In this document: positions 1 through 64,000 of the stretch, piece by piece | Numbering within the stretch: the first letter of the stretch is position 1 | How the letters are laid out: each line of letters starts with the position of its first letter | Assembly: GCF_004364155.1 (NCBI RefSeq) | Contig: NZ_SOAZ01000009.1 | Coordinates: forward strand, 1 to 64,000 | Origin: Fonticella tunisiensis | GTDB taxonomy: Bacteria > Bacillota > Clostridia > Clostridiales > Caloramatoraceae | Length of the DNA stretch: 64,000 nucleotides | Direction: 5' to 3' | Program-made: the position numbers and the translations under genes | Notes under the pieces: generated by a model | The model's input: only the letters and a program-made list of their open reading frames with translations | Told to the model about the DNA's origin: nothing | The model's database searches: none

Positions 1-348
1 TATGTTAATATGGAACTGGCGTTATGATGGCAAACGGTGTTCGCCACTACATTTATGTTTATGTTAATATGGAACTGGCGTTATGGTGGCGAACGGTGTT
101 CGCCACTGCGATTATGTTTATGTTAATATGGAACTGGCGTTATGGTGGCGAACAGTGTTCGCCACTACATTTATGTTTATGTTAATATGGAACTGGCGTT
201 ATGGTGGCGAACGATGTTCGCCACTGCGATTATGTTTATGTTAATATGGAACTGGCGTTATGGTGGCGAACGGTGTTCGCCACTACATTTATGTTTATGT
301 TAATATGGAACTGGCGTTATGGTGGCGAACGATGTTCGCCACTACGGT
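1..348. repeat. Tandem array of six 59-bp hairpin repeats
   Basis: Units begin at 1, 60, 119, 178, 237 and 296 with a strict 59-bp period, and the array probably continues upstream of the window. Each unit holds a 9-bp inverted repeat (GTGGCGAAC, 3-nt loop, GTTCGCCAC). The arms are constant in copies 2-6, while the loop varies (GGT, AGT, GAT). Copies 1, 3 and 5 end in ACATTTA and copies 2 and 4 in GCGATTA, so there is also a 118-bp higher-order period. The period is not a multiple of three, so a long coding repeat is unlikely. There are no unique spacers, so it is not a CRISPR. Function unknown. Confidence 0.93.
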
Positions 349-357
349 AATGCTTTG

Positions 358-498
358 TTAGATGGGAAAGCTGCATAAAAAAAAGGTATTCGTAAAAACC
401 CTTTTAAATCCTTCAGATACTTCGTCCCTAAAGCTGTTAAATTCACAGCTCAATCTATTTATAACTTCCAGTAAAGTATCAAATTGCTTATTTTCCAA
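358..498 (-). CDS. Possible small protein (46 aa), TTG start, or truncated gene remnant
   Basis: A TTG codon at 498 lies a few bases after a good AGAGGTG ribosome site. It opens a 46-residue frame that begins LENKQFDTLLEVINRL and is amphipathic and helix-like at the N-terminus. The frame crosses a run of eight A/T bases at about 377-384, after which the sequence becomes short and hydrophobic and stops just before the hairpin array. A one-base change in that run would move the frame on into the repeats. It may be a small protein or the 5' end of a decayed gene. I do not recognise the family. Confidence 0.35.
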   Translation of the reverse strand: MENKQFDTLLEVINRLSCEFNSFRDEVSEGFKRVFTNTFFLCSFPI

Positions 499-667
499 AG
501 TATCACCTCTTAATCATATTTTATATAGTTGATATAAACGTCGTCCTTTCGTCAAGGCTGTTTACTGTCATTATATATAATATCTATTTATATAAATGTG
601 GTTAAAATATTATTATCAAAAGCTTTTGTACTCAAGCAAAAAATTTTTATTTTTTCATCCCATCCAA

Positions 668-696
668 TTGCATTTTAAATACTATTGCTCTATAAT
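668..696 (+). promoter_or_regulatory. Sigma-A promoter of the decarboxylase-family gene
   Basis: TTGCAT (668-673) and TATAAT (691-696) are separated by exactly 17 bp, about 80 bp upstream of the likely start codon. Confidence 0.7.
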
Positions 697-776
697 TAAT
701 TTGTTTGTAAAAATGCATATAAACCTTGAAACATCAAGGGCTTGATAGATATATAAGAAAGAGGGTGCCAGGTAAA

Positions 777-2240
777 TTGTATAAGATGGATCAAACTAAA
801 ACGCCTATTTTCGACGCACTTATGGAGTATTATAACAGAGAAACGATTCCCTTTCATGTCCCAGGACACAAGAAGGGATGTGGAATGGATGACAAGTTTA
901 AGAATTTCGTTGGCTGCAACATTTTATCCATAGACGTTACTGTTTTTAAGCTTGTTGACAGCCTTCATCACCCAACGGGCCCTATAAAGGAAGCGATGAA
1001 GCTTGCGGCGGATGCCTATGGCTCCGATATGGCATTTATTTCAATACACGGAACCTCCGGCGCCATACAGGCGATGATTTTAAGCGTAGTTGGGGAAGGG
1101 GATAAGATAATAATCCCAAGAAACGTTCACAAGTCCGTTACTGCAGGCATAATTCTAAGCGGTGCAATACCCGTTTATATGCAGCCTGAGATAGATAAAA
1201 ACATTGGAATAGCCCATGGGGTAACCCCCGAAACCGTTGAGGAAACTTTAAGGGCCAATCCCGATGCAAAGGCGGTTTTAATCATCAACCCAACCTATTA
1301 CGGGGTGGCGACGGATATCAAAAGGATAGCGGATATTGTTCACAGCTACAACATCCCTCTTATCGTTGATGAGGCACACGGGCCACACCTTGGTTTTAAC
1401 GATAAACTCCCGATTTCTGCAATGCAGGCAGGAGCTGATATGTGTGCCCAGAGCACCCACAAGATAATAGGATCCATGACGCAGAGCTCCTTCCTTCAGG
1501 TTAGAAAGGAAAGGATTGATATAAACAGGGTTCAGCAGGTTATGAACCTTCTTCAGACAACAAGCCCATCATACCCTCTTATGGCATCCCTTGACGTTGC
1601 AAGGATGCAGATAGCTACAAAGGGCAGGGAGCTTTTGGATAGGGCCATTGAGCTTGCCCAGTATGCACGGGCTGAGATAAACAAAATTCCAGGCCTTTAC
1701 TGCTTCGGTGAAGAGATCCTTGGAAAGCCGGGGGCATATGCCTTTGACCCTACAAAAATTACGGTAACGGCAAGGGGCCTCGGCCTTACGGGATATGAGC
1801 TTGATCAGATGCTTGCAAACGAATACCATATACAGATGGAGCTTTCAGATCTATACAACATCCTTGCCGTAGGCTCATTCGGCGATACGAAGGAAAAGAT
1901 GGACAGCTTCATAAATGCCCTCGGGGAAATAAGTTCAAAATACTATGGAACAAGGCCCGTTAAGGGAGAGGTTTTGGACGTTCCTGGAATCCCTGAGAGG
2001 GCCCTTACACCAAGGCAGGCCTTTAACGGAAAAAAGAAGAGCATCCCTCTTTCCGAGAGCATTGGGAAAATATCTGCAGAGTTTCTTCTGGCATATCCTC
2101 CCGGAATTCCAATTGTCTGCCCCGGTGAGGTTATAAACAGCGAGGTAATAGAGTACGTAAAGGCCCTTAAGGAGGCAAACCTCTACGTTCAGGGTACTGA
2201 GGATCCGGATGTTGAATATATTAAGGTTGTTGAAGTATAA
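777..2240 (+). CDS. Orn/Lys/Arg decarboxylase-family PLP enzyme (arginine/lysine decarboxylase-like)
   Basis: This is a fold-type I PLP enzyme of the major ornithine/lysine/arginine decarboxylase family. Visible motifs are FHVPGHKKG near the N-terminus, HGTSGAIQA, DEAHGPH, and STHKIIGSMTQSS, whose lysine should form the PLP Schiff base. The short form of about 490 residues matches Gram-positive SpeA/Cad-type proteins that lack the response-regulator-like N-terminal domain. A TTG at 777 is 9 bp after GAGGGTG and is the best start; ATG at 786 and TTG at 726 are alternatives. The family makes agmatine, cadaverine or putrescine. I cannot tell the substrate from sequence, and no other polyamine gene is adjacent. 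Confidence 0.9.
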   Translation: MYKMDQTKTPIFDALMEYYNRETIPFHVPGHKKGCGMDDKFKNFVGCNILSIDVTVFKLVDSLHHPTGPIKEAMKLAADAYGSDMAFISIHGTSGAIQAMILSVVGEGDKIIIPRNVHKSVTAGIILSGAIPVYMQPEIDKNIGIAHGVTPETVEETLRANPDAKAVLIINPTYYGVATDIKRIADIVHSYNIPLIVDEAHGPHLGFNDKLPISAMQAGADMCAQSTHKIIGSMTQSSFLQVRKERIDINRVQQVMNLLQTTSPSYPLMASLDVARMQIATKGRELLDRAIELAQYARAEINKIPGLYCFGEEILGKPGAYAFDPTKITVTARGLGLTGYELDQMLANEYHIQMELSDLYNILAVGSFGDTKEKMDSFINALGEISSKYYGTRPVKGEVLDVPGIPERALTPRQAFNGKKKSIPLSESIGKISAEFLLAYPPGIPIVCPGEVINSEVIEYVKALKEANLYVQGTEDPDVEYIKVVEV

Positions 2241-2269
2241 AAGCCCCGCCGCAGAGCCGGCAGGGCTTT
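2240..2269. terminator. Bidirectional hairpin terminator
   Basis: AAAGCCC and GGGCTTT arms enclose a GCCG/CGGC inner stem between two convergent genes, and the hairpin overlaps both gene ends. Confidence 0.7.
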
Positions 2270-3104
2270 ATGCCCTTACCATGCTTATTTTATGGTTTAT
2301 GTTTTCCCTGTCCATTTCCCTTAAAAACCTCATGTATTCCTCTTCACTCATATCAATAACCTTTGAATAAACGTTTATTACCCTCTTTAAATAGTTGATT
2401 CCATATTCAAGCTTTGTAAGGCCCTCAACAACGTCCCTTCCCATGAACCTGTATTTGAACTTCTTCTTTCTCCTTGCCGCTTCCCTTTTTATTTCATCGT
2501 AATAGTTTATACCCTTTGCTATGAGCTTGACGCGCTGAAAATTCTTTAACAGGGCCCTTCTGTAGTATATGGCTATTTCATCCATAATGGACTTGTTGAA
2601 AACCACGCTGTCATTTTCAAAGCTTTTAACCCTGTCAACAAGCTCCTTAAGTACCCTGTTGTTTTCCCTTTTAAGACCCGGAAGCTTTGACAATATACTT
2701 TCCACAACATCCGTTCCCTTAACATTCTCATTTTTAAGTATCTCAAGTCCCCTTTTCATCTGGGCAAAGTCCCTCTCCTCCTTCTGAATTTCCTTCTCGG
2801 GAGTTATCGCCCTTGGAATGCTTCCGGCATAGGTTTCGTCGAAGAAAACCTCCATGTTGTATGCAAGGGCTGCAAGTTCCTTTATTATCCTTCCATCGGT
2901 AACGGCTTTTCCATCTTCGGTTATGAAAACCACACCTAATATTCCCTTTCTTATGGTTCCAAGGAAGACCCTGTTATAAACTATCTCCCTGTATTTTTTC
3001 CCCTCAAACTCTATTGGATAGGAGACCCTTCCTATTTCCCCCTTCTTCATGTACCTCTCGGCAGCTTCCTTATAAATTCCCTCCGCCTTCATGAAAACAA
3101 GCAT
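2268..3104 (-). CDS. Hypothetical protein, 278 aa
   Basis: Charged, mostly helical protein without signal peptide or membrane segment. The first 90 residues look like a small alpha/beta domain (YPIEFEGKKYREIVYN, then GVVFITEDGKAV). The rest is long amphipathic helices rich in Lys, Arg and Glu. The start is supported by AGGAGGG about 6 bp upstream. It follows a small membrane protein with only 20 bp between them, so the two probably form an operon and may work together at the membrane. I do not recognise the family and assign no function. Confidence 0.75.
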   Translation of the reverse strand: MLVFMKAEGIYKEAAERYMKKGEIGRVSYPIEFEGKKYREIVYNRVFLGTIRKGILGVVFITEDGKAVTDGRIIKELAALAYNMEVFFDETYAGSIPRAITPEKEIQKEERDFAQMKRGLEILKNENVKGTDVVESILSKLPGLKRENNRVLKELVDRVKSFENDSVVFNKSIMDEIAIYYRRALLKNFQRVKLIAKGINYYDEIKREAARRKKKFKYRFMGRDVVEGLTKLEYGINYLKRVINVYSKVIDMSEEEYMRFLREMDRENINHKISMVRA

Positions 3105-3124
3105 GTTTAACCCTCCTGTGTGCC

Positions 3125-3532
3125 TTATCTGGCCTTTTCACTTATGGATTTGTAAGCCATCTTTGCTAAATAAATGATGATTTTTATGGCTAAATATATT
3201 CCAAAGGCTTCAATAAATCCCCAAAGCCCTGCAACGATATCGCTAAACTCCATATTCCCTCTACCGGTTATCTTTTGTTCTATTTCAAGGGCAAATACGA
3301 ATACTATTAAAACGGTAAAGGTGTAAATAAATGATATTATCGATATGCTGTATTTAGCCAGCGCCTTAAAGGTTACGTCCGTAAAGAAATATAATACAAT
3401 TCCTATAAGTCCTACAATTATAAAGTGGAGCTGCTTGTCATTGAAGTTGTAGCCCAGCTGATTTGACATGGCCAAAAGAAGGTCATGTATATCGTTTGTA
3501 AAGTTTGATAAAAGTTTTATGATTTGTGCCAT
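3125..3532 (-). CDS. Small membrane protein, 135 aa
   Basis: Three hydrophobic stretches (about residues 35-50, 63-83 and 104-122) predict an integral membrane protein with about three helices. An AAGGAGGG ribosome site sits 3-4 bp before the ATG. It is the first gene of a probable two-gene unit with the hypothetical cytoplasmic protein ending at 2268. No catalytic motif is visible and the family is not recognised. Confidence 0.75.
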   Translation of the reverse strand: MAQIIKLLSNFTNDIHDLLLAMSNQLGYNFNDKQLHFIIVGLIGIVLYFFTDVTFKALAKYSISIISFIYTFTVLIVFVFALEIEQKITGRGNMEFSDIVAGLWGFIEAFGIYLAIKIIIYLAKMAYKSISEKAR

Positions 3533-3675
3533 TTTCCCCTCCTTCCTGCTGTAATATTATATTATCATATAAAAGGTCGGGCAACAAACTTGTAACGATC
3601 ATTGACTGCTTAAAAATAAGCCCTCATCGGGGCCTTTAATTTTAGCACTTAAAGCCTTTAGGGCTCTTTAAATCG

Positions 3676-3981
3676 TTAGCCCTCATCATCTTTGGTGCTT
3701 TCGAACCATGTCAAAAGTGCAAGATGGAATATTACGACTACAAGGAAAAGGAATATTCCGTTTCCTATCTCCGGTACTAAAAGTTTAACTGCTCCAACGG
3801 ATATGGATATTATTCCTGCGATAATAAGATTGGTTCCAACGGCCTCAGCTCCCTCTGGCGTCAATATTCTATTTCTTTCCCTGTCGGAATAAACTGCTAT
3901 CCTTCTGTTAAAGGCTGTTAAGAAGCCTGTAATGCAGAATAAAACACCTGTAACTATGCAAAACCAGGACAATATTATCAA
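3676..3981 (-). CDS. Small membrane protein, 101 aa
   Basis: Three predicted membrane helices (residues about 3-23, 48-68 and 73-92) surround a charged loop RRIAVYSDRERNRIL. The TTG start at 3981 follows a GGGGGGAG ribosome site. It stands alone between the membrane-protein pair and the phosphotransbutyrylase gene. It resembles small clostridial membrane proteins of unknown function. Confidence 0.7.
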   Translation of the reverse strand: MIILSWFCIVTGVLFCITGFLTAFNRRIAVYSDRERNRILTPEGAEAVGTNLIIAGIISISVGAVKLLVPEIGNGIFLFLVVVIFHLALLTWFESTKDDEG

Positions 3982-4094
3982 TTTTACTCCCCCCGTTTAA
4001 TGATTTATATATACTATGTTTTTAAAAAATAATGTGTTACCGGAGGAAGGCCTTTGATAATGCTTGTCCTAATTGTCATGGATTGCAAATAATT

Positions 4095-4110
4095 ATGAAC
4101 CGTCCCTGTT
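4095..4110. repeat. Half copy of the GGGACGGTT palindromic repeat
   Basis: Contains GAACCGTCCCTGTT, matching one arm of the full palindromes at 8486-8539 and 14404-14460. It lies just past the end of the ptb gene. The other arm is not visible. Confidence 0.5.
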
Positions 4111-4114
4111 TTGA

Positions 4115-5020
4115 TTATTGTTTGATTATTGAGGCAAGGGCTATTGAATAAAGCTTGGATTCGTGACTGTCGGCCCTTGAAACAAGGACAATCGGGCATT
4201 TTGCTCCCATTACAACCCCCGCCGACTTTGCCCCTCCAAAGTAGGTTAAGGATTTTCCAAGTATATTACCCGCCTCTATGTTTGGAACCAGAAGTATGTC
4301 CGCATCACCTGCAGCGGGGCTTTTAATTCCCTTGTGCTCTGCCGCAGCCCTTGATATGGCATTATCAAGGGCAAGGGGGCCATCTATTATGCAGTCCTTT
4401 ATCTGTCCCCTCTGGCTCATCTTTGACAGGGCTGCAGCATCAAGGGTTGACTGCATACTTGGGTTTACTGCCTCAACGGCACAGAGGGCTGCAACCTTAA
4501 TGGGATTTACACCAAGGGCCTTTGCAACCTTAACTGCGTTTTTAACTATTTGAACCTTTTGATTTAGGTCGGGATACGTAACCATTCCCCCGTCCGTCAT
4601 GAATAAAAGCTTATGGTAGGATGGTATGCTGTAGACCATAACATGGCTCAAAAGTTCCCCGCTCCTTAGGCCTGTTTCCCTGTCAAGGGCTGCCCTAAGA
4701 AGATCGGATGTAGCCACAAGGCCCTTCATGAGAATATCTGCCTGCCCACTTGATACGATTTGAACAGCCCTTACTGCAGATTCCCTTACGTCCTTTGAAT
4801 CTACGATTTCATAGTTTGCAGGGTCTATATGCTTTTCCTCTGCGATCTCCCTTATCCTATTCCTGTTGCCAACGAGAACTGCCTCTATTATACCGAGTTT
4901 TCTTGCAGCATCAACGGCAAGAAGAACATCTTCATCCTCTGCAGCCGCAACAGAAAGCTTCATCCTTTCCTTCTTTTTTGCAATCTCTAAAAGCTCATGG
5001 AAGTTTCTAACCAAAGGCAT
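4115..5020 (-). CDS. ptb: Phosphate butyryltransferase-like acyltransferase
   Basis: Member of the phosphate acetyl/butyryl transferase family, which interconverts acyl-CoA plus phosphate and acyl-phosphate plus CoA. Length (301 aa) matches Ptb. Typical segments are ADILMKGLVATSDLLRA, LLFMTDGGM near the middle, VAALCAVEAVNPSMQST, and the C-terminal TYFGGAKSAGVVMGAKCPIVL. The ATG at 5020 follows AAAGGAG; a GTG one codon upstream is less well spaced. No butyrate kinase, dehydrogenase or ferredoxin oxidoreductase genes are adjacent, so it stands outside the usual ptb-buk operon. Specificity for butyryl-CoA over other short acyl-CoAs is unproven. Confidence 0.88.
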   Translation of the reverse strand: MPLVRNFHELLEIAKKKERMKLSVAAAEDEDVLLAVDAARKLGIIEAVLVGNRNRIREIAEEKHIDPANYEIVDSKDVRESAVRAVQIVSSGQADILMKGLVATSDLLRAALDRETGLRSGELLSHVMVYSIPSYHKLLFMTDGGMVTYPDLNQKVQIVKNAVKVAKALGVNPIKVAALCAVEAVNPSMQSTLDAAALSKMSQRGQIKDCIIDGPLALDNAISRAAAEHKGIKSPAAGDADILLVPNIEAGNILGKSLTYFGGAKSAGVVMGAKCPIVLVSRADSHESKLYSIALASIIKQ

Positions 5021-5094
5021 CACGCTCCTTTTAGTTCTACAAGTATATTTTAACAGACATGCTTCATATTTGAAATATTGCCATAAAAATCACC

Positions 5095-5129
5095 GGGGAG
5101 CTCTAAACATCATCATATTTTAGATCCCC
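5095..5129 (-). terminator. Terminator of the small membrane protein gene
   Basis: A stem built from GGGGATCTAAA and TTTAGAGCTCCCC (minus strand, small bulge) is followed by a short T-run. It lies 10 bp past the stop of the 5140-5526 gene. Confidence 0.55.
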
Positions 5130-5139
5130 CCTGATTCTC

Positions 5140-5526
5140 CTATGATACGAAGGCCCCTGTCCCACCAACTGCCGGAGAGATTGAAGGCTGCACTAATCCC
5201 GTTGCCCTTCTTGTAACAGATTCCCTTAAAAGTGCAGCGGTGAGTGTCAAAGCTGCTATTAAAGTTATTAAGGACCCTATGATCTTCATTCTGTTTGCCG
5301 CTGTTGTAACTCCAGGAGCTATCTGTTGCTCCCGGGCCTCCCTGAATGACGCATAGATAAAAAGACCGATTGCAATGAGCTTCAAATAGGCACCGAAAAT
5401 TAAAATCTGGTCGTCTCTTGTTGTGACGTCTATAAAGGTACCTGAAAGCAAAAGATATTGTCCAATCCTTACCGCAGTCCTGGTTTGCTCACTAACGGGT
5501 GGAACTCTAGTTAAAAGATTATTCAT
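5140..5526 (-). CDS. Hypothetical membrane protein, 128 aa
   Basis: Predicted membrane protein with two clear hydrophobic helices (about residues 42-62 and 83-102), a Pro/Arg-rich N-terminus and a Gly/Pro-rich tail ending GGTGAFVS. The ATG at 5526 is 9 bp from GGGGAGGTG; a GTG at 5538 overlaps that ribosome site and is unlikely. The gene is monocistronic with its own terminator. Function and family are unknown. Confidence 0.65.
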   Translation of the reverse strand: MNNLLTRVPPVSEQTRTAVRIGQYLLLSGTFIDVTTRDDQILIFGAYLKLIAIGLFIYASFREAREQQIAPGVTTAANRMKIIGSLITLIAALTLTAALLRESVTRRATGLVQPSISPAVGGTGAFVS

Positions 5527-5698
5527 ATAAGTTCTCACCTCCCCTTAATATATAATATTAAGATACAGGAAAGGTGGTTTCTAATATCATCCGTTGTTCT
5601 ACTCTACTCTGAAAAATATTTTCATTCATATTGGTGAACAATTATACATCTGCGGCGCTGGAGATTCACCATTTGCTGACTGTTTTCCGCCCTTATTA

Positions 5699-5727
5699 TT
5701 GCATGTTTTAATTAATTGTTTTATAAT
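5699..5727 (+). promoter_or_regulatory. Sigma-A promoter of the FmdB-family gene
   Basis: TTGCAT (5699-5704), a 17-bp spacer and TATAAT (5722-5727) lie just upstream of a strong AGGAGGTGA ribosome site. Confidence 0.7.
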
Positions 5728-5757
5728 ATACCCGTGTGAGGTATAGGAGGTGAGCTT

Positions 5758-5943
5758 ATGCCATTGTTTAACTACGAATGCGAAAACTGCGGCAAAAAGT
5801 TTGAGGAGTTTGTTATGTCCTCAAGTGAGAAGGTTTCTTGCCCTAATTGCAAAAGCGAAAAGGTGAAAAAGCAGCTTCCTACAAGGCTATGCTCCGCCGG
5901 AAGCGACGAGGGGGCCAACGCTGGAGGAAGAGGCTGTGGATGA
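5758..5943 (+). CDS. FmdB-family zinc-ribbon protein, 61 aa
   Basis: N-terminal MPLFNYECENCGKKFEEF followed by CPNC gives two CxxC knuckles of a zinc ribbon, the hallmark of the FmdB/CxxC-CxxC regulatory family. The C-terminal half is short and Gly/Ala-rich and ends in CG. The family is often called regulatory, but a mechanism is not established. It has its own promoter and is followed by a strong hairpin shared with the convergent protease gene. Confidence 0.85.
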   Translation: MPLFNYECENCGKKFEEFVMSSSEKVSCPNCKSEKVKKQLPTRLCSAGSDEGANAGGRGCG

Positions 5944-5975
5944 GGAATATAGGGGGCAGCAGTTGCTGCTAAAGA

Positions 5976-6003
5976 ATTTGCAGGCACTTATGTGCCTGCA
6001 AAT
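5976..6003. terminator. Bidirectional terminator between fmdB-like and inhA-like genes
   Basis: Perfect 12-bp arms (ATTTGCAGGCAC / GTGCCTGCAAAT) with a TTAT loop, between convergent genes. Confidence 0.8.
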
Positions 6004-6007
6004 TTCA

Positions 6008-8359
6008 TTACTTCTTAATTATTATTGAAGCTGAGCTGTTATCAGAAGCTTGATGGGCTATCTCAATAGTTAAACCATACTTTGGAATGTTACGCCCAAG
6101 CTCCGGTATTTCAGGGTTTGAATAATCACGCCTGTCATCAAATTTAGATTCTGTGAATCGGTAGGTATCCACTGCTGTTCTTCCATAAGTTTCAGTAAGG
6201 TCTACATTCACTTCAGCTTCCTTATCCTTGCTGAAGGCAGCGTCATGCATCTGATACTTTCCACTTGTAAGGGCAGGTTTTAGTTTTGGATCCGTCCACT
6301 GCCATAATACGCTGTGCTGGTCTGCGTCAACTATTCCAAGGTATCCATCTCCAGGATGATATCCTGTCCAGTTATCTGTATAATATTCATCCACATACCA
6401 AAGGACCATACCTGGATCGTATGAAAATACCTGTCCAAGTGTTGATATGTGTGCAAGGCCAGTGTCTACTCCGTGGTGGTTTCTCCACTCAACAAGGTAG
6501 TAGTGTGGTGCATAAACTGTTCCTGTACTTTTTTCGAAACCATTAAATGTGAACTTTGGTGCCTCTTCTGCATCATCTGAAAGAACAACGCTCCCCTCAG
6601 ATACAACCTGAATGTCATCTACATAGAAGCCTGCTCCAAAGGAATAGGAGTCGGTAGCATATTCAAACTTAAGCTCTATATTCTTTCCAGCAAAGGCTGA
6701 AAGGTCGAATATACCATCTACCCAGCCATTTGATGCTCCTGTTATACCGTGTGGTACAACAACATCTCTTCCCTCTACACCTTCAGTTGTTGTTATATTT
6801 CCCTGAATATATGTCCATTCATTTGTTCCAACCTCTCTTGCTTGGACTGATGCAAAGTCCCATCCCTCTTCGATATCATACCAGGTCTTGAACTTGAGAG
6901 TTGCTGATGCCTTGCCCGTCAAATCAACGCTGGCAGTCATATTTGTTAATATTGGTGTCCCATCGCTTCCCTTTCCACCCCAGTAAGCGTATTTTCCGCT
7001 TGCAGGAACGGTTATTTTGTGAGCCTTATCGGGAAGGCTTATCCTTACAACCTGTCCCTCCTCATCTGCTTGTCTGAGGGTTATCCTTGCTCCAGCACTT
7101 GTTAGTTTGTCGTAATCGATGTTTACAGCCTTCTGCCAGTTGCCTCCATAAACCGCCTGGAAGAACTGCTTTGCATATGGACTGAAGCCGGAAGGCTCTG
7201 TTCCAGGTATCTTTCCTGCCCAGCTTCCGGAGGACATAATTGACCAGTATGATATGGGCTCTCCAGCGGCTGAGCTGTAGATCGTGTCATACTCATCCGG
7301 AAGGCCAAGGTTGTGGCCAAATTCATGGGCAAATACACCTGACGCTCCATCCTCAGGCTCTATTGTATATGCGTATGCAGCAAGTTTGCCTCCCCAATAT
7401 GATACTTCAGTGCTGGTATTTGGAATGGGGTATACTCCACCCAGATTCCAACTGTGGGACCATATTGCATTGCTTCCAAGGCTTCCACCGCCTGCTTCCT
7501 CTCCAACGCCTGCATGTATAACCATGAGATAGTCGATTATTCCATCGGGCTCGTTTAGGTTTCCATCGTTGTCCAGGTCATATATGTCTTCCTTGTCAAA
7601 GTCGTTAAGGTTTATGCTCGGGTCCTTTGCCGCAAGCTGAAGGGCCTGTGCAACTGCCGTTCTAGGCCTTGCATCGTTACCGCTGTCTCCAACGTTGCCT
7701 CCATAATATGCAGCGCTTTGAGGCAATGTGTACCATCCGGCAACCTTGCCTTCAACTACGAGGCTTCCACCGGACTGTTCCCTATAGTATTGCTTCATTG
7801 ATATCAGCTTCTCGCCGTTTGGACCTGTATAACCATCATCCCCAAATATCATGTCCTGGAAATGTTCATGGCTGTAGTCTTTGTAGTACATATCCGTTTC
7901 ATTTGCCTGAATGCTGTTGTGCTTATAGTCGCTGTATTCAACGAGGAGCACTAAAATATTAACCTTCTTTGGATTTAAATCGGGCTTGCTCTTTTCAAAG
8001 ACATACTTTTGAACTCTTTGACTTTGTTTTGCCTTAAGATTCCTTTCCATCTTTAAAGGCTTCTGCTTTTGATTTCCTTTGGAGCGCTCCTGCATATACT
8101 TTATGTATGCTTTATGGGCTTCTTCATATGCAGCATCCTTTGGGATCTTTCCTTCTATCTTTAGCATTTCGATTATCTTTTCTTCATTTGCAATGGAAAG
8201 GTCTACAGGCCCTCCGTTTTTATAGAATTGGTTTTCAGCGTATGAAGGGGCATTTTGGCCTTCTTCGGCATATGCTGAAGGGCCCTTTGCTGCAAAGGTG
8301 CTGGTGCTTCCTAGAAGTAAAAGCAGTGATGTCACGCCAGCCAGAATTTTTTTGTTCAT
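6008..8359 (-). CDS. Secreted M6 metalloprotease, immune inhibitor A family
   Basis: Large exported zinc protease of about 783 residues. A basic N-terminus plus a Leu-rich segment ending STSTFAAKG is a signal peptide. A propeptide-like region follows to about residue 130. The catalytic domain carries AHEFGHNLGLPDEYD (HExxH near residue 349) and a DLDNDGNLNEPDG stretch like a calcium loop. C-terminal beta domains (about 440-640) resemble the carbohydrate-binding/MAM-like region of InhA. The ATG at 8359 is better spaced from GGAAGG than the one 6 bp upstream. InhA proteases degrade host antibacterial peptides in Bacillus. In a free-living clostridium a nutritional role is more likely. Confidence 0.92.
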   Translation of the reverse strand: MNKKILAGVTSLLLLLGSTSTFAAKGPSAYAEEGQNAPSYAENQFYKNGGPVDLSIANEEKIIEMLKIEGKIPKDAAYEEAHKAYIKYMQERSKGNQKQKPLKMERNLKAKQSQRVQKYVFEKSKPDLNPKKVNILVLLVEYSDYKHNSIQANETDMYYKDYSHEHFQDMIFGDDGYTGPNGEKLISMKQYYREQSGGSLVVEGKVAGWYTLPQSAAYYGGNVGDSGNDARPRTAVAQALQLAAKDPSINLNDFDKEDIYDLDNDGNLNEPDGIIDYLMVIHAGVGEEAGGGSLGSNAIWSHSWNLGGVYPIPNTSTEVSYWGGKLAAYAYTIEPEDGASGVFAHEFGHNLGLPDEYDTIYSSAAGEPISYWSIMSSGSWAGKIPGTEPSGFSPYAKQFFQAVYGGNWQKAVNIDYDKLTSAGARITLRQADEEGQVVRISLPDKAHKITVPASGKYAYWGGKGSDGTPILTNMTASVDLTGKASATLKFKTWYDIEEGWDFASVQAREVGTNEWTYIQGNITTTEGVEGRDVVVPHGITGASNGWVDGIFDLSAFAGKNIELKFEYATDSYSFGAGFYVDDIQVVSEGSVVLSDDAEEAPKFTFNGFEKSTGTVYAPHYYLVEWRNHHGVDTGLAHISTLGQVFSYDPGMVLWYVDEYYTDNWTGYHPGDGYLGIVDADQHSVLWQWTDPKLKPALTSGKYQMHDAAFSKDKEAEVNVDLTETYGRTAVDTYRFTESKFDDRRDYSNPEIPELGRNIPKYGLTIEIAHQASDNSSASIIIKK

Positions 8360-8485
8360 CTTCATTCCTTCCTTTCATTTTAGGATTTTAAAGCACTGAT
8401 TTTTATTGTGCTTTAATGCTTTAGTATAAATATATATTCATTATATTTTACTAAATTCCTTCCTTTTATGGTAATTTTTTAAATT

Positions 8486-8539
8486 AAAGGGACGGTTCAT
8501 AAATTTTTTTAATTATAAAAAGTTAATAACCGTCCCTTA
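8486..8539. repeat. Palindromic repeat, GGGACGGTT family (full copy)
   Basis: Arms AAGGGACGGTT and AACCGTCCCTT face each other across an AT-rich centre. Intergenic, upstream of the inhA-like gene and of the next promoter. One of several copies in the window. Confidence 0.8.
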
Positions 8540-8565
8540 TAATTGAAAATAATTATCATTTCCTC

Positions 8566-8594
8566 TTGAAAACTCTTTGACGCTATCATATAAT
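8566..8594 (+). promoter_or_regulatory. Sigma-A promoter of the small Cys-rich protein gene
   Basis: TTGAAA (8566-8571), a 17-bp spacer and TATAAT (8589-8594). Confidence 0.7.
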
Positions 8595-8624
8595 GTTTTT
8601 ATAAACGATGCAGGAGGTGAACTT

Positions 8625-8765
8625 ATGTCACAATCCAAGTATGTATGTCCAAGATGTGGAAGAACATTCGATGAACCTAAAGAATCCTGCCCTCACTGCT
8701 CAGGTGAAGAAAACAGGCCAAAGGCTCGGGAAAAGGGCTGTGGATGTGGCTGTGGCTGCCATTAA
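8625..8765 (+). CDS. Tiny zinc-ribbon protein with Cys-Gly tail, 46 aa
   Basis: The start at 8625 is set by AGGAGGTGAACTT immediately upstream, almost the same leader as the FmdB-like gene at 5758. The protein has CPRCG and CPHC knuckles 17 residues apart (zinc ribbon) and ends in GCGCGCGCH, which could bind a further metal ion. It has its own promoter and a very strong terminator. Likely a metal-binding small protein; no function is known to me. Confidence 0.75.
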   Translation: MSQSKYVCPRCGRTFDEPKESCPHCSGEENRPKAREKGCGCGCGCH

Positions 8766-8788
8766 TACAGCAAATATGCTGTATACAT

Positions 8789-8835
8789 ATAAAAAGGAAG
8801 CATCCTGTGTAGTACACAGGATGCTTCCTTTTTAT
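8789..8835. terminator. Very strong bidirectional terminator (22-bp perfect stem)
   Basis: Perfect 22-bp arms around a 3-nt AGT loop, flanked by A- and T-rich ends. It terminates the small Cys-rich gene on one strand and pflA on the other, and contains the pflA stop codon. Confidence 0.92.
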
Positions 8836-9614
8836 ATGGCCTTTGAACTGTCTGATGTATCCTTCGCAAATTTAAAACGGGATTGGGTTTCCTCTCTTCT
8901 ATGCAGCACCTTGTTTAATATCTCATACAGGTATTCAAGCCTTTCCCTGCTTAAGGGCTCCACTCCCTCAAGCCTGTACTTTATATTTAGCTTTTCATAC
9001 TTGTTCACACCATGGGTGTGGTATGGTAAAAGTTCCACCTTTTCTACGTTTGGTATTGTGTTTATATATTCGGCAAGTCTTCTTATATGCTCTTCTCCAT
9101 CTGTTATACCAGGAACCACAACATGCCTTATCCAGAGTTTGGTGTTGTTTCTCTTAAGGGCCTCAAGAAACTCCAAAAATCCGTGCCTTCCCTGTCCTGT
9201 AAGCTTTTTGTGCTCGTCTTCATCTATATGCTTTATATCGAGGAGAACAAGGTCTGTATATTTCAATATTTCATCATACTCCCCGAGGCCGTATCCTGAA
9301 GTATCAAGGGTTGTATGAATTCCCTCCTCCCTGCACATCCTGAAAAACTCCGCAACGAATTCCGGCTGGAGGAGAGGGTCTCCCCCGGAGAGGGTTACCC
9401 CACCTCCGGAGTTTTTAAAATAAGGCATATATCTTTTAACTTTTTTTAAAAGCTCCCCTGTTGTTATCTCATAACCGCCATCCAAATTCCAGGTATCGGG
9501 ATTGTGGCAGTAGGCACATCTCAGCTTACAACCCTGCATAAAAACCACAACTCTGACTCCAGGTCCATCGACAAGTCCCATGGTTTCTATGGAGTGAATC
9601 CTTGCCTTTTCCAT
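8832..9614 (-). CDS. pflA: Pyruvate formate-lyase activating enzyme (radical SAM)
   Basis: Radical-SAM activase that installs the glycyl radical on PflB. The [4Fe-4S] motif CKLRCAYC (C29, C33, C36) follows VDGPGVRVVVFMQG, and GGGVTLSGGDPLLQPEF is the SAM-binding GGD region. Length of 260 aa is typical. It lies 4 bp downstream of pflB and is co-transcribed with it, as in most anaerobes. Cytoplasmic. Confidence 0.96.
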   Translation of the reverse strand: MEKARIHSIETMGLVDGPGVRVVVFMQGCKLRCAYCHNPDTWNLDGGYEITTGELLKKVKRYMPYFKNSGGGVTLSGGDPLLQPEFVAEFFRMCREEGIHTTLDTSGYGLGEYDEILKYTDLVLLDIKHIDEDEHKKLTGQGRHGFLEFLEALKRNNTKLWIRHVVVPGITDGEEHIRRLAEYINTIPNVEKVELLPYHTHGVNKYEKLNIKYRLEGVEPLSRERLEYLYEILNKVLHRREETQSRFKFAKDTSDSSKAI

Positions 9615-9618
9615 AATA

Positions 9619-11844
9619 TTACATCCTTTCGTGGAAGGTTCTCTTTATAACCTCAAGCTGCTGAGCTCTTGTAAGTCTGTTGAAGTTTACAGCGTATCCT
9701 GAAACTCTTATTGTAAGTGTTGGATATTTTTCAGGATGTTCCATAGCATCCTCAAGGGTTTCCCTGTTAAGAACGTTTACGTTTAGGTGGTGTGCACCCT
9801 GGGCAAAGTATCCGTCCATTATTCCAACGAGGTTTTTCTTTCTTTCTTCCATGTCCTTACCAAGTGAATCAGGAACAATTGAGAATGTGTTTGAAACTCC
9901 GTCCTGACAGCTTGTGTATGGTATCTTGGCAACTGAGTTAAGTGAAGCAAGTGCACCGCTTGAATCCCTTCCGTGCATTGGGTTTGCTCCTGGTGCAAAT
10001 GGCTCTCCTGCCTTTCTTCCATCAGGTGTTGAACCTGTCTTCTTTCCGTAAACAACGTTTGAAGTAATTGTTAGTATTGAAAGTGTGTGTATAGCGTTTC
10101 TGTAGGTCTGGTGCTTTCTAAGTTCAGTTATGAACTTGTTAACGAGTTTTACAGCTATTTCGTCAACCCTGTCGTCGTCGTTTCCGTATTTCGGGAAGTC
10201 TCCTTCAACTTCAAAGTCAACTGTTATTCCGTTTTCTCTTATTGGCTTAACCTTTGCGTATTTAATAGCACTAAGTGAGTCAACAGCAACTGAAAGTCCT
10301 GCTATGCCAAAGGCCATAAGCCTTTCAACGTTGGTGTCATGGAGTGCCATCTGTGATGACTCATAAGCATACTTGTCATGCATGTAGTGAATTACATTCA
10401 TTGTGTTTACATAGAGGCCAGCAAGCCATTCCATAACCTTTTCATAGTTTGCAAGCACCTTATCATAGTCAAGTACTTCGTCTTCTATCCTTTCAACAAC
10501 GTCTGTTACCTTAATTCCAAGCTTTTCGTCCACTCCACCGTTTATAGCGTAGAGAAGTGCCTTTGCAAGGTTAGCTCTTGCTCCGAAGAACTGCATCTGC
10601 TTGCCTATCTTCATAGCTGATACGCAGCATGCTATACCGTAGTCATCTCCGTAGATCGGTCTCATAACGTCGTCGTTTTCGTACTGAACTGAGTCTGTCT
10701 TTATTGATATTTCAGCACAGAACTTCTTGAAGTTTTCTGGAAGGTTCTGTGACCAGAGAACTGTCATATTTGGTTCCGGTGCTGGTCCAAGGTTTATAAG
10801 TGTGTGGAGGAATCTGAAGCTGTTCTTTGTTACAAGGGTTCTTCCGTCAAGGCCCATACCTCCGATTGATTCAGTTACCCAGGTTGGGTCCCCTGCAAAG
10901 AGCTCGTTGTATTCTGGAGTTCTAAGATGTCTCATAAGTCTAAGCTTTATAACGAACTGGTCTATAAGTTCCTGAGCCTCTGCTTCTGTTATAACGCCGT
11001 TTTTGAGGTCCCTTTCAATGTAGATGTCAAGGAATGTTGATACCCTTCCAAGTGACATGGCTGCACCGTTTTGCTGCTTAACTGCTGCAAGGTATGCAAA
11101 GTATACAAACTGAACTGCTTCCTTAGCGTCCTTTGCCGGCTTTGATACGTCAAATCCATAGGATGCTGCCATTTCCTTTATTTCGTTAAGAGCGTTTATT
11201 TGCTCTGTTAATTCTTCTCTAAGCCTTATAACTTCCTCTGTCATAGCTCCGTCAAGGGCCTTCTTGTCAGCCTTTTTCTTTTCTATAAGGAAGTCTGCAC
11301 CGTAGAGGGCAAGCCTTCTGTAGTCGCCTATTATTCTTCCTCTTCCGTATGCATCTGGAAGTCCTGTTATAATACCAACCTTTCTTGCTGTTCTCATTTC
11401 ATCGGTGTAAGCGTCAAATACTCCCTGGTTGTGTGTCTTTCTGTACTTTGTAAAGATCTCAACTATTTCGTCGCTTACTTTATATCCATAGGCTTCTGCA
11501 GCCTGAACTGCCATTCTTATTCCGCCCCATGGATTTACTATTCTCTTTAGTGGAGCGTCTGTCTGCCATCCAACTATTACTTCGTTTTCCTTGTCCATGT
11601 ATCCTGGCTTATATGCTGTTATACCTGAAACTGTTTCTGTATCGATATCTATTACACCCTTTTTAAGCTCTTCCCTTAAAAGTTCCTCTGACTGAGCCCA
11701 TATCTTCCTGGTTCTTTCTGTTGGTCCTTCAAGGAATGAAGAATCTCCTTCGTATGGTGTATAGTTTTTCTGAATAAAGTCCCTCACGTCAATTTCTTCT
11801 GTCCAATTTCCTTCTTTAAAACCATTCCATTGTTCAAATTTCAT
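9619..11844 (-). CDS. pflB: Formate C-acetyltransferase (pyruvate formate-lyase)
   Basis: Glycyl-radical enzyme converting pyruvate and CoA to acetyl-CoA and formate. The adjacent catalytic cysteines appear in [21 protein letters not shown] and the radical glycine in RVSGYAVNF near residue 716 of 741. Length matches PflB rather than the diol-dehydratase relatives. It is first gene of the pflBA operon, preceded by a consensus promoter about 50 bp upstream and an RBS GGGAGG. The two genes give the cell formate production as a route for sugar fermentation. Confidence 0.97.
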
Positions 11845-11893
11845 TTATATACCTCCCTACCTCTTAAGGATATGTAACTTTCCTTACACTTCT

Positions 11894-11922
11894 ATTATAA
11901 TAGTTTTATTTATCTGTATCAA
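11894..11922 (-). promoter_or_regulatory. Sigma-A promoter of pflBA
   Basis: Minus-strand TTGATA (11917-11922), 17-bp spacer and TATAAT (11894-11899). A short palindrome TGTTTAACA lies just upstream (about 11927-11935) and might be an operator. The rest of the 320-bp gap is AT-rich apart from a half repeat at 12087 and a terminator. Confidence 0.75.
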
Positions 11923-12086
11923 TATATGTTAAACATTTTATTTACTTATTTTTTATATACTGTCTTAATGCTGTTATATTAATTTTATTTTCCTGTGTTA
12001 TACTCTGTTTTTCATAATATTTTATAGGAATTCATGTTTATTTATTATCAAATAAGAATATTTTTCCATGACTCCTCAAAAGGAAA

Positions 12087-12110
12087 AAGGGGGACAGTTC
12101 ACAATTTTTC
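12087..12110. repeat. Half copy of the GGGACGGTT-type repeat
   Basis: GGGGGACAGTTCACAATTTTT matches one arm of the intergenic palindrome family with one base changed. No partner arm is seen. Confidence 0.45.
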
Positions 12111-12132
12111 CCTTTCATGTTGATTAAAAAAT

Positions 12133-12163
12133 AATCCCCGGATGGCAACCACCCGGGGGTTAT
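12133..12163 (-). terminator. Terminator of the FMN dehydrogenase gene
   Basis: TAACCCCCGG and CCGGGGATTA arms (one wobble pair) directly after the stop codon, followed by T-rich sequence on the minus strand. Confidence 0.7.
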
Positions 12164-12165
12164 GG

Positions 12166-13182
12166 TTAATATCTTATCACACCTTTTCCAACGCTCTTTA
12201 CGTCCCTGCACCCTGTGAGTATCATTGCAGACTTAAGTTCATTTGCTATCTTATCAACGTATGTCCTAACGCCTTCATCGCCGCCTCCGAAGGATGCCGT
12301 TACAAATGGCCTTCCTATTAGAACAGCGTCTGCTCCAAGGGCCAGCATCTTAAGAACATCAACACCGCTTCTAACACCGCCGTCGGCAAGTATTGTAATC
12401 TTACCCTTAACGGCAGCGGCAATCTCGGGAAGAACCTCTGCAACTCCCGGTGTCTGATCAAGAACCCTTCCTCCATGGTTTGATACAACTATGGCCGCTG
12501 CTCCTGTTTCAACTGCAAGGAGGGCATCCTCCACAGTCATTATTCCCTTGAGTATGAAGGGGAGGTTTGTGCTTTCAACAAGCTCCCTTATTTCCTCAAC
12601 TGTTTTCGGCCCAACGGGCTTTCCATGGAGTGCAAGTGTTATAAGACCTGCAGCGTCTATATCCATTCCAACTGCAAAAACCCCTGCTTCCTCAGCCATT
12701 TTTATCTTCCTTATGGCTTCTTCATTCTTCCATGGCTTTATAAATGCAATTCCTTCCCCGCCTGCTTTTTTCAGCTCCTCAAGGTTGGTTGGAAGAAATG
12801 CATCAACTGCAGTATCTCCAACCATTGGGTAAATACCTGAGTCAAGGCATCCTTTAATTACCCATGATATATATTCCCTTTCAGTAAACTTCCCTCCCAT
12901 ATTAAGGGTTGTCCCTGAAACCGGCGCCGCAAAAACAGGTATTCTAAGCTTCTTTCCAAAGAGTTCGATTGTCATATCCGGGTCCTTTGCGTCGTGGATC
13001 GTCCTCATGTTGAGCTTAACCCTTTCGAGGGCTTCATAGTTTGCTGTAAAGGACTTTCCTGTGCCAGTTCCTCCCATACCCGGAACCTCTCCCGCACATA
13101 CCTTTCCGTTGCACGCAGGGCATACCCTGCAGCTTCCCTGAAGGTTTTCCCTTGCTGTTTTTAATAGTACATTATAATCCAT
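12166..13182 (-). CDS. FMN-dependent alpha-hydroxyacid dehydrogenase/oxidase family protein
   Basis: TIM-barrel flavoprotein of the lactate oxidase/glycolate oxidase family. Conserved elements are the catalytic His in IVVSNHGGRVLDQTPG, the FMN phosphate loop ILADGGVRSGVDV, and ADAVLIGRP. The ATG at 13182 is 7-8 bp from GGTGGGGGG; a start 27 bp upstream would overlap that site. Unusual is an N-terminal cysteine cluster, CRVCPACNGKVC, absent from classical lactate oxidases, which could hold a metal or Fe-S centre. The substrate is probably lactate or another 2-hydroxyacid; in an anaerobe it should pass electrons to a carrier rather than to oxygen. Monocistronic. Confidence 0.85.
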   Translation of the reverse strand: MDYNVLLKTARENLQGSCRVCPACNGKVCAGEVPGMGGTGTGKSFTANYEALERVKLNMRTIHDAKDPDMTIELFGKKLRIPVFAAPVSGTTLNMGGKFTEREYISWVIKGCLDSGIYPMVGDTAVDAFLPTNLEELKKAGGEGIAFIKPWKNEEAIRKIKMAEEAGVFAVGMDIDAAGLITLALHGKPVGPKTVEEIRELVESTNLPFILKGIMTVEDALLAVETGAAAIVVSNHGGRVLDQTPGVAEVLPEIAAAVKGKITILADGGVRSGVDVLKMLALGADAVLIGRPFVTASFGGGDEGVRTYVDKIANELKSAMILTGCRDVKSVGKGVIRY

Positions 13183-13273
13183 AAAGATCCCCCCACCTTT
13201 TTTATTCATAGAAAATTATATATCAAAGGATGAAATTGTCTATAATATTCTGTTAAAATGTAAAATTTAATCC

Positions 13274-13822
13274 TTAAAGGTATCTTTTTTCTATTATAGC
13301 ACCATTTTCTACGTTTATAAATTTAACTTCACCGTTTTCAAAGAGGGCCACCGATGGAAGGCCGTCCCCCTTGGGAACTGAAACGCTTCCGGGGTTTATA
13401 AAAAGCGTATCTAAAAAGGCTTCACACCTTCTTATGTGGGTATGGCCCGTTATAACCATATCTGCCCTGTAAACCCTTGCTATATCCCTTAAAGCGTCGT
13501 CATCAACATTATGGCCATGGGTTACTATAAATCTTATGTTATCCCTTTCATAAACTATGTACTCCGATATGATGGGAAGGTTCAGGACCATGAGGTCAAC
13601 GTCCGCATCGCAGTTTCCCCTTGCAATAAGCATTGGAATTTCATTTCTTTTTATCTCCTCCACAAGCCTTGGAGGGTTATAACCTTCAAGAATCGGATTT
13701 CTCGGCCCGTGATACAAAACATCCCCTGCACAGAGAATCATATCACAGCCCTCAAAGTATTTCAGGGCCTTTTTAAACTGCCCAGGATATCCATGAATGT
13801 CGCTTATAATCCCAATCTTCAT
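13274..13822 (-). CDS. YfcE-type metallophosphodiesterase
   Basis: Small calcineurin-like phosphoesterase. The metal-binding motifs appear in order: DIHG (residues 8-11), GD (about 33-34), GNCD, THGHN and GHTH. Length of 182 aa fits the YfcE/MJ0936 family, which hydrolyses phosphodiesters such as bis-pNPP in vitro; the natural substrate is unknown. The ATG overlaps the stop of the upstream GNAT gene by 4 bp, so the pair is translationally coupled. Confidence 0.9.
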   Translation of the reverse strand: MKIGIISDIHGYPGQFKKALKYFEGCDMILCAGDVLYHGPRNPILEGYNPPRLVEEIKRNEIPMLIARGNCDADVDLMVLNLPIISEYIVYERDNIRFIVTHGHNVDDDALRDIARVYRADMVITGHTHIRRCEAFLDTLFINPGSVSVPKGDGLPSVALFENGEVKFINVENGAIIEKRYL

Positions 13823-14340
13823 ATATTCATTCCTCCCTTTGTTTTGCTCATTACATAAACGTTTTTATATTTTCCTTCTTTAAACGTCCTGTCCTTTAAT
13901 AATCCTTCAACTTCAAACCCCAGTGATTTATAAAGGTTTATTGCAGGCCCATTATCCTCCTCAACATGTAAATATACAAGATGCATGTTCATGCTGTTGA
14001 ATATAAAATCAAGGGCCGTCTCTACAGCATCCCTTCCATAGCCCTTTCCCCTCTGATTTTTGTCATATATAGCTATTCCAATTTCGCAGTTTCTATATTC
14101 CCATCTTATTTTATCGATTATAAAAAGTCCGATTGGCCTATGCTCAGGGCTGTCGATTATGAATACCTTCTTGTACCTGTCCTCATCAGCCTCAAGCACA
14201 AAGGAATCTGCATATCTTTTTGAAATTGGGTATATTATATCGAGGTGCTCGGTGCATTTCCTGTCATTTAGCCAGGCGGATATTATCCTTGCATCCTCCA
14301 GCTCCACCGCCCTTAAAAAGACTTTTTTACCGCAAAGCAT
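13819..14340 (-). CDS. GNAT acetyltransferase, RimJ/RimL-like
   Basis: 173-residue N-acetyltransferase. LRAVELEDARIISAWLND at the start, EIGIAIYDKNQRGKGYGRDA (the acetyl-CoA-binding Q/RxxGxG/A loop) and NGPAINLYKSLGFEVEG are typical of the RimJ/L and SpeG branch. The substrate, protein N-terminus or small amine, cannot be told. It forms an overlapping two-gene unit with the phosphodiesterase. Confidence 0.88.
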   Translation of the reverse strand: MLCGKKVFLRAVELEDARIISAWLNDRKCTEHLDIIYPISKRYADSFVLEADEDRYKKVFIIDSPEHRPIGLFIIDKIRWEYRNCEIGIAIYDKNQRGKGYGRDAVETALDFIFNSMNMHLVYLHVEEDNGPAINLYKSLGFEVEGLLKDRTFKEGKYKNVYVMSKTKGGMNI

Positions 14341-14403
14341 AAAAACACTCCCTTCATTTCTATTATAATACGAATCTGGAGCATCTCAACCAGGAATGGA
14401 AAA

Positions 14404-14460
14404 AACGGGGACGGTTCTCAATTGTTTTTTATTTTAAACAATTAAGAACCGTCCCCTGTT
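14404..14460. repeat. Palindromic repeat, GGGACGGTT family (best copy)
   Basis: Near-perfect 20-bp or longer arms starting GGGGACGGTTCTCAATTG and ending AAGAACCGTCCCC, with an AT-rich loop. It lies between the M20 and GNAT genes and could double as a terminator for the M20 transcript. Confidence 0.88.
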
Positions 14461-14467
14461 TCCTATT

Positions 14468-15685
14468 CTATCTTCCCGGGTTTTTAATTTTTTCAAATTC
14501 CTCCTTAATCTCCCTGAGCTTTTCCACATCCGTTAGAAGGGTAAGGCCTGTAAGGGCAAGGGCCTTAGAGGATAATATCAGGGCTTCATCGGCCTCCTTT
14601 GACCTTGCAGCCTGGCAGAACTCTACTGTGTGTCCCACAAGGGTGCTTGGGCCTATTTTAATATGGGGGTGGATGGTTGGCACAACCTGGCTTATGTTTC
14701 CTGCATCGGTTGAGCCTATACCCTTTTTATCATTTGGGAAGTCAATGGTTGATCCTAATAACTCGATGTTTTCTTTAAAAATCTCATCGAATTTCCTTAC
14801 TGGAAGTAAATTGTCCACCTGGTTCTGGAAGGCGATTATGTTTACCTTTGCCCCTGTGGCAAGTGCTGCACCCTGGGCAATGTTTTTAACCCTGTTTGTT
14901 ACCTCATTCAATTTTTCTCTGGTTGCGGCACGGATGAAAAATCTTGCCTTTGCATACTCAGGAACGATGTTTGGTGCATCTCCGCCGTGGGTTATGATTC
15001 CGTGTATACGCACATCGGGTGTTACATGCTGCCTCAGGGCATTAATGCCGTTAAAAAGCTGTATAACAGCATCAAGGGCATTTATTCCCTCTTCAGGACA
15101 TGCCGATGCATGGGCAGGCTTTCCTATAAATTCAAAATCCAGAGGGTCAACTGCCAGGGAGTTTCCCGTTAAAGTGCTTTCGTTTGATGGATGTACCATC
15201 ATGCATGCATCTATTCCCTCAAGAAGGTTGTGCCTGACAAAGCTTGCCTTGGCGCTGCCGTTTGGGCCTCCTTCCTCTGCAGGCGTTCCTAAAACAACAA
15301 CCTCCCCGCCGGTTTCCTCTAAAATGCGGCTGAGTGCAATCGCAGCTGCTGTGCTTGCAGCGCCTATTATGTTGTGTCCACAGGCATGTCCAAGTCCCGG
15401 AAGGGCGTCATACTCAGCCAGAAACCCTATTGTTGGACCTCCCTTTGAAGTTGACTTTTTACGGGCTATAAAGGCAGTGGCATGTCCAGCGACACCGCCT
15501 TCAACCTGAAAACCCTCCCTTTCAAGGGTCTCCTTAAGCAGATTGGAGGCAAAGACCTCCTCGTTTCCAATCTCTGGATTATCATGTATGCTGTGGCTTA
15601 TGTCTATATACTTTTCCCTGTTATTATCTATCTCGAATATTATTCTTTCTCTTAAATCCTCTATATTCGACACAAAAGCGCCCAT
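14468..15685 (-). CDS. M20-family amidohydrolase under SAM riboswitch control
   Basis: Metal-dependent amidohydrolase of the AbgB/aminoacylase branch of M20 (405 aa). Metal-ligand motifs are AEYDALPGLGHACGHN and TPAEEGG, with the dimerisation domain containing GKPAHASACPEEGINALDA. Family members deacylate N-acyl amino acids or p-aminobenzoyl-glutamate. The gene is preceded by a SAM-I riboswitch with terminator and its own promoter, so it should be switched on when SAM is low. I infer a sulfur amino-acid substrate, for example an N-acetylated Met or Cys derivative, in salvage. The next transcription unit, divergent and also SAM-controlled, is the methionine importer. Confidence 0.9.
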   Translation of the reverse strand: MGAFVSNIEDLRERIIFEIDNNREKYIDISHSIHDNPEIGNEEVFASNLLKETLEREGFQVEGGVAGHATAFIARKKSTSKGGPTIGFLAEYDALPGLGHACGHNIIGAASTAAAIALSRILEETGGEVVVLGTPAEEGGPNGSAKASFVRHNLLEGIDACMMVHPSNESTLTGNSLAVDPLDFEFIGKPAHASACPEEGINALDAVIQLFNGINALRQHVTPDVRIHGIITHGGDAPNIVPEYAKARFFIRAATREKLNEVTNRVKNIAQGAALATGAKVNIIAFQNQVDNLLPVRKFDEIFKENIELLGSTIDFPNDKKGIGSTDAGNISQVVPTIHPHIKIGPSTLVGHTVEFCQAARSKEADEALILSSKALALTGLTLLTDVEKLREIKEEFEKIKNPGR

Positions 15686-15760
15686 TTTAATCCTCCTTTG
15701 ATATTGGATAGAAAATCACGATTTAAATTCCCGGCCGGTAATTGGAATTTAAATAATAAA

Positions 15761-15790
15761 AACCTCTTCTTACATGATAAGAAGAGGTTG
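15761..15790 (-). terminator. Riboswitch expression-platform terminator (M20 gene)
   Basis: AACCTCTTCTTA and TAAGAAGAGGTT arms followed by a T-run on the minus strand. The arm shares the CTTCTTATC sequence with aptamer helix P1, which allows mutually exclusive folding. Confidence 0.85.
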
Positions 15791-15805
15791 ACATCCTATG
15801 ATGCA

Positions 15806-15918
15806 TCTCTTCTTATCTCCCAAGAAAACTCCTGCAGGATTTGGCACAGTATTCTAAAAAGAACCCGCTGCCGAGGCTTCATAGGGCCAGTCCCTCCACC
15901 TCTCTTGATAAGAAGGTT
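15806..15918 (-). ncRNA. SAM-I (S-box) riboswitch upstream of the M20 gene
   Basis: Reading the minus strand, the S-box core is clear: CTTATCAAGAGAGGTGGAGG, then GGACTGGCCCTATGAAGC, GTGCCAAATCCTGCAGG and the closing AGATAAGAAG that pairs with the 5' end (P1). It is followed by a terminator and the M20 start codon. Confidence 0.95.
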
Positions 15919-15938
15919 TATTCCTTTGTTTAAAATTG

Positions 15939-15967
15939 ATGATACAGTTTTATTAAAACGTTGTCAA
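15939..15967 (-). promoter_or_regulatory. Sigma-A promoter of the M20 transcript
   Basis: Minus-strand TTGACA (15962-15967), 17-bp spacer and TATCAT (15939-15944), about 20 bp before the riboswitch. Confidence 0.8.
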
Positions 15968-16021
15968 TAAAAATTTTAAAAATTTAATGCTGCCCTTGGT
16001 TTAAAAATTTTTATTTTTCTG

Positions 16022-16050
16022 TTGACAACCTAAAAACAAGCCTTTATAAT
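16022..16050 (+). promoter_or_regulatory. Sigma-A promoter of metNIQ
   Basis: Perfect consensus TTGACA (16022-16027), 17 bp and TATAAT (16045-16050). It diverges from the M20 promoter with 54 bp between the two -35 boxes. Confidence 0.88.
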
Positions 16051-16092
16051 AACAACTAAACCAGCAAGTTCGCTGGCAGAAAAGTGAATACA

Positions 16093-16206
16093 TATCCTTA
16101 TCAAGAGAAACCGAGGGACTGGCCCTATGACGTTTCAGCAACCAGCATGTATCATGCCAGGTGCTAATTCCAGCAGAACGTAGTTCTGGGAGATGAGGAA
16201 GGTAAC
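16093..16206 (+). ncRNA. SAM-I (S-box) riboswitch upstream of metNIQ
   Basis: S-box consensus blocks in order: CCTTATCAAGAGAAACCGAG, GGACTGGCCCTATGACG, CAGCAACC, GGTGCTAATTCC and AGATGAGGA, with the ends pairing as P1. Two hairpins with T-runs follow before metN. Confidence 0.96.
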
Positions 16207-16208
16207 TT

Positions 16209-16276
16209 AAAAAAATACCCTTCCAGGGGTTTTTTTATGCTCAAATCCTCTTCGCCCGGGCGAAGAGGATTTTTTA
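16209..16276 (+). terminator. Riboswitch terminators before metN
   Basis: Two successive intrinsic-terminator-like hairpins. The first is at about 16209-16237 (ACCC/GGGGT core with A- and T-rich flanks). The second is stronger, at 16243-16272 (AATCCTCTTCGC / GCGAAGAGGATT-type arms followed by T6). Confidence 0.8.
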
Positions 16277-16367
16277 TTCCCCAATATCCTGAAAAATAGC
16301 GCGCGCATTTTTATAAAAATAATATGCCCTTGCTGAATGAGGGGTAGCACTGAAAGGAGGAAATGGA

Positions 16368-17447
16368 TTGATTTTATTACAGGATGTTAAAAAGTCCTAT
16401 TTTAGTAAAAATAATACTGTACACGCATTGAAGAAAGTAAATCTACATATAAGGCGTGGTGAAATATTTGGAATAATTGGCTACAGCGGTGCAGGCAAAA
16501 GCACCCTTATTCGATGCATCAACCTGCTCGAAAGGCCTACTTCAGGCAAGGTTTTTGTTAACGGTATAGAGTTAACATCCCTCTCTGAAAAAGAACTTAG
16601 AAAAAGCAGGGAAAAAATAGGTATGATATTTCAGCACTTTAATTTGATGAACAGCAGAAACGTTTTTAAGAACGTAGCCTATCCTCTAAGGGGAAAGGGC
16701 CTATCAAAGGATGAGATAAGGGATAGGGTTTTCAGTCTTTTAGAGCTGGTTGGTCTAAAGGACAAGGCATATTCCTATCCTTCCCAGCTAAGCGGAGGGC
16801 AAAAGCAAAGGGTTGCCATAGCAAGGGCACTTGCAAACGATCCTGAGGTGCTGCTGTGCGATGAGGCTACATCTGCACTGGACCCTCAGACAACCCAGTC
16901 CATACTGAGGCTTTTAAAGGACATAAATGAAAAGCTCAACCTGACAATAGTTTTAATAAGCCACCAGATGGAGGTTGTTAAGGAAATTTGTAATAGAATA
17001 GCCGTGATGGAAAATGGAGAGATAGTAGAAGAGGGTAACATTGTAGATATATTTTCAAACCCGAAGGCAAACATCACCAGGGAGTTCATAGCCAGCGCCA
17101 TGCACTACGACAAAATATATGAAATCCTTGATAGGGACCCATTCATCAGGGATTTATCAAAGGATGACGTTGTTGCAAAGATATCCTTTGTAGGACAAAA
17201 TACCGGACAGGCATTTATATCAAAAATATCCATTGAATACAGGATACATGCAAGTATACTCTTTGGAAACGTTGAGAGCATCCAGGGAGTACCCGTTGGA
17301 AATCTTATAGTACACTTTACCGGTGAAAACGAAAAAATCCAAAGGGCCATAAAATATTTAGAGGACAGCGGTATAAAGGTGGAGGTGATCAAAAGTGATG
17401 GAGTTATTGAATTCTCTGATGCCAAACGTAATAGAGCTATTTCCTGA
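16368..17447 (+). CDS. metN: Methionine ABC transporter, ATP-binding protein
   Basis: ATPase of the high-affinity methionine importer. Walker A is GYSGAGKST (38-46), Q-loop FQHFN, signature LSGGQKQR (141-148) and Walker B VLLCDE. A C-terminal NIL/ACT-like domain (about 265-345), which binds methionine for trans-inhibition, identifies MetN. The TTG at 16368 is 7 bp from AAAGGAGG. The frame runs about 50 bp into metI, so the genes overlap more than usual. SAM-riboswitch control fits methionine uptake. Confidence 0.95.
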   Translation: MILLQDVKKSYFSKNNTVHALKKVNLHIRRGEIFGIIGYSGAGKSTLIRCINLLERPTSGKVFVNGIELTSLSEKELRKSREKIGMIFQHFNLMNSRNVFKNVAYPLRGKGLSKDEIRDRVFSLLELVGLKDKAYSYPSQLSGGQKQRVAIARALANDPEVLLCDEATSALDPQTTQSILRLLKDINEKLNLTIVLISHQMEVVKEICNRIAVMENGEIVEEGNIVDIFSNPKANITREFIASAMHYDKIYEILDRDPFIRDLSKDDVVAKISFVGQNTGQAFISKISIEYRIHASILFGNVESIQGVPVGNLIVHFTGENEKIQRAIKYLEDSGIKVEVIKSDGVIEFSDAKRNRAIS

Positions 17448-18075
17448 TATGGTAAAGTCCCTTAAGGAAACTCTCATTATGGTTTCGGTGTCGGGACTTG
17501 TATCTGCAGCGCTTGGGATACCCATTGGGGTAACTCTGGTTGTTACAAGGGAAGGCGGCATATTGGAAAATAAAGTTGTATACACAGCAGTAGGAAAAGT
17601 AATAAACATCTTCAGGTCGATACCCTTTGTAATACTGTTGACAGCCATTATACCTATTACGAGGTTTCTGGTTGGTACTACCATTGGAATAAAGGGAGCC
17701 ATGGTGCCATTAATATTTGGCTCCACCCCGGCAGTATCAAGACAGATTGAATCGGCACTTTTAAAGGTAGACCCGGGTGTTATTGAGGCTGCAAAATCTA
17801 TGGGATCAAGCCCCCTTGAGATAATTTTCAGGGTTATTCTCATTGAAGGCCTTCCAGGCATCGTCTATGCCCTTACAATAACAACCGTAAGCTTAATAGG
17901 CTTCACCGCAGTTGCAGGCACAGTCGGAGGCGGTGGATTGGGCGACTTTGCCATCCGATATGGCTACCAGTACTTCAAAACCGATGTAATGATTGTAACT
18001 ATTATAATACTTCTTTTGCTTGTAAACTTTGTACAAACCGTTGGTGAATTATTGCTAAAAAAATTAAACCACTAG
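17398..18075 (+). CDS. metI: Methionine ABC transporter, permease
   Basis: Integral membrane subunit with about five helices. It carries the EAA-loop coupling helix EAAKSMGSSPLEIIFRVILI that contacts the ATPase. Length (225 aa) matches MetI. GGAGGTG lies 7-10 bp before GTG 17395 and ATG 17398; either may start. The start lies inside the end of metN, implying coupled translation. Confidence 0.95.
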   Translation: MELLNSLMPNVIELFPDMVKSLKETLIMVSVSGLVSAALGIPIGVTLVVTREGGILENKVVYTAVGKVINIFRSIPFVILLTAIIPITRFLVGTTIGIKGAMVPLIFGSTPAVSRQIESALLKVDPGVIEAAKSMGSSPLEIIFRVILIEGLPGIVYALTITTVSLIGFTAVAGTVGGGGLGDFAIRYGYQYFKTDVMIVTIIILLLLVNFVQTVGELLLKKLNH

Positions 18076-18087
18076 GGAGGAACTAAA

Positions 18088-18915
18088 ATGAAAAGATTTG
18101 TATCAATATTTTTAACACTAGTTTTAATGCTTGGAACCCTTGCAGGATGTACTTCTTCAAAGCCTGCCGCTTCATCACAGGGAGAAAAGAAGGTAATTAA
18201 ATTAGGTATTACGGGAAACGACCCTAAGATATGGAATGAATTGAAAAAGAAGCTTGCAAAGGAAAACATAGATCTTCAAATAGTTTCATTCAATGATTAT
18301 ATACGTCCAAACATGGCCCTTGCCGAGGGTGAAATAGACGCAAACGCCTTCCAGACGATAGCTTATTTCAATAAGTTTAAGGAAGACCACAACCTCGACC
18401 TTACATCCCTTGGCTACACTGTTTTAGCTCCCATGGGGATGTACTCAAAAAAGATAAAAAGCCTCTCGGAGCTTAAGGATGGCGGTAAAATAGCTATACC
18501 AAACGACGCAACCAACGGCGGAAGGGCTCTTCTCCTTCTCCAGGATGCAGGGCTTATAAAGCTTAGGGATGGATCCGGCATTACTCCAACTGTAAAGGAT
18601 ATAGTAAGCAATCCCAAGAACCTTCAAATCGTGGAGCTTGTTGCAACTCAGATTCCCCGCTCCATAGATGACGTTGATGCTGCAGCTATAAACAATGGAG
18701 TTGCTGTAGATGCAGGATATAATCCAATAAAGGATTCCATCTATCTGGAGGATACTAAAAAGGAGAGCACAAAGAATTACTTCAACATCATTGCCGTTAG
18801 AACAAAGGATAAGGATAACCCAACCCTTAAGAGGTTAATAGAGGTATATCAGACGGATGAAACGAAAAAGCTTATAGAAGAAATCTATAAAGGTGCTGTA
18901 ATACCTGCATTTTAA
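18088..18915 (+). CDS. metQ: Methionine-binding lipoprotein
   Basis: Substrate-binding protein of the NlpA/MetQ family. The N-terminus has a signal peptide and lipobox LAGC, so it is anchored on the outer face of the membrane. Core segments are EGEIDANAFQ, GYTVLAPMGMYS, KIAIPNDATNGGRALLLLQ and the terminal EIYKGAVIPAF, all typical of MetQ. It follows metI by 12 bp with a GGGAGG ribosome site. Confidence 0.95.
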   Translation: MKRFVSIFLTLVLMLGTLAGCTSSKPAASSQGEKKVIKLGITGNDPKIWNELKKKLAKENIDLQIVSFNDYIRPNMALAEGEIDANAFQTIAYFNKFKEDHNLDLTSLGYTVLAPMGMYSKKIKSLSELKDGGKIAIPNDATNGGRALLLLQDAGLIKLRDGSGITPTVKDIVSNPKNLQIVELVATQIPRSIDDVDAAAINNGVAVDAGYNPIKDSIYLEDTKKESTKNYFNIIAVRTKDKDNPTLKRLIEVYQTDETKKLIEEIYKGAVIPAF

Positions 18916-18920
18916 GGTTT

Positions 18921-18946
18921 AGCACCCCGGATATATCCGGGGTGCT
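18921..18946. terminator. Terminator of metNIQ, convergent with the M42 gene
   Basis: Perfect 12-bp arms AGCACCCCGGAT / ATCCGGGGTGCT right after metQ. Confidence 0.85.
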
Positions 18947-18955
18947 GCTTATCAA

Positions 18956-19954
18956 TCATTCAAAGTCAAATACTCTGTTTACGAACTTGCTGAGAAGCTC
19001 AACTGAAGCGTTTACATCATCCATGCTTACAACACAGTTTGGGCCGTGGACATACCTTGTTGCAACCGATATTCCAGCTGCCCTAACCCCAAAGTTTGAC
19101 CTGTTTATGGCGCCTGCGTCAGTCCCTCCGGCGTAGATAACATCCCTCTGATACTTGATTTCGTTTTCTTCACAGCACTTTATCATTTCTTCAACAAGAT
19201 ACTCATCGCATATAACCGAAGCATCCGAAATCTTTACTGCAGTTCCTCCTCCAAGGGTGTTGCTTCCTTCGCCTGAATTTGGGAAGTCGTGTGCAACGGT
19301 AACATCAACTGCAATTCCAATGTCGGGGCTAATTCTGTTTGCTGCAACAGCAGCTCCCCTTAATCCCACTTCCTCTTGAACTGTGAATACGAAGTAAATG
19401 TCATTGTACGGATTTTCAATCTTTTTTAAAGCTTCAATCATGATGTAGCACCCTATTCTATCGTCTATTGCCTTTGATGTTATGTTGTTGTCCTTAAGTT
19501 CAACATAGTCACCTACGTATGCCGCCACATCGCCAACCTTTACATGCTTCACCGCCTCATCCTTTGACTTGGCGCCTATATCTATGTAGAGCTTTGTAAT
19601 ATCCGTCTTGACATCCTCAATCTTTGAAGTGCTTGAAATTATGCCAACTGTTCCATTTCTAAATTTCACTCTGCTCATTGGCGCTGCCTGAACCGGAATT
19701 CCTCCAAGGCCCCTGACCTTTAAAAGCCCCTTATCCTCGATCTTTATAACCTGAAAGCCTATCTCATCCATATGGGCTGCTGCCATTATCTTCTTTTTGT
19801 TTTCTCCTGTTCCCTTCTTATAAACGATGAGGTTTCCAAGGGCATCAACGGTTATCTCATCTGCATAGGGCTTTACCTCCTCACGTATGATCTCCCTGAC
19901 TTCCTTCTCGTATCCACTTACTCCGAAGGCCTGTGTAATCCTTTCAAGTAACAT
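18956..19954 (-). CDS. M42-family metallo-aminopeptidase
   Basis: Dinuclear zinc aminopeptidase of family M42 (glutamyl/tetrahedral aminopeptidase, also annotated CelM/FrvX). Visible are AAHMDEIGF (first metal His/Asp), DDRIGCY (bridging Asp), TVQEEVGLRGA (catalytic Glu pair), VTVAHDFPN and YAGGTDAGAI. Length of 332 aa is typical. It probably trims peptides in the cytoplasm as a large homo-oligomer. Monocistronic, with a GGGGAG ribosome site. Confidence 0.92.
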   Translation of the reverse strand: MLLERITQAFGVSGYEKEVREIIREEVKPYADEITVDALGNLIVYKKGTGENKKKIMAAAHMDEIGFQVIKIEDKGLLKVRGLGGIPVQAAPMSRVKFRNGTVGIISSTSKIEDVKTDITKLYIDIGAKSKDEAVKHVKVGDVAAYVGDYVELKDNNITSKAIDDRIGCYIMIEALKKIENPYNDIYFVFTVQEEVGLRGAAVAANRISPDIGIAVDVTVAHDFPNSGEGSNTLGGGTAVKISDASVICDEYLVEEMIKCCEENEIKYQRDVIYAGGTDAGAINRSNFGVRAAGISVATRYVHGPNCVVSMDDVNASVELLSKFVNRVFDFE

Positions 19955-20091
19955 ATTTACTCCCCTTTCATTTTAAGATAATTTCAAAAAAAGAATTAGC
20001 AAAGTACTTGTCCGTCAAACAGCTGCGTATTAAATAAATAATATCACTATATTGTGCTGTTGTAAACGCTTAAATGTTGCGTTTCAATTCA

Positions 20092-20535
20092 TCAAATCTC
20101 CTCCTCGGTTATGACCTTGATGCCATTTTTCAAAAACAATTCAGCTGTTACTCCGTTTCCTTTCTTCAGGCTTCCGCTAAAGGTTCCATCATATACTTTT
20201 CCGCAGCCGCAGGATGGGCTTTTAGATTTCAATATTGCAATTTTGCAACCGGCAGCCTTTGCTATTTTGAGGCTTTCCTCCGCCCCCTTTATAAAATGCT
20301 TCGTTACATCCTCCCCATCCTTATTTATAACCCTGGCCTTTCCCTTTAACACATCCGCTGCACTTCCGCCTGAAATTTCCGCAGGAACCCTTGGAGTTGG
20401 AAGGCCGCCCAGCTGTTCAGGACAAATAAGTACTGCCTTTCCCTCCCTAACAAGTTTATCGATTTTCTCGTTGTAATTGTTCCCTCCGTTATATTTGCAG
20501 TTAACCCCGCATAAACACGCACTTACTATATACAT
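20092..20535 (-). CDS. DUF523-family protein
   Basis: Cys-rich 147-residue protein beginning MYIVSACLCGVNCKYNGG, with CPEQLGGLPTPRVPAEI and SPSCGCGKVYDGTFSG, the signature blocks of DUF523. Several conserved cysteines suggest metal binding; the function is unknown. The second ATG (20535) has correct spacing from GGGAG, whereas the first overlaps it. Confidence 0.9.
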   Translation of the reverse strand: MYIVSACLCGVNCKYNGGNNYNEKIDKLVREGKAVLICPEQLGGLPTPRVPAEISGGSAADVLKGKARVINKDGEDVTKHFIKGAEESLKIAKAAGCKIAILKSKSPSCGCGKVYDGTFSGSLKKGNGVTAELFLKNGIKVITEEEI

Positions 20536-20584
20536 TAAAATCATCTCCCAACTTATATTATATGGTTATGTGCTTTAAAATACA

Positions 20585-20820
20585 CCAGTGGGGACGGTTA
20601 AGAACATTTAATTCTCAAATAAAGAACCCATCCCAATTTCTGAAGGATACTGCAAACAATTGAGAACTGTCCCCCCTTTTTCCCGGTTTGCAAAAAACTC
20701 TTAACTGTCCCCTGTTTCCCAATGGGGACGGTTAATAACATTTAGCACTTCGTAAAAATTGTCTACACTGAGTGGCTAAGGGGGATGGTTAAAAGTTATT
20801 AACCGCCCCCCTTTTACACA
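20585..20820. repeat. Cluster of GGGACGGTT-family palindromes
   Basis: This 350-bp gap is almost filled with arms of the same repeat. GGGGACGGTTAAGAAC is at about 20590, GAGAACTGTCCCCCC near 20662, TTAACTGTCCCC near 20701, GGGGACGGTTAATAAC near 20724, and a complete hairpin GGGGGATGGTTAA / TTAACCGCCCCC is at about 20780-20811. It looks like repeated insertion or nesting of one element. Confidence 0.75.
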
Positions 20821-20890
20821 AAATTGTCGAACCATTTCATTATATAATGAATATACAGATAATGGGGGATGAATGCAAGGAGTGGTATAA

Positions 20891-21730
20891 ATGAATGAAA
20901 CACTTTTATTGTGTACACGGCAGGTCTCAGTAAACAGTAAATTTCCGGATCAGAATTTTAAAGATGAAACCTTTCAAGCTGGAACCGACGGGGCCTACAA
21001 TTATCGGAGTTTTATGTTTTTTGATATAATGAACTTACCGTTTAATATTAATGTTGTTTCAGCAAGGCTTGTAATTTATTTAATTGAAGATCTCTATAAA
21101 TTTACAGGAAAAAAACTGTATATATACGGACTTCTAGATGACTTTGGGCACTTTACTACCTACAGCTTCCAGCCCCGTACCGAATCACGGTATGTAAAAT
21201 TCAATATGAATATCAGATCTTCAGGACCTATGCAAATAGATGTTACAGACATCGTTAGAAAATGGAGGAACGGAAATCTTATAAATAAAGGTATTCTTTT
21301 AAGGGGGGATGAAAGAAGGCCATCCCTTATAACCCTTGGATCAGCCCATAATATGAATTACAATTTGATACCCAAACTAAAGCTTCAATACACAATCCCA
21401 GAACCCCCATCGATTCTTGGAAATATAGAAATTAAAACCTTCACCTGGTATTTAAGTTTTAGTGGTTCAGCAGTAACACCTGATATTGATGTAAGCGCCA
21501 TTATAGAGGGGACCTTCTTTATTAAAAACCTCGGTCCCAATCAAGTTAAGGCAAATATAGAAGTAAGTTACGATGGATCAAACTGGTCAAAGGATACGGA
21601 GAGGGTAATTCCTCCAGGTACCACTGCAGCAATGGCGCCCCAGTACTATGGAAAGTTCTACAGGGTAAGGTTTACTTCTGCGGGCTCAACCGCTGTAGAT
21701 ATAAAATTTATTTATCAAGTATACAGATAA
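20891..21730 (+). CDS. DNRLRE-like plus DUF6385-like beta protein, 279 aa
   Basis: Two-domain beta-rich protein. Residues 1-165 fit a DNRLRE-type domain (ARLVIYLIE, IDVTDIVRKWRNG, KGILLRGDE, PKLKLQY). Residues 175-279 share a domain with the next gene and with the protein at 24120-24848 (GTFFIKNLG, YYGKFYRVRF, final FIYQVYR). There is no signal peptide or anchor. The ATG is 8 bp from AAGGAG. Context among glycosyltransferases suggests a structural surface protein and possible glycan acceptor, assembled without the Sec route, for instance on a spore. Function is inferred. Confidence 0.75.
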   Translation: MNETLLLCTRQVSVNSKFPDQNFKDETFQAGTDGAYNYRSFMFFDIMNLPFNINVVSARLVIYLIEDLYKFTGKKLYIYGLLDDFGHFTTYSFQPRTESRYVKFNMNIRSSGPMQIDVTDIVRKWRNGNLINKGILLRGDERRPSLITLGSAHNMNYNLIPKLKLQYTIPEPPSILGNIEIKTFTWYLSFSGSAVTPDIDVSAIIEGTFFIKNLGPNQVKANIEVSYDGSNWSKDTERVIPPGTTAAMAPQYYGKFYRVRFTSAGSTAVDIKFIYQVYR

Positions 21731-21839
21731 AAATGGCAAATTTGCATTCAGCTCTGGTTCTTATGTGGTATGCTGAAGGAAACATGGAGCAAGCTTGGAA
21801 AATGTAAAACAATTCTTGATGTTTAGGAGGGGGACAGGG

Positions 21840-22205
21840 TTGATTACAGTGAAGTTTAACAATCCTATTGATGAAATAGCAGTTGCTGCGACCATAAACG
21901 TGGAATTTCAAGAACAAACATTTGTACTTCCCATTCCTGGTACTGCCACAACCCCATCGATAGACGCAAGCAAATTAGTTAAGGGAACCTTCTTCGTAAA
22001 AAACACAGGAGCCATTCCGATAACTGCAACACTTGAGGTAAGCGGAGACGGTATAAGCTGGGTACCGGATACGGTTAAAAATGTTCCGGCAGGAAACGTT
22101 GAAGTGTTGGTACCTATAATGTATGGGAAGTATTATCATGTGGTATGTACCGCTGGCGGCGTCGGAAATGCAACTATAATTTTTTCATATCAGATTTATA
22201 GTTAA
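21840..22205 (+). CDS. DUF6385-like beta-domain protein, 121 aa
   Basis: A single-domain protein nearly collinear with the C-terminal domain of the preceding gene (GTFFVKNTGAIPITATLEVS, YGKYYHVV, final FSYQIYS). The TTG start at 21840 is chosen because AGGAGGGGG lies about 6 bp upstream; an earlier TTG at 21795 has no such site. No signal peptide. It is probably co-transcribed with the gene at 20891, and a strong hairpin follows. Function unknown; likely a subunit of the same structure as its neighbour. Confidence 0.7.
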   Translation: MITVKFNNPIDEIAVAATINVEFQEQTFVLPIPGTATTPSIDASKLVKGTFFVKNTGAIPITATLEVSGDGISWVPDTVKNVPAGNVEVLVPIMYGKYYHVVCTAGGVGNATIIFSYQIYS

Positions 22206-22206
22206 C

Positions 22207-22254
22207 AGATGCAAAGCTCTTTGCTACCGAAAAGTAACAAAGAGCTTTGCATCT
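22207..22254. terminator. Bidirectional terminator between convergent surface genes
   Basis: Perfect 17-bp arms AGATGCAAAGCTCTTTG / CAAAGAGCTTTGCATCT around a 14-nt loop. Confidence 0.88.
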
Positions 22255-24058
22255 ATACGGTCCCTGCCAGGATGTTTCTCATCATTTCTATCCCCTCAGC
22301 ATCAATCCTGTCGAAAATTTTTATGGATCTTATCAGCTCATTGTATGCCATCTGGTAGAAGCCGTTCACATAATAAAGCTTCGCAAGGCCTAAAAGCACT
22401 TCATCACTTTCTATAAGGTTTAAAAATTGAAGTGCTTTTTCAAATATATCGAATTCGGATATTTTAAGCAGAATGTTTAAAAGGTCTAAAATTATGCTTA
22501 AGTATTCTCTGGATTCATCCTTATCAGCGCTAACGGGTTTGCAGTTTTTCCCTTCCATAATTTCTTTGAAGGTTTTATAGACAAGTACTGTTTTATTTCC
22601 TATAATCTCTTTATCTTTGCTTAGAAGCCTTGCAGCCCTTCTTGTATTGTTTGTTAGTATATGGCTTAAAAAAAGTTTGTTTATAGCTCTTTGATAAAAT
22701 TCCCCGGATTTTATTTTTTTATAACACTCTATGGCTTTGTTAAAGTTCTTCAAATAAAAGAGACAGGTTCCCTTGTAGTATAAAATTTCCGGTGACTGGC
22801 CCATGAGTTTTTCAGCCTTTGTTATATATTCATATGCTATGTCATATTTTCTCTGTTTATAAAACACATTGGAGAGAGCCATGCAGGCTCTGCCGTCCAA
22901 CCTTCCTCCAAACAAATCTTCAAGGGCAGATTTTATATAGTCAATATCCATGTTTCTCTCATACTTTTTAAAGAGTGCCTCAGCGATTATATAAAGGCAT
23001 GGAGTATATCCTGGATTTAATTTCAAGGCTTCGATGCAGCATTTGTAGGCTTCATCATAGTCCTTCATATCCAGGTATATTTCAGATAATGCGCAGCAGG
23101 CTTTAAAGCTTCCTACGCCGGCCATGAGGGCTAAATTCGAAGGTGGTTCCCCCATTTCAATACATCTTTTAAATGATTTAATTGCAAGTGTAAATTTGTT
23201 TTGCCTGTGGTACAGGCATGCCTTTAAAAATTCAAGGTCGGTGAAATTCTCATAAATCCCGAGCCCTAAATTGATTATTTCCATTTCTTTATCGTACATT
23301 TCAAGTTCATCAAAACATATTGCCATCCTTGCAAGCAAATGGGGGCTGTACCCTGTGTCAGGGTTGAAGTTTTCATAGGTTTTCATGTAATATTCAAGGG
23401 CCTTTGAAAAATCTTTTAGTGCCAGGTACTCATTTCCCATGCAGAAAAATAAAAACTTGTTATCCTTTTCAAGCTCCAATGACTTTTCAAGAAGCTCAAT
23501 ATTCCTTCTACGCTTATTTTTTTCCGATACAGTTTTATTTAGGTATCCATAGTGATAAAACTTTATCCTTGCCGTTTCAATCCTGGCATCTTTGTTAACA
23601 GCCATTATATTGCATGCTATTTGTTCATGAACTGTCCCCAAAAATCTGTATTCCTTCTTGTTCTTTATAAGCCTTACATTCAGGTTCATAACGATATCAT
23701 ATCCCGGCCTATCCCCTACAAAGCTCAGGGTTTCCATGAAATATGCGTCAACGCCATCCTTTTTTGTAAGATCGATAAGTTTTTGAGCATCCTCCCTTAC
23801 AAACTCATCATCGGCATCCATTATTAAAATCCAGTCCCCTGATGCCTTTTCAAGAGAAAAATTTCTTGCGTCACTAAAATTGTTGTTCCATTCAAAATAA
23901 TATACCTTTGCACCATAGCTTTCAGCGATTTTAACCGTTGAATCCGTTGAACCGGTATCAACTACTATCATTTCATCAACGACGTCTTTGATGCTTTCAA
24001 GGGCTCTTCCTATATTTTCTTCTTCATCCTTTGCAATCATACAAAGGCTTATTGACAT
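22253..24058 (-). CDS. GT2 glycosyltransferase with C-terminal TPR repeats (copy 1)
   Basis: N-terminal GT-A family 2 domain (about 1-230): SLCMIAKDEEENIGRAL, VVDTGSTDSTVKIAE and the DxD motif LIMDADDEF. A long helical C-terminus of about ten TPR-like repeats (about 230-600) follows. This architecture is common in Gram-positive protein glycosyltransferases that modify repeat proteins. The start at 24058 follows GGGGG; a longer reading frame would overlap the upstream DUF6385 gene in another frame. It is very similar over its whole length to the gene at 39590-41392. Cytoplasmic, last gene of the long minus-strand cluster. Confidence 0.88.
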   Translation of the reverse strand: MSISLCMIAKDEEENIGRALESIKDVVDEMIVVDTGSTDSTVKIAESYGAKVYYFEWNNNFSDARNFSLEKASGDWILIMDADDEFVREDAQKLIDLTKKDGVDAYFMETLSFVGDRPGYDIVMNLNVRLIKNKKEYRFLGTVHEQIACNIMAVNKDARIETARIKFYHYGYLNKTVSEKNKRRRNIELLEKSLELEKDNKFLFFCMGNEYLALKDFSKALEYYMKTYENFNPDTGYSPHLLARMAICFDELEMYDKEMEIINLGLGIYENFTDLEFLKACLYHRQNKFTLAIKSFKRCIEMGEPPSNLALMAGVGSFKACCALSEIYLDMKDYDEAYKCCIEALKLNPGYTPCLYIIAEALFKKYERNMDIDYIKSALEDLFGGRLDGRACMALSNVFYKQRKYDIAYEYITKAEKLMGQSPEILYYKGTCLFYLKNFNKAIECYKKIKSGEFYQRAINKLFLSHILTNNTRRAARLLSKDKEIIGNKTVLVYKTFKEIMEGKNCKPVSADKDESREYLSIILDLLNILLKISEFDIFEKALQFLNLIESDEVLLGLAKLYYVNGFYQMAYNELIRSIKIFDRIDAEGIEMMRNILAGTV

Positions 24059-24119
24059 CCCCCATACCCCCTTATATGGTATGTTTGGGCTATCGGTTTT
24101 AATCGATAGCCCAATATCA

Positions 24120-24848
24120 TTATCTATGGGCATTGTAAAATACTTCAAAGCTTCCTGCTGTGGATCCGGTGTCGAAATACAGCCTCGTGTATCTAAGATA
24201 TTTAACAGTTGCCAGTGTAACCTTTCCAGTAGATGCTGCAACAAGAGTTTCTGTGCTGTCATCTACAAAGTAATCCTCAGTGTTAACGGGAGCTATTTGA
24301 AGTTTTACTGAAACTGCTCCTGCGCCGGTGTTCCTTACATAGAAGGAATATATTACATCCTGGGAGTTGTCAATTGTAAAGGCAATACCGGTACCTGTTG
24401 AAGTTATAACTGCACTTGCTGAAGTAAATACTGCACCGCTGGAAATAGTACCTACAGTGTCTGTACCCTGTGTAAGGCTTCTGATATTGAAGTTGTTTGC
24501 ACTTACGCTTACAGTATCGGTACTTACTGACAAGCTTCTTATGCTGAAGTTGTTTGCGCTCACACTTACTGTGTCAGTGCTTACTGTAAGAGGCCTGATA
24601 TCAAAGCTGTTTGCGCTTACGCTTACCGTATCGGTGCTTACTGTAAGAGGCCTGATATCAAAGCTGTTTGCACTAACGCTTACTGTATCGGTACTTACCG
24701 ACAGGCTTCTTATGCTGAAGTTGTTTGCGCTTACGCTTACTGCACCGTTTGCATCCAAACTAAGAGACTGCAGATTTGCACCGTTTAATCCATACACCAG
24801 TACTTTTAACTGACTGGCGACATCATTAAAGACTAGATTATTAGGCAT
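24120..24848 (-). CDS. Repeat-containing DUF6385-like surface protein, 242 aa
   Basis: Begins MPNNLVFNDVASQLKVLVYG, then carries about five 19-residue repeats (consensus DTVSVSANxFxIRxLxVST, residues about 34-128) and a C-terminal beta domain ending SFEVFYNAHR like the two DUF6385-like proteins nearby. Rich in Ser, Thr, Val and Asn, with many possible O-glycosylation sites. No signal peptide or anchor. It lies 61 bp upstream of a GT2-TPR gene, which suggests enzyme and acceptor. Likely a repetitive beta structure on the cell or spore surface; function inferred. Confidence 0.75.
   Translation of the reverse strand: MPNNLVFNDVASQLKVLVYGLNGANLQSLSLDANGAVSVSANNFSIRSLSVSTDTVSVSANSFDIRPLTVSTDTVSVSANSFDIRPLTVSTDTVSVSANNFSIRSLSVSTDTVSVSANNFNIRSLTQGTDTVGTISSGAVFTSASAVITSTGTGIAFTIDNSQDVIYSFYVRNTGAGAVSVKLQIAPVNTEDYFVDDSTETLVAASTGKVTLATVKYLRYTRLYFDTGSTAGSFEVFYNAHR
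24454..24747 (-). repeat. 57-bp in-frame tandem repeat
   Basis: Five copies of a 57-bp unit encode the 19-residue repeats of the 24120-24848 protein. By protein sequence, the two central units (DIRPLTV) are identical and are flanked by two SIRSLSV units, a mirror-like order that suggests recent segmental duplication. Confidence 0.85.
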
Positions 24849-25217
24849 GGAAATCTCCCCCCAAAAATTCTTTATTTCTTACAATCAACTCAAGCCCAGT
24901 CATCCTTTGTTCAGTATATAATATGATATATACGACAAAATTGCTTAAATGCATATAAATTTTCAGCAAAAGATATATTAATTCAGACATTTTTCTCGCC
25001 TTTAAACTGCCGCAAAAAACGATGTTGTCTAAAAAGTATTTATGTAGGCAAAATGTATTCCATTCACTGCCGGTCTCTAAAAAGAAATTCTAAACTTAAG
25101 ATGGCTGTAAAGCCAAGTGATTTCGTTTAATAAGCTTCGGTTAAACACAACGAAATACACTGTGATTTTGCAGCCATCCCTTAATCATTTCACCTTTTTA
25201 GAACCCCTGCTCTTTTA
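24849..25217. other. Intergenic region with imperfect long hairpin and sporulation-like -10
   Basis: A 369-bp gap. On the minus strand CATATTATA (24917-24925) lies about 70 bp upstream of the repeat-protein gene and resembles a sigma-K type -10 box. At about 25097-25183 an imperfect inverted repeat (TAAGATGGCTGTAAAG versus GCAGCCATCCCTTA plus inner matches) may be a terminator for the upstream degT-like gene or a small mobile remnant. Nothing coding is seen. Confidence 0.45.
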
Positions 25218-26408
25218 TCATCTCTTAAAGAAACTGTCAAAAACATCCTTTATTTTGTTCAGTTCATCCTTTCCCAGGCCGTGGTGGCATCCAATATAAA
25301 AACCGCTTCTGTTAATCCATTTTGCGACGGGATAGTCATCCTCAATATTTCCGAAAATCCTTTTATATACCGGTTGATTTAAAAGCGGAAGCATAGGCCT
25401 TGTCTCGATATTGTTTTTTTCCAAAAATCTCGTAAGCTCATCCCTTGTAAAGGTACTGTTTTTTCTCACAACGATTGGATACATCATAAAGGTATGGTCT
25501 ATATAGTCATTGAATTCCGGAAGCTGCAGCACGTCGGAGTATTTTTTAAGGGCTTCTGTCAGATAGCGGGCGTTTTCTTTTCTTTTGGACATAATTTCAC
25601 CTACCCTTTCAAGCTGCGCAAGGCCCAGGGCTCCTTCAATCTCCCCTATCCTGTAGCTGTAGCCAAGCCTTACAAACAAAAACCTTCTATCCATTTCCGT
25701 ATTCATTCTCTTTGGACAAACCATCCTGGGATCTGAAGCAATGCACTTTTCACATGTACAGTCCCTGCCGTGGGCAATTAAGGATCTGGCTATTTCCATA
25801 TATGTCCTGTCATTGGTTATGATTATTCCACCAATGCCTGTAGTTATGGTGTGGGCCACATAGGTGCTGGATGCTGCTAGACTTCCAAAACTTCCAACAG
25901 GCTGATTTTTGTATTTTGCAAAATGGGCTTCGGCACAGTCTTCAATCACCTTTAAATTGTATTTTTTAGCGATTTCCATTATTTCATCCATTTCACAGGG
26001 CTGCCCGAAGGTGTGTACAGGAATAATGGCCCTAGTGTTTTCGTTTATGTGTTTTTCGATTTCTGCAGGGTTTATATTGTAAGTTTTTTCATCCACATCT
26101 ACAAAAACGGGTTTAAGCCCTGCCTGAATACAGGCGTTTGAGGTGGCTATAAATGTTACTGCAGGAACCAGTACCTCCGTATTTGAATTCCAGTTTTCCA
26201 CTTCCTTTAATATCTCAAGGGCCACATGAAGTGCTGCAGTGCCACTGCTGCACATGATTCCATATTTTTGATTGTGCAGCCTTGCAAACTCCTTTTCAAA
26301 TTTTGCCACGTAGCTGCCCTGTGACAGCCTCTCACTTTCAAGGGCATCCATTACGTATTTTTTTTCAAGCTCTGTTATAGATGCACAGCCAACTCCTATT
26401 TTATTCAT
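25218..26408 (-). CDS. DegT/DnrJ-family PLP protein with His for Lys, ColD-like 3-dehydratase candidate
   Basis: Fold-type I sugar PLP enzyme (396 aa) with SSGTAALHVAL and the usual EDCAEAH. At the Schiff-base position the sequence is STYVAHTITTGIGG, so His186 replaces Lys. This is the mark of 3-dehydratases such as ColD (GDP sugars) and RfbH/E1 (CDP sugars), not of aminotransferases. A cysteine cluster C217, C219, C222, C231 follows, with C217/C219 at the same offset from the His as two Fe-S cysteines of RfbH. Next to Gmd and a fucose-synthase-like gene, it may make GDP-4-keto-3,6-dideoxymannose. Activity and Fe-S content are unproven. Confidence 0.82.
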   Translation of the reverse strand: MNKIGVGCASITELEKKYVMDALESERLSQGSYVAKFEKEFARLHNQKYGIMCSSGTAALHVALEILKEVENWNSNTEVLVPAVTFIATSNACIQAGLKPVFVDVDEKTYNINPAEIEKHINENTRAIIPVHTFGQPCEMDEIMEIAKKYNLKVIEDCAEAHFAKYKNQPVGSFGSLAASSTYVAHTITTGIGGIIITNDRTYMEIARSLIAHGRDCTCEKCIASDPRMVCPKRMNTEMDRRFLFVRLGYSYRIGEIEGALGLAQLERVGEIMSKRKENARYLTEALKKYSDVLQLPEFNDYIDHTFMMYPIVVRKNSTFTRDELTRFLEKNNIETRPMLPLLNQPVYKRIFGNIEDDYPVAKWINRSGFYIGCHHGLGKDELNKIKDVFDSFFKR

Positions 26409-26429
26409 TGAAACGCTCCTTTAAATTGC

Positions 26430-27362
26430 TTACATGTAATTTTCCTTATACCATTCTATGGTCCTTTTCAGCCCTTCCTCCAATGTCCATTTTGGAGTAA
26501 ATCCCAAAAGCTCCCTGGCCCTTTTGATGCTCGCGCATCTTCTTGGCTGACCGTTTGGTTTGCTGGTATCGTAGACGATTCTTCCCTTAAAGCCCGTTAA
26601 CCTTATTATCTTCTCAAGGAGGTCTTTTATTGTAATCTCCTCATCCGTTCCGATATTAACAGGTATTGGTTCATTTAGCTTTTCTGCAGCTAAAACTACG
26701 CCTTCTGCAAAATCCTCTGCATAGATAAAGCTTCTTGATGGTGAACCGTCCCCCCATACGACGATTTCATCCTGGTTTTCAAGGCATTTTCTAATAAGAG
26801 CTGGAATAACGTGGGAAGTATCCCTGTCAAAGTTATCCCGCGGCCCATATGCATTAAATGGAACAACCACAACAGCGTTCATTCCGAATTCCTGTCTGTA
26901 TGCCTGGGACTGCACCAGCATCATAAGCTTTGTGTAACCGTAGCTTGCATTGGTTTCTTCAGGATACCCGTTAAAAAGATCCTCTTCCTTAAAGGGTACC
27001 GGTGCGTGTTTAGGATATGAACATGCCGAGCCTATAGAAACAAATTTTTTAACCCCTTTTATCCGTGCAGCTTCCATGAGCTGTACGTTCATAATCATAT
27101 TTTTGTAGAATGAAGTGCCGGGATGCTTCTTTGTATACCCTATTCCGCCTACCACTGCCGCCAGATGGATTACCATATCCATATCCTTTACAACCTCCAG
27201 ACAGTTTTTCATTTCCGTAAGGTCATATTGAAAGCTGCGGGGGATTAATATATTGCTTTCCTTTGCACCGCGCTGAAGGAGTTTTTCAACTACGTAGGAG
27301 CCTATAAATCCGCTGCCTCCGGTTACTAAAACGTTTAAATTGTCCCATCTGAAATCTTTCAT
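26430..27362 (-). CDS. GDP-L-fucose synthase/ColC-like epimerase-reductase
   Basis: Extended SDR enzyme of about 310 aa. NADP-binding GGSGFIGSY, catalytic Ser112/Tyr141/Lys145 (GSAC, YGYTK), plus Cys114 and His184 (SHVIPAL) at the positions of the Cys/His pair that does C3/C5 epimerisation in GDP-fucose synthase. It should act on the Gmd product, or on the 3-deoxy product of the neighbouring PLP protein to give GDP-colitose. The ATG at 27362 is 9 bp from CAGGAG; a TTG 9 bp upstream touches the ribosome site. Confidence 0.88.
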   Translation of the reverse strand: MKDFRWDNLNVLVTGGSGFIGSYVVEKLLQRGAKESNILIPRSFQYDLTEMKNCLEVVKDMDMVIHLAAVVGGIGYTKKHPGTSFYKNMIMNVQLMEAARIKGVKKFVSIGSACSYPKHAPVPFKEEDLFNGYPEETNASYGYTKLMMLVQSQAYRQEFGMNAVVVVPFNAYGPRDNFDRDTSHVIPALIRKCLENQDEIVVWGDGSPSRSFIYAEDFAEGVVLAAEKLNEPIPVNIGTDEEITIKDLLEKIIRLTGFKGRIVYDTSKPNGQPRRCASIKRARELLGFTPKWTLEEGLKRTIEWYKENYM

Positions 27363-27389
27363 AGAATGCAACTCCTGAAATTGATTTAA

Positions 27390-27420
27390 GACGCTGCGAT
27401 AAAAATATATGAATTCATAC
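27390..27420. repeat. Solo terminus of the GATAAAAAATATAT palindromic element
   Basis: GACGCTGCGATAAAAATATATG matches an end of the 185-bp elements at 46370 and 49940. It lies in the gap at the 3' end of gmd and just overlaps its stop codon. Confidence 0.5.
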
Positions 27421-28440
27421 TTTCTTCAGGTCTGCCTCCATCATTATTTTTACAAGCTCCTCGAAGGTAACCCTGGGCTGCCAGCCAAGTTCCTTCCTGG
27501 CCTTTGATGGATCCCCTATTAGCAGGTCTACTTCAGTGGGTCTAAAATACCTCGGGTCAATCTCAACCACCACTTTACCCGTTTTAGAATCATAACCCTT
27601 TTCGTCTTCCTCCTTTCCCCTCCACTCAATATCGATACCAACGTATTTAAAGGCCTTTTCACAGAATTCCCTTACAGTATGGGTTTCCCCTGTGGCAATT
27701 ACATAGTCTTCTGCCTTTTCCTGCTGAAGCATAAGCCACATAGCTTCAACGTAATCCTTTGCATAACCCCAGTCACGCATGGCGTTTAAGTTGCCAAGGT
27801 AGAGCTTTTCCTGCTTTCCCTTTGCAATTCTGCATGCTGCCTTTGTAATCTTCCTCGTTACAAAGGTTTCACCGCGCCTTGGAGATTCGTGGTTGAAGAG
27901 TATTCCATTACATGCATACAGGCCGTAGGCTTCCCTGTAGTTTTTGGTTATCCAGAAGGCATAAAGTTTTGCCGCTGCATAGGGGCTCCTTGGGTAAAAG
28001 GGTGTCGTCTCCTTCTGGGGGATTTCCAAAGCCTTTCCATAGAGTTCGCTGGTTGAGGCCTGATAAAACCTTGTTTTTATTTTGGTATCCTTTATGGCGT
28101 CAAGTATCCTGAGGGTACCAAGTGCATCAACTTCAGCCGTGTATTCCGGTATATCAAAGGACACCTTAACATGGCTCTGTGCAGCTAGATTATATATTTC
28201 ATCAGGGTTTATACTATAAATCAACCTGCTTAGATTGCTGGAGTCCGTCATGTCTCCATAATGGAGAATGAGTTTCAGGTTCTTTTCGTGTATATCCTGA
28301 TATAGATGTTCTATTCTTCCAGTGTTAAAGGAACTTGAACGCCTGATTATTCCGTGTACTTCATAACCCTTCTCAAGAAGCAGTTCGGCAAGATATGATC
28401 CGTCCTGACCTGTAATTCCTGTGATTAGTGCTCTTTTCAT
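27415..28440 (-). CDS. gmd: GDP-mannose 4,6-dehydratase
   Basis: Converts GDP-D-mannose to GDP-4-keto-6-deoxy-D-mannose, the entry to fucose, colitose, rhamnose-D and perosamine. Sequence hallmarks: [25 protein letters not shown] split by the glycine-rich NADP site, [16 protein letters not shown] catalytic Tyr/Lys, and [16 protein letters not shown]. Length of 341 aa is standard. GGAGG lies 7 bp upstream of the ATG. Gmd feeds the fucose-synthase-like and ColD-like neighbours and probably the GT10 domain encoded immediately upstream. Confidence 0.95.
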
Positions 28441-28468
28441 ATTTATGCCTCCGATGAATATATTTATG

Positions 28469-30487
28469 TTAAATTGAGCTTATAATTCCTTCTACAACTG
28501 TATTTACAAAATTCTCTGCGCTAAAGAGGCGTATTTTTTCACTTTTGAGGTAGTTTTTTATTGCTTCAATGTATCCCATGTATTCATCGTCTGGCATGTT
28601 TTTAATATGGCTGTAGAGCTCTTCGTAGGTTGCAAATTTTCGCCTGTCGATGAATGTGTTTTCAGGAACATAATCGGTTATGTTGGGCGCTCCAAGATAG
28701 ATTGGGACACAGCCTGCGAAGAAGCAGTCAAAGATTTTTTCTGTTATATATCCTCTTATATCCCTGACGTTTTCATAGCATATGGAAAACTTATATTTCT
28801 TTAATACATCGTATTTTGATTCTATTCTTCCTTTATACGAAGGGTAATCATTACCATCTATAATCCTTCCGTCCCTTGAATATATGCTTTTATCCCAGTC
28901 CATCCCGTATAAATCGAATTCTTCGGGATGGTTATTTTCAAACCATCGGATGGCTTTAATCCTTTCGCTATATAGTTCCTGTTCATGGAATACAAGCTTA
29001 TGCCCTGCAATTAGGGTGCAAAATCCCCTTTTGTCTTCTATATTGAAATCAATCGTATCAGGAATTTTGTTTGGCCAGAAGTATTTGATGTATTTTTTAC
29101 CGTCCACATAGTCGTCATGCCATACAAATATCTTTTTAAAGTATTTATGATTTTCCACAAGCCAGTTATCGGGGCGTATAAGACTTGTTTCAAAGAGAAT
29201 CAAAAAGTTATTATCAAGCCTCTGCAGGCTTTGAGGCATGTCGCTGTATATTACAAATTCTGAAGCTGCAATATCGTTTATGTCGTGAGTATTTAGTTCA
29301 TAACCTTTTTCTTTAAGCTTTTCCCTCAAGAGATACCAGTGATAGAGACAATTGTCTCTGTTGGATATTTTATCATTTAAATCGAACATTCTGTTCCTGC
29401 AGAAAAAATCAACCGTTTGGATAGCTGCCTTTTTAAGGGCAGGTTTATCGGCATCTGCTGCCTTTTTTCTCCTCGTTCTGTGCTTTTTGCTATTATTCAT
29501 AATTGTTTCAAATGCTTTTTTCAAAACCGAAGTATATGTGTAATCCCTTGCCCTCTTATGGGATGCTTTTAAAATTTCCATCCTCTTATTTTCATTTTTG
29601 AGATAATATCTTATATTTAACTCCAGTTCATCGATGCTGCTAAATATTGCAATTTCCTTTCCTATATCAAAATAATCCTCAAGGCCCGGAGCGTACTGAG
29701 ATAGCTGGAAGCCTCCAAAGCATGGAATTTCAAAATTCCTGGCCTTTATTTGTTCCACCCTCTTGCTGCTTCTCATGTATTCATCGATGTTTTTCTCGTC
29801 ATCAAGGATGTACCTTATGTCCTTTGATACGGAGTTTGACAGGTTAAGGTTTATCTTTGAGTGCAGTATTATTTGTTTTATGTCCTCGTAGGATACCCTT
29901 CCATTTGGCCACCCTGCACCAAAACATTCAACGTTGTAGCCCCTTCTCCTTAAGTAATTAACGGCCCAGGCCCTTGAACTGCTTATACCTCCTATAAATG
30001 AGATGTCGTATTTATAATCTATATTTTCAAAGTCTATATTATCTACATAGTCGTAGGAGGCCCATTGAGAAAGGACTACATTGCTGTATCCTATTTCACT
30101 GTATTTGTCAAGGCTGTATTTATCAGTGGTTATGGACCATCGCAGCCTGGGTGCTGTGTATTTTGTAAAGCTGTCAAACCTCCAGTTGTCATCACAAAAC
30201 CAGTTGATTGTGATATATTTCTTCGAAAGTTTTTCTATGGTTTCAAGGGCAACCTCATCCCTCATCAGCACAAAAAAAACTATGTCAGGGTTCTCCCTTT
30301 TAACAAAACTTATTATCTCCCTTTGAAGTGATTCCTTATCATTTGGAAAACCGTGCTCCTCAAGCCAGAAGGGGACAACCTCCTCTCCTATATTTTTTAA
30401 AGCCGGAAGAAACCCCCTCTTTTCAAGGGATTCTCCCCTTTCGGCTATTCCATAGTCGTATTTAAGCATTACGGGAACTATTTTCAT
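28469..30487 (-). CDS. Two-domain glycosyltransferase: CgeB-like plus GT10 fucosyltransferase-like
   Basis: 672-residue fusion. Residues 1-330 resemble CgeB-type glycosyltransferases ([47 protein letters not shown]), a family first named from B. subtilis spore maturation. Residues about 365-672 match GT10 alpha-1,3-fucosyltransferases: [35 protein letters not shown] and [14 protein letters not shown]10 enzymes use GDP-fucose or close analogues, in line with Gmd and Fcl-like genes directly downstream. No membrane segment or signal peptide, so it acts in the cytoplasm. Confidence 0.85.
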
Positions 30488-30605
30488 ATATACCCCTCCA
30501 AAAGCGCGCTGCCCTCTATTCAGTATATGCCGAATGTGGTTTTAGGGTACTGAAAAGAACACGCCGCTTCCAATGGGAAAAATATTTCCTTCACTTTCAT
30601 CTGCT

Positions 30606-31925
30606 TCAACGCAAATTCATAAACTCGTCAACTGCACTTGACATATAATCCAGCATTTCTTCGGTTAATCCCGGGTAGACTCCTATGAAGAAGGCCCTCT
30701 CGAGTATGGCGTTTGTGTTGTTAAGCTCTCCCTCTATCCTGCAGTTTATATTCTTATAGGCAGGATGCTTTAATATATTTCCTGCAAAGAGCATCCTTGT
30801 TTCTATAAGCTTCGATTCAAGATAGGCGATAAACTCCTTTCTTGTAAAGCCTGCATCTTCCCGTATGGTAAGGGGCAGCGCAAACCATGAGGGCTCGGCT
30901 TCCTTTAACCACCTTGGAAGTATAAATTTACTCTCATATTTTTTGAAAAGGTTGTAGAGATGGTTAAAGTTGTGCTTCCTTCTTTCCGTAAAGGAGGGAA
31001 GCTTTTTTAACTGCTCTATTCCCATGGCGCATTGGATATCAAGGGGTTTAAGGTTGTATCCTACGTTGCTGTAGACATATTTATGATCGTATCCTTCCGG
31101 AAGCCCTTCAAATTTATAATCAAACCTGTGGCCGCAGGCACCGCTTGGATTTTCCTCCCCGGTCTGACAGAAGCATGCCCGGCCCCAGTCCCTTATAGAA
31201 AGTACCTGTTTGTAAAGCTCATAATTATTGGTAAGGACAGCTCCCCCTTCACCCATCGTAATGTGATGGGCGGCATAGAAGCTGAAGGTTGACATATCGC
31301 CGAAGGTTCCGCAGAGCTTTCCCTTAAACCTTGAGTCCAGGGCATCGCAGGTATCCTCAATGACATAAAGATTGTATTTTCCTGCTATGTCCATTATTTT
31401 GTCCATATCCGCAGGGTTTCCCAGGGTATGAGCAAAGAAAATGGCCCTTGTTTTTTGGGAGATTGCCCTTTCTATCATTTCCGTGTCAATGTTGTACGTA
31501 CCCTCTTCAACATCCACAAATACGGGTGTCAGCCCATTTTGAAGGATGGGGTTAAGGGTAGTTGGAAAGGTTAAAGCTGTTGTTATTACTTCATCCCCCA
31601 TCCTTAGAGGTTTTCGGATATTTTTGGAGCAAAGGGCGCTTAAGGCAAGCAGGTTCGCAGAGGAGCCGGAGTTCGTTACAACCCCGTATTTCATTCCCAT
31701 ATACTCTGTGAAATCCTTTATAAACTCCCTTCCCCTTTTTCCCAGGGTGAGCCAGAAGTCAAGAACAGAATCCACAGCAGCTTTCATTTCCTTTTCATCA
31801 AATACCCTGCCTGAATAGTGGATCCTTGTTTTGCCGGGAATAAACTTTTTATTTTGTTCCCTTATCCTGTAAAGCTCATGTACCAAATCCAAAATTTCCT
31901 TTCTTATCTCACTTTCAGTTTTCAT
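30606..31925 (-). CDS. rfbH: CDP-4-keto-6-deoxyglucose 3-dehydrase (E1)
   Basis: PLP and [2Fe-2S] enzyme of 3,6-dideoxyhexose synthesis. FYAAHHITMGEGG places His220 at the Schiff-base position. Cys193 (EDTC), Cys251 and Cys253 (ACFC) fall at exactly the numbering of the known E1 Fe-S ligands; the fourth, Cys264, is three residues later than in E1. Length of 439 aa fits. The AAAGGTG ribosome site is upstream. No dedicated E3 reductase gene is seen in the window, so the electron donor must be a general ferredoxin or flavodoxin system or lie elsewhere. Confidence 0.93.
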   Translation of the reverse strand: MKTESEIRKEILDLVHELYRIREQNKKFIPGKTRIHYSGRVFDEKEMKAAVDSVLDFWLTLGKRGREFIKDFTEYMGMKYGVVTNSGSSANLLALSALCSKNIRKPLRMGDEVITTALTFPTTLNPILQNGLTPVFVDVEEGTYNIDTEMIERAISQKTRAIFFAHTLGNPADMDKIMDIAGKYNLYVIEDTCDALDSRFKGKLCGTFGDMSTFSFYAAHHITMGEGGAVLTNNYELYKQVLSIRDWGRACFCQTGEENPSGACGHRFDYKFEGLPEGYDHKYVYSNVGYNLKPLDIQCAMGIEQLKKLPSFTERRKHNFNHLYNLFKKYESKFILPRWLKEAEPSWFALPLTIREDAGFTRKEFIAYLESKLIETRMLFAGNILKHPAYKNINCRIEGELNNTNAILERAFFIGVYPGLTEEMLDYMSSAVDEFMNLR

Positions 31926-32006
31926 TTCATATCACCTTTAAAATTACTGATTTAATTCTTACAGAGCCATTAATCTAACCTGTTCTGTTTTGCTGCAAAC
32001 AATCGG

Positions 32007-32068
32007 AGATAAAAAATATATGAAATTCACATAAAGCATGCAATTGGAAGTTCCAGGCGAAGGAGTAT
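32007..32068. repeat. Truncated copy of the 185-bp palindromic element
   Basis: About 55-60 bp from GATAAAAAATATATG onward match the left part of the copy at 49940 with few changes, then similarity stops just before the transketolase-like gene. The other end is missing. Confidence 0.8.
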
Positions 32069-32076
32069 TACGACTA

Positions 32077-33003
32077 TTATACTGACTTCATAGTTTCTAT
32101 TATGCTCTTCAATACTCCATCCCTGTTTATCCCATATTTCTTCCTGAAATAAGAGCTGCTTCCGGCCGAATCGGCATATACATCGGGAATTCCAAATGGC
32201 TTAAAGATAAAGGGTTTTGTTATATTCCCTGCAACAACCTCCGAAACAGCTCCTCCAAGCCCACCTATTATACTGTGTTCCTCAATAGTAAAAATAGCCC
32301 TTGTTTCATGGATGCATTCCTTTATAATTTGTTCATCTATGGGCTTTATGGTGTGCATGCTTATAAGTTTTACTCCATATCCAATTCCTATTAATTCCCT
32401 GGAAACCTCAATCGCCTCCTCCAGCATGTTTCCTGTGGCTATTATTGATATATCCCTTCCCTCCATCATCTTTATGGCTTTTCCGATTTTAAAGTCTGCA
32501 TCGTCACTGTGGAGCCTTGGCTCCCCATTTTTGCTAAGCCTGATGTATGACGGCCCTGAGAGGGAAATCACCTGCTCAACCGCCCTTTGAACTTCAAATG
32601 GGTCTCCGGGGCATATAACCTTCATGTTTGGAAGCGACCTCATAATCGAAATGTCCTCTATGGCATGGTGGGTTGCTCCGGAGCTTCCGTAGCTTAATCC
32701 TCCTCCGACTCCAACGAGGCATACGTTTAAATTTTGATAACAAAGATCGTTTCTTATCTGTTCAAAACATCTCATTGTCAGAAATGGTATTATTGAGTAT
32801 ACGAAAACCCTTTTCCCAACCATTGCAAGGCCCGCTGCAGTGCCTATCATATTGGCCTCGCTTATTCCGGCGTTTATAAACCTCTCTCCAAACTCCTTCT
32901 GAAACCCTTCAAATACTGAAAAGCCAAGGTCCCCTGTAATTAAATAAAGCTCTTTATCCTGCCTTGCCATTTTCGTTAATGTATTTATAAAGGTACTTCT
33001 CAT
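32077..33003 (-). CDS. Split transketolase-like enzyme, C-terminal subunit
   Basis: 308-residue protein with the transketolase pyrimidine-binding domain. AGISEANMIGTAAGLAMVGKR contains the catalytic Glu, and a C-terminal domain follows from about residue 190. It is the partner of the N-terminal subunit encoded directly upstream (start and stop codons abut). Placed between rfbH and an SDR gene rather than with pentose-phosphate genes, it is likelier to transfer a two-carbon unit to a nucleotide sugar than to serve central metabolism; that role is inferred. Confidence 0.88.
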   Translation of the reverse strand: MRSTFINTLTKMARQDKELYLITGDLGFSVFEGFQKEFGERFINAGISEANMIGTAAGLAMVGKRVFVYSIIPFLTMRCFEQIRNDLCYQNLNVCLVGVGGGLSYGSSGATHHAIEDISIMRSLPNMKVICPGDPFEVQRAVEQVISLSGPSYIRLSKNGEPRLHSDDADFKIGKAIKMMEGRDISIIATGNMLEEAIEVSRELIGIGYGVKLISMHTIKPIDEQIIKECIHETRAIFTIEEHSIIGGLGGAVSEVVAGNITKPFIFKPFGIPDVYADSAGSSSYFRKKYGINRDGVLKSIIETMKSV

Positions 33004-33822
33004 TTAATCCAACTCCTTTAGGGCCCTTTGAAACTGCTCTTCATTTGTGGACCTGTAGTGCCATTCAAGCCTGTTTTCCATAAATGAAACCCCTCTTCCT
33101 TTTATGGTTCTGGCAATGATTGCAGTTGGAAAATCTAAACTCCCATATGCCGTGATTAGTGCGTCATATATTTCACTTACGTTGTGTCCATCTATCTCAA
33201 TTACGTTCCATCCAAAGGCTTTCCATTTCTCCCCTATAGGTTCAAGGGCTGTTATTTCATCCACTTTTCCAAGGCCCTGGAGTTTGTTGTTGTCGATTAC
33301 AGCTATAAGGTTGTTAAGCCTTTTTTGTGCTGCAAACATAGCTGATTCCCATACCGAGCCTTCATTACATTCCCCATCCCCCATTAAAACAACAGTTCTG
33401 GCATTTATATTTGAATGCTTATCCCCCAGGGCAATCCCACACCCCATTGAAAGTCCATGTCCAAGGGATCCCGTAGAGCATTCTATGCCGGGGAGGCTGT
33501 CCTTTTTTGGGTGTCCTGAAAGGGCGGAACCATCCCTGCAGTATGAATCAAGGATGCCTTTATCGAAAAAGCCCCTTTCTGCAAGGACAGCATAGAGGCC
33601 TGAAGCCCCATGTCCCTTGCTCAGTATGAATTTATCCCTCAAAGGGCTTTTTGCAGTTTCAGGGGCTATATTCAATATCTTAAAATATAGAACTGTAAGT
33701 ATATCCATCATTGATAGCGCCGATGCCACGTGGGAACTTCCTGATTTATGTGCCATTGTCACGACGGCCTTTCTTAACTCACTGGCCTTATTTTTTAAAA
33801 ATTCTATTTCCCTATCCCTCAT
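33004..33822 (-). CDS. Split transketolase-like enzyme, N-terminal TPP subunit
   Basis: 272-residue ThDP-binding half of a transketolase. Signature LSKGHGASGLYAVLAERGF, SLGHGLSMGCGIA and the TPP motif GDGECNEGSVWE...DNN. Its ATG immediately follows the stop of the upstream SDR, and its own stop abuts the C-terminal subunit, so the three are translated together. The split arrangement is known for transketolases of archaea and of many sugar-biosynthesis clusters. Confidence 0.9.
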   Translation of the reverse strand: MRDREIEFLKNKASELRKAVVTMAHKSGSSHVASALSMMDILTVLYFKILNIAPETAKSPLRDKFILSKGHGASGLYAVLAERGFFDKGILDSYCRDGSALSGHPKKDSLPGIECSTGSLGHGLSMGCGIALGDKHSNINARTVVLMGDGECNEGSVWESAMFAAQKRLNNLIAVIDNNKLQGLGKVDEITALEPIGEKWKAFGWNVIEIDGHNVSEIYDALITAYGSLDFPTAIIARTIKGRGVSFMENRLEWHYRSTNEEQFQRALKELD

Positions 33823-34767
33823 TTACATTCCCTCATACAAATCAATATTGTTTTTAAACCATTCAATGGTTTTCCTGACTCCTTCCCTTAGGGTGAACTT
33901 TGGCTCCCAGTTGAGCTCCTTTTTTACAAGGCTCATATCCGCCTCCCATTTGCTTGCCTGAACTTTCCTGTCCGGTAAAGCTCCCCATATGGGGGTCACC
34001 TTGGAACCTGACTCCTGAATTATCGTACTTGCCATTTCTTCAACGGTGTGCTGCTTGCCTAAGCCACAGTTATATATTTTTCCACTTAAACTTTTACATT
34101 CACTTAGTATTTTTGTAAGTTCAATCAAATCCTCTATGAAAATAAAATCACGAACGGCATTTTTATTTGAAAGCTTTGGATTCCTTCCCCTAAGGCATGA
34201 AAGCACTACACTCGGAACGAGCCTGGTTTTATCCTCATAATATCCAAAAAGTGAGAAGGGCCTTATGGTTGCAATGGGCAGATTAAAAGTTCTTGCAGCC
34301 ATCTGACAATATAAAGATTGAGAAGCCTTTGCAAACCCATAGGTGTTTACGGGCTCAAGGACATCCGTCTCTTTCATAGGCTCATTTTTTATGCCATATT
34401 CTGAGGAGCTTCCAAAGTTTATAAAGGATTTGAAATCAACTTTTAAACATGCGTTTACCAAATTAACGGTTCCAATTATGTTTGTGTTTATAATTTTTTT
34501 TGCATCCTCCTGATAGTAATATGCTCCGTATGCAGCTAAATGAAAAATATATTCGGGTTTTATTTTACTTAGTGCCTTATCTATGCTGTATTCATCACAA
34601 ATATCGGCCTCGAAAACCCTTATTTCCTTTATAATCCTTTTCAGTCTCCACATATTAGAGGTACTTCTTGCGATTATGTTTACCTCATAGCCTTCCTTAA
34701 CAAGGTTTTCAGCCAAACATGCACCTGCAAAACCGGCAGCTCCGGTTATCAACGCTTTTTTAGACAT
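33823..34767 (-). CDS. NAD-dependent epimerase/dehydratase (extended SDR), NDP-sugar
   Basis: SDR of 314 aa with ALITGAAGFAGACL (NAD site), FGSSSEYG and YGFAK (catalytic Ser, Tyr, Lys), and C-terminal PKFTLREGVRKTIEWF typical of nucleotide-sugar SDRs. The ATG at 34767 overlaps the end of rfbG by 8 bp and is preferred over GTG 34797. Placed between RfbG and the transketolase pair, it may reduce or epimerise a keto sugar at a late step, as YerF does in yersiniose synthesis. Exact reaction unknown. Confidence 0.85.
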   Translation of the reverse strand: MSKKALITGAAGFAGACLAENLVKEGYEVNIIARSTSNMWRLKRIIKEIRVFEADICDEYSIDKALSKIKPEYIFHLAAYGAYYYQEDAKKIINTNIIGTVNLVNACLKVDFKSFINFGSSSEYGIKNEPMKETDVLEPVNTYGFAKASQSLYCQMAARTFNLPIATIRPFSLFGYYEDKTRLVPSVVLSCLRGRNPKLSNKNAVRDFIFIEDLIELTKILSECKSLSGKIYNCGLGKQHTVEEMASTIIQESGSKVTPIWGALPDRKVQASKWEADMSLVKKELNWEPKFTLREGVRKTIEWFKNNIDLYEGM

Positions 34768-35863
34768 GTCCCTCCCCCTTACCCTCAATTTTTTCACAAT
34801 ATCTTTTTATCTGGCTGCAGCACAGCTTATAAATATCAGCCCTTTGAATAAGTCCTTTGTACCACTCAACAGTTAGATCAGCTGCCTCATCTATGTTTAG
34901 AACCGGATTCCAATTAAGACAGGTTTTTGCCTTTGTACAGTCAAGCATCAGAAGTTGTGATTCATGTGGAGCCTTTTCATCATTCAGACATATATATCCT
35001 CCATTTCCCCATTTTTCTATTATAATGTTTACAATCCTTTCAACAGTTACCACAGAGTTGAAATCAGGGCCGAAGTTCCATGGCCCGCTGTAGCTTATGC
35101 CTTCTTCACACATTTTAGATGCGAGAAGCAAATACCCGTATAATGCCTCTAAAACGTGCTGAAAGGGGCGTATGGCCATCGGGTTTCTTATCTTAATGGG
35201 CCTGCCCTCCATCAGGGCCCTTATACAGTCAGGTATAATCCTATCCTTTGACCAGTCTCCCCCTCCTATTACATTTCCCGCTCTGGCAGTGGCCAAGGCC
35301 TTACCATGACATGAGAAATCCTTCGGGTTCATAAATGAGCTTCTGTATGATGCAGTTAAAAGTTCTACACAGGCTTTGCTGGAGCTATATGGGTCATATC
35401 CTCCCAGGGGGTCATCTTCCCGGTACCCCCATATCTGTTCCCTGTTTTCATAGCATTTGTCAGTAGTTACGATGATTCCTGCCCGAACTGAGTCCGTTTT
35501 TCTTATACATTCAAGTACGTTAAGGGTTCCCATTACATTCACTTCATAGGTTTCCTTTGGGATTTCATAGGACTTTCTTACAAGCGGCTGAGCTGCAAGA
35601 TGGAACACTATTTCAGGACTAAACCTTTCAAATACCTCCATCAGCCCTTTATCGTCCCTTATGTCCCCCCTGACATCTATCATCCTATCCTTAAGGTTTG
35701 AAACCAAAAAATTGTCCTTATCGGTACAGGGATTAAGCCCATAGCCTATAACATATGCCCCGAGTTCCATAAGAAAGATCGAAAGCCATGAACCTTTGAA
35801 GCCCGTATGCCCTGTAATTAGCACCCTTCTGCCTTCATATATATTGTTAAACAGCCTATTCAT
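34760..35863 (-). CDS. rfbG: CDP-glucose 4,6-dehydratase
   Basis: Makes CDP-4-keto-6-deoxyglucose, substrate of RfbH. Markers are [35 protein letters not shown], the [18 protein letters not shown] block with catalytic Tyr/Lys, and [13 protein letters not shown], all strongly RfbG-like. The ATG at 35863 overlaps the rfbF stop (ATGAATAG), and a longer upstream reading would lack a proper site. 367 aa. Confidence 0.95.
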
Positions 35864-36635
35864 TTTGTTTCCATACCTCCCATGGGGCCCTTCCGGAAGT
35901 GTAAAGCTCCTCAAGCTTCATTTTGTCCCTGAGGGTATCCATAGGCATCCAGAAGCCTTCATGCTTATAGGCTGAAAGCTGCCCCATCCCTGCGAGCCTC
36001 TCAAGGGGTTCCCTTTCCCATGCCGTTTTATCACCATCTATGAGGCCGAAGATTTGGGGTTCAAGTACAAAAAATCCTCCGTTAATCCAGCTGCCTTCCC
36101 CCTGGGGTTTTTCTTTAAACCTTCTAACCTTATTTCCTTCAAGCTCCAAAACCCCGAACCTCTCCGGCGGTTTAACGGCGGTAAGTGTAGCCCATGTTCC
36201 TTGAAGCCTGTGAAATTCTATCAGCTTTGATATATCAACATCGCTAACTCCATCACCATATGTCAAACAAAAGGTTTCACTGCCTACATAGCTCTGCACC
36301 CTTTTCAGCCTTCCTCCCGTTAAGGTGTCTTTACCTGTATCTATTAACGTTACCTTCCATGGCTCACATCTGTGGCTGTGGATATCCATTTTGTTTTCCT
36401 TCATATCGAATGTAACTCCTGACTGGTTTAAAAAGTAGTTTGCAAAATATTCCTTAATCATATATCCTTTATATCCAAGGCATATTATGAAGTCGTTTAT
36501 TCCATAGTGGGAATATATCTTCATAATATGCCATAGAATAGGGCGCCCACCTATTTCAACCATTGGTTTGGGTTTAATTAAGGTTTCTTCGCTTAACCTG
36601 CTTCCATATCCTCCTGCAAGAATTACTGCTTTCAT
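35856..36635 (-). CDS. rfbF: Glucose-1-phosphate cytidylyltransferase
   Basis: First committed step of CDP-dideoxyhexose synthesis: glucose-1-phosphate plus CTP to CDP-glucose. N-terminal [18 protein letters not shown] with [20 protein letters not shown] is the nucleotidyltransferase signature of RfbF, and [11 protein letters not shown] holds the metal-binding Asp. 259 aa as usual. It starts the rfbFG-SDR-transketolase-rfbH series; 86 bp separate it from the upstream GT2 gene. Confidence 0.95.
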
Positions 36636-36721
36636 CGTCGTCCCCCCAATTTAAATCAAAGACCTTTGAACTTCTTTGTTTAAAATTCAAAACCATCAAG
36701 CCAGTTAACCTTTTTATCCTT

Positions 36722-38137
36722 TCAGTCAACCTCGAGGCTGAATACGAAATATGCGATAGAAAGTGCACATCTACTTATTTCTTTATTTTTTATCCCGGGT
36801 AAATCAATCATGCTATCAATTATCTTTTTATCATCCTCTGAAGCCATTATTTGACACCCAACAGGAGTTATATTTTTATAGCCCAGGGTTTCAAATAGCT
36901 TTATAAGTTTATCCTTGTTATAGCAGGGATAGAAGAAATCATTTTCGCTGCACAGAGTGCCTCCGTTTATGAGCTTTATAATATTTCTAAAATAGGACTC
37001 ATTTTCCATTATAAAAATTAACTGTCCCCTATCATTTAAAAGGTTTTTTAAATCCCTAAAAATGAACTCTATATTCTGGTGCCTTTCAAGCCCCTCTTCC
37101 AAAACGATATAATCGAACCTTTCCTGCCTATAAAATTGCCTGATGTTATCCAGGCTGCCGCAAAAAACGCTTTCTGAAATGGTTTTTAAATCCGTAATAT
37201 ATTTTGGATCTTCTGTAAAGGTTGAGATGTAAACGTCCTCTACATCTATTGTCTTAAATCTGTTTTTAATCTGGAGGGGTGTACAGCCACAGAAGGTGTT
37301 TATTCCAAGTATTTTAACGGCCTGTTTTTTACGATACTCAATTGCATCCACCAGCATGGCATTGTAAAACCCATCCCTTATAATATCAAGGCCATATTTA
37401 TCCATAAAAAGCTGTCTGCTTATTGCAAGGGAGTTGAACTTTTTATGCTCTATATCCGTTGTTACTGATCCGAAATGATGAATAAAGGTATCCCCTGCAA
37501 ATATTAACTTATATCCAGCCCTTCTAACCCTGAAGCAAAAGTCATCATCGCCATATTCACCGAAGCGAAATGTTGGATCAAAGTAGCCTGCCTTTTTAAA
37601 TACCTCAGGTCTAATGATGCATACAGTAGGGATAATTCTGATTCTTTCCTCCCACTTTTTAGGATTGGATTTGTTATATTCCTTTGCAAACTGCTGCATT
37701 TCTTCCAAATTGCTGTAATCTGCGCTGATCATTTGATGGTTATCTATTACATTAGCCCCTGCAGCTGCCATTCCTATCTTTTTGTCCGATTTAATACATT
37801 TTAGAAGATTATCCATCCAGTTCGTTGTAAGTATTGTGTCATTTCCAACTATGGATATATACCTTCCCCGGGAGGCTTTAACGCCTGCATTAAACCCATT
37901 CCACTGTCCAACGTTTTTTTCAAAATTAATCACCTTTGCACCGGGTAGGGATTCAAAATACTCTTTAGTTCCGTCACTTGAGCCATTATTTACTGCAATT
38001 AACTCAAAATCAATGTGTGATGTGTATTTATATATGCTTTCTATACAGAGCTTTGTGTATTCAAGGTGATTATATGCAAGTACAATAATGCTTACCAGAG
38101 GTTTCTTCTTTTTACCATTACCCATAGAGGCTTCCAT
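36722..38137 (-). CDS. GT2 glycosyltransferase fused to a methyltransferase-like domain
   Basis: 471 aa. The N-terminal GT2 domain (about 10-270) has VSIIVLAYNHLEYTKLCIES, VNNGSSDGTKEYFE, an NDTILT motif in place of DxD, and GEYGDDDFCFRVRRAGY. Residues about 280-471 resemble a degenerate SAM-dependent methyltransferase (VKILGINTFCGCTPLQIK, FDYIVLEEGLERHQN, RDLKNLLNDRGQLIFIME). The glycine-rich SAM loop is altered, so activity is uncertain. The start at 38137 follows GGTGG and lies one base after the upstream stop. Confidence 0.82.
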   Translation of the reverse strand: MEASMGNGKKKKPLVSIIVLAYNHLEYTKLCIESIYKYTSHIDFELIAVNNGSSDGTKEYFESLPGAKVINFEKNVGQWNGFNAGVKASRGRYISIVGNDTILTTNWMDNLLKCIKSDKKIGMAAAGANVIDNHQMISADYSNLEEMQQFAKEYNKSNPKKWEERIRIIPTVCIIRPEVFKKAGYFDPTFRFGEYGDDDFCFRVRRAGYKLIFAGDTFIHHFGSVTTDIEHKKFNSLAISRQLFMDKYGLDIIRDGFYNAMLVDAIEYRKKQAVKILGINTFCGCTPLQIKNRFKTIDVEDVYISTFTEDPKYITDLKTISESVFCGSLDNIRQFYRQERFDYIVLEEGLERHQNIEFIFRDLKNLLNDRGQLIFIMENESYFRNIIKLINGGTLCSENDFFYPCYNKDKLIKLFETLGYKNITPVGCQIMASEDDKKIIDSMIDLPGIKNKEISRCALSIAYFVFSLEVD

Positions 38138-38138
38138 T

Positions 38139-39419
38139 TCATCTTCCACCGCCTTTCAAAACATCAAGGGCTTCAAAGGCCCCGATCACCATGTTATCCT
38201 TATACTCCATAAACTCCTTCTCAAGGAGATCTATAGAATTCTTCCAGGTGTACATCTTTGCAGTTTCAAGCCCTTTTTCAATTAATCTCTTCCTGAGGTT
38301 TCTGGATTTTAAAAGCATCTTTATCTTTTCAATTAGCTGATCAACATTTCCTGCCTGATACATGAGGCAGTTTTCATTATCCACAGCGTATTCCTTTACC
38401 CCCTCATTTGATGTTGTAATAACTGCCGTACCACATGCCATTGCTTCAAGTGGAGGAAGTGAGAAGGCCTCGTAGTATGACCCTGAAATATATATTTCCG
38501 AATGTCTGTAGAGCCAGCCAATTTCATCCTGTGTTGGGCAGACATGATATGCAATATTAATCCCTGTCCCTCTAAAGTCCTTTTCAGGGAGTACTGGAAT
38601 AATCCATTTTACTTTAAATTTATACCCTTCCTTTTTCAAATGGTAGAGGGCTTTAATTATATCCTCATGACCTTTGAATTTCAGCGCATCGCTTCCAACC
38701 AGGAGTATTTCAGGAGGGTTGTTGCCCCTGTTTTTCCCTGCGTAAAAAATGCCTTCATCAATTGCATTTGGTATCAGTACAGACTCTCTGCCATACAGCT
38801 CCTTCAGCCTTTTTTGCATGATCTTCGACACTGTTAGGATTTTTACAGGGAGAGAATGGGCTGTTGTCACAGCATTTTTAAAATAATCGGGCAGGGTGTC
38901 ATATTCAAATATATCTATATCACCCTGGGCTATATAATATTTCATTGGGGCTTCTGCTTTCATGACATCTGCAATCAAATCCCAGTAGCCTGCAATTATT
39001 AAATCAATTCCGGATACCATTTCATAGAGGTCTCTGTCAGATGGTACCTTAAAATATCTGCATTTAACATCAAGCCACTCCGGTCTTGGAAAGTGGCTGT
39101 AGAGCACAACGTTGTGCCCCCTGGTATAGAGATTGTTAGCCTGTTCTATAAGAATTTTGTATCCGCCGGTAATCAGATTATGTGGAAGAAGGTATCCAAT
39201 ATTTAAGTGTTTTTTTTCTTTAAGATATTCAAATTTTATGAAGGAATGTCTATATCCCATGGATTCCAGCTTTTTTATGCTGGAATTAATTTTTCCTTCA
39301 TCCTTATCTATTAAACCTGTGTTTAAATCATAAATAGGGTGTCTATTATTACAAATACTTAGAAGCTCGCCCATTCTTTTGCTTGCATATTCTTCCTTCA
39401 ATTTCTGATAGTCAATCAT
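38139..39419 (-). CDS. GT4-family glycosyltransferase
   Basis: GT-B fold retaining glycosyltransferase (426 aa). LNIGYLLPHNLITGGYK is an N-terminal GT4 start, LIPNAIDEGIFY precedes the second Rossmann domain, and YYEAFSLPPLEAMACGTAVITT is the EX7E nucleotide-sugar motif. No membrane helix. First gene of the 17-kb minus-strand glycan cluster; a CATATTATA box lies about 50 bp upstream of the start. Confidence 0.9.
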   Translation of the reverse strand: MIDYQKLKEEYASKRMGELLSICNNRHPIYDLNTGLIDKDEGKINSSIKKLESMGYRHSFIKFEYLKEKKHLNIGYLLPHNLITGGYKILIEQANNLYTRGHNVVLYSHFPRPEWLDVKCRYFKVPSDRDLYEMVSGIDLIIAGYWDLIADVMKAEAPMKYYIAQGDIDIFEYDTLPDYFKNAVTTAHSLPVKILTVSKIMQKRLKELYGRESVLIPNAIDEGIFYAGKNRGNNPPEILLVGSDALKFKGHEDIIKALYHLKKEGYKFKVKWIIPVLPEKDFRGTGINIAYHVCPTQDEIGWLYRHSEIYISGSYYEAFSLPPLEAMACGTAVITTSNEGVKEYAVDNENCLMYQAGNVDQLIEKIKMLLKSRNLRKRLIEKGLETAKMYTWKNSIDLLEKEFMEYKDNMVIGAFEALDVLKGGGR

Positions 39420-39589
39420 GCCACCACATCCTTACCTGTGTCAAAATTACATCGTACATTCTCCTTTATATAATATGCTGGGATTTTTTTTGTGTAGACT
39501 TTATACGACAAAAACAAATAAACAAAAATTGTCATATTATGTATAAGGGTTTGGATAGGGTGTGTTCTAATATAAAGGGGGCGATTGGA
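39420..39589. promoter_or_regulatory. Divergent control region with two sporulation-like -10 boxes
   Basis: Between the GT4 and GT2-TPR genes. The minus strand has CATATTATA (39469-39477) and the plus strand CATATTATG (39533-39541). With the similar box at 24917, these resemble the sigma-K -10 consensus CATAnnnTA. No sigma-A promoter with standard spacing is evident here. Tentative. Confidence 0.4.
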
Positions 39590-41392
39590 GTGTCTTTAAG
39601 TTTATGCATGATCGCAAAAAACGAGGAAGAAAATATAGGAAGGGCTCTAGAGAGCGTTAAGGATATCGTTGACGAAATGATTGTAGTAGATACGGGTTCA
39701 ACGGATTCAACGGTTAAAATTGCAGAAAGCTATGGCGCAAAGGTATATTATTATGAATGGAATAACAACTTCAGCGATGCAAAGAATTTTGCCCTTGAAA
39801 AAGCAGCGGGAGACTGGATTTTGCTGATGGATGCCGATGATGAACTGGTAAGGGAAGATAAACAAAAGCTTCTGGATTTACTAAAAAATGCGGATTATGA
39901 TGTGTATTTCATGGATACTTTAAGTTTCGTTGGAGATAGGCCGGGAAACGACATCGTTATGAATATAAACGTAAGGCTTATAAGAAATGGAAAGGGAATT
40001 AAGTTTTCAGGTGCCATACATGAGCAAATAGGCCCAGGCTCGGGTGGAACTGTTGAAGATTTAAAGATGAGGTCTGAAAGGATAAGGTTTAACCATTATG
40101 GATATTTAAATAAGAATGTAGTAGATAAGAATAAGAGAAGAAGAAATATAGAGATCCTTGAAAAAGAGCTTGAAAATGACAATAATAACGGCTTTTTACT
40201 TTTTGGTATGGGCAATGAGTATTTTGCCCTTCACAACTTTGAGAAGGCCCTTGAATATTATAATAAAGCCTATGAAAACTTTAAACCCGATCTGGGATAC
40301 AGTCCAAAGCTTATCATAAGGATGGTAATGACCCTTCATGAGCTTAAGAAATATGATGAAGAACTGGATATGATTGAAAAGGGCCTTAAATATTTTCCAG
40401 ACTTTACTGACCTTGAATATTTAAGGGCTTGCTTATTTCACAGGTTGGGAAGGTATACCCTTGCCATCAAGTCCCTTGAAAAATGTATAAACCTTGGAGA
40501 GCCTAAATCCTATTTAAACTTTATTGTAGGCGTTGGAACCTTTAAGCCATATCATGCGCTTGCTGAAATTTATTTTGATATGGGTGATTATCAGGAAGCC
40601 TATAATTGCTGCATAAAGTGTTTAAAAATAAAGCCTGATTTCTATCCATGCTTCGAAAAAATTGCTCAAATATATTTTAAGGCAGACGATAGAAATAAGG
40701 AGATGGATTATATAAAAAGACAGCTTGAAAGCTTATTTAATGGGAATCTGGATGGTCCGGCCTATCTCACCCTTGGGGATGTTTTTTTCAGCCATGGGAG
40801 GTATGACATTGCTTACGACTATATAATCAAGGCCGGAGAATTTCTGGAGGAAACAGAAACAATATCTTTTTACAAGGGTATGTGTTTGTTTCATATGAGA
40901 AACTATCGAGAAGCTCTAAAATATTTTAAGAAAGTTAAATCAGGAGAATTTTATGAGAAAGCCCTATATAAAATGGTTATGTGCGAGGTTTTTGAAAATA
41001 AAATGAACGCTGCTGAAAATCTTCTTAATAAAGCAAAGGAGTTTACTAACGATAGGGTTAGGCATGTTTATAAAACATTTAAAAGCCTGGTTGAGGGCAA
41101 GATGTGTAAAACTATAAGTTCTGACAGAGTAGAATCTACAGTGTATTTGAATATAATTTGCGATTTGCTTAATACCCTTCTTAAGGTGTCAGAGTTTGAA
41201 ATATTTGAAAAATCCCTTCAGCTTCTAAACCTCATTGAAAGCGATGAGGTGCTGCTCAGGCTTGCAAAGATTTATTATGTAAATGGTTTTCAGGAAATGG
41301 CCTTTAAGGAATTCATTAGATCAATAAAGGTATTTGATAAAATCGATATTGAAGGGCTTGATATGATGAAGAAAATTGTATTAAAGGTTTAA
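39590..41392 (+). CDS. GT2 glycosyltransferase with C-terminal TPR repeats (copy 2)
   Basis: Paralogue of the gene at 22253-24058, same length (600 aa). The GT2 domain has SLCMIAKNEEENIGRALES, VVDTGSTDSTVKIAESYGAK and LLMDADDEL, followed by many TPR-like helices and an identical-looking end (LLNLIESDEVLL, AKIYYVNGF). The GTG at 39590 is 8 bp from AAGGGGG; longer frames lack a site. It is divergent from the rest of the cluster. Probably a protein glycosyltransferase acting on a cytoplasmic acceptor. Confidence 0.88.
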   Translation: MSLSLCMIAKNEEENIGRALESVKDIVDEMIVVDTGSTDSTVKIAESYGAKVYYYEWNNNFSDAKNFALEKAAGDWILLMDADDELVREDKQKLLDLLKNADYDVYFMDTLSFVGDRPGNDIVMNINVRLIRNGKGIKFSGAIHEQIGPGSGGTVEDLKMRSERIRFNHYGYLNKNVVDKNKRRRNIEILEKELENDNNNGFLLFGMGNEYFALHNFEKALEYYNKAYENFKPDLGYSPKLIIRMVMTLHELKKYDEELDMIEKGLKYFPDFTDLEYLRACLFHRLGRYTLAIKSLEKCINLGEPKSYLNFIVGVGTFKPYHALAEIYFDMGDYQEAYNCCIKCLKIKPDFYPCFEKIAQIYFKADDRNKEMDYIKRQLESLFNGNLDGPAYLTLGDVFFSHGRYDIAYDYIIKAGEFLEETETISFYKGMCLFHMRNYREALKYFKKVKSGEFYEKALYKMVMCEVFENKMNAAENLLNKAKEFTNDRVRHVYKTFKSLVEGKMCKTISSDRVESTVYLNIICDLLNTLLKVSEFEIFEKSLQLLNLIESDEVLLRLAKIYYVNGFQEMAFKEFIRSIKVFDKIDIEGLDMMKKIVLKV

Positions 41393-41464
41393 ATATTAAT
41401 GCCAGCTTATACCATCAAAAGGGCATTTCTCAATTTTTTGAAACAAAGGGCTGAGAGTTTCCAT

Positions 41465-41511
41465 GCCCGTCCGCTGGATGTTATGGCAGCCCGGCGGGCA
41501 CAGAAACCTGC
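41465..41511. terminator. Possible terminator between GT2-TPR and mutS2
   Basis: GC-rich imperfect hairpin (TGCCCG and CGGGCA outer arms) between two convergent genes. Confidence 0.45.
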
Positions 41512-41534
41512 CCTATAGTTTAATTTTAAAAATC

Positions 41535-43907
41535 CTACTTTTTAAGCTCCACAATGGTAACTCCGCTTCCTCCTTCGGTTATATCCCCCATCCTCTGGCT
41601 CCTTACGTGATGATGGCGCTTCAGAGCTGCTTTTATTCCTTCTCTGAGGGCTCCTGTACCCTTTCCGTGAATGATAGTTACATATTCAAAGCCCGCCAGG
41701 AATGCATCGTCAAGGTATTTGTCAAGGTTATAAAGGGCCTCGTCTATTGTCTGGCCTCTAAGGTCTATTGATGTTTGAACGTTGTTTGCCTTCTGCCTTA
41801 CTATTGCTGCAGCTCCTGTTTTTTTCCTTTCCTGCTTCTTATTTACATCCCTCATAAGCTTTTTAATGGGAACGTTCATCTTCATCACGCCGATCTGGAT
41901 CTGAACCTCACCCCTGGAATCGGGTCCAGATAATACAACTCCCTTCTGGGACAGGGTTGTTACATAAACCTCGTCTCCCGGTTTAACCTCATCAACCGGC
42001 ACCATTCCTTCCTTAATCTCAAGGGTGTCTGCATCCTTTATTTCCATACCCTCAAGTTTTTCCTTAAGCTTCTTCCTCGCCTCTTCTGCTTCCTGTATGG
42101 CTGCAGATTCTGCCGCCCTCCTTCTAAGCTCATTTAATTCCTTCAATATTCTATCTGCCTCTTCCTTGGCCTGCCTGATAAGGCTTCTTGCCTCCTCCTG
42201 GGCCTTCATAATAAGCTTATCCCTCTGGCTGTCAAACTTATACTTCTTTTCTGAAAGCTCCTTTTTAAGCTCGTTTGCCTCACGCCTTGCCCTCTGGGCT
42301 TCATCAAGCTCCCTTTCAACAAGGGTTGTTTTGCTTTGAAGGTTTTGAATTACATCTTCAAATTTAATTGCATCCTTTGCAATCATTTCCCTGGCCCTTT
42401 CAATTACGCCTTCATCCAGTCCAAGCCTCTTTGATATTTCAAAGGCATTTGACTTTCCAGGGATTCCAATTAAAAGCCTGTAGGTTGGCCTTAAGGTATC
42501 AACGTCAAACTCAACGCTGGCGTTTTCAAAACCCTCCTCTTCCATTGCAAAAACCTTAAGCTCGCTGTAGTGGGTTGTTGCGATTATCTTCGCTCCCCTC
42601 TGATAAAGCCTTTCAAGTATTGACATTGCAAGGGCTGCACCCTCTGTAGGGTCTGTTCCGGCGCCGAGCTCATCAACAAGAACCAGCGAGCCTTCATCCA
42701 CCTTCTCCATTATTTTAACGATGTTTGTCATATGGGATGAGAAGGTTGAAAGGCTCTGCTCTATGCTCTGTTCATCCCCTATATCTGCAAATACGTTTTT
42801 AAATATTGAAATTTGTGAACCGTCCCTTGCTGGTATTGCAAGCCCCGCCATTCCCATAAGGGTTAAAAGCCCCGCTGTCTTTAATGTTACAGTCTTTCCT
42901 CCGGTATTTGGCCCTGTAATTACAAGGGCGTTATACCTCTCACCGAGCCTTATATCTATTGGGACAACCTTTTCCTTATCTATTAAAGGATGCCTTGCTG
43001 CCTTTATGTTTAGTATTCCATCGTCATTAACTTCAGGAATGGTTCCATCTAAATCCAGCCCAAACTTCGCCTTTGCCATTAAAAAGTCAAGGTAGGCAAT
43101 ACTTTCGTTGTCGTATTTCAAGTCGTCTGCAGAGGCTGCAACCCTCTCCGAAAGCTCCGACAGGATCCTCTCTATCTCGGCCTTCTCTTTTAAGGTAAGC
43201 TCCTTTATTTCGTTGTTGAGCTCGACAACAGCCATAGGCTCGATAAAAAGGGTTGAGCCGCTTGAGGACTGGTCATGCACAAGCCCCGGCACGTTTCCCT
43301 TGTGCTCGGCCTTAACGGGGATAACGTACCTGTCCCCCCTTATGGTTATAATCGGGTCCTGAAGATATTTTGAGTAGGTTGAAAGCATTGACTGAAGCTT
43401 TTCCCTTATCCTCGAGTTTTTATCCCTTATAGCCCTTCTTATGCTGTAGAGCTTTTCGCTTGCCCTGTCGGAGATTTCGTCCTCTGAAACTATGGCAAGC
43501 TCTATGGCATCCTGAAGATTTTTTATATATACAAGGGATTCAACTGTTTCATATATGATGGGGTAAAGCTCCGATTTGCTTCCTTCCTTCATAAAACCCT
43601 TGAGCCTTTTTGTGCATCTTAATATATCACACACCCCGAGAAGCTCACCCGGGGTTAAAGTAAATCCCATCTTAGCCCTTTTAACGGTCTCCCCTATGTC
43701 TTTAATACCTCCAAGGGGCATGCTTCCCCACCTCAGCACAACATCTATGGCTTCCCTCGTTTCATTAAGCCTTTCCCTTACCTCATACATCATTGAAGAG
43801 GGCATGAGCTCAAGGCACATCTTCTTACCAAGAGAGGACTCTGCCCTCTGTGACAGCATTTCAATTATCTTATCGTATTCCAGCACCTTCAGGGTTCTTT
43901 CGTTCAT
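41535..43907 (-). CDS. mutS2: MutS2 endonuclease/ribosome-rescue ATPase
   Basis: 790 aa. MutS core and ATPase domains with Walker A GPNTGGKTVTLKT and DELGAGTDPTEGAALA, a coiled-coil arm (about 520-640), and a C-terminal Smr domain (DLRGQTIDEAL, IIHGKGTGALREGI). MutS2 suppresses recombination and, in Bacillus, senses and splits collided ribosomes. It is downstream of the U32 gene by 16 bp, matching the common clostridial order pheST-zapA-U32-mutS2. Confidence 0.96.
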   Translation of the reverse strand: MNERTLKVLEYDKIIEMLSQRAESSLGKKMCLELMPSSMMYEVRERLNETREAIDVVLRWGSMPLGGIKDIGETVKRAKMGFTLTPGELLGVCDILRCTKRLKGFMKEGSKSELYPIIYETVESLVYIKNLQDAIELAIVSEDEISDRASEKLYSIRRAIRDKNSRIREKLQSMLSTYSKYLQDPIITIRGDRYVIPVKAEHKGNVPGLVHDQSSSGSTLFIEPMAVVELNNEIKELTLKEKAEIERILSELSERVAASADDLKYDNESIAYLDFLMAKAKFGLDLDGTIPEVNDDGILNIKAARHPLIDKEKVVPIDIRLGERYNALVITGPNTGGKTVTLKTAGLLTLMGMAGLAIPARDGSQISIFKNVFADIGDEQSIEQSLSTFSSHMTNIVKIMEKVDEGSLVLVDELGAGTDPTEGAALAMSILERLYQRGAKIIATTHYSELKVFAMEEEGFENASVEFDVDTLRPTYRLLIGIPGKSNAFEISKRLGLDEGVIERAREMIAKDAIKFEDVIQNLQSKTTLVERELDEAQRARREANELKKELSEKKYKFDSQRDKLIMKAQEEARSLIRQAKEEADRILKELNELRRRAAESAAIQEAEEARKKLKEKLEGMEIKDADTLEIKEGMVPVDEVKPGDEVYVTTLSQKGVVLSGPDSRGEVQIQIGVMKMNVPIKKLMRDVNKKQERKKTGAAAIVRQKANNVQTSIDLRGQTIDEALYNLDKYLDDAFLAGFEYVTIIHGKGTGALREGIKAALKRHHHVRSQRMGDITEGGSGVTIVELKK

Positions 43908-43923
43908 ATAATACCCATCCTTC

Positions 43924-46302
43924 CTACAGGACTCCTCTGTAGAGGTGTCCCTTAGTAATTTTGCCCTTCAAACTTTCAAGAAGCCTTTCACCTGAATGCG
44001 TAAGATTGAAGTCCCCTTCCCATGCAGCATCTATGGCTTCTCTGTATGCCTTTACAACAAGCTCCGCCTCCTCAGGAGTTTCATCTAAAAAGCTTAAAAG
44101 CATATAATCCGCATTAACATCCATTATATCCTTAATGTGCTCTAAGGAACAGAGTATTTTGGAATTATATATGTGGCTTCTGCAGTACCAGTCTGTAACA
44201 ACAGGAAAATCCTCCCCTGTTCTGTCCTTAAGGTAGTGTATTTTATTTTCACAGAGGTCAGGGCAGCCTTCCCTTCCATGTCCCCTTGAACTTCCAATTG
44301 GGCAGTGCCTGCTCACCATAAGCTTTACCCTTCCATAGGAATAAACCATGGTTTTATTATTCGTCTTAAGTACCGTATTTTTTAGCTGATTAATGTTTAA
44401 CTCTGGAGAAAGCAGCGCTCCACAGTTTTTAAAGGTTTCACATGCTTGGGAGTTAAATACGTTAAAGCCCTTATCAAGGTAAACATCAAAGCCCATAGAT
44501 TTAAGCGCCGAGTAAAATCCCATGTTTCCACAAAGGGCCCTGTCTACTCCCATACCTTTAATCCCTTCAGCTTCCTTTTCAAGCTTCTTGTATTCCTCCA
44601 TTATAATCTCCGAATACCAGGGGTAAACTGCAGTCCTTCTGCCAACTGTGTTTAATACCTCTTCAAAGCTTCCGGAGTTTATCCTAAGCCTGTCGCCTCC
44701 AAAGAAAACGATATCGCATCCTGCCAGGGAGGCGGCCTCTGCAATTTCTATCCTTCCCGTTTGAACCGCAATCTCTGGCTTAACTTTTTTGGCTGCAGCA
44801 TTTAATTTAAAGTGTATTTTTTTATATTCCCTTCTTCCCTGAAGCTCATCCAAAAGGGAATTTATTGCATCCCTTCTAAGGCCGTTGAGCTTTGATACAG
44901 GTATAGCTATATCGTCATCCATATCAACGTCTATGTTTTCAAAGTAAAAGGGCGTATCCCCTGTTTTTGAAAGGGCATCCAAAGCCCTTTCCACCGATAA
45001 CGGTGCTTTTAATGCCCTTTCAGGCTCGTCTGACACCGACTGTGAGGATGCCTCGGACAGGTGATATATCTCAAACTTAATCCTCTGACCCTTATGGGCT
45101 GTAAACCTTCCATATATTGGTACCTTCCTTATGTTTTTACCTTTGAAGCTTTCCTCCGCCTCACGAACAAGCTTTATGTCGAGGGATTTATATAGTACAT
45201 CGCCCTTATTTGCACCTTCAAGGTAGATAACAGCAGTTTCACCGGCCTTTGCTTCCTCTACGTCCTTTCCATTTACCTTTATGGAGCCTACAGGAGCACC
45301 TGTGTTTTTGTTGAATATCTCAACTCCATCGCCAACTCTTAGGGGCTTTTTAAGAAGTATTGAAGCAAACTTGCCCCTTGAGGATACCACCCTTCCAAGA
45401 TAGGTTCCCCAGTTTTTAGGCCTCTCATAGGACATCATGTCCCTGCCCTGTCTTCCAAAAAGAAAGGCAGTTGTAAAGCCCCCTCTGTTAAAGGCCTGGG
45501 TCACCCTCTCCAAATCATCTTCACGCCTATTATTATCCAAAGCCCTTCTATAGGCTGATACCACCGTTGAAACATATTCAGGCCTTTTCATTCTTCCCTC
45601 TATTTTAAGGGAGTGAACCCCAGTTCCAACGAGTTTTTCTATAAATTCAAGGGTTGAAAGGTCCTTTGGGCTTAAATAATGAAGCCTTTCACTTTTATTG
45701 TCGATTGAATACTGCATTCTGCAGGGCTGGGCACACCTTCCCCTGTTTCCGCTTCGCCCGCCTATCATGCTGCTAAAGAGGCACTGCCCTGAAAAGCTTA
45801 TGCAGAGGGCGCCGTGTATAAAGACCTCAATTTCAGCCTTTGTATTTTTTACGATATTATCTATTTCATCTAAGCTCAGTTCCCTTGACAGCACAACCCT
45901 TTTTAACCCCATTTCATAGAGAGTATTCACTGAATCGAGGTTATGGGCTGTCATCTGGGTGCTTCCGTGCAGCTCAAAGTCAGGAAGGTGTTCCCTTAAT
46001 GCCTTTAAAAAGCCTGTATCCTGAATTATAAGGGCATCAACTCCCTGAGAATATAAAAATGATGCATATTCAAGGGCACTTTCAATTTCATCATTTCTAA
46101 GCAGTGTATTCATTGTAACATAAACCTTAACGTTATATGCATGGCAGAATTTAACCGCCTCTATCATCTCTTTCCTGTCGAAGTTGCCTGCAGACGCCCT
46201 TGCTGAAAATTCCTTTCCGCCTATATATACTGCATTTGCTCCATTTAAAACAGCTGCCCTGAGGCTTTCAAAATCACCTGCAGGGGCTAAGAGTTCAACC
46301 AT
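43924..46302 (-). CDS. U32-family peptidase-like protein with DUF3656 (RlhA/YdcP-like)
   Basis: 792 aa. N-terminal U32 domain: VELLAPAGDFESLRAAVLNGANAVYIGG, HGSTQMTAHN, and CISFSGQCLFSSMIGGRSGNRGRCAQPC split into the conserved Cys cluster. DUF3656 and a second U32-like half (SRHCPIGSSRGHG, CPDLCENK) follow. The E. coli relative RlhA hydroxylates 23S rRNA C2501, which is a better guess than proteolysis. The start at 46302 follows GGGAGAG; the frame open further upstream is MITE sequence. Confidence 0.9.
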   Translation of the reverse strand: MVELLAPAGDFESLRAAVLNGANAVYIGGKEFSARASAGNFDRKEMIEAVKFCHAYNVKVYVTMNTLLRNDEIESALEYASFLYSQGVDALIIQDTGFLKALREHLPDFELHGSTQMTAHNLDSVNTLYEMGLKRVVLSRELSLDEIDNIVKNTKAEIEVFIHGALCISFSGQCLFSSMIGGRSGNRGRCAQPCRMQYSIDNKSERLHYLSPKDLSTLEFIEKLVGTGVHSLKIEGRMKRPEYVSTVVSAYRRALDNNRREDDLERVTQAFNRGGFTTAFLFGRQGRDMMSYERPKNWGTYLGRVVSSRGKFASILLKKPLRVGDGVEIFNKNTGAPVGSIKVNGKDVEEAKAGETAVIYLEGANKGDVLYKSLDIKLVREAEESFKGKNIRKVPIYGRFTAHKGQRIKFEIYHLSEASSQSVSDEPERALKAPLSVERALDALSKTGDTPFYFENIDVDMDDDIAIPVSKLNGLRRDAINSLLDELQGRREYKKIHFKLNAAAKKVKPEIAVQTGRIEIAEAASLAGCDIVFFGGDRLRINSGSFEEVLNTVGRRTAVYPWYSEIIMEEYKKLEKEAEGIKGMGVDRALCGNMGFYSALKSMGFDVYLDKGFNVFNSQACETFKNCGALLSPELNINQLKNTVLKTNNKTMVYSYGRVKLMVSRHCPIGSSRGHGREGCPDLCENKIHYLKDRTGEDFPVVTDWYCRSHIYNSKILCSLEHIKDIMDVNADYMLLSFLDETPEEAELVVKAYREAIDAAWEGDFNLTHSGERLLESLKGKITKGHLYRGVL

Positions 46303-46369
46303 CCATATCTCTCCCTGAAACAAGTTAATTTTACTCGTTGTGCCAGATAAATTTACAGATCGGCGCTGC

Positions 46370-46554
46370 GATAAAAAATATATTTCATTCACCAACACGC
46401 TTAGCGAAGAAGTTCTAAGGCTCGCGATTTGAAAAATCAAGAACTTTCGTTAAACTCGCCTTGCTTAAGTCACGAAAGTTCCAGGATTTTTCTGCATCCC
46501 TTCGCCAAGAACTTCTATCTCTAAGCTTTATGTGAATTTCATATATTTTTTATC
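46370..46554. mobile_element. 185-bp palindromic MITE-like element, copy A
   Basis: Terminal inverted repeats start GATAAAAAATATAT and end ATATATTTTTTATC. Inside is a second inverted repeat, GAACTTTCGT (46441-46450) / ACGAAAGTTC (46472-46481). It matches the element at 49940-50124 in reverse orientation and has the same length. No coding capacity. A 59-bp stretch ending at its left terminus (46328-46386) is repeated at 49751-49809. It fills most of the 389-bp gap before the U32 gene. Confidence 0.88.
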
Positions 46555-46664
46555 TTCGCTCAGCCCCTGAACCAGCACAACGGATTAATTTTATAATCAG
46601 TTATCATACAATTAAATTATACACAAATATATAAAAAATACAAAAACAAGGTTTAAAATTAAAA

Positions 46665-46687
46665 AAAGCCCAGCAGTGCTGAGCTTT
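46665..46687 (-). terminator. Terminator of the 46692-47438 gene
   Basis: AAAGC/GCTTT and CAGC/GCTG stem followed by seven T residues on the minus strand. Confidence 0.75.
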
Positions 46688-46691
46688 GATG

Positions 46692-47438
46692 TTAACAGTC
46701 AAGTACTGTTCCGGTAATGCAGATATCCTGATGTATTCCAATCTTATCGATAATATCGGCGAATACTGAAATGAGCGCCTTGGTTCCTGAAATTGGATTT
46801 GCAAGATCACCGCAGTTGCATGTCCCCAAAACATCAGTATCAATATCCGTGGACTTAATAACAATTACAGACTGCAATGTTGGATCATCAAATACCTTGC
46901 ATGGAATTACTCCAACCCAGTTTGGATCGTCTAATGGAACATCCTTGGTCCACTGGAAGAATTCCTGTCCGCCAACTGTTACAATTTCAAGCTTCTCGTT
47001 GTCTCCAAAGGAAATTGGGAACAAAACACTTTTATCCGTCGGGTTATCGTCCAAATCAAGTAGGCATGCCTTTGCTGGGACGTCCTGCGGTAGTACAATT
47101 ACATCGAAGGTATCATCACCAAATTGTGCAACCATGAAAAGTTTGAATCTTATCATAAGTCTTACTTTGTGTTTGCATATAATTAACTGCTCTGTGTCGA
47201 TGTTTATAAGTTTTTTCATGTTAAAACATTGAAGCTTTTTTTCATCCTGGTCGTGAATGCAGAGTCGGAGTGGAACTTTTTCTTCTGTTCCATTTGTGTT
47301 CACTAAAAAAAGTATTTCCTCTGATCCCTCCGGTCCCCATTTAGCAATTATTCTTTTAGCATAAATTTCAAGGGGCTCAGGATTTGCATTGTCACAAATT
47401 GGTACAAAATTCTGATCGCAGTCACAGCTAACGCTCAT
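46692..47438 (-). CDS. Hypothetical protein with Cys-rich ends, possibly SPOCS-like
   Basis: 248 aa, beta-rich, no signal peptide. The N-terminus MSVSCDCDQNFVPIC and the C-terminal CNCG and final C are unusual. The middle (KHKVRLMIRFKLFMVAQF then DVIVLPQDVPA) has a strand pattern that recalls the SPOCS/DUF3794 domain of spore-coat and cortex proteins, but the match is weak. The AGGAGG ribosome site is well spaced. It sits in a three-gene insert between zapA and the U32 gene. Confidence 0.65.
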   Translation of the reverse strand: MSVSCDCDQNFVPICDNANPEPLEIYAKRIIAKWGPEGSEEILFLVNTNGTEEKVPLRLCIHDQDEKKLQCFNMKKLINIDTEQLIICKHKVRLMIRFKLFMVAQFGDDTFDVIVLPQDVPAKACLLDLDDNPTDKSVLFPISFGDNEKLEIVTVGGQEFFQWTKDVPLDDPNWVGVIPCKVFDDPTLQSVIVIKSTDIDTDVLGTCNCGDLANPISGTKALISVFADIIDKIGIHQDICITGTVLDC

Positions 47439-47513
47439 TTTTCTACCTCCTAAACTTATTTCGGCTATGTTTGATATCTAATGCATACTATGCAGTTTAT
47501 ATTGATTATGTTA

Positions 47514-47951
47514 CTACGACTGCTTCTTTTTAAATATGCCTGATAAAAATCCTCCTTCAAAATTGGAAGTAACCAATACCTTTTCTTTTATCAGATCAAC
47601 CATTCCAACAAGAAGGGAAATCTGACTATCAATTACTGCCTTGTACTCTCTAGTATTTTGTTTTATTTCCTCGAGATTGTTTTTTATCAAATCCACTTCT
47701 TCCTTTAGCCTTTCCAAATCAGAATAAATATCCTGCAAATCCTTTAAATTTTCCGTTTCACCTCCATCTCTGCTTTCGATTTTATTTTGTACCTGACTCC
47801 TTAATTTTGGCATCTGATCCAGGGTCCTGGTTGTGTTACCATTAAACCCGGTTTCCGCTGCATAATTTCCACCATCTCTAATAACTTTTTTCCACCCGCT
47901 GCTATATTCATAATTTTCAGGCTTTATTTCAAAAACCTTCATATTGTTCAC
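47514..47951 (-). CDS. Hypothetical coiled-coil protein, 145 aa
   Basis: The N-terminal 60 residues are polar (YEYSSGWKKVIRDGGNYAA, NTTRTLDQMPKLRSQ). Residues about 65-125 form a heptad-type coiled coil (LKDLQDIYSDLERLKEEVD). The tail is FLSGIFKKKQS. The site AGAGGTG precedes the ATG. No recognised family. Likely acts with the neighbouring coiled-coil and Cys-rich proteins, which are spaced as separate transcription units or a loose operon. Confidence 0.6.
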   Translation of the reverse strand: MNNMKVFEIKPENYEYSSGWKKVIRDGGNYAAETGFNGNTTRTLDQMPKLRSQVQNKIESRDGGETENLKDLQDIYSDLERLKEEVDLIKNNLEEIKQNTREYKAVIDSQISLLVGMVDLIKEKVLVTSNFEGGFLSGIFKKKQS

Positions 47952-48059
47952 CTCTGGGATAATTCTATAATATAATATTCATGAAGAATAAATTGGGTTC
48001 TTCATATTTATTACTTTTAACATTAAAGTAAAAAAATTAGGATATGTAATTTACATACC

Positions 48060-48974
48060 CTAACCTTTATTCATAAACTTCTTAATTTTATCCTTCCATG
48101 TGTTTTTTTCCTTATCAACCCTTAATAAAAGCTCATTTCTTTCCTTTTTTAGCGACTTAATCTCATCCATATTTCTTGAATTTTCAACCTCAAGAAGATT
48201 TACCCTTTTTTGTTCCTTTTCATATTTTTCCTCCATTTCCTTTAACCTTTCAAGGAGTCTTGTACACTCTTTTGACAATAAATCATTCTTTCTTTTTTCA
48301 TCGAGATACTGCATAGTAAGGGCATTTATATCGTTTTCTTTTCTCTCTATCTCTTCCTTCAATCTGCTGTTTTCCTCCTCCAGCCAATCAAGCCTTTTGG
48401 AAAGGGCCCTTGTAATGTCATCAAGGTGATTAATATAATTTCTTATATCTGAACTTGAATTTTCGCTGCTTACAGCCACCTGATTCAAGCTCAATTCATC
48501 AAAATTTATCCTTTTCTTATCCTCCAAGTAAATACACCTCTCCTTTAAAAGGTTGACAACAAGAAATGATGACACAGCTATGCTTAAAGTGCTGCCCGTT
48601 AGATCAATATCAAATTTCCCCGTCAGTCTCCTTATATATGCCACAAAATTCCCCTGGCGGAATTCATCTGAATAGGGCATTGGATTAAAGCTGTCCTTAA
48701 AAATTCTTACAAAAACCTCTTCCTCAAGTATAGAAGAATAGGTCGATACCTCACCCTTTTCTTCAAGATAATATGTAAAATATATATCAAGCCTTGCAGT
48801 TACATCTACATATTTATACGCCGGCGTACAGGATATGTTAAAAATCCTTTCTTTATGATCTATTACATTTTTTATGTTGATTCCTTTTTCAGCATCAAAT
48901 TTTATCGTTTTTGTAAAAATCTTATGGTTTCCTCTATACCTCGATTTAACTACCTTTTCAACGATTACAGGCAT
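48060..48974 (-). CDS. Hypothetical protein, beta domain plus long coiled coil
   Basis: 304 aa. Residues 1-165 are beta-rich with a strand pattern (VDVTARLDIYFTYYLEEKG, EEEVFVRIF) loosely like SPOCS/DUF3794. Residues about 180-300 are a continuous charged coiled coil (LDWLEEENSRLKEEIERKEN and onward). No signal peptide. The SD sequence is a weak GGGG before the ATG. Family not recognised. It is the first gene of the insert next to zapA. Confidence 0.65.
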   Translation of the reverse strand: MPVIVEKVVKSRYRGNHKIFTKTIKFDAEKGINIKNVIDHKERIFNISCTPAYKYVDVTARLDIYFTYYLEEKGEVSTYSSILEEEVFVRIFKDSFNPMPYSDEFRQGNFVAYIRRLTGKFDIDLTGSTLSIAVSSFLVVNLLKERCIYLEDKKRINFDELSLNQVAVSSENSSSDIRNYINHLDDITRALSKRLDWLEEENSRLKEEIERKENDINALTMQYLDEKRKNDLLSKECTRLLERLKEMEEKYEKEQKRVNLLEVENSRNMDEIKSLKKERNELLLRVDKEKNTWKDKIKKFMNKG

Positions 48975-49032
48975 GCTTTAACCCCAATAAAATGGCTTTA
49001 CTTATATATATGTTGCAAGTTTCAAAAAAATA

Positions 49033-49047
49033 AGGGCTTTATGCCCT
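49033..49047 (-). terminator. Terminator of zapA
   Basis: AGGGC / GCCCT stem with TAAAT-type loop followed by a T-rich tract on the minus strand, overlapping the zapA stop. Confidence 0.6.
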
Positions 49048-49657
49048 AGATGCCTCTTTTTTTACTCTGAAGCTCCTTAAGATCCTTTAAGTCCTTTTTT
49101 ACCCTTACAAGCTCAATCTGGCTTTCAAGGAGCTGATCCTTAAGATTTGCAATGTTTTCATGGGTCTGGGATATTTCCTTCTCCAACTTTTCGTTTTGCT
49201 CTCTGAGATAAGCATTTTCTTTGATGAGTTTTTCGTATTCGGAATTGTTTTTTATATAATTTTCATACAATTCATCGTAATCCTTTTTAAGCGTATTTAC
49301 ATCAGCTTCCTTTTCCTGCTGAAGCTTCACGTAACTTTCATACTCTTCCTTAAGCCTATCATATGCTTCCTTCAGTTCTTCATAATCGCGTTTTAATTTC
49401 TTAATCTTTTCCTCAGGCTCACTGAGGGATCTTTTTAAAACCTCAACTTCCCTGCGGGTTTTAAATAGTTCATCCGTTATGGTAAGAGCAGAAAGTACTG
49501 CTGATGACGTGTTACTGTGCTTAGGATTACCATATAATATTTCTTTAACCTTCTTATCCACAAAATTGGCTATGGAGAAGAGGTAGTCTTCTGATTCATC
49601 GCCGGTTAAAGTATATTCAGCTCCGTTTATTTTAACAGTAACCTTGTTTTTTGTCAT
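49046..49657 (-). CDS. zapA: Cell division protein ZapA with extended coiled coil
   Basis: Residues 1-90 are a ZapA domain (KVTVKINGAEYTLTGDESEDYLFSIANFVDKKVKEI split by family conservation, then ALTITDELFKTRREVEVL), which bundles FtsZ filaments. A long coiled coil of about 110 residues follows, making 203 aa, about twice the usual ZapA length. The ATG at 49657 follows GAGGGTG; the earlier frame has no site. The pheT-zapA neighbourhood is the conserved clostridial order. Confidence 0.87.
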   Translation of the reverse strand: MTKNKVTVKINGAEYTLTGDESEDYLFSIANFVDKKVKEILYGNPKHSNTSSAVLSALTITDELFKTRREVEVLKRSLSEPEEKIKKLKRDYEELKEAYDRLKEEYESYVKLQQEKEADVNTLKKDYDELYENYIKNNSEYEKLIKENAYLREQNEKLEKEISQTHENIANLKDQLLESQIELVRVKKDLKDLKELQSKKRGI

Positions 49658-49750
49658 AGCAAGCACCCTCTCAATATTATTCAAACTTACTCCATTAATC
49701 ATTCTACACGGAATAGAAAAATCCTGCATTTTATTTATATTTTATCATTA

Positions 49751-49860
49751 ATTTTGCTTGTTGTGCTAGATAAATTTACAGATCGGCGCTGCGATAAAAA
49801 ATATATTTCGGTCGCTGCTACGCTTCGAATGAAATAAAATTCACCATAAGATTATGAAAA
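49751..49860. repeat. Partial palindromic element with shared 59-bp flank
   Basis: Positions 49751-49809 repeat 46328-46386 with three mismatches, including TTTACAGATCGGCGCTGCG and the GATAAAAAATATAT terminus. The following bases diverge. It looks like an older, partly deleted copy next to the full element at 49940. Confidence 0.8.
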
Positions 49861-49939
49861 CAGTTTCAATAGTAATAATCTAAGCTTAAGTTAAGAAAGC
49901 TTTTATATTTACATTAACGTTTTGCAGTATCTAAGGGTC

Positions 49940-50124
49940 GATAAAAAATATATGAAATTCACATAAGGCGTGCAACTAGAAGTTCTAGGCGAAGGGATGC
50001 AGAAAAATCCTGGAACTTTCGTGACTTAAGAGAAGCGAGTTTAACGAAAGTTCTTGATTTTTCAAATCCCGAGCCTTAGAACTTCTTTGCTAAGCTTTCT
50101 GGTGAATGAAATATATTTTTTATC
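49940..50124. mobile_element. 185-bp palindromic MITE-like element, copy B
   Basis: Reverse-complement counterpart of the element at 46370-46554, exactly the same length, with matching termini and inner GAACTTTCGT / ACGAAAGTTC repeat. It lies in the 567-bp gap between the zapA start and the pheT stop. No coding capacity. Confidence 0.88.
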
Positions 50125-50194
50125 GCAGCGTCGGCCTGTAGATATTTTCTACTTTTATTTCAATGTTTTTTTCAGATCAGTAGAATAAATATAC

Positions 50195-50215
50195 AGGCCC
50201 GGCTGAGCCGGGCCT
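50195..50215. terminator. Hairpin after pheT
   Basis: Perfect 9-bp GC-rich arms AGGCCCGGC / GCCGGGCCT with a TGA loop just past pheT. No strong T-run. Confidence 0.6.
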
Positions 50216-50224
50216 CATCTATTA

Positions 50225-52591
50225 TCATCTTAGCTGTGCTTTAAGCTTTTCTGAAAGGGCCTTAACTATCTTTTCGTGAACTCTGTTTACTTCCTCATCC
50301 TTAAGGGTACCGTTTTCTTTTCTATATACAATTGAGTATGCAACGCTCTTTAAACCCTCCGGTATCTGTTTGCCCTTGTATACGTCAAACAGCTTAATCG
50401 ATTCTATAAGCTCCCTGCCGGCCCTCATGATCACGTTTTCTATCTCACCAACTGTTACATCATCTGAAATGAGCATTGCTATGTCCCTTGTAACCGATGG
50501 GAACTTTGGAAGGGCCCTATACTTTCTTTCAAGCCTTGACGCTTCAAATATGGTTTTAAGGTCTATTTCAGCAACATATACCCTCTCATCCTCAAATCCG
50601 TAGTTTTCCGAAACATCGGGATGAACCTCTCCGAGGAAGCCCGCAGGCTTTCTTCTAACCATAAGCCTTGCACATCTTCCAGGGTGGAAGGTTGGGTTTT
50701 CGCCTTCACTTTCAAAGTCTACCCTGTCAACTCCAAGCACCGATAAAAGGTTTTCAATTACGCCCTTTAGGCTGTAGAAATCTACATTTCCATACATTCC
50801 TATTACAAGGCGATCCCTCTCATCTGGAAGAATGTCATCCTGTGGAAGGTATACCCTTGCTATTTCAAAAATGCCTGCCTCCTTTATACCCCTCGCATAG
50901 TTTCTTCCAAGAACCTCCATCATAGATGGAATTCCTGTGGTTCTCATTATGCTGAAGTCTTCCCCCAGGGGATTTGATATAACAACGGCCTTTCTTAGGG
51001 GATCATCCTCCTTAAGCCTTATTGAATCGAATACCTTTGGGCTTGTGAAGGAGTAAGTTATCCCTTCATAAAGCCCTGAAGAGACCATAGTGTTTTTAAC
51101 GGTTTCAATGAGCTTTTGTTCAGTTGTTTTTATGGCCTCTACTGCCTCGCCCTTGATTTTAACAGAAGGTATGTTGTTATAGCCATATATCCTTGCTATC
51201 TCCTCGGCTATGTCCTCCTTTATTCTCACATCCTGCCTGAAGGTTGGCACTTCAATTTTTAGGATTTCTTCTCCTTCAACCTTCATTTCAAGGCTTTCAA
51301 GTATCTCCTTCATCCTTGAAACTTCCACATCCGTTCCAAGGAAGCTGTTTATCCACTCAGGCGACACCTCAAGCCTGTGTGGTTCTAATCTTTTAGGATA
51401 TACATCTATTACTCCTCCAACTACTTCCCCTGCTCCAATGAGTTCAACAAGGTGGCATGCACGTTTCATAGCAATTTCAGCAAGGTTTGGGTCTATATCC
51501 TTTTCAAATCTTGTAGATGCCTCTGTCCTCAAGCCAAGCTTTTTGGAGGTTATTCTTATATTTGAGCCGTTGAAGTTTGCTATTTCAAATACTATTGTGT
51601 TTGTGTCATCCTTAACCTCGGAGTTCTGTCCTCCCATAACACCTGCTATTCCAACCGCCTTTGCACCGTCGGCAATTACAAGCATTGATGAGTCAAGGCT
51701 GCGTTCAACGCCGTCCAATGTTATAAACCTTTCATTGTCCTCTGCCCTTCTTACTATTATCTTCTTTCCATCTATATATCTATAGTCGAAGGCATGCATT
51801 GGCTGTCCGAGCTCCAGCATGACATAGTTTGTAATGTCAACTATATTGTTTATGGACCTCACTCCTGCCTCCTCAAGCCTCTGCTTCATCCACTCGGGAG
51901 ACGGCCCTACTTTTACATTTTTAATCATCTTTGCAATATATCTTCTGCAAAGTGGATCCTGTATTTCAACGGAAAGATAGTTCCTTATCGTATCCTCATC
52001 CTCTTTAAAGGAAGTTTCAACGGGCTTTAAAGCTGCTTTAAAGGTTGCAGCGGCTTCCCTTGCAATTCCGTAAACTCCAAAACAGTCAGGCCTGTTTGAA
52101 GTTATCTCAAAATCTATAACTCCACCTGTTAATCCGAGTACGTCCTTAACATCTACACCTATCGGGGTATCCTCTGGAAGTATCATAATCCCATGAACTG
52201 AATCCTCATTCGCAATTCCAAGTTCAAACTCAGAGCACATCATTCCGTTGGATTCAACTCCCCTGAGCTTTCCCCTTTTAATTTTAATCCCCCCTGGAAG
52301 GGTAGAGCCGTGAAGCGCAACAGGAACAATATCCCCTTCCTTTATGTTTGTTGCCCCTGTTACTATTTGAATAACCTCATCCTTAACGTCTACCTGGCAT
52401 ACCTGAAGCTTATCTGCATCTGGATGCTTTTCCCTTTTTATTATTTTTCCCGTAACCCCCCTGCTTATTTCTCTTCCGAACTCCTCAACCTCCTCAACCT
52501 TTGAGCCTGAAAGGGTTAATGCATCTGCCACCTCCCTTATATCCTTATCTAAATCAACGTAATCCAGAAGCCATTTATACGGAACCTTCAT
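50225..52591 (-). CDS. pheT: Phenylalanyl-tRNA synthetase, beta subunit
   Basis: 788 aa. N-terminal tRNA-binding OB domain (about 40-150, KHPDADKLQVCQVD), B3/B4 editing domain (RRYIAKMIKNV, HAFDYRYIDG), B5 domain (TFRQDVRIKEDIAEEIARIYGYNN) and C-terminal FDX-ACB anticodon-binding domain (PSVTRDIAMLISDDV). It pairs with PheS as alpha2beta2 to charge tRNA-Phe. 16 bp after pheS with a GGAGGG site; controlled by the T-box upstream of pheS. Confidence 0.97.
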   Translation of the reverse strand: MKVPYKWLLDYVDLDKDIREVADALTLSGSKVEEVEEFGREISRGVTGKIIKREKHPDADKLQVCQVDVKDEVIQIVTGATNIKEGDIVPVALHGSTLPGGIKIKRGKLRGVESNGMMCSEFELGIANEDSVHGIMILPEDTPIGVDVKDVLGLTGGVIDFEITSNRPDCFGVYGIAREAAATFKAALKPVETSFKEDEDTIRNYLSVEIQDPLCRRYIAKMIKNVKVGPSPEWMKQRLEEAGVRSINNIVDITNYVMLELGQPMHAFDYRYIDGKKIIVRRAEDNERFITLDGVERSLDSSMLVIADGAKAVGIAGVMGGQNSEVKDDTNTIVFEIANFNGSNIRITSKKLGLRTEASTRFEKDIDPNLAEIAMKRACHLVELIGAGEVVGGVIDVYPKRLEPHRLEVSPEWINSFLGTDVEVSRMKEILESLEMKVEGEEILKIEVPTFRQDVRIKEDIAEEIARIYGYNNIPSVKIKGEAVEAIKTTEQKLIETVKNTMVSSGLYEGITYSFTSPKVFDSIRLKEDDPLRKAVVISNPLGEDFSIMRTTGIPSMMEVLGRNYARGIKEAGIFEIARVYLPQDDILPDERDRLVIGMYGNVDFYSLKGVIENLLSVLGVDRVDFESEGENPTFHPGRCARLMVRRKPAGFLGEVHPDVSENYGFEDERVYVAEIDLKTIFEASRLERKYRALPKFPSVTRDIAMLISDDVTVGEIENVIMRAGRELIESIKLFDVYKGKQIPEGLKSVAYSIVYRKENGTLKDEEVNRVHEKIVKALSEKLKAQLR

Positions 52592-52607
52592 GTTATCCCT
52601 CCTGTTT

Positions 52608-53627
52608 CTAGAACTGTTTCAAAAATCTCACATCATTTTCATATAAAAGCCTTATATCATCAATCCCGTACTTCGCCATAACGATTCTATCAAGCCCCAT
52701 TCCAAAGGCAAAGCCGCTGTAAACTTCCGGATCTATCCCCCCAGCCCTTAAAACGTCGGGGTGAACCATTCCTCCTCCAAGGATTTCAACCCATCCGGAG
52801 CCTTTGCAGACTCTGCATCCATCTCCTCCGCATACAAAGCATGATACGTCAACTTCGCATGATGGCTCTGTAAACGGGAAATGGTGGGGCCTGAATTTTG
52901 TTTTTGTTTTCTCCCCAAAAAATCTCTTTGCAAAGGTATCAAGGGTACCCTTAAGGTTTGCCATTGTTATCCCCTTATCAACAACCAGGCCTTCTATCTG
53001 GAAAAATATTGGGGAATGCGTTGCATCTGAGGCATCTGAGCGGTAAACCTTTCCCGGAACTATTACCCTTATAGGAGGTTTCGTTTTTTCCATCGTTCTT
53101 ACCTGCACAGGGGAAGTCTGTGTTCTTAAAACTACCCTGTCATTTATATAGAATGTATCCTGTTCATCCCTTGCAGGATGGTTCTTTGGAATATTTAAAG
53201 CCTCAAAATTGTAGTAGTCAAGTTCCACTTCAGGACCCTCTGCAACTGAGAATCCCATTCCAAAGAATATCTCTCTTATTTCGTCCAAAACCTTGGTAAC
53301 CGGATGAAGGCCTCCTATAACGTTTGCTCTTCCTGGCATTGTAACGTCTATCTTTTCCTGTGAAAGCCTTATATTCTTTTCTCTATCCTTAATTTTTCTT
53401 TTAGCCTCTTCAAGGGCTCCCTCTATTTCCTCCCTCACCTCATTGGCTGTTTTGCCTATTACAGGCCTTTCCTCAGGGGAAAGGGAGCCCATTCCTCTTA
53501 GGATTGACGTTAAAAGGCCCTTTTTACCGAGATATTTAACCCTTACTTCATCGAGTTCCTGGCTGTTTGAAGCCTTTCCTACTTCTTCAAGGGCTTCAAT
53601 TTTTATTTTCTCAAGCTGTTCCCTCAT
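52608..53627 (-). CDS. pheS: Phenylalanyl-tRNA synthetase, alpha subunit
   Basis: Class II synthetase catalytic subunit of 339 aa. N-terminal coiled coil (about 1-90), motif 2 region [20 protein letters not shown], and motif 3 [17 protein letters not shown]. It also has an insert with two CxxC pairs ([12 protein letters not shown]), a zinc-ribbon-like element seen in some Firmicute PheS. The ATG at 53627 is 7 bp from AAAGGAG; an ATG 6 bp upstream is too close. Confidence 0.96.
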
Positions 53628-53644
53628 AACCATACTCCTTTCAA

Positions 53645-53945
53645 AACCATAGTAAAAAAGCCCTCATCCCTGAAAAGGGACGAAGGCTTTGCACTCTTCG
53701 CGGTACCACCCTAATTGACAATAAATGTCCACTTAATTAGAATAACGGCTGTGCCGCCCCAACCTACTTTCAAAAGTTATAATTACGGCAAGTCACCGCA
53801 TTTAACCTTTGTTTTTCAGATGGGGAACTCCGGAGGGAAACTTCGCATAACCCTTCTGCAGATGAGCTCTCAATCCACGGCCCATCCTCCCTGTGCAGGG
53901 TATTATGTTACTGGCCTCCTTCGCAGTTTTTTCCATATATTTTAA
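53645..53945 (-). ncRNA. T-box leader of pheST
   Basis: Minus-strand leader with the T-box core AGGGTGGTACCGCG (about 53700-53713). It precedes a terminator stem with AAAGCC / GGCTTT outer and TCCCT / AGGGA inner arms (53655-53690) ending in a T-run. Stem I begins near GAAGGAGGCCAGTAACA. Uncharged tRNA-Phe should stabilise the antiterminator and raise pheST expression. The specifier codon was not fixed by eye. Confidence 0.92.
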
Positions 53946-53950
53946 GGTGT

Positions 53951-53979
53951 ATTATAGCATAAAATAATACAGTTTTCAA
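53951..53979 (-). promoter_or_regulatory. Sigma-A promoter of pheST
   Basis: Minus-strand TTGAAA (53974-53979), 17-bp spacer, and TATAAT (53951-53956) preceded by TGC. Confidence 0.78.
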
Positions 53980-54031
53980 ATAGAACTGTCAATGGCTTAT
54001 GCATATTTTGTGGTAAATACCCTTTGAATCT

Positions 54032-54802
54032 CTATTTATACAACCTCTGCCTCACTACCTCGTAAATTATAATGGCAGCGGCAGAGGCAGCGTTTAAGGA
54101 TTCCGCCCTGCCCTGCATGGGTATTTTTATTTTGTGGGTTGCAAGGTTTATATGCTCTTCAGGTATTCCGTTGGCTTCGTTTCCTATAATGATGGCTGTT
54201 TTCCCTTTGAAATCGCTGGCGTAGATATAATCTTCCACATCAAGGCTTGAGGCATATATGTTAAAGCCCCTATTCTTAAGAATGCTGCAGAGGCCTTCAA
54301 AATCATCAAAATGAAGTATCGGCATGTGAAACACTGAGCCCATGGTGGCCCTTAACGTCTTGCTGTTATACACATCAACCGTTCCCTTTATCAATATAAC
54401 AGCACTGGCCCCCGCCGCATCGCTGGTTCTTATTATGGTTCCAAGGTTTCCTGGATCCTGAACCCCATCGGCTATAACTATAAAGTCGCCTTCAATATCC
54501 TCTAAAGCATAGCTCTGCTTTCTAACAACTGCAACGGCCCCCTGGGGATTTTCAGTTTCGGAAAGCTCTTTTATAAGTGGTTCATCTATTTCAAACTTAT
54601 CCACTTCACTTGACAGTATGGACTCGCTTCCATTGACCCTGTAAAGTTTACGGCTGTATAGTATATAATCCACAACACCCTCTTTAAGGCCTTCCTCAAT
54701 AAAGCGAATGCCTTCAACAAGAAACCTTCCCTGCTGCTCCCTGTATTTTCTCTGTTTAAGCTTTAAAGCGTTTTTTACAAGCCTGTTATCCCTGCTTAAC
54801 AT
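54032..54802 (-). CDS. TrmH/SpoU-family RNA 2'-O-methyltransferase
   Basis: SPOUT methylase with a trefoil knot. N-terminal substrate-binding domain (KLKQRKYREQQGRFLVEGIR), motif 1 VQDPGNLGTIIRTSDAAGA, motif 2 IIIGNEANGIPE and motif 3 IPMQGRAESLNAASAAAI. 256 aa fits the YsgA/RlmB-like branch acting on rRNA. It is commonly found next to pheST in Firmicutes. It follows ktrA by 11 bp. Confidence 0.92.
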   Translation of the reverse strand: MLSRDNRLVKNALKLKQRKYREQQGRFLVEGIRFIEEGLKEGVVDYILYSRKLYRVNGSESILSSEVDKFEIDEPLIKELSETENPQGAVAVVRKQSYALEDIEGDFIVIADGVQDPGNLGTIIRTSDAAGASAVILIKGTVDVYNSKTLRATMGSVFHMPILHFDDFEGLCSILKNRGFNIYASSLDVEDYIYASDFKGKTAIIIGNEANGIPEEHINLATHKIKIPMQGRAESLNAASAAAIIIYEVVRQRLYK

Positions 54803-54813
54803 ATATTCATCCC

Positions 54814-55476
54814 TTATCGCATTTTTCTTCTTTCGATGTTCTTAAGGTCATCGGTTGCTCCAACAACCACCAGTATGTCGCCTTCCTGCAGAACGTCATC
54901 GGCAGTTGGCGATATGTTTATATCGTTACCCCTCTTTATAGCCATTATATTGATTCCGTACTTGCTTCTCATATTCAATTCACTAAGGGATTTTCCATGC
55001 CATTCTTCAAGGGGCGTAACTTCCATTATACTGTAATCCGGTGAAAGTTCTATGTATTCAAGTATATTGGATGAGCAAAGATTGTGTCCAACCCTTACGC
55101 CCATTTCCCTTTCAGGGAATACCACCCTGTCTGCTCCTATTTTGTACAGAACCTTCGCATGAAGTTCGTTCTGTGCCTTTGCAATAACGTATTTTATTCC
55201 ATACTCCTTTGCAAGCAGAGTTACCATGATGCTTGATTGAACGTCATCTCCTATTGCTATTACAGCAACATCGAAGTTTCTTATTCCAAGGGATCTGAGG
55301 GCTGCCTCATCCGTTGCATCCGCCTGAACGGCATGAGTTGCAAAATCGGCCATTTCCTGGACCTTTTCCTCATCCTTGTCAATTACAAGAACCTCATTTC
55401 CAAGAGAATAAAGAGTTTTTGCAACGCTTGAGCCAAATCTTCCAAGTCCTATAACAACAAATTGTCTAAAAGACAT
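54814..55476 (-). CDS. ktrA: Ktr/Trk potassium-uptake regulatory subunit
   Basis: RCK protein of 220 aa: N-terminal Rossmann fold (QFVVIGLGRFGSSVAKTL, acidic end VIDKDEEKV) and C-terminal RCK_C/TrkA_C domain (about 135-218). It binds nucleotides and gates the membrane subunit KtrB encoded just upstream. The ATG at 55476 is 7-8 bp from AAAGGAGGA; an upstream start is less well placed. Confidence 0.93.
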   Translation of the reverse strand: MSFRQFVVIGLGRFGSSVAKTLYSLGNEVLVIDKDEEKVQEMADFATHAVQADATDEAALRSLGIRNFDVAVIAIGDDVQSSIMVTLLAKEYGIKYVIAKAQNELHAKVLYKIGADRVVFPEREMGVRVGHNLCSSNILEYIELSPDYSIMEVTPLEEWHGKSLSELNMRSKYGINIMAIKRGNDINISPTADDVLQEGDILVVVGATDDLKNIERRKMR

Positions 55477-55502
55477 TTTAATTCCTCCTTTAACCCCCAT
55501 TA

Positions 55503-56864
55503 TTAACCAACAAGTATTTTATCTTCAGGATATTTTATAGACGAACTTTCCAACTGCTGCCTGCTGGCAAATGCCAGAGCCAGCGTTAATGGGCCTACCC
55601 TTCCCGCGTACATAGTCAGCAGTACTGCAACCTTCCCAATGGTAGTAAGCTTTGGTGTGATTCCAAGCGTAAGCCCAACGGTTCCAAAGGCTGATGTAGC
55701 CTCATACAGGAATTCAATGAATTTACCCTGCTCAGTTATGGAAAGTATAAAGGTTACAACCATAACCAGTGTAAAGCTTATTACTGATATTGCAAGTGCT
55801 CTATAAACCATAGCTTTATTTATCCTTTTTTTGAATATTTCAGTGTCTTCCCTGCCTCGAACAACAGCAATTACAGTCATAAATATCAATGTAGCTGTAG
55901 ATGTTTTTATACCTCCTCCAGTTGAACCCGGAGAGGCTCCGATAAACATAAGTATAATTGTAAGGAACTGTCCTGCAGTCGTCATTCCATCCGTTGGAAT
56001 ACTGTTATATCCAGCAGTTCTTGGGGTTATAGATGCAAAAAGGCTTGCAAGTATCTTCCCTTTCATTGATAAATTGCCCATCGTTTTTGGGTTTGCGTAC
56101 TCCAGAATGAAAAAGAGCACTGCTCCTCCCAATATAAGTATTGCCGTCACTATGAGTACAACTTTAGTATGCAGTGAAAGCCTCTTTGTCTTCCTTATAT
56201 GTAAAAGCTCGGTTATCACCGCAAAGCCTATTCCACCAACTGCTATAAGCCCTCCTATTGTCAGGGTTACGGTTGCATTTTCAACATAGGGGGTTATGCT
56301 TCTAAATCCACCTATAAGGTCAAACCCTGCGTTGCAGAAGGCCGATATGGAGTGGAATATTCCATAATATATACCTTTTAATAATCCATAATCCTTAATA
56401 AACTGGGTTGATAAAAGAACTGCCCCTATTCCTTCTATGGTAAAGGTTATTCCCATAACATAAAGCGCAAGCTTTACAACTCCCTGAAGGTTAAATGCAT
56501 TATATGCCTCCTGCATTATGAGCCTTTCCTTAAGGGTAATTCTCTTACCCAGGAGTACAAAAAACATGGTTGCAAAGGTCATAAAGCCAAGGCCGCCGAT
56601 TTGAATTAAACTGATTATAACTATCTGACCGAAGGTGCTCCAGTAAGTTCCAGTATCAACCACTACAAGCCCAGTTACGCATACAGCTGAAGTGGCTGTA
56701 AAAAGCGCATCCACAAAGGGGGTAACTACTCCGCTTCTAGATGATATTGGAAGCATAAGCAAAAGTGCACCTACAAGTATAACCCCTGCGAACCCAAGTG
56801 CAAGTACCTGGACGGGTTGAATCCTTTTAAGACTCAATTTTCCATCCCTTTCACCCGACTCCAT
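55503..56864 (-). CDS. ktrB: Ktr/Trk potassium transporter, membrane subunit
   Basis: 453-residue channel-like transporter of the TrkH/KtrB family with about ten membrane helices. It carries four P-loop-like repeats; TATSAVCVTGLVVVDTG, HSISAFCNAGFDL, GASPGSTGGGIK and TSAFGTVGLTLG contain the selectivity glycines. It should import K+ with Na+ coupling under KtrA control. First gene of the ktrBA-SpoU unit. Confidence 0.94.
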   Translation of the reverse strand: MESGERDGKLSLKRIQPVQVLALGFAGVILVGALLLMLPISSRSGVVTPFVDALFTATSAVCVTGLVVVDTGTYWSTFGQIVIISLIQIGGLGFMTFATMFFVLLGKRITLKERLIMQEAYNAFNLQGVVKLALYVMGITFTIEGIGAVLLSTQFIKDYGLLKGIYYGIFHSISAFCNAGFDLIGGFRSITPYVENATVTLTIGGLIAVGGIGFAVITELLHIRKTKRLSLHTKVVLIVTAILILGGAVLFFILEYANPKTMGNLSMKGKILASLFASITPRTAGYNSIPTDGMTTAGQFLTIILMFIGASPGSTGGGIKTSTATLIFMTVIAVVRGREDTEIFKKRINKAMVYRALAISVISFTLVMVVTFILSITEQGKFIEFLYEATSAFGTVGLTLGITPKLTTIGKVAVLLTMYAGRVGPLTLALAFASRQQLESSSIKYPEDKILVG

Positions 56865-56958
56865 GATAAAACCTCCTAAAAAGGTATGATTTAAATAAAT
56901 TATATCATAATGGCTATTTTATACAACTTTAAATAAATTATAAACTGCGTTAAGAAAT

Positions 56959-56982
56959 AAAGAGACCTTCTCCGGTCTCTTT
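56959..56982. terminator. Terminator of the infC-rpmI-rplT operon
   Basis: AAAGAGACC / GGTCTCTTT perfect 9-bp arms, downstream of rplT and upstream of ktrB on the same strand. Confidence 0.8.
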
Positions 56983-57001
56983 GGATTATTTTCATATTAA
57001 G

Positions 57002-57361
57002 TTATGCGTTTACTTTTTCCTTAGCTATGTTTACAAGCTCAGTAAATGCTGCCTCATCGTTTACAGCAATTTCAGCAAGCATCTTTCTGTTTATATCTAT
57101 CCCTGCAAGTTTAAGCCCGTTGATAAACTTTGAGTATGATAAACCATTTGCCCTTGCAGCTGCATTTATTCTTGCTATCCATAGCTTTCTAAAGTCTCTC
57201 TTCTTCTGCTTCCTTCCAACATATGCGTACTGCAGACTCTTCATTACAGCCTGCTTTGCTATTCTGTAAAGCTTACTCTTTCCACCATAGTATCCCTTAG
57301 CCAACTTCATTATCTTTCTGCGTTTTTTATGAGCATGAACGGCTCTCTTTACTCTTGCCAT
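57002..57361 (-). CDS. rplT: 50S ribosomal protein L20
   Basis: 119 aa, very basic. [20 protein letters not shown] and [20 protein letters not shown] are canonical L20. Needed early in 50S assembly and the likely ligand of the operon's leader RNA. Last gene of infC-rpmI-rplT, with an AAGGAGGT site. Confidence 0.98.
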
Positions 57362-57390
57362 ATTACGACCTCCTTTTCAATCCTTCTTCT

Positions 57391-57588
57391 TTATGCATAT
57401 GGTAAAAGCTTCATTACTTTCTTCTGCTCTGCAACATGAACATAGGTACCCTTTCTAAGGTGTCTCTTTCTCTTTGATGTTTTCTTGTTTAATATGTGTC
57501 TCTTAAAGGCATGCGCCCTCTTGAACTTACCTGTTCCAGTCTTTCTATATCTTTTTGATGCACCTTTATGTGTTTTCATTTTTGGCAT
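57391..57588 (-). CDS. rpmI: 50S ribosomal protein L35
   Basis: 65 aa, basic, [20 protein letters not shown] and [17 protein letters not shown] are standard L35 blocks. 25 bp after infC and 29 bp before rplT. Confidence 0.98.
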
Positions 57589-57613
57589 GTTAATTCCTCC
57601 CCTCTTTTACTCA

Positions 57614-58123
57614 TCACTTCTTTGGTGCCAGGACCATTATCATGTTTTTTCCTTCAAGTTTTGGTTCCTTTTCTATTGAACCCACTTCAGAAAGCTTATC
57701 TGCAAATTTTTTGAGTATATCCATACCAAAGTGGGAATGTTCAGCTTCTCTTCCTCTAAATCTTACAGTCACTTTAACCTTGTCTCCATCCTTTAGGAAC
57801 TTCTCTGCGTTCTTCGCCTTAACGTTCAGGTCATGGTCCTCTATATTGGGACTTATGCGTACTTCCTTTATTGTAATAACCTTCTGCTTCTTCTTGGCTT
57901 CCTTTTCCTTCTTCTGAAGTTCATAAAGGTACTTGCCATAATCCATAATTTTACATACAGGCGGCTTAGCCTGTGGAGCAATCATGACAAGGTCAAGCTC
58001 CTTCGATTCAGCAATTGACAGAGCCTCTCTGGATGACATTATGCCAATCTGTTCGCCATTTGGTCCAATGAGTCTGACTTCCTTTTCACGAATTTCTTCG
58101 TTAACTAAATTTTGTTTACTAAT
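57614..58123 (-). CDS. infC: Translation initiation factor IF-3, ATT start
   Basis: IF-3 N domain (NEEIREKEVRLIGPNGEQIG), linker and C domain (KEVRISPNIEDHDLNVKAKN, VTVRFRGREAEH), 169 aa. IF-3 discriminates start codons on the 30S subunit. The best start is ATT at 58123, 8 bp from AGGAGG. It gives an N-terminus M-SKQNLVNEEIRE parallel to other Firmicute IF-3s. The nearby GTG at 58132 touches the ribosome site. An AUU start is the known autoregulatory device of infC. Co-transcribed with rpmI and rplT. Confidence 0.96.
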   Translation of the reverse strand: MSKQNLVNEEIREKEVRLIGPNGEQIGIMSSREALSIAESKELDLVMIAPQAKPPVCKIMDYGKYLYELQKKEKEAKKKQKVITIKEVRISPNIEDHDLNVKAKNAEKFLKDGDKVKVTVRFRGREAEHSHFGMDILKKFADKLSEVGSIEKEPKLEGKNMIMVLAPKK

Positions 58124-58138
58124 AACTTCCACCTCCTA

Positions 58139-58272
58139 AAGTTTCAAGGCAAAGGACATATATAAAAAGCGGATGGATATAATCCATCCGCAAAGATACT
58201 CCAGACAAAACCAGTTTAATAACCTTACTACCTGTGGCGTAAGGTGAGAAGCGGATGGCTTCTACTTATCAC
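58139..58272 (-). ncRNA. L20-type leader RNA of infC-rpmI-rplT
   Basis: Minus-strand leader containing GAAGCCATCCGCTTCTCACC at the 5' side and a terminator GCGGATGGA / TCCATCCGC followed by a T-run (about 58163-58190). The 5' CCATCCGC can pair instead with the terminator arm, so the two folds exclude each other. This is the layout of the Firmicute L20 leader that responds to free L20. Confidence 0.85.
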
Positions 58273-58279
58273 TTTTAAT

Positions 58280-58308
58280 AATATACCATGGAACTTAAAT
58301 GCTGTCAA
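58280..58308 (-). promoter_or_regulatory. Sigma-A promoter of the infC operon
   Basis: Minus-strand TTGACA (58303-58308), 17-bp spacer, TATATT (58280-58285). Confidence 0.8.
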
Positions 58309-58326
58309 CAACTTTAAACGACGCGG

Positions 58327-58371
58327 GATAAAAAATATATTTCAGAATGCTCATTCCATATATTTTTTATC
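58327..58371. repeat. Internally deleted palindromic element (termini only)
   Basis: Perfect 14-bp inverted repeat GATAAAAAATATAT / ATATATTTTTTATC around a 17-bp centre. These are the termini of the 185-bp elements without their interior. Just upstream of the infC promoter and downstream of thrS. Confidence 0.8.
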
Positions 58372-58419
58372 TCCGCTTGCTCTGGTACAGAATTAGGCAA
58401 AAGCCTGAATAACTATATT

Positions 58420-60333
58420 TTAAACGTAGGTTATCTTCTTATCGATTTCCTCTCTAACCTTATTCACAAAATCATCGAAGCTCATCTGGCCGAGGTCCCC
58501 TTCTCTTCTGGAACGCACCGATACGCTTCCTGCTTCAACTTCCCTGTCTCCAAGAACGAGCATGTATGGTATCTTCTGAACCTGTGCCTCCCTTATCTTA
58601 TAGCCTATCTTTTCGTTTCTAAGGTCGGATTCAACCCTTATACCCTTTTCCTTTAGCCTTTCTTCAAGGCCCTTTGCATATTCATTTGCCCTGTCAGTTA
58701 CAGGAAGTATTCTAACCTGAACAGGTGCAAGCCATGTTGGGAAGGCTCCCGCATAGTGCTCTATGAGTATGCCCATGAACCTTTCAATACTTCCAAATAC
58801 TACCCTGTGGATCATGACGGGCCTGTGCTTTTCTCCATCCTCACCTGTGTAATGAAGGTCAAACCTTTCCGGCATCTGGAAGTCAAGCTGTATTGTTCCG
58901 CACTGCCATGTTCTTCCTATTGAGTCCCTGAGGTGGAAGTCTATCTTTGGCCCATAGAAGGCACCGTCCCCCTCGTTTATCTTGTATTCAAGTCCCGCAG
59001 CATTTAGGGCTTCAATAAGGGCGTTAGTTGCATTTTCCCAGTCCTCGTCGCTTCCCATTGAGTCTTCAGGCCTTGTTGAAAGCTCTACGTGATACTCAAA
59101 TCCAAATACCTTATAGAAGGAATCTATAAGGTTTATAACCCCTAAAACCTCATCCTTTATTTGCGATGGCATCATGAAGATATGGGCGTCGTCCTGGGTG
59201 AAGGCCCTAACCCTCATAAGTCCATGCAGCGCTCCTGATATTTCATGCCTGTGCACAAGACCAAGCTCTCCAAGCCTTAATGGAAGCTCCCTGTAGCTGT
59301 GCATCTGTGACTTGTATACAAGTATTGCCCCAGGGCAGTTCATTGGCTTTACTGCATAATCCTGATCGTCTATTTGTGTAAAGTACATGTTTTCCTTGTA
59401 GTGGTCCCAGTGTCCTGACTGGTGCCATAGGCGTTCATTCAGTATTATAGGCGTCTTTATCTCGCTGTATCCCCATTTTGCATGAACTTCTCTCCAGTAG
59501 GACTCAAGTATATTTCTAACCACCATTCCCTTTGGATAGAAGAACGGAAATCCTGGACCTTCTTCATGTATTGCAAAGAGCTCAAGCTCCCTTCCAAGCT
59601 TTCTATGGTCCCTCTTTTTAGCTTCCTCAACCATGTTAAGGTAGTTTTCAAGGTCGCTCTTCTTAGTAAATGCAGTTCCATATATTCTCTGGAGCATCTT
59701 GTTCTTTTCGCTTCCTCTCCAGTATGCTCCTGCAACTGAAAGAAGCTTTATAGCCTTTATCTTATCGGTATTTGGTATATGGGGCCCTGCACAGAGGTCG
59801 GTGAATTCTCCCTGGGTGTAGAATGATATCTCCTCTCCCTCAGGAAGGTCTTCAATAAGCTCAACCTTGTAGGGCTCGTTTTTCTCCTTCATATATTTAA
59901 TAGCTTCTTCCCTTGGAAGCACAAACCTCTCTGGCCTTAAGCCTTCCTTTACGATTTTTTCCATTTCCTTTTCTATTTTTTCAAGTATTTCAGGAGTTAT
60001 TGGAAAATCAGCGTCGAAATCATAGTAGAATCCATTTTCAATCGCAGGGCCTATTGCAAGCTTTACATTGGGGTAAAGCCTCTTTACTGCCTGGGCAAGT
60101 ACGTGTGATGCCGTATGCCTTAAGGTATCCCTGCCGCCTTCGTCATCCCATATTAGTATCTCAAGGCTGCAGTCCCTGTCAATAACCGTCATAAGGTCCT
60201 TAACCTGTCCGTCTATTTTTGCTGCAAGGGCTGCCTTATAGAGGCCCATACCTATACTTTTTGCCACCTCTTCAGCAGTGATTGGATCGTTAAATTCAAG
60301 TATTTTTCCATCCTTTAGAGTGATTTTTATCAT
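58420..60333 (-). CDS. thrS: Threonyl-tRNA synthetase
   Basis: 637 aa, full-length bacterial ThrRS. N-terminal TGS domain (1-62), editing domain with HTASHVLAQAV and the CAGPH zinc-like motif, class II core with motif 2 RVRAFTQDDAHIF, zinc-binding Cys in MNCPGA, and C-terminal anticodon domain (RILPVTDRANEYA). AAAGGAGCG ribosome site; T-box control upstream. Confidence 0.98.
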   Translation of the reverse strand: MIKITLKDGKILEFNDPITAEEVAKSIGMGLYKAALAAKIDGQVKDLMTVIDRDCSLEILIWDDEGGRDTLRHTASHVLAQAVKRLYPNVKLAIGPAIENGFYYDFDADFPITPEILEKIEKEMEKIVKEGLRPERFVLPREEAIKYMKEKNEPYKVELIEDLPEGEEISFYTQGEFTDLCAGPHIPNTDKIKAIKLLSVAGAYWRGSEKNKMLQRIYGTAFTKKSDLENYLNMVEEAKKRDHRKLGRELELFAIHEEGPGFPFFYPKGMVVRNILESYWREVHAKWGYSEIKTPIILNERLWHQSGHWDHYKENMYFTQIDDQDYAVKPMNCPGAILVYKSQMHSYRELPLRLGELGLVHRHEISGALHGLMRVRAFTQDDAHIFMMPSQIKDEVLGVINLIDSFYKVFGFEYHVELSTRPEDSMGSDEDWENATNALIEALNAAGLEYKINEGDGAFYGPKIDFHLRDSIGRTWQCGTIQLDFQMPERFDLHYTGEDGEKHRPVMIHRVVFGSIERFMGILIEHYAGAFPTWLAPVQVRILPVTDRANEYAKGLEERLKEKGIRVESDLRNEKIGYKIREAQVQKIPYMLVLGDREVEAGSVSVRSRREGDLGQMSFDDFVNKVREEIDKKITYV

Positions 60334-60354
60334 AATATCGCTCCTTTCGTTATA

Positions 60355-60676
60355 AAATAAAAAAAGCCCTCATCCCGGAAAGCTGGGACGAGAGCGCATT
60401 TCTCCCGCGGTTCCACCCAAATTGGCATAAACCCACTTATAAACCTTAACGCGGTTAACGCCATGCCTTACTTCTATTTCGGACTGGGGCTCCGGAATGG
60501 TTTTCAACCCTCCTTGTTAAGGAAACCTTGCAGCCTTTGGGTTTCCCTCTCTTATAACCGGACTGGGTTTACTCTTTTCCTTCACAGCCTTTATCAATCA
60601 TTTGTTGTATTTATCATATGCAAAGTTAGAAAATACCTTATGGTGCCAGCTGTTTATAAATAAAAGGTATATTTTT
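60355..60676 (-). ncRNA. T-box leader of thrS
   Basis: Minus-strand T-box core GGGTGGAACCGCGGG (about 60405-60419), followed by a terminator built on GCCCTC and TCCC arms with a long T-run (60359-60393). Upstream helices span to about 60676. It should sense uncharged tRNA-Thr. It fills the 456-bp gap with its promoter. Confidence 0.92.
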
Positions 60677-60682
60677 ATTCAT

Positions 60683-60711
60683 ATTTTATTATTTAAACTT
60701 TCCTTTGTCAA
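60683..60711 (-). promoter_or_regulatory. Sigma-A promoter of thrS
   Basis: Minus-strand TTGACA (60706-60711), 17-bp spacer, TAAAAT (60683-60688). Confidence 0.7.
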
Positions 60712-60789
60712 TCTTCATTTTCTTAAAAATAAAAATGCCCGGTCAGAATAAAAAATCCAAGTTTTATCTACCTGACCCGGACAGAAGCA

Positions 60790-61707
60790 TCATTTCTGAC
60801 TCCTGGCTTCTATTAGTTTTTTACATTTTTCGCAGCCCGTGCAGTAGGTTATCTTTTCGCCGAATATGCTCTTTACAGTATCTATCGTTTCCTGGCTCTG
60901 TGCATTTTCAATGCCGTGAAATACTATCCTCGCCGGCGCGTTTGTTATAAGGGCACTTATAAGGATGTCATGCTTGTTAACATCGCCCTTTATACTGTCT
61001 ACATTAAAATCTTCGAAAAACTCCTTTGTAATATCCCCTGACTTTGAATCCTCAACTATATAATCACCGCTGGAGTTTATTATGATATCCAGAGAATCGT
61101 ATTTGCTTTCCTGGATCTCCACAAAATATTTTAACAGCTTTATAAACTCACTGTACTCCTTTTCAATGACAAATTCTTCAACTACTCTGTCTATTATATT
61201 TGTAAGTTCACGGTTTATTTCCTTCATCCTGAACCTTACAAATCCGTCAAGTATTATCTCGCTGCTCTCCTGAAGAAACTCCTCGATCTTTTTTAGTATG
61301 CTGTTGCGTCTGTTTATACTGAGAAGAAGCCCCTCCGCAGTGGTAAGAGTACCTGTTCCATTTATTACAGCCATGCATCTGTTTTCTATTTCCCCAAGGT
61401 CAACTTCACTAAGGTATCCATAATTATCCTTTAATATTTTATCGAAAATCTCCTTTTCATACTCCCGGGATATTAAGTCGTACACTATGCTTGAAGCATA
61501 GCTATAAAACATATCCCTGCAGTTTTCAAAGGAGGTGATATCCTTTTCCGTGTCCTTTAATATACATTTTATATAATGCATCTCTCCCACATCGCTTTCA
61601 GCTATGGCTATATTGATGCCTTTATCCTTAAAAAATTTACATAGATCAACAAGTCTATCATATATATCTCCGCTGCTTTTGCTGTATCCTATAGACAGGA
61701 GAATCAT
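60790..61707 (-). CDS. YtxC-like sporulation protein
   Basis: 305 aa, mostly helical, no signal peptide. Blocks DGFVRFRMKEINRELTNIID and EFVIEKEYSEFIKLLKYFV match the YtxC family, and the C-terminal CTGCEKC could bind metal. YtxC is a putative sporulation protein whose gene often neighbours thrS in Firmicutes; its function is unknown. GGGAGTGA lies upstream of the ATG. An imperfect hairpin at about 60737-60782 may end the transcript. Confidence 0.82.
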   Translation of the reverse strand: MILLSIGYSKSSGDIYDRLVDLCKFFKDKGINIAIAESDVGEMHYIKCILKDTEKDITSFENCRDMFYSYASSIVYDLISREYEKEIFDKILKDNYGYLSEVDLGEIENRCMAVINGTGTLTTAEGLLLSINRRNSILKKIEEFLQESSEIILDGFVRFRMKEINRELTNIIDRVVEEFVIEKEYSEFIKLLKYFVEIQESKYDSLDIIINSSGDYIVEDSKSGDITKEFFEDFNVDSIKGDVNKHDILISALITNAPARIVFHGIENAQSQETIDTVKSIFGEKITYCTGCEKCKKLIEARSQK

Positions 61708-61764
61708 GCTATCACTCCCTTCACCAATAGTATATGTGACGTCATAATTGCTATACAGAAAAAA

Positions 61765-62535
61765 TTATGGCATCAATATACTATATTCTTTTAAAGGAAT
61801 TAATGTCCCGAGGTCCACGGGGGTATTTTCATTCAAATTTATTGGATTTTTTCCACTATTTTTTAAAAATTTTTCTATTGCATCATAATCAGGGTGCATC
61901 TTTATGTTTCCATAAAAAGCTATGCTATCCCCAGATATGCATCCAGAAGCGCCTCCAATGAAGCCATAGTTTAAGCCAAACAAATCTATTCCTCCAGGAG
62001 TGATTAGCAATGATTTAATTTCGTTCTTAATTAATATATTATGCACTCCCCTGTCCGATGTGATAATTGAATCGCTGGATACAACGCAAAGTGAGCATTT
62101 GGCGTAGCCCTGCTTAACATCGATTATATGCAATCCTCTTTCTAAAAACTTTTCAAGGAGAACTTCATCAGTATATTTAGTATTACAGACTACAAACCTT
62201 CCAAAACGTGCAGCGTTATATGGAACATCAAAGGGGTATTTGCAGCCAACCTCCCTCGCTCCTGTGATTATCTTAAAACCTTCATCCTCAAGGTTGTAAA
62301 CAATTCTTTCAGGTATGTTTGGAGCTACAACAATCTCATCGCCTCCTAAATGGTGAAGCATTATATCGGGATGGCAGGAGATTGCATCGTATACTCCACT
62401 CATCCTTTCAGTTTTTATAAGTCGGATGTTCCTGTTTTTTAAGTTTTTTTCCATGGATAAAGGTATCCTCCCATCAACAACACACAGTGAGGCTTTCCCT
62501 TCAGGAAGATTTGGTTCCTTTATAAAGCTTTCCAA
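61765..62535 (-). CDS. Probable DUF6873/GME-fold protein
   Basis: 256 aa. The pattern of repeated alpha/beta units, with HHLGGDEIVVAPN, AREVGCKYPFDVPYNAA and a C-terminal GGASGCISGDSIAFYGN, recalls the amidinotransferase/dimethylargininase (GME) fold. A late Cys is present, but no full catalytic triad was confirmed. The TTG start at 62535 directly follows the stop of the upstream MFS gene and is 9 bp from AAGGGAG, implying coupled expression. Function unknown. Confidence 0.6.
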   Translation of the reverse strand: MESFIKEPNLPEGKASLCVVDGRIPLSMEKNLKNRNIRLIKTERMSGVYDAISCHPDIMLHHLGGDEIVVAPNIPERIVYNLEDEGFKIITGAREVGCKYPFDVPYNAARFGRFVVCNTKYTDEVLLEKFLERGLHIIDVKQGYAKCSLCVVSSDSIITSDRGVHNILIKNEIKSLLITPGGIDLFGLNYGFIGGASGCISGDSIAFYGNIKMHPDYDAIEKFLKNSGKNPINLNENTPVDLGTLIPLKEYSILMP

Positions 62536-63756
62536 CTACTTTAACTCCCTTCTTCTTAAAAACAATATCATAAAACCCGTAAAACCAATTAGACCGCTTA
62601 TCATGAAAGTATTATCAACTCCGAATTTTTTTGAAATAGAACCTGCATAAAGGCTTCCTATTGGAGTTAACCCTCCAAAAACCAAGGTATAAACGCTCAT
62701 TATCCTTCCCCTCATAGTATCCGGTGAATTAAATTGAAGTACACTGTTTGATGTTGTGTTAAACATAATCATAAAGAAACCACAAAGCACCAGAAGCCCT
62801 AATGCAAGATAATAATTTCTTACAAACCTCATAAGCAAAAGGAAAAGTGAAAGTCCAAAGGCTCCCGTCATCTGATATATAACGGCCCTTTCTTTTTTTG
62901 CCTTTGCAGCAACTGATAAAGCCCCTACTAACGCCCCAAGGCCTACTGCAGATAGGAGTGTACCGTATGCGGCTTCCTCAAGCCCCAGAACATCCCTGGT
63001 GAGTATGGGGATTAAAATATTAAAATTCATTGTAAATGTCGGTATTATCGCCACTGCTATGAAGGTATATAAAAGCTTGGGAGTTTTTCCTATGTATTTA
63101 ATACCTTCAACAATGTCCTTTGTGTGGTTTTTAACTTCTGTTCTTGTTGGCTTATCTTCCATTCTCATCATGAAAAGGCCCGCGAGAACTGCAACAAAGC
63201 TTACAGCATTCAGGAAGAAGCACCACTGTTCCCCAAGCCCCGACATGATCCATCCGGCAACCGAAGGCCCAACAAGCCTTGCAGCGTTAAAGGTTGCGGA
63301 GTTTAAGGCTATGGCATTTAAAAGGTGTTTTCTGCCCTCAACCATTTCAACAACGAAGGACTGCCTTGCAGGGTTGTCAAGGGCCTGAACCATGCCTACG
63401 CCAAACATTATTATCAGTATATGTTCATATTTTATTAATTTGAAATAAACCAGTATAAAAAGCAGAGTAGCAGCTATCAATTGAAGGCTTTGAGTGAAAA
63501 TAATAAGCTTTCTTTTTGAATATTTTTCAACTATTACACCTGAATATAGGGAGAAAAGAAATAGAGGTGTAAACTGTACTGCGTTCATAAGTCCCAGTTT
63601 AAACTTATCCTCTGTTAAAGAATAGACAAGCCAGCTTAATGCGGCATTTTGCATCCATGTGCCTATAAGAGATATAATCTGACCTGATAAAAAAAGCCTG
63701 AAGTTCCGGTGGGTAAGGGCCGGAAAATAATCATAAAATTTGCTCTTCAATTTCAT
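62536..63756 (-). CDS. MFS transporter, EntS-like exporter family
   Basis: 406 aa with about 12 membrane helices. N-terminal LTHRNFRLFLSGQIISLIGTWMQNAALSWLVYSL split by family conservation, DNPARQSFVVEMV and the mid-protein basic loop are typical of the MFS_3 branch (enterobactin exporter EntS and macrolide-efflux relatives). Substrate unknown. It is first gene of a two-gene unit with the GME-fold-like protein. Confidence 0.88.
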   Translation of the reverse strand: MKLKSKFYDYFPALTHRNFRLFLSGQIISLIGTWMQNAALSWLVYSLTEDKFKLGLMNAVQFTPLFLFSLYSGVIVEKYSKRKLIIFTQSLQLIAATLLFILVYFKLIKYEHILIIMFGVGMVQALDNPARQSFVVEMVEGRKHLLNAIALNSATFNAARLVGPSVAGWIMSGLGEQWCFFLNAVSFVAVLAGLFMMRMEDKPTRTEVKNHTKDIVEGIKYIGKTPKLLYTFIAVAIIPTFTMNFNILIPILTRDVLGLEEAAYGTLLSAVGLGALVGALSVAAKAKKERAVIYQMTGAFGLSLFLLLMRFVRNYYLALGLLVLCGFFMIMFNTTSNSVLQFNSPDTMRGRIMSVYTLVFGGLTPIGSLYAGSISKKFGVDNTFMISGLIGFTGFMILFLRRRELK

Positions 63757-63896
63757 ATATCACCCCTCCAAAAATCATGTCGAACACAGGTTCATAGTTC
63801 ATCGGTGTTAGCCTCCATTCACCCTAAACGTTATTTTTATTATATCATATATATTACATACTATATTTCTCCGGATGAATATTTATTTTAAAATAA

Positions 63897-63923
63897 AAAA
63901 CCTGCATCTTCGATGCAGGTTTT
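63897..63923 (-). terminator. Terminator of the tRNA-Cys transcript
   Basis: CCTGCATC / GATGCAGG stem, TTC loop, A- and T-rich flanks, directly downstream of the tRNA on the minus strand. Confidence 0.8.
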
Positions 63924-63924
63924 A

Positions 63925-63999
<75 letters not shown>

Positions 64000-64000
64000 A

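Follow-up and report, generated by a model that had tools for sequence, protein, structure and literature searches.

The window analysed here, a stretch of 64,000 nucleotides from Fonticella tunisiensis, contains an intact open reading frame (the target) that reads from 26408 to 25218 on the minus strand, encodes 396 amino acids and has AAAGGAG ahead of its ATG. The product matched PF01041 with 331.5 bits against a gathering cutoff of 19.8, which places it in the DegT/DnrJ/EryC1/StrS fold family, and its top PDB sequence match was E1 (3bcx). The features of the locus are given below; clades A and B are groups of relatives defined in the next section.

25218..26408, minus strand: target, predicted PMP-dependent GDP-4-keto-6-deoxy-hexose 3-dehydrase with a four-cysteine loop, 396 aa (PF01041, 3bcx match, AF2 model)
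25689..25760, minus strand: cysteine loop C217-x-C219-x2-C222-x8-C231-x2-R234-x5-D240, predicted to bind Fe-S and unchanged throughout clades A and B
25851..25853, minus strand: codon of His186, in place of the Schiff-base Lys (codon checked)
25932..25937, minus strand: C158-A159, of which A159 aligns with the E1 ligand C193
26430..27371, minus strand: GDP-fucose-synthase-like SDR, candidate GDP-colitose synthase or C5-epimerase-C4-reductase (NF047922, PDB matches)
27415..28440, minus strand: GDP-mannose 4,6-dehydratase, gmd (TIGR01472, 615 bits against a cutoff of 415)
28469..30487, minus strand: two-domain glycosyltransferase with a GT10 (fucosyltransferase-type) C-terminal part (PF13524 and PF00852)
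30606..31925, minus strand: true RfbH/E1 (CDP-sugar 3-dehydrase), used as internal reference (NF011936, 616 bits against a cutoff of 423)

The gmd and SDR genes are separated by 43 bases and the SDR gene lies 21 bases from the target, all on the same strand. The SDR scored 247 bits with NF047922, under the cutoff of 500, and its PDB matches were GDP-fucose synthases. Judging from its position, the glycosyltransferase possibly transfers the product of the dehydrase pathway, a colitose-like sugar. The true RfbH carries C193, H220, C251, C253 and C264, a complete set of Fe-S ligands.

The original prediction read the target as a ColD-like protein in which His186 replaces the Schiff-base Lys and in which C217, C219, C222 and C231 form a cluster of the RfbH kind. 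Inspection of each codon confirmed these residues (C217 at 25758-25760, C219 at 25752-25754, C222 at 25743-25745, C231 at 25716-25718, all on the minus strand). C217 and C219 follow His186 by 31 and 33 residues, and these offsets, as predicted, are identical in E1 (His220; Cys at 192, 193, 251, 253, 257 and 261 in the 3bcx sequence) and in the true RfbH of the window. It was also correct that the first E1 ligand is displaced by one residue: C158 (25935-25937) aligns with E1 C192, and A159 (25932-25934) with the ligand C193. The residue before the catalytic His is Ala185, as in E1; it is Ser in 5/5 ColD sequences.

An AF2 model of the target, computed from an alignment without one plasmid-derived row, had a mean pLDDT of 93.3, with only moderate confidence in the loop (block means of 71-74, residues 221-240). 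Foldseek query-normalised TM-scores were highest with E1 (0.90), followed by ColD (0.87) and GDP-perosamine synthase (0.87).

Relatives and phylogeny of the target

Relatives were collected by a scan of genome contigs (80 loci) and of viral contigs (61 loci), with tblastn patterns that lay outside the Cys motif. Among 391 genomes of the class there was one relative at 65%; a plasmid of Solidesulfovibrio magneticus encodes a 39% relative with the same Cys pattern and Ala at 158. These sequences were aligned with ColD, E1 and perosamine synthase. Clade A, which contains the target, is confined to Bacillota and has the pattern CxCx2Cx8C (16 rows), as does clade B, which spans many phyla (37 Cys rows). 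Clade C (19 rows) has the His and an acidic loop without Cys; clade D (11 rows, mainly Omnitrophota) has the His and a deleted loop. The remaining rows were E1 (n=7), ColD (n=5) and Lys-type aminotransferases (n=17). His occupies position 186 in all rows of A (16/16), B (37/37), C (19/19), D (11/11), E1 (7/7) and ColD (5/5), and Lys occupies it in 17/17 aminotransferase rows.

The columns of the loop, of the His pair and of positions 158-159 were removed before a tree was computed. Clades A and C were sisters, D was nested inside B, and E1 and ColD were sisters, each with bootstrap/SH-aLRT support of 100/99. All Lys-type rows formed one separate clade; a larger tree was also built. AU tests rejected a grouping of A with ColD (p = 4e-5), of A with E1 (p = 3e-46), and a single clade of all Cys-loop rows, A with B (p = 9e-7). 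The target is thus neither ColD nor RfbH, and the Cys loop occurs in several lineages, each with a Cys-less sister. A tree with ColD, E1 and the perosamine synthases had been called for originally; it set the dehydrases apart from the Lys types but did not bear out the grouping with ColD. The label 'ColD-like' fails on this test and on the Ala before the His, where ColD has Ser, and 'intermediate type' does not fit a clade that is separate from both ColD and E1. By its sequence, the target belongs to a separate, previously undescribed branch that is widespread in anaerobes and carries a Cys set apparently suited to an Fe-S cluster.

Two viral sequences departed from the clade patterns. A long-branch row inside clade B (L152) lacks the Cys. 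A lone, deep-branching dehydrase on another viral contig (L116:5998-7137) carries both the C159 equivalent and a CxCx2Cx6C loop, and so has five candidate ligands, with GDMG in place of the usual GEGG; a search of viral contigs for its relatives found only itself. A Cys-loop member is present in each of four deep lineages, namely E1/ColD, A/C, B/D and L116.

The cysteine loop and its candidate fourth ligand

C217, C219, C222 and C231 are Cys in 16/16 clade A and 37/37 clade B rows, and only 48 of 396 columns are fully invariant across these 53 rows. A chance origin of the Cys set is discounted, as it is kept in two clades of a tree made without the loop. Of all 396 positions, just five, C217, C219, C231, R234 and D240, are constant throughout A, B and E1 but absent from C, D and ColD. 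All five lie within the loop, indicating that it acts as a single module, which also occurs in E1, a proven [2Fe-2S] enzyme (PMC8987622). The proposed homology of the site to that of RfbH is upheld by this module, GRxCxC...CxxR...D, which is common to the target and E1.

Two positions differ reciprocally. Position 222 is Cys in 53/53 rows of A and B and Gly in 7/7 of E1, while position 159, equivalent to E1 C193, is Ala in the same 53/53 rows and Cys in 7/7 of E1 and 5/5 of ColD. The fourth ligand therefore looks exchanged, and the alignment suggests that the sites of E1 and of clades A and B each have four Cys ligands and differ in the fourth. C158 was considered as an E1-type first ligand and rejected, because it is off by one and is absent from clade B; it is Cys in 16/16 clade A and Ala in 37/37 clade B rows, in keeping with the original description of it as an ordinary family residue. 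The main point of this analysis, absent from the original prediction, is that the family is large and conserved and that its fourth ligand is apparently exchanged.

With E1/RfbH (CDP-6-deoxy-L-threo-D-glycero-4-hexulose-3-dehydrase, 3bcx; [2Fe-2S], reductase E3) the target shares the fold, the His for Lys, the Ala before it and three aligned Cys (217, 219 and 231); of the four E1 cysteines (193, 251, 253 and 261), the first is replaced by Ala159, with C222 instead. The target further differs in its GDP context, its separate clade, the lack of an E3 gene in its genome and its score with the RfbH family NF011936 (275 bits against a cutoff of 423). With ColD (2gms, 3b8x; glutamate-dependent, no Fe-S) it has in common the His, the gmd and SDR neighbours and the predicted substrate, GDP-4-keto-6-deoxymannose. 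ColD, however, has a Ser-His-His motif (S187-H188) and no loop Cys in 5 rows, whereas the target has Ala185-His186 and four conserved Cys.

Predicted reaction, cluster and electron supply

In the majority of clade A loci the dehydrase gene is next to gmd and a gene for a fucose-synthase-like SDR, and the order gmd, SDR, target recurs; a further gene family, c6, is also frequent. In two Selenomonadales MAGs the SDR and dehydrase form a single uninterrupted ORF of 707-709 aa (L029:5592-7715; L034:8071-10200). The same gmd-SDR-dehydrase order was seen in bona fide ColD loci on plasmids. The neighbouring genes and the fusions point to a GDP-4-keto-6-deoxy-hexose 3-dehydrase. The original assignment as a GDP-sugar 3-dehydratase stands as to the His-type dehydrase and the GDP-sugar context, while the substrate is a prediction. 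The neighbours of clades B and D, an HddA-like kinase, an HddC-like guanylyltransferase and a GMD-like SDR, point to GDP-heptose.

Computation here showed the protein family, the active-site His, the conservation of the Cys module and its E1 homology, the separate clade and the gene context; the identity of the metal, its role in electron transfer, the substrate and the product are what we infer for the target. In our preferred reading, to which we give a probability of roughly two in three, it is a 3-dehydrase that depends on PMP and has as its substrate GDP-4-keto-6-deoxy-D-mannose or a closely similar sugar of the GDP-4-keto-6-deoxy type, with an Fe-S cluster at C217, C219, C222 and C231 that is fed by ferredoxin or flavodoxin. 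By analogy with E1 and ColD, PMP would form a ketimine at the sugar C4, His186 would take a proton of the cofactor and the C3 hydroxyl would leave, giving a 3,4-hexoseen intermediate. The cluster, probably [2Fe-2S], would then reduce the hexoseen, with a housekeeping ferredoxin or flavodoxin as the source of its electrons, a scheme already proposed for SpnQ; PMP would survive and glutamate would not be needed. Together, gmd, the 3-dehydrase and the SDR would make GDP-3,6-dideoxy sugars of the colitose type.

That the target is instead an ordinary DegT sugar aminotransferase, similar to GDP-perosamine synthase and with incidental extra Cys, is the least probable reading, and very improbable. 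It is a PF01041 member and GDP-perosamine synthases rank with E1 among its PDB matches, but His replaces the Schiff-base Lys in all 83 rows of the four related clades and the Lys-type rows all fall in one separate clade. Hardly more credible is a variant RfbH acting on the CDP-sugar made by RfbF and RfbG of the same cluster. Genes for RfbF, RfbG and the true RfbH do lie on the same strand at a distance of a few kilobases, and NF011936 is the best NCBIfam match of the target; this match nevertheless stays well below the cutoff, the target lies outside the E1 clade, a complete RfbH is already present, and the relatives of the target sit with gmd, usually without rfbF or rfbG.

A more serious alternative, though still an unlikely one, keeps the substrate and the dehydration but has a structural Zn, or else a cluster without redox function, bound by the four Cys, with PMP regenerated from glutamate as in ColD. 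The CxC-x2-C-x8-C spacing would also suit Zn, no dedicated reductase lies near the target, and both ColD and the Campylobacter jejuni GDP-sugar C3-dehydratases are glutamate-dependent and without Fe-S (PMC8987622; PMC10440746). Against this, three of the Cys together with R234 and D240 are common to the proven [2Fe-2S] enzyme E1 and were lost together in three Cys-less lineages, and the loop tracks genomes rich in POR and poor in COX1, which a structural Zn would not predict. With thresholds set after the matches had been seen, and lineages that are not independent, strong COX1 matches (E<1e-100) occurred in 0/14 genomes of A as compared with 8/14 of C, and in 6/33 of B as compared with 6/11 of D (overall 6/47 Cys-loop and 14/25 Cys-less sister-clade genomes, p = 2e-4), while POR_N (pyruvate:ferredoxin oxidoreductase) matches (E<1e-60) occurred in 43/47 Cys-loop and 7/25 Cys-less genomes (p = 5e-8), with the same direction in both sister pairs (A/C and B/D). 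When any COX1 match above the cutoff was counted, the overall difference gave p = 0.02 and that between B and D was not significant (p = 0.31). The association with COX1-poor, POR-rich genomes favours a redox Fe-S cluster over Zn, so that 'possibly Zn', as first suggested, becomes the weaker option.

Regarding the electron donor of the preferred Fe-S enzyme, the PF00970 profile found no E3 reductase in the genome of the target, and searches by family and sequence gave none in 14 clade A genomes and 4 weak matches in 33 clade B genomes. This would leave a general ferredoxin or flavodoxin as donor, as for SpnQ (PMC8987622). No ferredoxin, rubredoxin or 4Fe-4S gene recurred near clades A-D, and no ferredoxin or reductase gene adjoins the target clade. 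The true RfbH at 30606-31925, with its complete Fe-S ligands, resides in the same genome without an E3-type reductase (PF00970), and for this reason probably also uses a general donor. Clades C and D occur in the same pathways without the loop, indicating that the chemistry itself does not require a cluster.

Relation to known sugar 3-dehydrases and neighbouring operons

A review divides the characterised sugar 3-dehydratases into E1 (CDP-sugar, Fe-S), SpnQ (dTDP-sugar, Fe-S) and ColD (GDP-sugar, no Fe-S) (PMC8987622). SpnQ, a 3-dehydrase of spinosyn biosynthesis that was compared by description, uses PMP and a [2Fe-2S] cluster (PMC8987622), as proposed for the target, and differs in its dTDP-sugar substrate. 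The GDP-6-deoxy-4-keto-heptose C3-dehydratases of C. jejuni HS:5/HS:11, which make GDP-3,6-dideoxy-heptoses, are 62-67% identical to ColD and glutamate-dependent (PMC10440746), and are therefore of the ColD type. They deoxygenate C3 of a GDP-sugar, as predicted for the target, and are accompanied by the same GDP-heptose genes (hddA, hddC, gmhA) as clades B and D. A literature search, with subscription journals mostly outside its coverage, found no described Fe-S GDP-sugar 3-dehydratase. Such an enzyme would be a new combination, since the known GDP-sugar enzymes of this step lack a cluster, and it would break the division between Fe-S enzymes for CDP- and dTDP-sugars and non-Fe-S enzymes for GDP-sugars.

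It would also make a standing question testable, namely why one and the same dehydration can end either in reduction by way of a cluster or in a hydrolysis that costs the cofactor its amine. The loop-bearing and loop-free sister pairs in the same pathway (A/C and B/D) would serve as natural experiments for it, and the exchange of the fourth ligand amounts to a clear-cut prediction about the structure. Rather tentatively, and at somewhat less than even odds, an Fe-S enzyme may have been the ancestor of the sugar dehydrases that lack the Lys. ColD, C and D would have lost the cluster in parallel, mostly where exposure to oxygen is greater, with glutamate-driven turnover taking its place, and the fourth ligand would have moved between 159 and 222; the target would then represent a widespread, undescribed class of GDP-sugar 3-dehydrases driven by ferredoxin. 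Members of the family occur in many anaerobic phyla and are markers of probable 3,6-dideoxy sugars in their host organisms.

Several neighbouring arrangements were recorded. Operons of clades B and D (L024:5912-11008; L066, L071, L073, L079, L080 and others) repeatedly encode a B12-binding radical SAM protein of ~500 aa. This cluster comprises 36 loci and is accompanied by ThDP enzymes and GDP-heptose genes; the product is possibly a branched or methylated sugar derived from heptose. In the window, a minus-strand cassette at 30606-36635 encodes RfbF, RfbG, an SDR, a transketolase split into N and C halves, and RfbH, and matches Methylovirgula pHY1. Its enzymes may attach a two-carbon branch to a CDP-3,6-dideoxy-4-keto sugar, with transketolase instead of YerE; hydroxyacetyl transfer to keto sugars has been proposed for transketolases (PMC12247030). 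Two similar GT2-plus-TPR proteins of ~669 aa, encoded in opposite orientation at 22253-24262 (minus strand) and 39383-41392 (plus strand), flank the sugar cluster. A 57-bp tandem repeat of 4.7 copies lies at 24475-24742, inside the gene for a DUF6385 protein (24120-24848, minus strand).

Follow-up and report, generated by a model that had tools for sequence, protein, structure and literature searches.

A split transketolase encoded among CDP-deoxysugar genes of Fonticella tunisiensis is a candidate ketone-accepting enzyme for a branched sugar

Why should both halves of a split transketolase be encoded amid genes for CDP-deoxysugar synthesis? The window, by which we mean the whole 64,000-nucleotide stretch of Fonticella tunisiensis DNA that was analysed, poses this question in six genes, all on the minus strand and in the order read by the initial annotation: rfbF (glucose-1-phosphate cytidylyltransferase, 35856..36635; NCBIfam TIGR02623, 450.7 bits, cut-off 300.25), rfbG (CDP-glucose 4,6-dehydratase, 34760..35863, start read from the sequence; NCBIfam TIGR02622, 484.7 bits, cut-off 278.45), an extended SDR gene whose product we propose as a branch-ketone reductase (33823..34767; Epimerase PF01370, 158.7 bits), tkN and tkC for the N- and C-terminal halves of the transketolase (33004..33822, Transketolase_N PF00456, 144.4 bits; 32077..33003, Transket_pyr PF02779, 119.6 bits, and Transketolase_C PF02780, 78.1 bits), and rfbH (CDP-4-keto-6-deoxyglucose 3-dehydrase of the E1 type, 30606..31925; NCBIfam NF011936, 615.9 bits, cut-off 423). 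The overlapping and abutting junctions described from rfbF through tkC are likewise present in the sequence: rfbF and rfbG share 8 bp (rfbG ATG at 35863, rfbF stop at 35858-35856), as do rfbG and the SDR gene (SDR ATG at 34767, rfbG stop at 34762-34760), the program-listed starts (rfbG TTG 35914, SDR GTG 34797) both lying upstream of these likely ATGs; the SDR gene abuts tkN at 33823/33822 and tkN abuts tkC at 33004/33003, with a gap of 151 bp from tkC to rfbH. Judged by family scores, the CDP-glucose 4,6-dehydratase and the E1-type 3-dehydrase of a yersiniose-type pathway are both present; RfbH scores 451 bits to 3bcx and keeps the motif AHHITMGEGG.

We favor the explanation that TkN/TkC is a transketolase with a ketone as acceptor and that its product, a CDP-deoxysugar branched at C4, is destined for a surface glycan, and put the probability of this at about 0.6. 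In the pathway that we infer, from acceptor and donor to product, order of 3-deoxygenation and glycan role, RfbF would supply CDP-glucose, RfbG would supply CDP-4-keto-6-deoxyglucose, and O3 would probably be removed by RfbH. TkN/TkC, with ThDP chemistry that appears intact and a pocket that seems unsuited to phosphorylated 2-hydroxy-aldoses, would take two carbons as a ketol (glycolaldehyde) unit from a donor of that type and join them to C4 of the CDP sugar, where the ketone would become a tertiary alcohol that bears a hydroxyacetyl branch, and the SDR would reduce the branch ketone to leave a 4-C-(1,2-dihydroxyethyl)-6-deoxy or 3,6-dideoxy hexose. A candidate user of the sugar is the glycosyltransferase encoded after rfbH (28469..30487, minus strand; Glyco_trans_1_2 PF13524, 82.1 bits; GT10-like C-terminus PF00852, 51.7 bits), and a GT2 glycosyltransferase gene lies upstream of rfbF (36722..38149, minus strand; PF00535, 72.5 bits). 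The scheme resembles that for yersiniose A in Yersinia pseudotuberculosis, where the SDR YerF presumably follows the ThDP enzyme YerE. According to PMC12247030, the yersiniose A enzyme adds two carbons on a CDP-4-keto-3,6-dideoxyglucose route; the window differs in having a split transketolase instead of a decarboxylase-type YerE, and in the unit expected to be transferred, hydroxyacetyl instead of acetyl.

What do the two chains themselves reveal? Their split-transketolase domains (Transketolase_N, Transket_pyr, Transketolase_C) are complete and the ThDP-catalytic residues are kept: in E. coli TktA numbering, TkN retains H26, H66, H100, D155, E160, N185 and H261, and TkC retains R358, S385, E411 and the contact residue H473. 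TkC also carries the changes H461 to G, D469 to S, R520 to K and F434 to I, and so only R358 and S385 are left of the five residues (R358, S385, H461, D469, R520) that we take to be the pentose-phosphate/phosphate site of the E. coli enzyme. The E. coli Y440 column shifted between alignments and was excluded from use. These changes argue against a pentose-phosphate enzyme, and not against membership of the transketolase fold family. Among TkC relatives collected by sequence alone, a branch with SH-aLRT 98 sets apart 29 of the 76 tree rows, the window among them, as one clade. The seven diagnostic columns were kept out of this tree, as were ten loci in which no TkN gene adjoins tkC and, removed by hand, L074, whose TkN is partial. 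In 32 TkC rows, comprising the 29 in the tree and the hand-assigned, TkC-only L022, L038 and L041, H461 is Gly in 32/32, D469 occurs in 0/32, F434 is I in 31/32, and R520 is K in 18/32 and R in 11/32; E411 and H473 are kept in all 32 and N185 in 29/29 TkN. Rows that keep H461 (n=23) keep D469 and R520 in 23/23 each. The comparison with cellular transketolase that the initial annotation had called for thus finds the window pocket altered, and this altered pocket is a trait of the clade. Gly at H461 is not particular to CDP loci, being found also in a Pseudomonas-type clade (14/14) and others. The PDB title of 5hht describes an engineered E. coli transketolase, Ser385Tyr/Asp469Thr/Arg520Gln, and the same three positions vary in the window clade. 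Clade members are spread over many bacterial phyla. Some of the contigs that carry them are binned as DPANN archaea; those of L016 and L019, the archaeal members, come from MAGs and may be mis-binned.

Is the association with deoxysugar genes more than chance? We think that it is, because the gene set recurs, reordered, in loci that a search by TkC sequence alone had picked out, and because the three best matches of a phylum survey, the window's own aside, each have a TIGR02622 gene at most 1 kb away. Markers of CDP-/GDP-4-keto-6-deoxyhexose synthesis (RfbF, RfbH or Gmd, called by phmmer thresholds set post hoc, after the loci had been viewed) were present in the fetched DNA of 14/28 clade loci and in 0/22 H461-keeping, 0/14 Pseudomonas-type and 0/16 other loci; the fetched DNA of the other 14 clade loci, some of it on short contigs, held none of the three. 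Of the dehydratase-like genes of clade loci that were scanned, 7/9 fall below the TIGR02622 cut-off and 5/7 RfbF-like proteins below that of TIGR02623. Of 31 clade loci, 20 have an SDR-superfamily gene (rfbG, gmd and fcl-like genes being counted) no more than 1.3 kb away and on the same strand, versus 0/22 H461-keeping loci; in L024 and L028 it is a DegT gene, not an SDR gene, that adjoins tkN. The survey was a profile search of 398 genomes, with up to five candidates scored in each. Among the matches listed, its top three outside the window's own (G176, G206, G380) each lie <1 kb from a TIGR02622 gene, a proximity expected by chance at roughly 2e-4 per gene if genomes of 2.6 Mb are assumed, and all three have Gly at H461. 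For the matches ranked 4-8 after the window (G096, G283, G029:C14, G176:C34, G205), no adjoining TIGR02622 match was among those listed at 1e-60; when fetched, 4/5 had His at H461 and one, L137 (G029), had Gly, with no rfbF or rfbG relative seen at that locus.

If the transketolase acts on a 4-keto sugar, which one? The acceptor could be GDP-4-keto-6-deoxy(-3-deoxy)mannose instead of a CDP sugar, an idea that we consider unlikely but that the window itself raises: downstream on the minus strand are gmd (GDP-mannose 4,6-dehydratase, 27415..28440; TIGR01472, 615.4 bits, cut-off 415), a GDP-fucose-synthase-like SDR gene of uncertain start (26430..27371; best family NF047922, 246.7 bits, below the cut-off of 500) and a second RfbH/ColD-like 3-dehydrase gene (25218..26408; best family NF011936, 275 bits, below the cut-off of 423), whose product has His at the place of the PLP-lysine when aligned to 3bcx and to perosamine synthetase. 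Here gmd begins a second 6-deoxysugar route and the supply of the rival acceptor. Elsewhere in the clade, L031, L037 and L066 carry, consecutively and in this order, gmd, fcl-like, tkN, tkC, SDR and RfbH-like genes; L039 resembles them, although its contig shows no gmd; and L025 and L032 carry both routes. Of the proteins of the first four loci, family scans covered the Gmd and SDR of L031. Against a GDP acceptor, the window's tkN and tkC abut the SDR gene, itself overlapping rfbG, and have rfbH and a glycosyltransferase gene between them and gmd; in the transketolase loci L103, L122 and L133, which have CDP genes, scoring out to 7 kb from rfbG gave no gmd relative. L122 and L133 have the transketolase together with rfbF and rfbG, and within 7 kb there is no relative of rfbH; such a gene set fits a transketolase that acts on the C4 ketone itself.

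Would the donor be a ketol? A transketolase-fold enzyme might alternatively move an acetyl (acetaldehyde) unit from pyruvate to form a yersiniose-type 1-hydroxyethyl branch. In a fold search TkC is about equally near split transketolase 6yaj (Z 40.1) and DXS (Z 39.7), so that fold does not decide function; the genome's own DXS likewise lacks His at H461, though Asp at D469 and Arg at R520 are kept; and a YerE-type enzyme is encoded once, in L110, beside an SDR of the window type. This alternative is nonetheless improbable, for TkN is clearly transketolase-like (266.2 bits to 6yak, its best PDB match, versus 32 bits to the best DXS chain), and H100, which we take to be the donor-hydroxyl residue of transketolase, is kept in 28/29 clade rows, whereas the genome's DXS has Phe in that column. 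The preference for a ketol over an acyl donor comes from this one residue. The best PDB match of TkC is 6yaj (220.3 bits), and 6yaj and 6yak, the split transketolase of Carboxydothermus hydrogenoformans, share the two-chain fold and are the best matches in both sequence and fold; in alignment the 6yaj C-chain has THAGLTVGEDGASHQ and RLGRSGVP where the window TkC has VGGGLSYGSSGATHH and RLSKNGEP.

A further suggestion, that the pair is an extra transketolase supplying pentose, tetrose or heptulose phosphates (for heptose, for example) and linked to its neighbors by position only, has a slim chance. It would suit the intact ThDP site, and four clade members (L017, L027, L033, L035) lie near a shared gene cluster of which one member, in L017, is HldE-like (PfkB plus cytidylyltransferase). 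However, a canonical split transketolase on contig C1 has R358, S385, H461, D469 and R520, the clade-wide Gly at H461 and loss of D469 are those described above, and the linkage to 4-keto-6-deoxyhexose genes recurs despite reordering. The initial annotation would have been contradicted by a genome with no other transketolase; this one has the split pair on C1 and another on C13, in a myo-inositol cluster. We have rejected a housekeeping transketolase as the main reading of the window pair because of the canonical pair on C1 and the pocket changed throughout the clade.

The annotation's central proposal, which the results bear out in part, was that the transketolase pair replaces YerE and that the SDR then reduces its product. 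The replacement gains from the pair not being the housekeeping one, from the altered clade pocket, from the genome having no YerE-like (AHAS-like) enzyme, its sole TPP_enzyme_N match being IolD on C13, and from an SDR of the window type being encoded next to a YerE-like enzyme in L110; the ketol donor and the 4-keto acceptor are the parts that we still infer. Both types of enzyme can be encoded together, as in L133, which has a transketolase pair and an AHAS-like gene. The window SDR (model pLDDT 94.9) has GSSSEYG and YxxxK motifs and could be an epimerase: its sequence and fold searches do not separate reductase from epimerase, the model matching epimerases and dehydratases alike, and the reductase 2pk3 is among its sequence matches and absent from the 50 fold matches listed. 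In a FastTree phylogeny without support values it groups with seven others, two of which, L103 (beside a transketolase pair) and L110, were drawn from the dehydratase survey. In L110, which has no transketolase pair, the adjoining ThDP enzyme matches 5ahk at 423 bits; we take 5ahk to be the YerE-like enzyme PpYerE, and 8rph to be its counterpart JanthE. Structures of PpYerE and JanthE exist, according to PMC12247030. That the SDR instead reduces CDP-4-keto-3,6-dideoxyglucose directly (abequose/paratose type) while the transketolase makes a different compound is very improbable: L105, whose SDR (177 bits) is among the best-scoring outside the window group, has an rfbH-rfbF-rfbG cluster where scoring out to 7 kb gave neither a transketolase nor an AHAS-like gene, and the transketolase link of 5/8 group SDRs is one of selection because they were found through TkC, but L110, the only other group member neither chosen by its ThDP gene nor accompanied by a transketolase pair, adjoins a YerE-like enzyme.

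Must O3 be lost at all? A DdhD-type E3 reductase presumably carries an FAD_binding_6 domain (PF00970), and no match to this domain was found in the genome, which is 99.49% complete, while 8/14 control genomes were positive. That result and the two transketolase loci without an rfbH relative within 7 kb suggest that 3-deoxygenation may not be needed.

A precedent that the initial annotation did not name is the proposal, in section 2.3 of PMC12247030, that split transketolases transfer a hydroxyacetyl unit in miharamycin and amipurimycin synthesis, similarly to a keto sugar; that section counts 13 candidates, all in Streptomycetes and none characterised in vitro. Going by their description, those enzymes belong to nucleoside antibiotics of Streptomycetes, whereas the window clade belongs to CDP-/GDP-sugar loci of many phyla. 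The alpha-keto acid dehydrogenase type enzymes of aldgamycin, kosinostatin and kibdelomycin, as the same article presents them, also use ThDP to place a C2 branch on keto sugars, and differ in their ThDP superfamily, pyruvate donor and role in secondary metabolism. Archaeal split and fused transketolases are treated in PMC11237513, and a search of the open-access literature on transketolase in branched deoxysugar synthesis gave nothing bearing on the question beyond PMC12247030. Ketone-accepting transketolases are a proposed, unproven class to which the window clade adds many more candidates, and the reaction is directly testable because the predicted acceptor of these candidates comes from well-known enzymes. 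We regard it as an even bet that the TkC clade serves in general to branch CDP-/GDP-4-keto-6-deoxyhexoses by accepting their ketone. It would then be a third ThDP route to nucleotide sugars with a branch, after YerE and the alpha-keto acid dehydrogenase type, and one that installs hydroxyacetyl/dihydroxyethyl branches in surface glycans. If true, these enzymes would be catalysts of tertiary-alcohol formation with a hydroxyacetyl donor, and surface glycans would contain branched deoxysugars of a new kind.

The genes rfbF, rfbG, SDR, tkN, tkC and rfbH lie in that order on the minus strand (30606-36635), and the initial annotation's description of six collinear genes, with overlapping or abutting codons from rfbF to tkC, is borne out by the junctions read from the sequence and by the NCBIfam matches. 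Both the rfbF/rfbG and the rfbG/SDR overlaps are 8 bp, SDR, tkN and tkC abut without a gap, and a 151-bp spacer separates tkC from rfbH. RfbF, RfbG and RfbH pass their curated cut-offs, and RfbH matches the E1 dehydrase 3bcx (451 bits) and retains AHHITMGEGG. TkN and TkC have transketolase domains, with the split transketolase 6yaj/6yak as their nearest solved structure.

Is this pair simply the housekeeping transketolase? In the genome examined (3.10 Mb, 99.49% complete), Transketolase_N is matched four times, in the window and on contigs C1, C13 and C5, the last being weak (24.3 bits) and belonging to DXS (TIGR00204, 834.8 bits, cut-off 465.95). The lack of any other transketolase had been named as evidence that would count against a special role, and split pairs are present on C1 and C13. 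Of the E. coli TktA residues, the C1 pair retains R358, S385, F434, H461, D469, H473 and R520, whereas the window TkC has Gly for H461, Ser for D469, Lys for R520 and Ile for F434, with R358, S385, E411 and H473 retained. Window TkN keeps seven TktA residues (H26, H66, H100, D155, E160, N185, H261). The suggested comparison with the cellular enzyme thus sets the window pocket apart from a TktA-like C1 pair, and we reject a housekeeping function as the main reading for the window pair.

A TkC scan of genome contigs, in which 80 loci were kept out of 87 relatives, was combined with TktA, this genome's three pairs and three survey loci, and the 76 rows having both halves were used for a tree from which the diagnostic columns were excluded. 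The window falls in a 29-row clade (SH-aLRT 98) whose record titles, mostly of MAGs and with individual taxon assignments that may be wrong, include Aenigmatarchaeota and Pacearchaeota among archaea, and among bacteria Omnitrophota, several Patescibacteria lineages, Gastranaerophilales, Kiritimatiellia, Spirochaetales, Paenibacillus, Alphaproteobacteria and Elusimicrobium. Counted over 32 TkC rows (the 29 plus three without an adjacent TkN that we assigned to the clade), G461, H473 and E411 are invariant, I434 occurs in 31 and D469 in none; in the 23 rows selected for H461, D469 and R520 are universal. H100, which contacts the donor hydroxyl, is kept in 28 of the 29 clade rows and is Phe in the genome's DXS; the preference for a ketol donor is based on this residue.

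Other departures from TktA were also seen. The third split transketolase of this genome (G000, C13:40444-42254) adjoins IolD (TIGR04377, 1009 bits) and IolE (TIGR04379, 448.1 bits), has Asp at the H461 position and forms the next branch outside the odd transketolase group. A second odd clade of 14 rows (loci L080-L086, L088-L092, L094 and L095), most commonly arranged SDR-tkN-tkC-DegT-nucleotidyltransferase-like, has Arg for H26, Ile for H100, Ser for D469 and Ala for R520 throughout. Loci L135, L136, L138 and L139 are a separate split type that retains His at H461 and has THGGLTTGAGPTHYGQED and similar in place of the canonical GEDG stretch; no sugar-nucleotide genes were scored near them.

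With thresholds against the window proteins that were chosen after the locus listing had been inspected (RfbF at least 100 bits, RfbH 300, Gmd 400; up to 10 kb each side), an RfbF, RfbH or Gmd relative was present in the fetched DNA of 14 of the 28 clade loci from the scan, and of 0/22 H461 loci, 0/14 Pseudomonas-type loci and 0/16 others. Gene orders vary: rfbF-rfbG-SDR-methyltransferase-tkN-tkC-rfbH (L021), rfbF-rfbG-rfbH-tkN-tkC-SDR (L032), rfbF-SDR-tkN-tkC-rfbG-rfbH (L103), rfbF-rfbG-tkN-tkC-SDR (L122) and gmd-fcl-like-tkN-tkC-SDR-RfbH-like (L031, L037, L066). TIGR02622 is the best family for all nine dehydratase-like genes of clade loci, with the cut-off passed only by L032 and L048, and two of seven RfbF-like proteins (L025, L032) pass TIGR02623, so part of the clade accompanies diverged relatives. 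The pairs of L020-L023 lie near a methyltransferase gene cluster, whose members in L020 and L021 have a C-methyltransferase domain at the C-terminus, a hint that methyl branches may be added as well. In L024 and L028 an acetyltransferase-type gene and then a DegT-family gene immediately precede tkN, which could point to an amino variant of the sugar, and both have a second tkN/tkC-like pair downstream with a short tkC ORF (168 aa).

A survey that did not select loci by TkC, covering 398 genomes of the phylum, gave matches above the TIGR02622 cut-off in 36 genomes at 39 places, among the matches listed. With the clade profile A1 the window ranks first among the matches listed, followed by G176:C3, G206:C1 and G380:C1, each with a TIGR02622 gene less than 1 kb away (rough chance per gene 2e-4); none of the next five listed is beside one, and four of these keep H461, the fifth (L137) having Gly. 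Among 38 dehydratase loci fetched from 35 genomes, the window's own excluded, three have a transketolase pair and seven an AHAS-like gene (scoring at least 70 bits against IolD). L133 has both. Three of the seven AHAS-like proteins were checked, with best PDB matches to 5ahk (L110) and 8rph (L106, L133), which we take to be YerE-like enzymes, and all three fall below the acetolactate synthase cut-off, as would be expected of such enzymes.

In a FastTree of 37 SDRs from the loci at hand, computed without support values, the window SDR groups with those of L103, L021, L016, L040, L026 and L027, all transketolase-pair loci, and of L110, where rfbG, rfbH, SDR and the AHAS-like enzyme stand in a row. 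Since L016, L021, L026, L027 and L040 came via TkC, the selection-free test of this link consists of L103 and L110 only, one with a transketolase and one YerE-like; we interpret L110 as a case in which one ThDP enzyme has naturally taken the place of another next to a reductase of this type. Dehydratases carry an acid pair, as in the STDEVYG of the L025 SDR, where the window SDR has GSSSEYG, which speaks against a dehydratase, and sequence and fold matches are compatible with a reductase or epimerase.

In the window, a CDP-4-keto-6-deoxyglucose operon encodes a transketolase pair whose ThDP site is intact and whose pocket is altered, and an SDR gene is coupled to it. TkN/TkC would add a ketol unit to the C4 ketone and the SDR would afterwards reduce the branch ketone, and this proposal of the initial annotation is, at the genome level, the best-supported reading. 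In L122 and L133 no rfbH relative was found within 7 kb, and 3-deoxygenation may therefore occur as a step of its own. FAD_binding_6 proteins are absent from the genome, which means that RfbH would have to draw its electrons from a different donor.

Elsewhere in the window, a second 6-deoxy sugar route (25218-28440, minus strand) comprises gmd, an SDR resembling Fcl and another dehydrase of the RfbH/ColD type, in which His takes the place of the PLP lysine, suggesting a GDP-3,6-dideoxyhexose product; L032 has a similar set beside its transketolase operon. Three DUF6385 proteins (20891-24848), one with tandem short repeats (24120-24848, minus strand), adjoin a GT2 plus TPR protein (22253-24262, minus strand), and a second such protein lies at 39383-41392 (plus strand); these may be surface proteins that are glycosylated, together with the transferases that act on them.

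In the open-access literature we found only PMC12247030 bearing on transketolase-type sugar branching. That paper says that transketolases have been proposed to carry hydroxyacetyl onto a keto sugar during the formation of miharamycin and amipurimycin, counts 13 split candidates, all from Streptomycetes and none characterised in vitro, and has YerE acting on CDP-3,6-dideoxy-4-keto-D-glucose. The CDP- and GDP-sugar loci described here lie outside the set counted there, and where the yersiniose pathway has YerE, the window has a transketolase instead.
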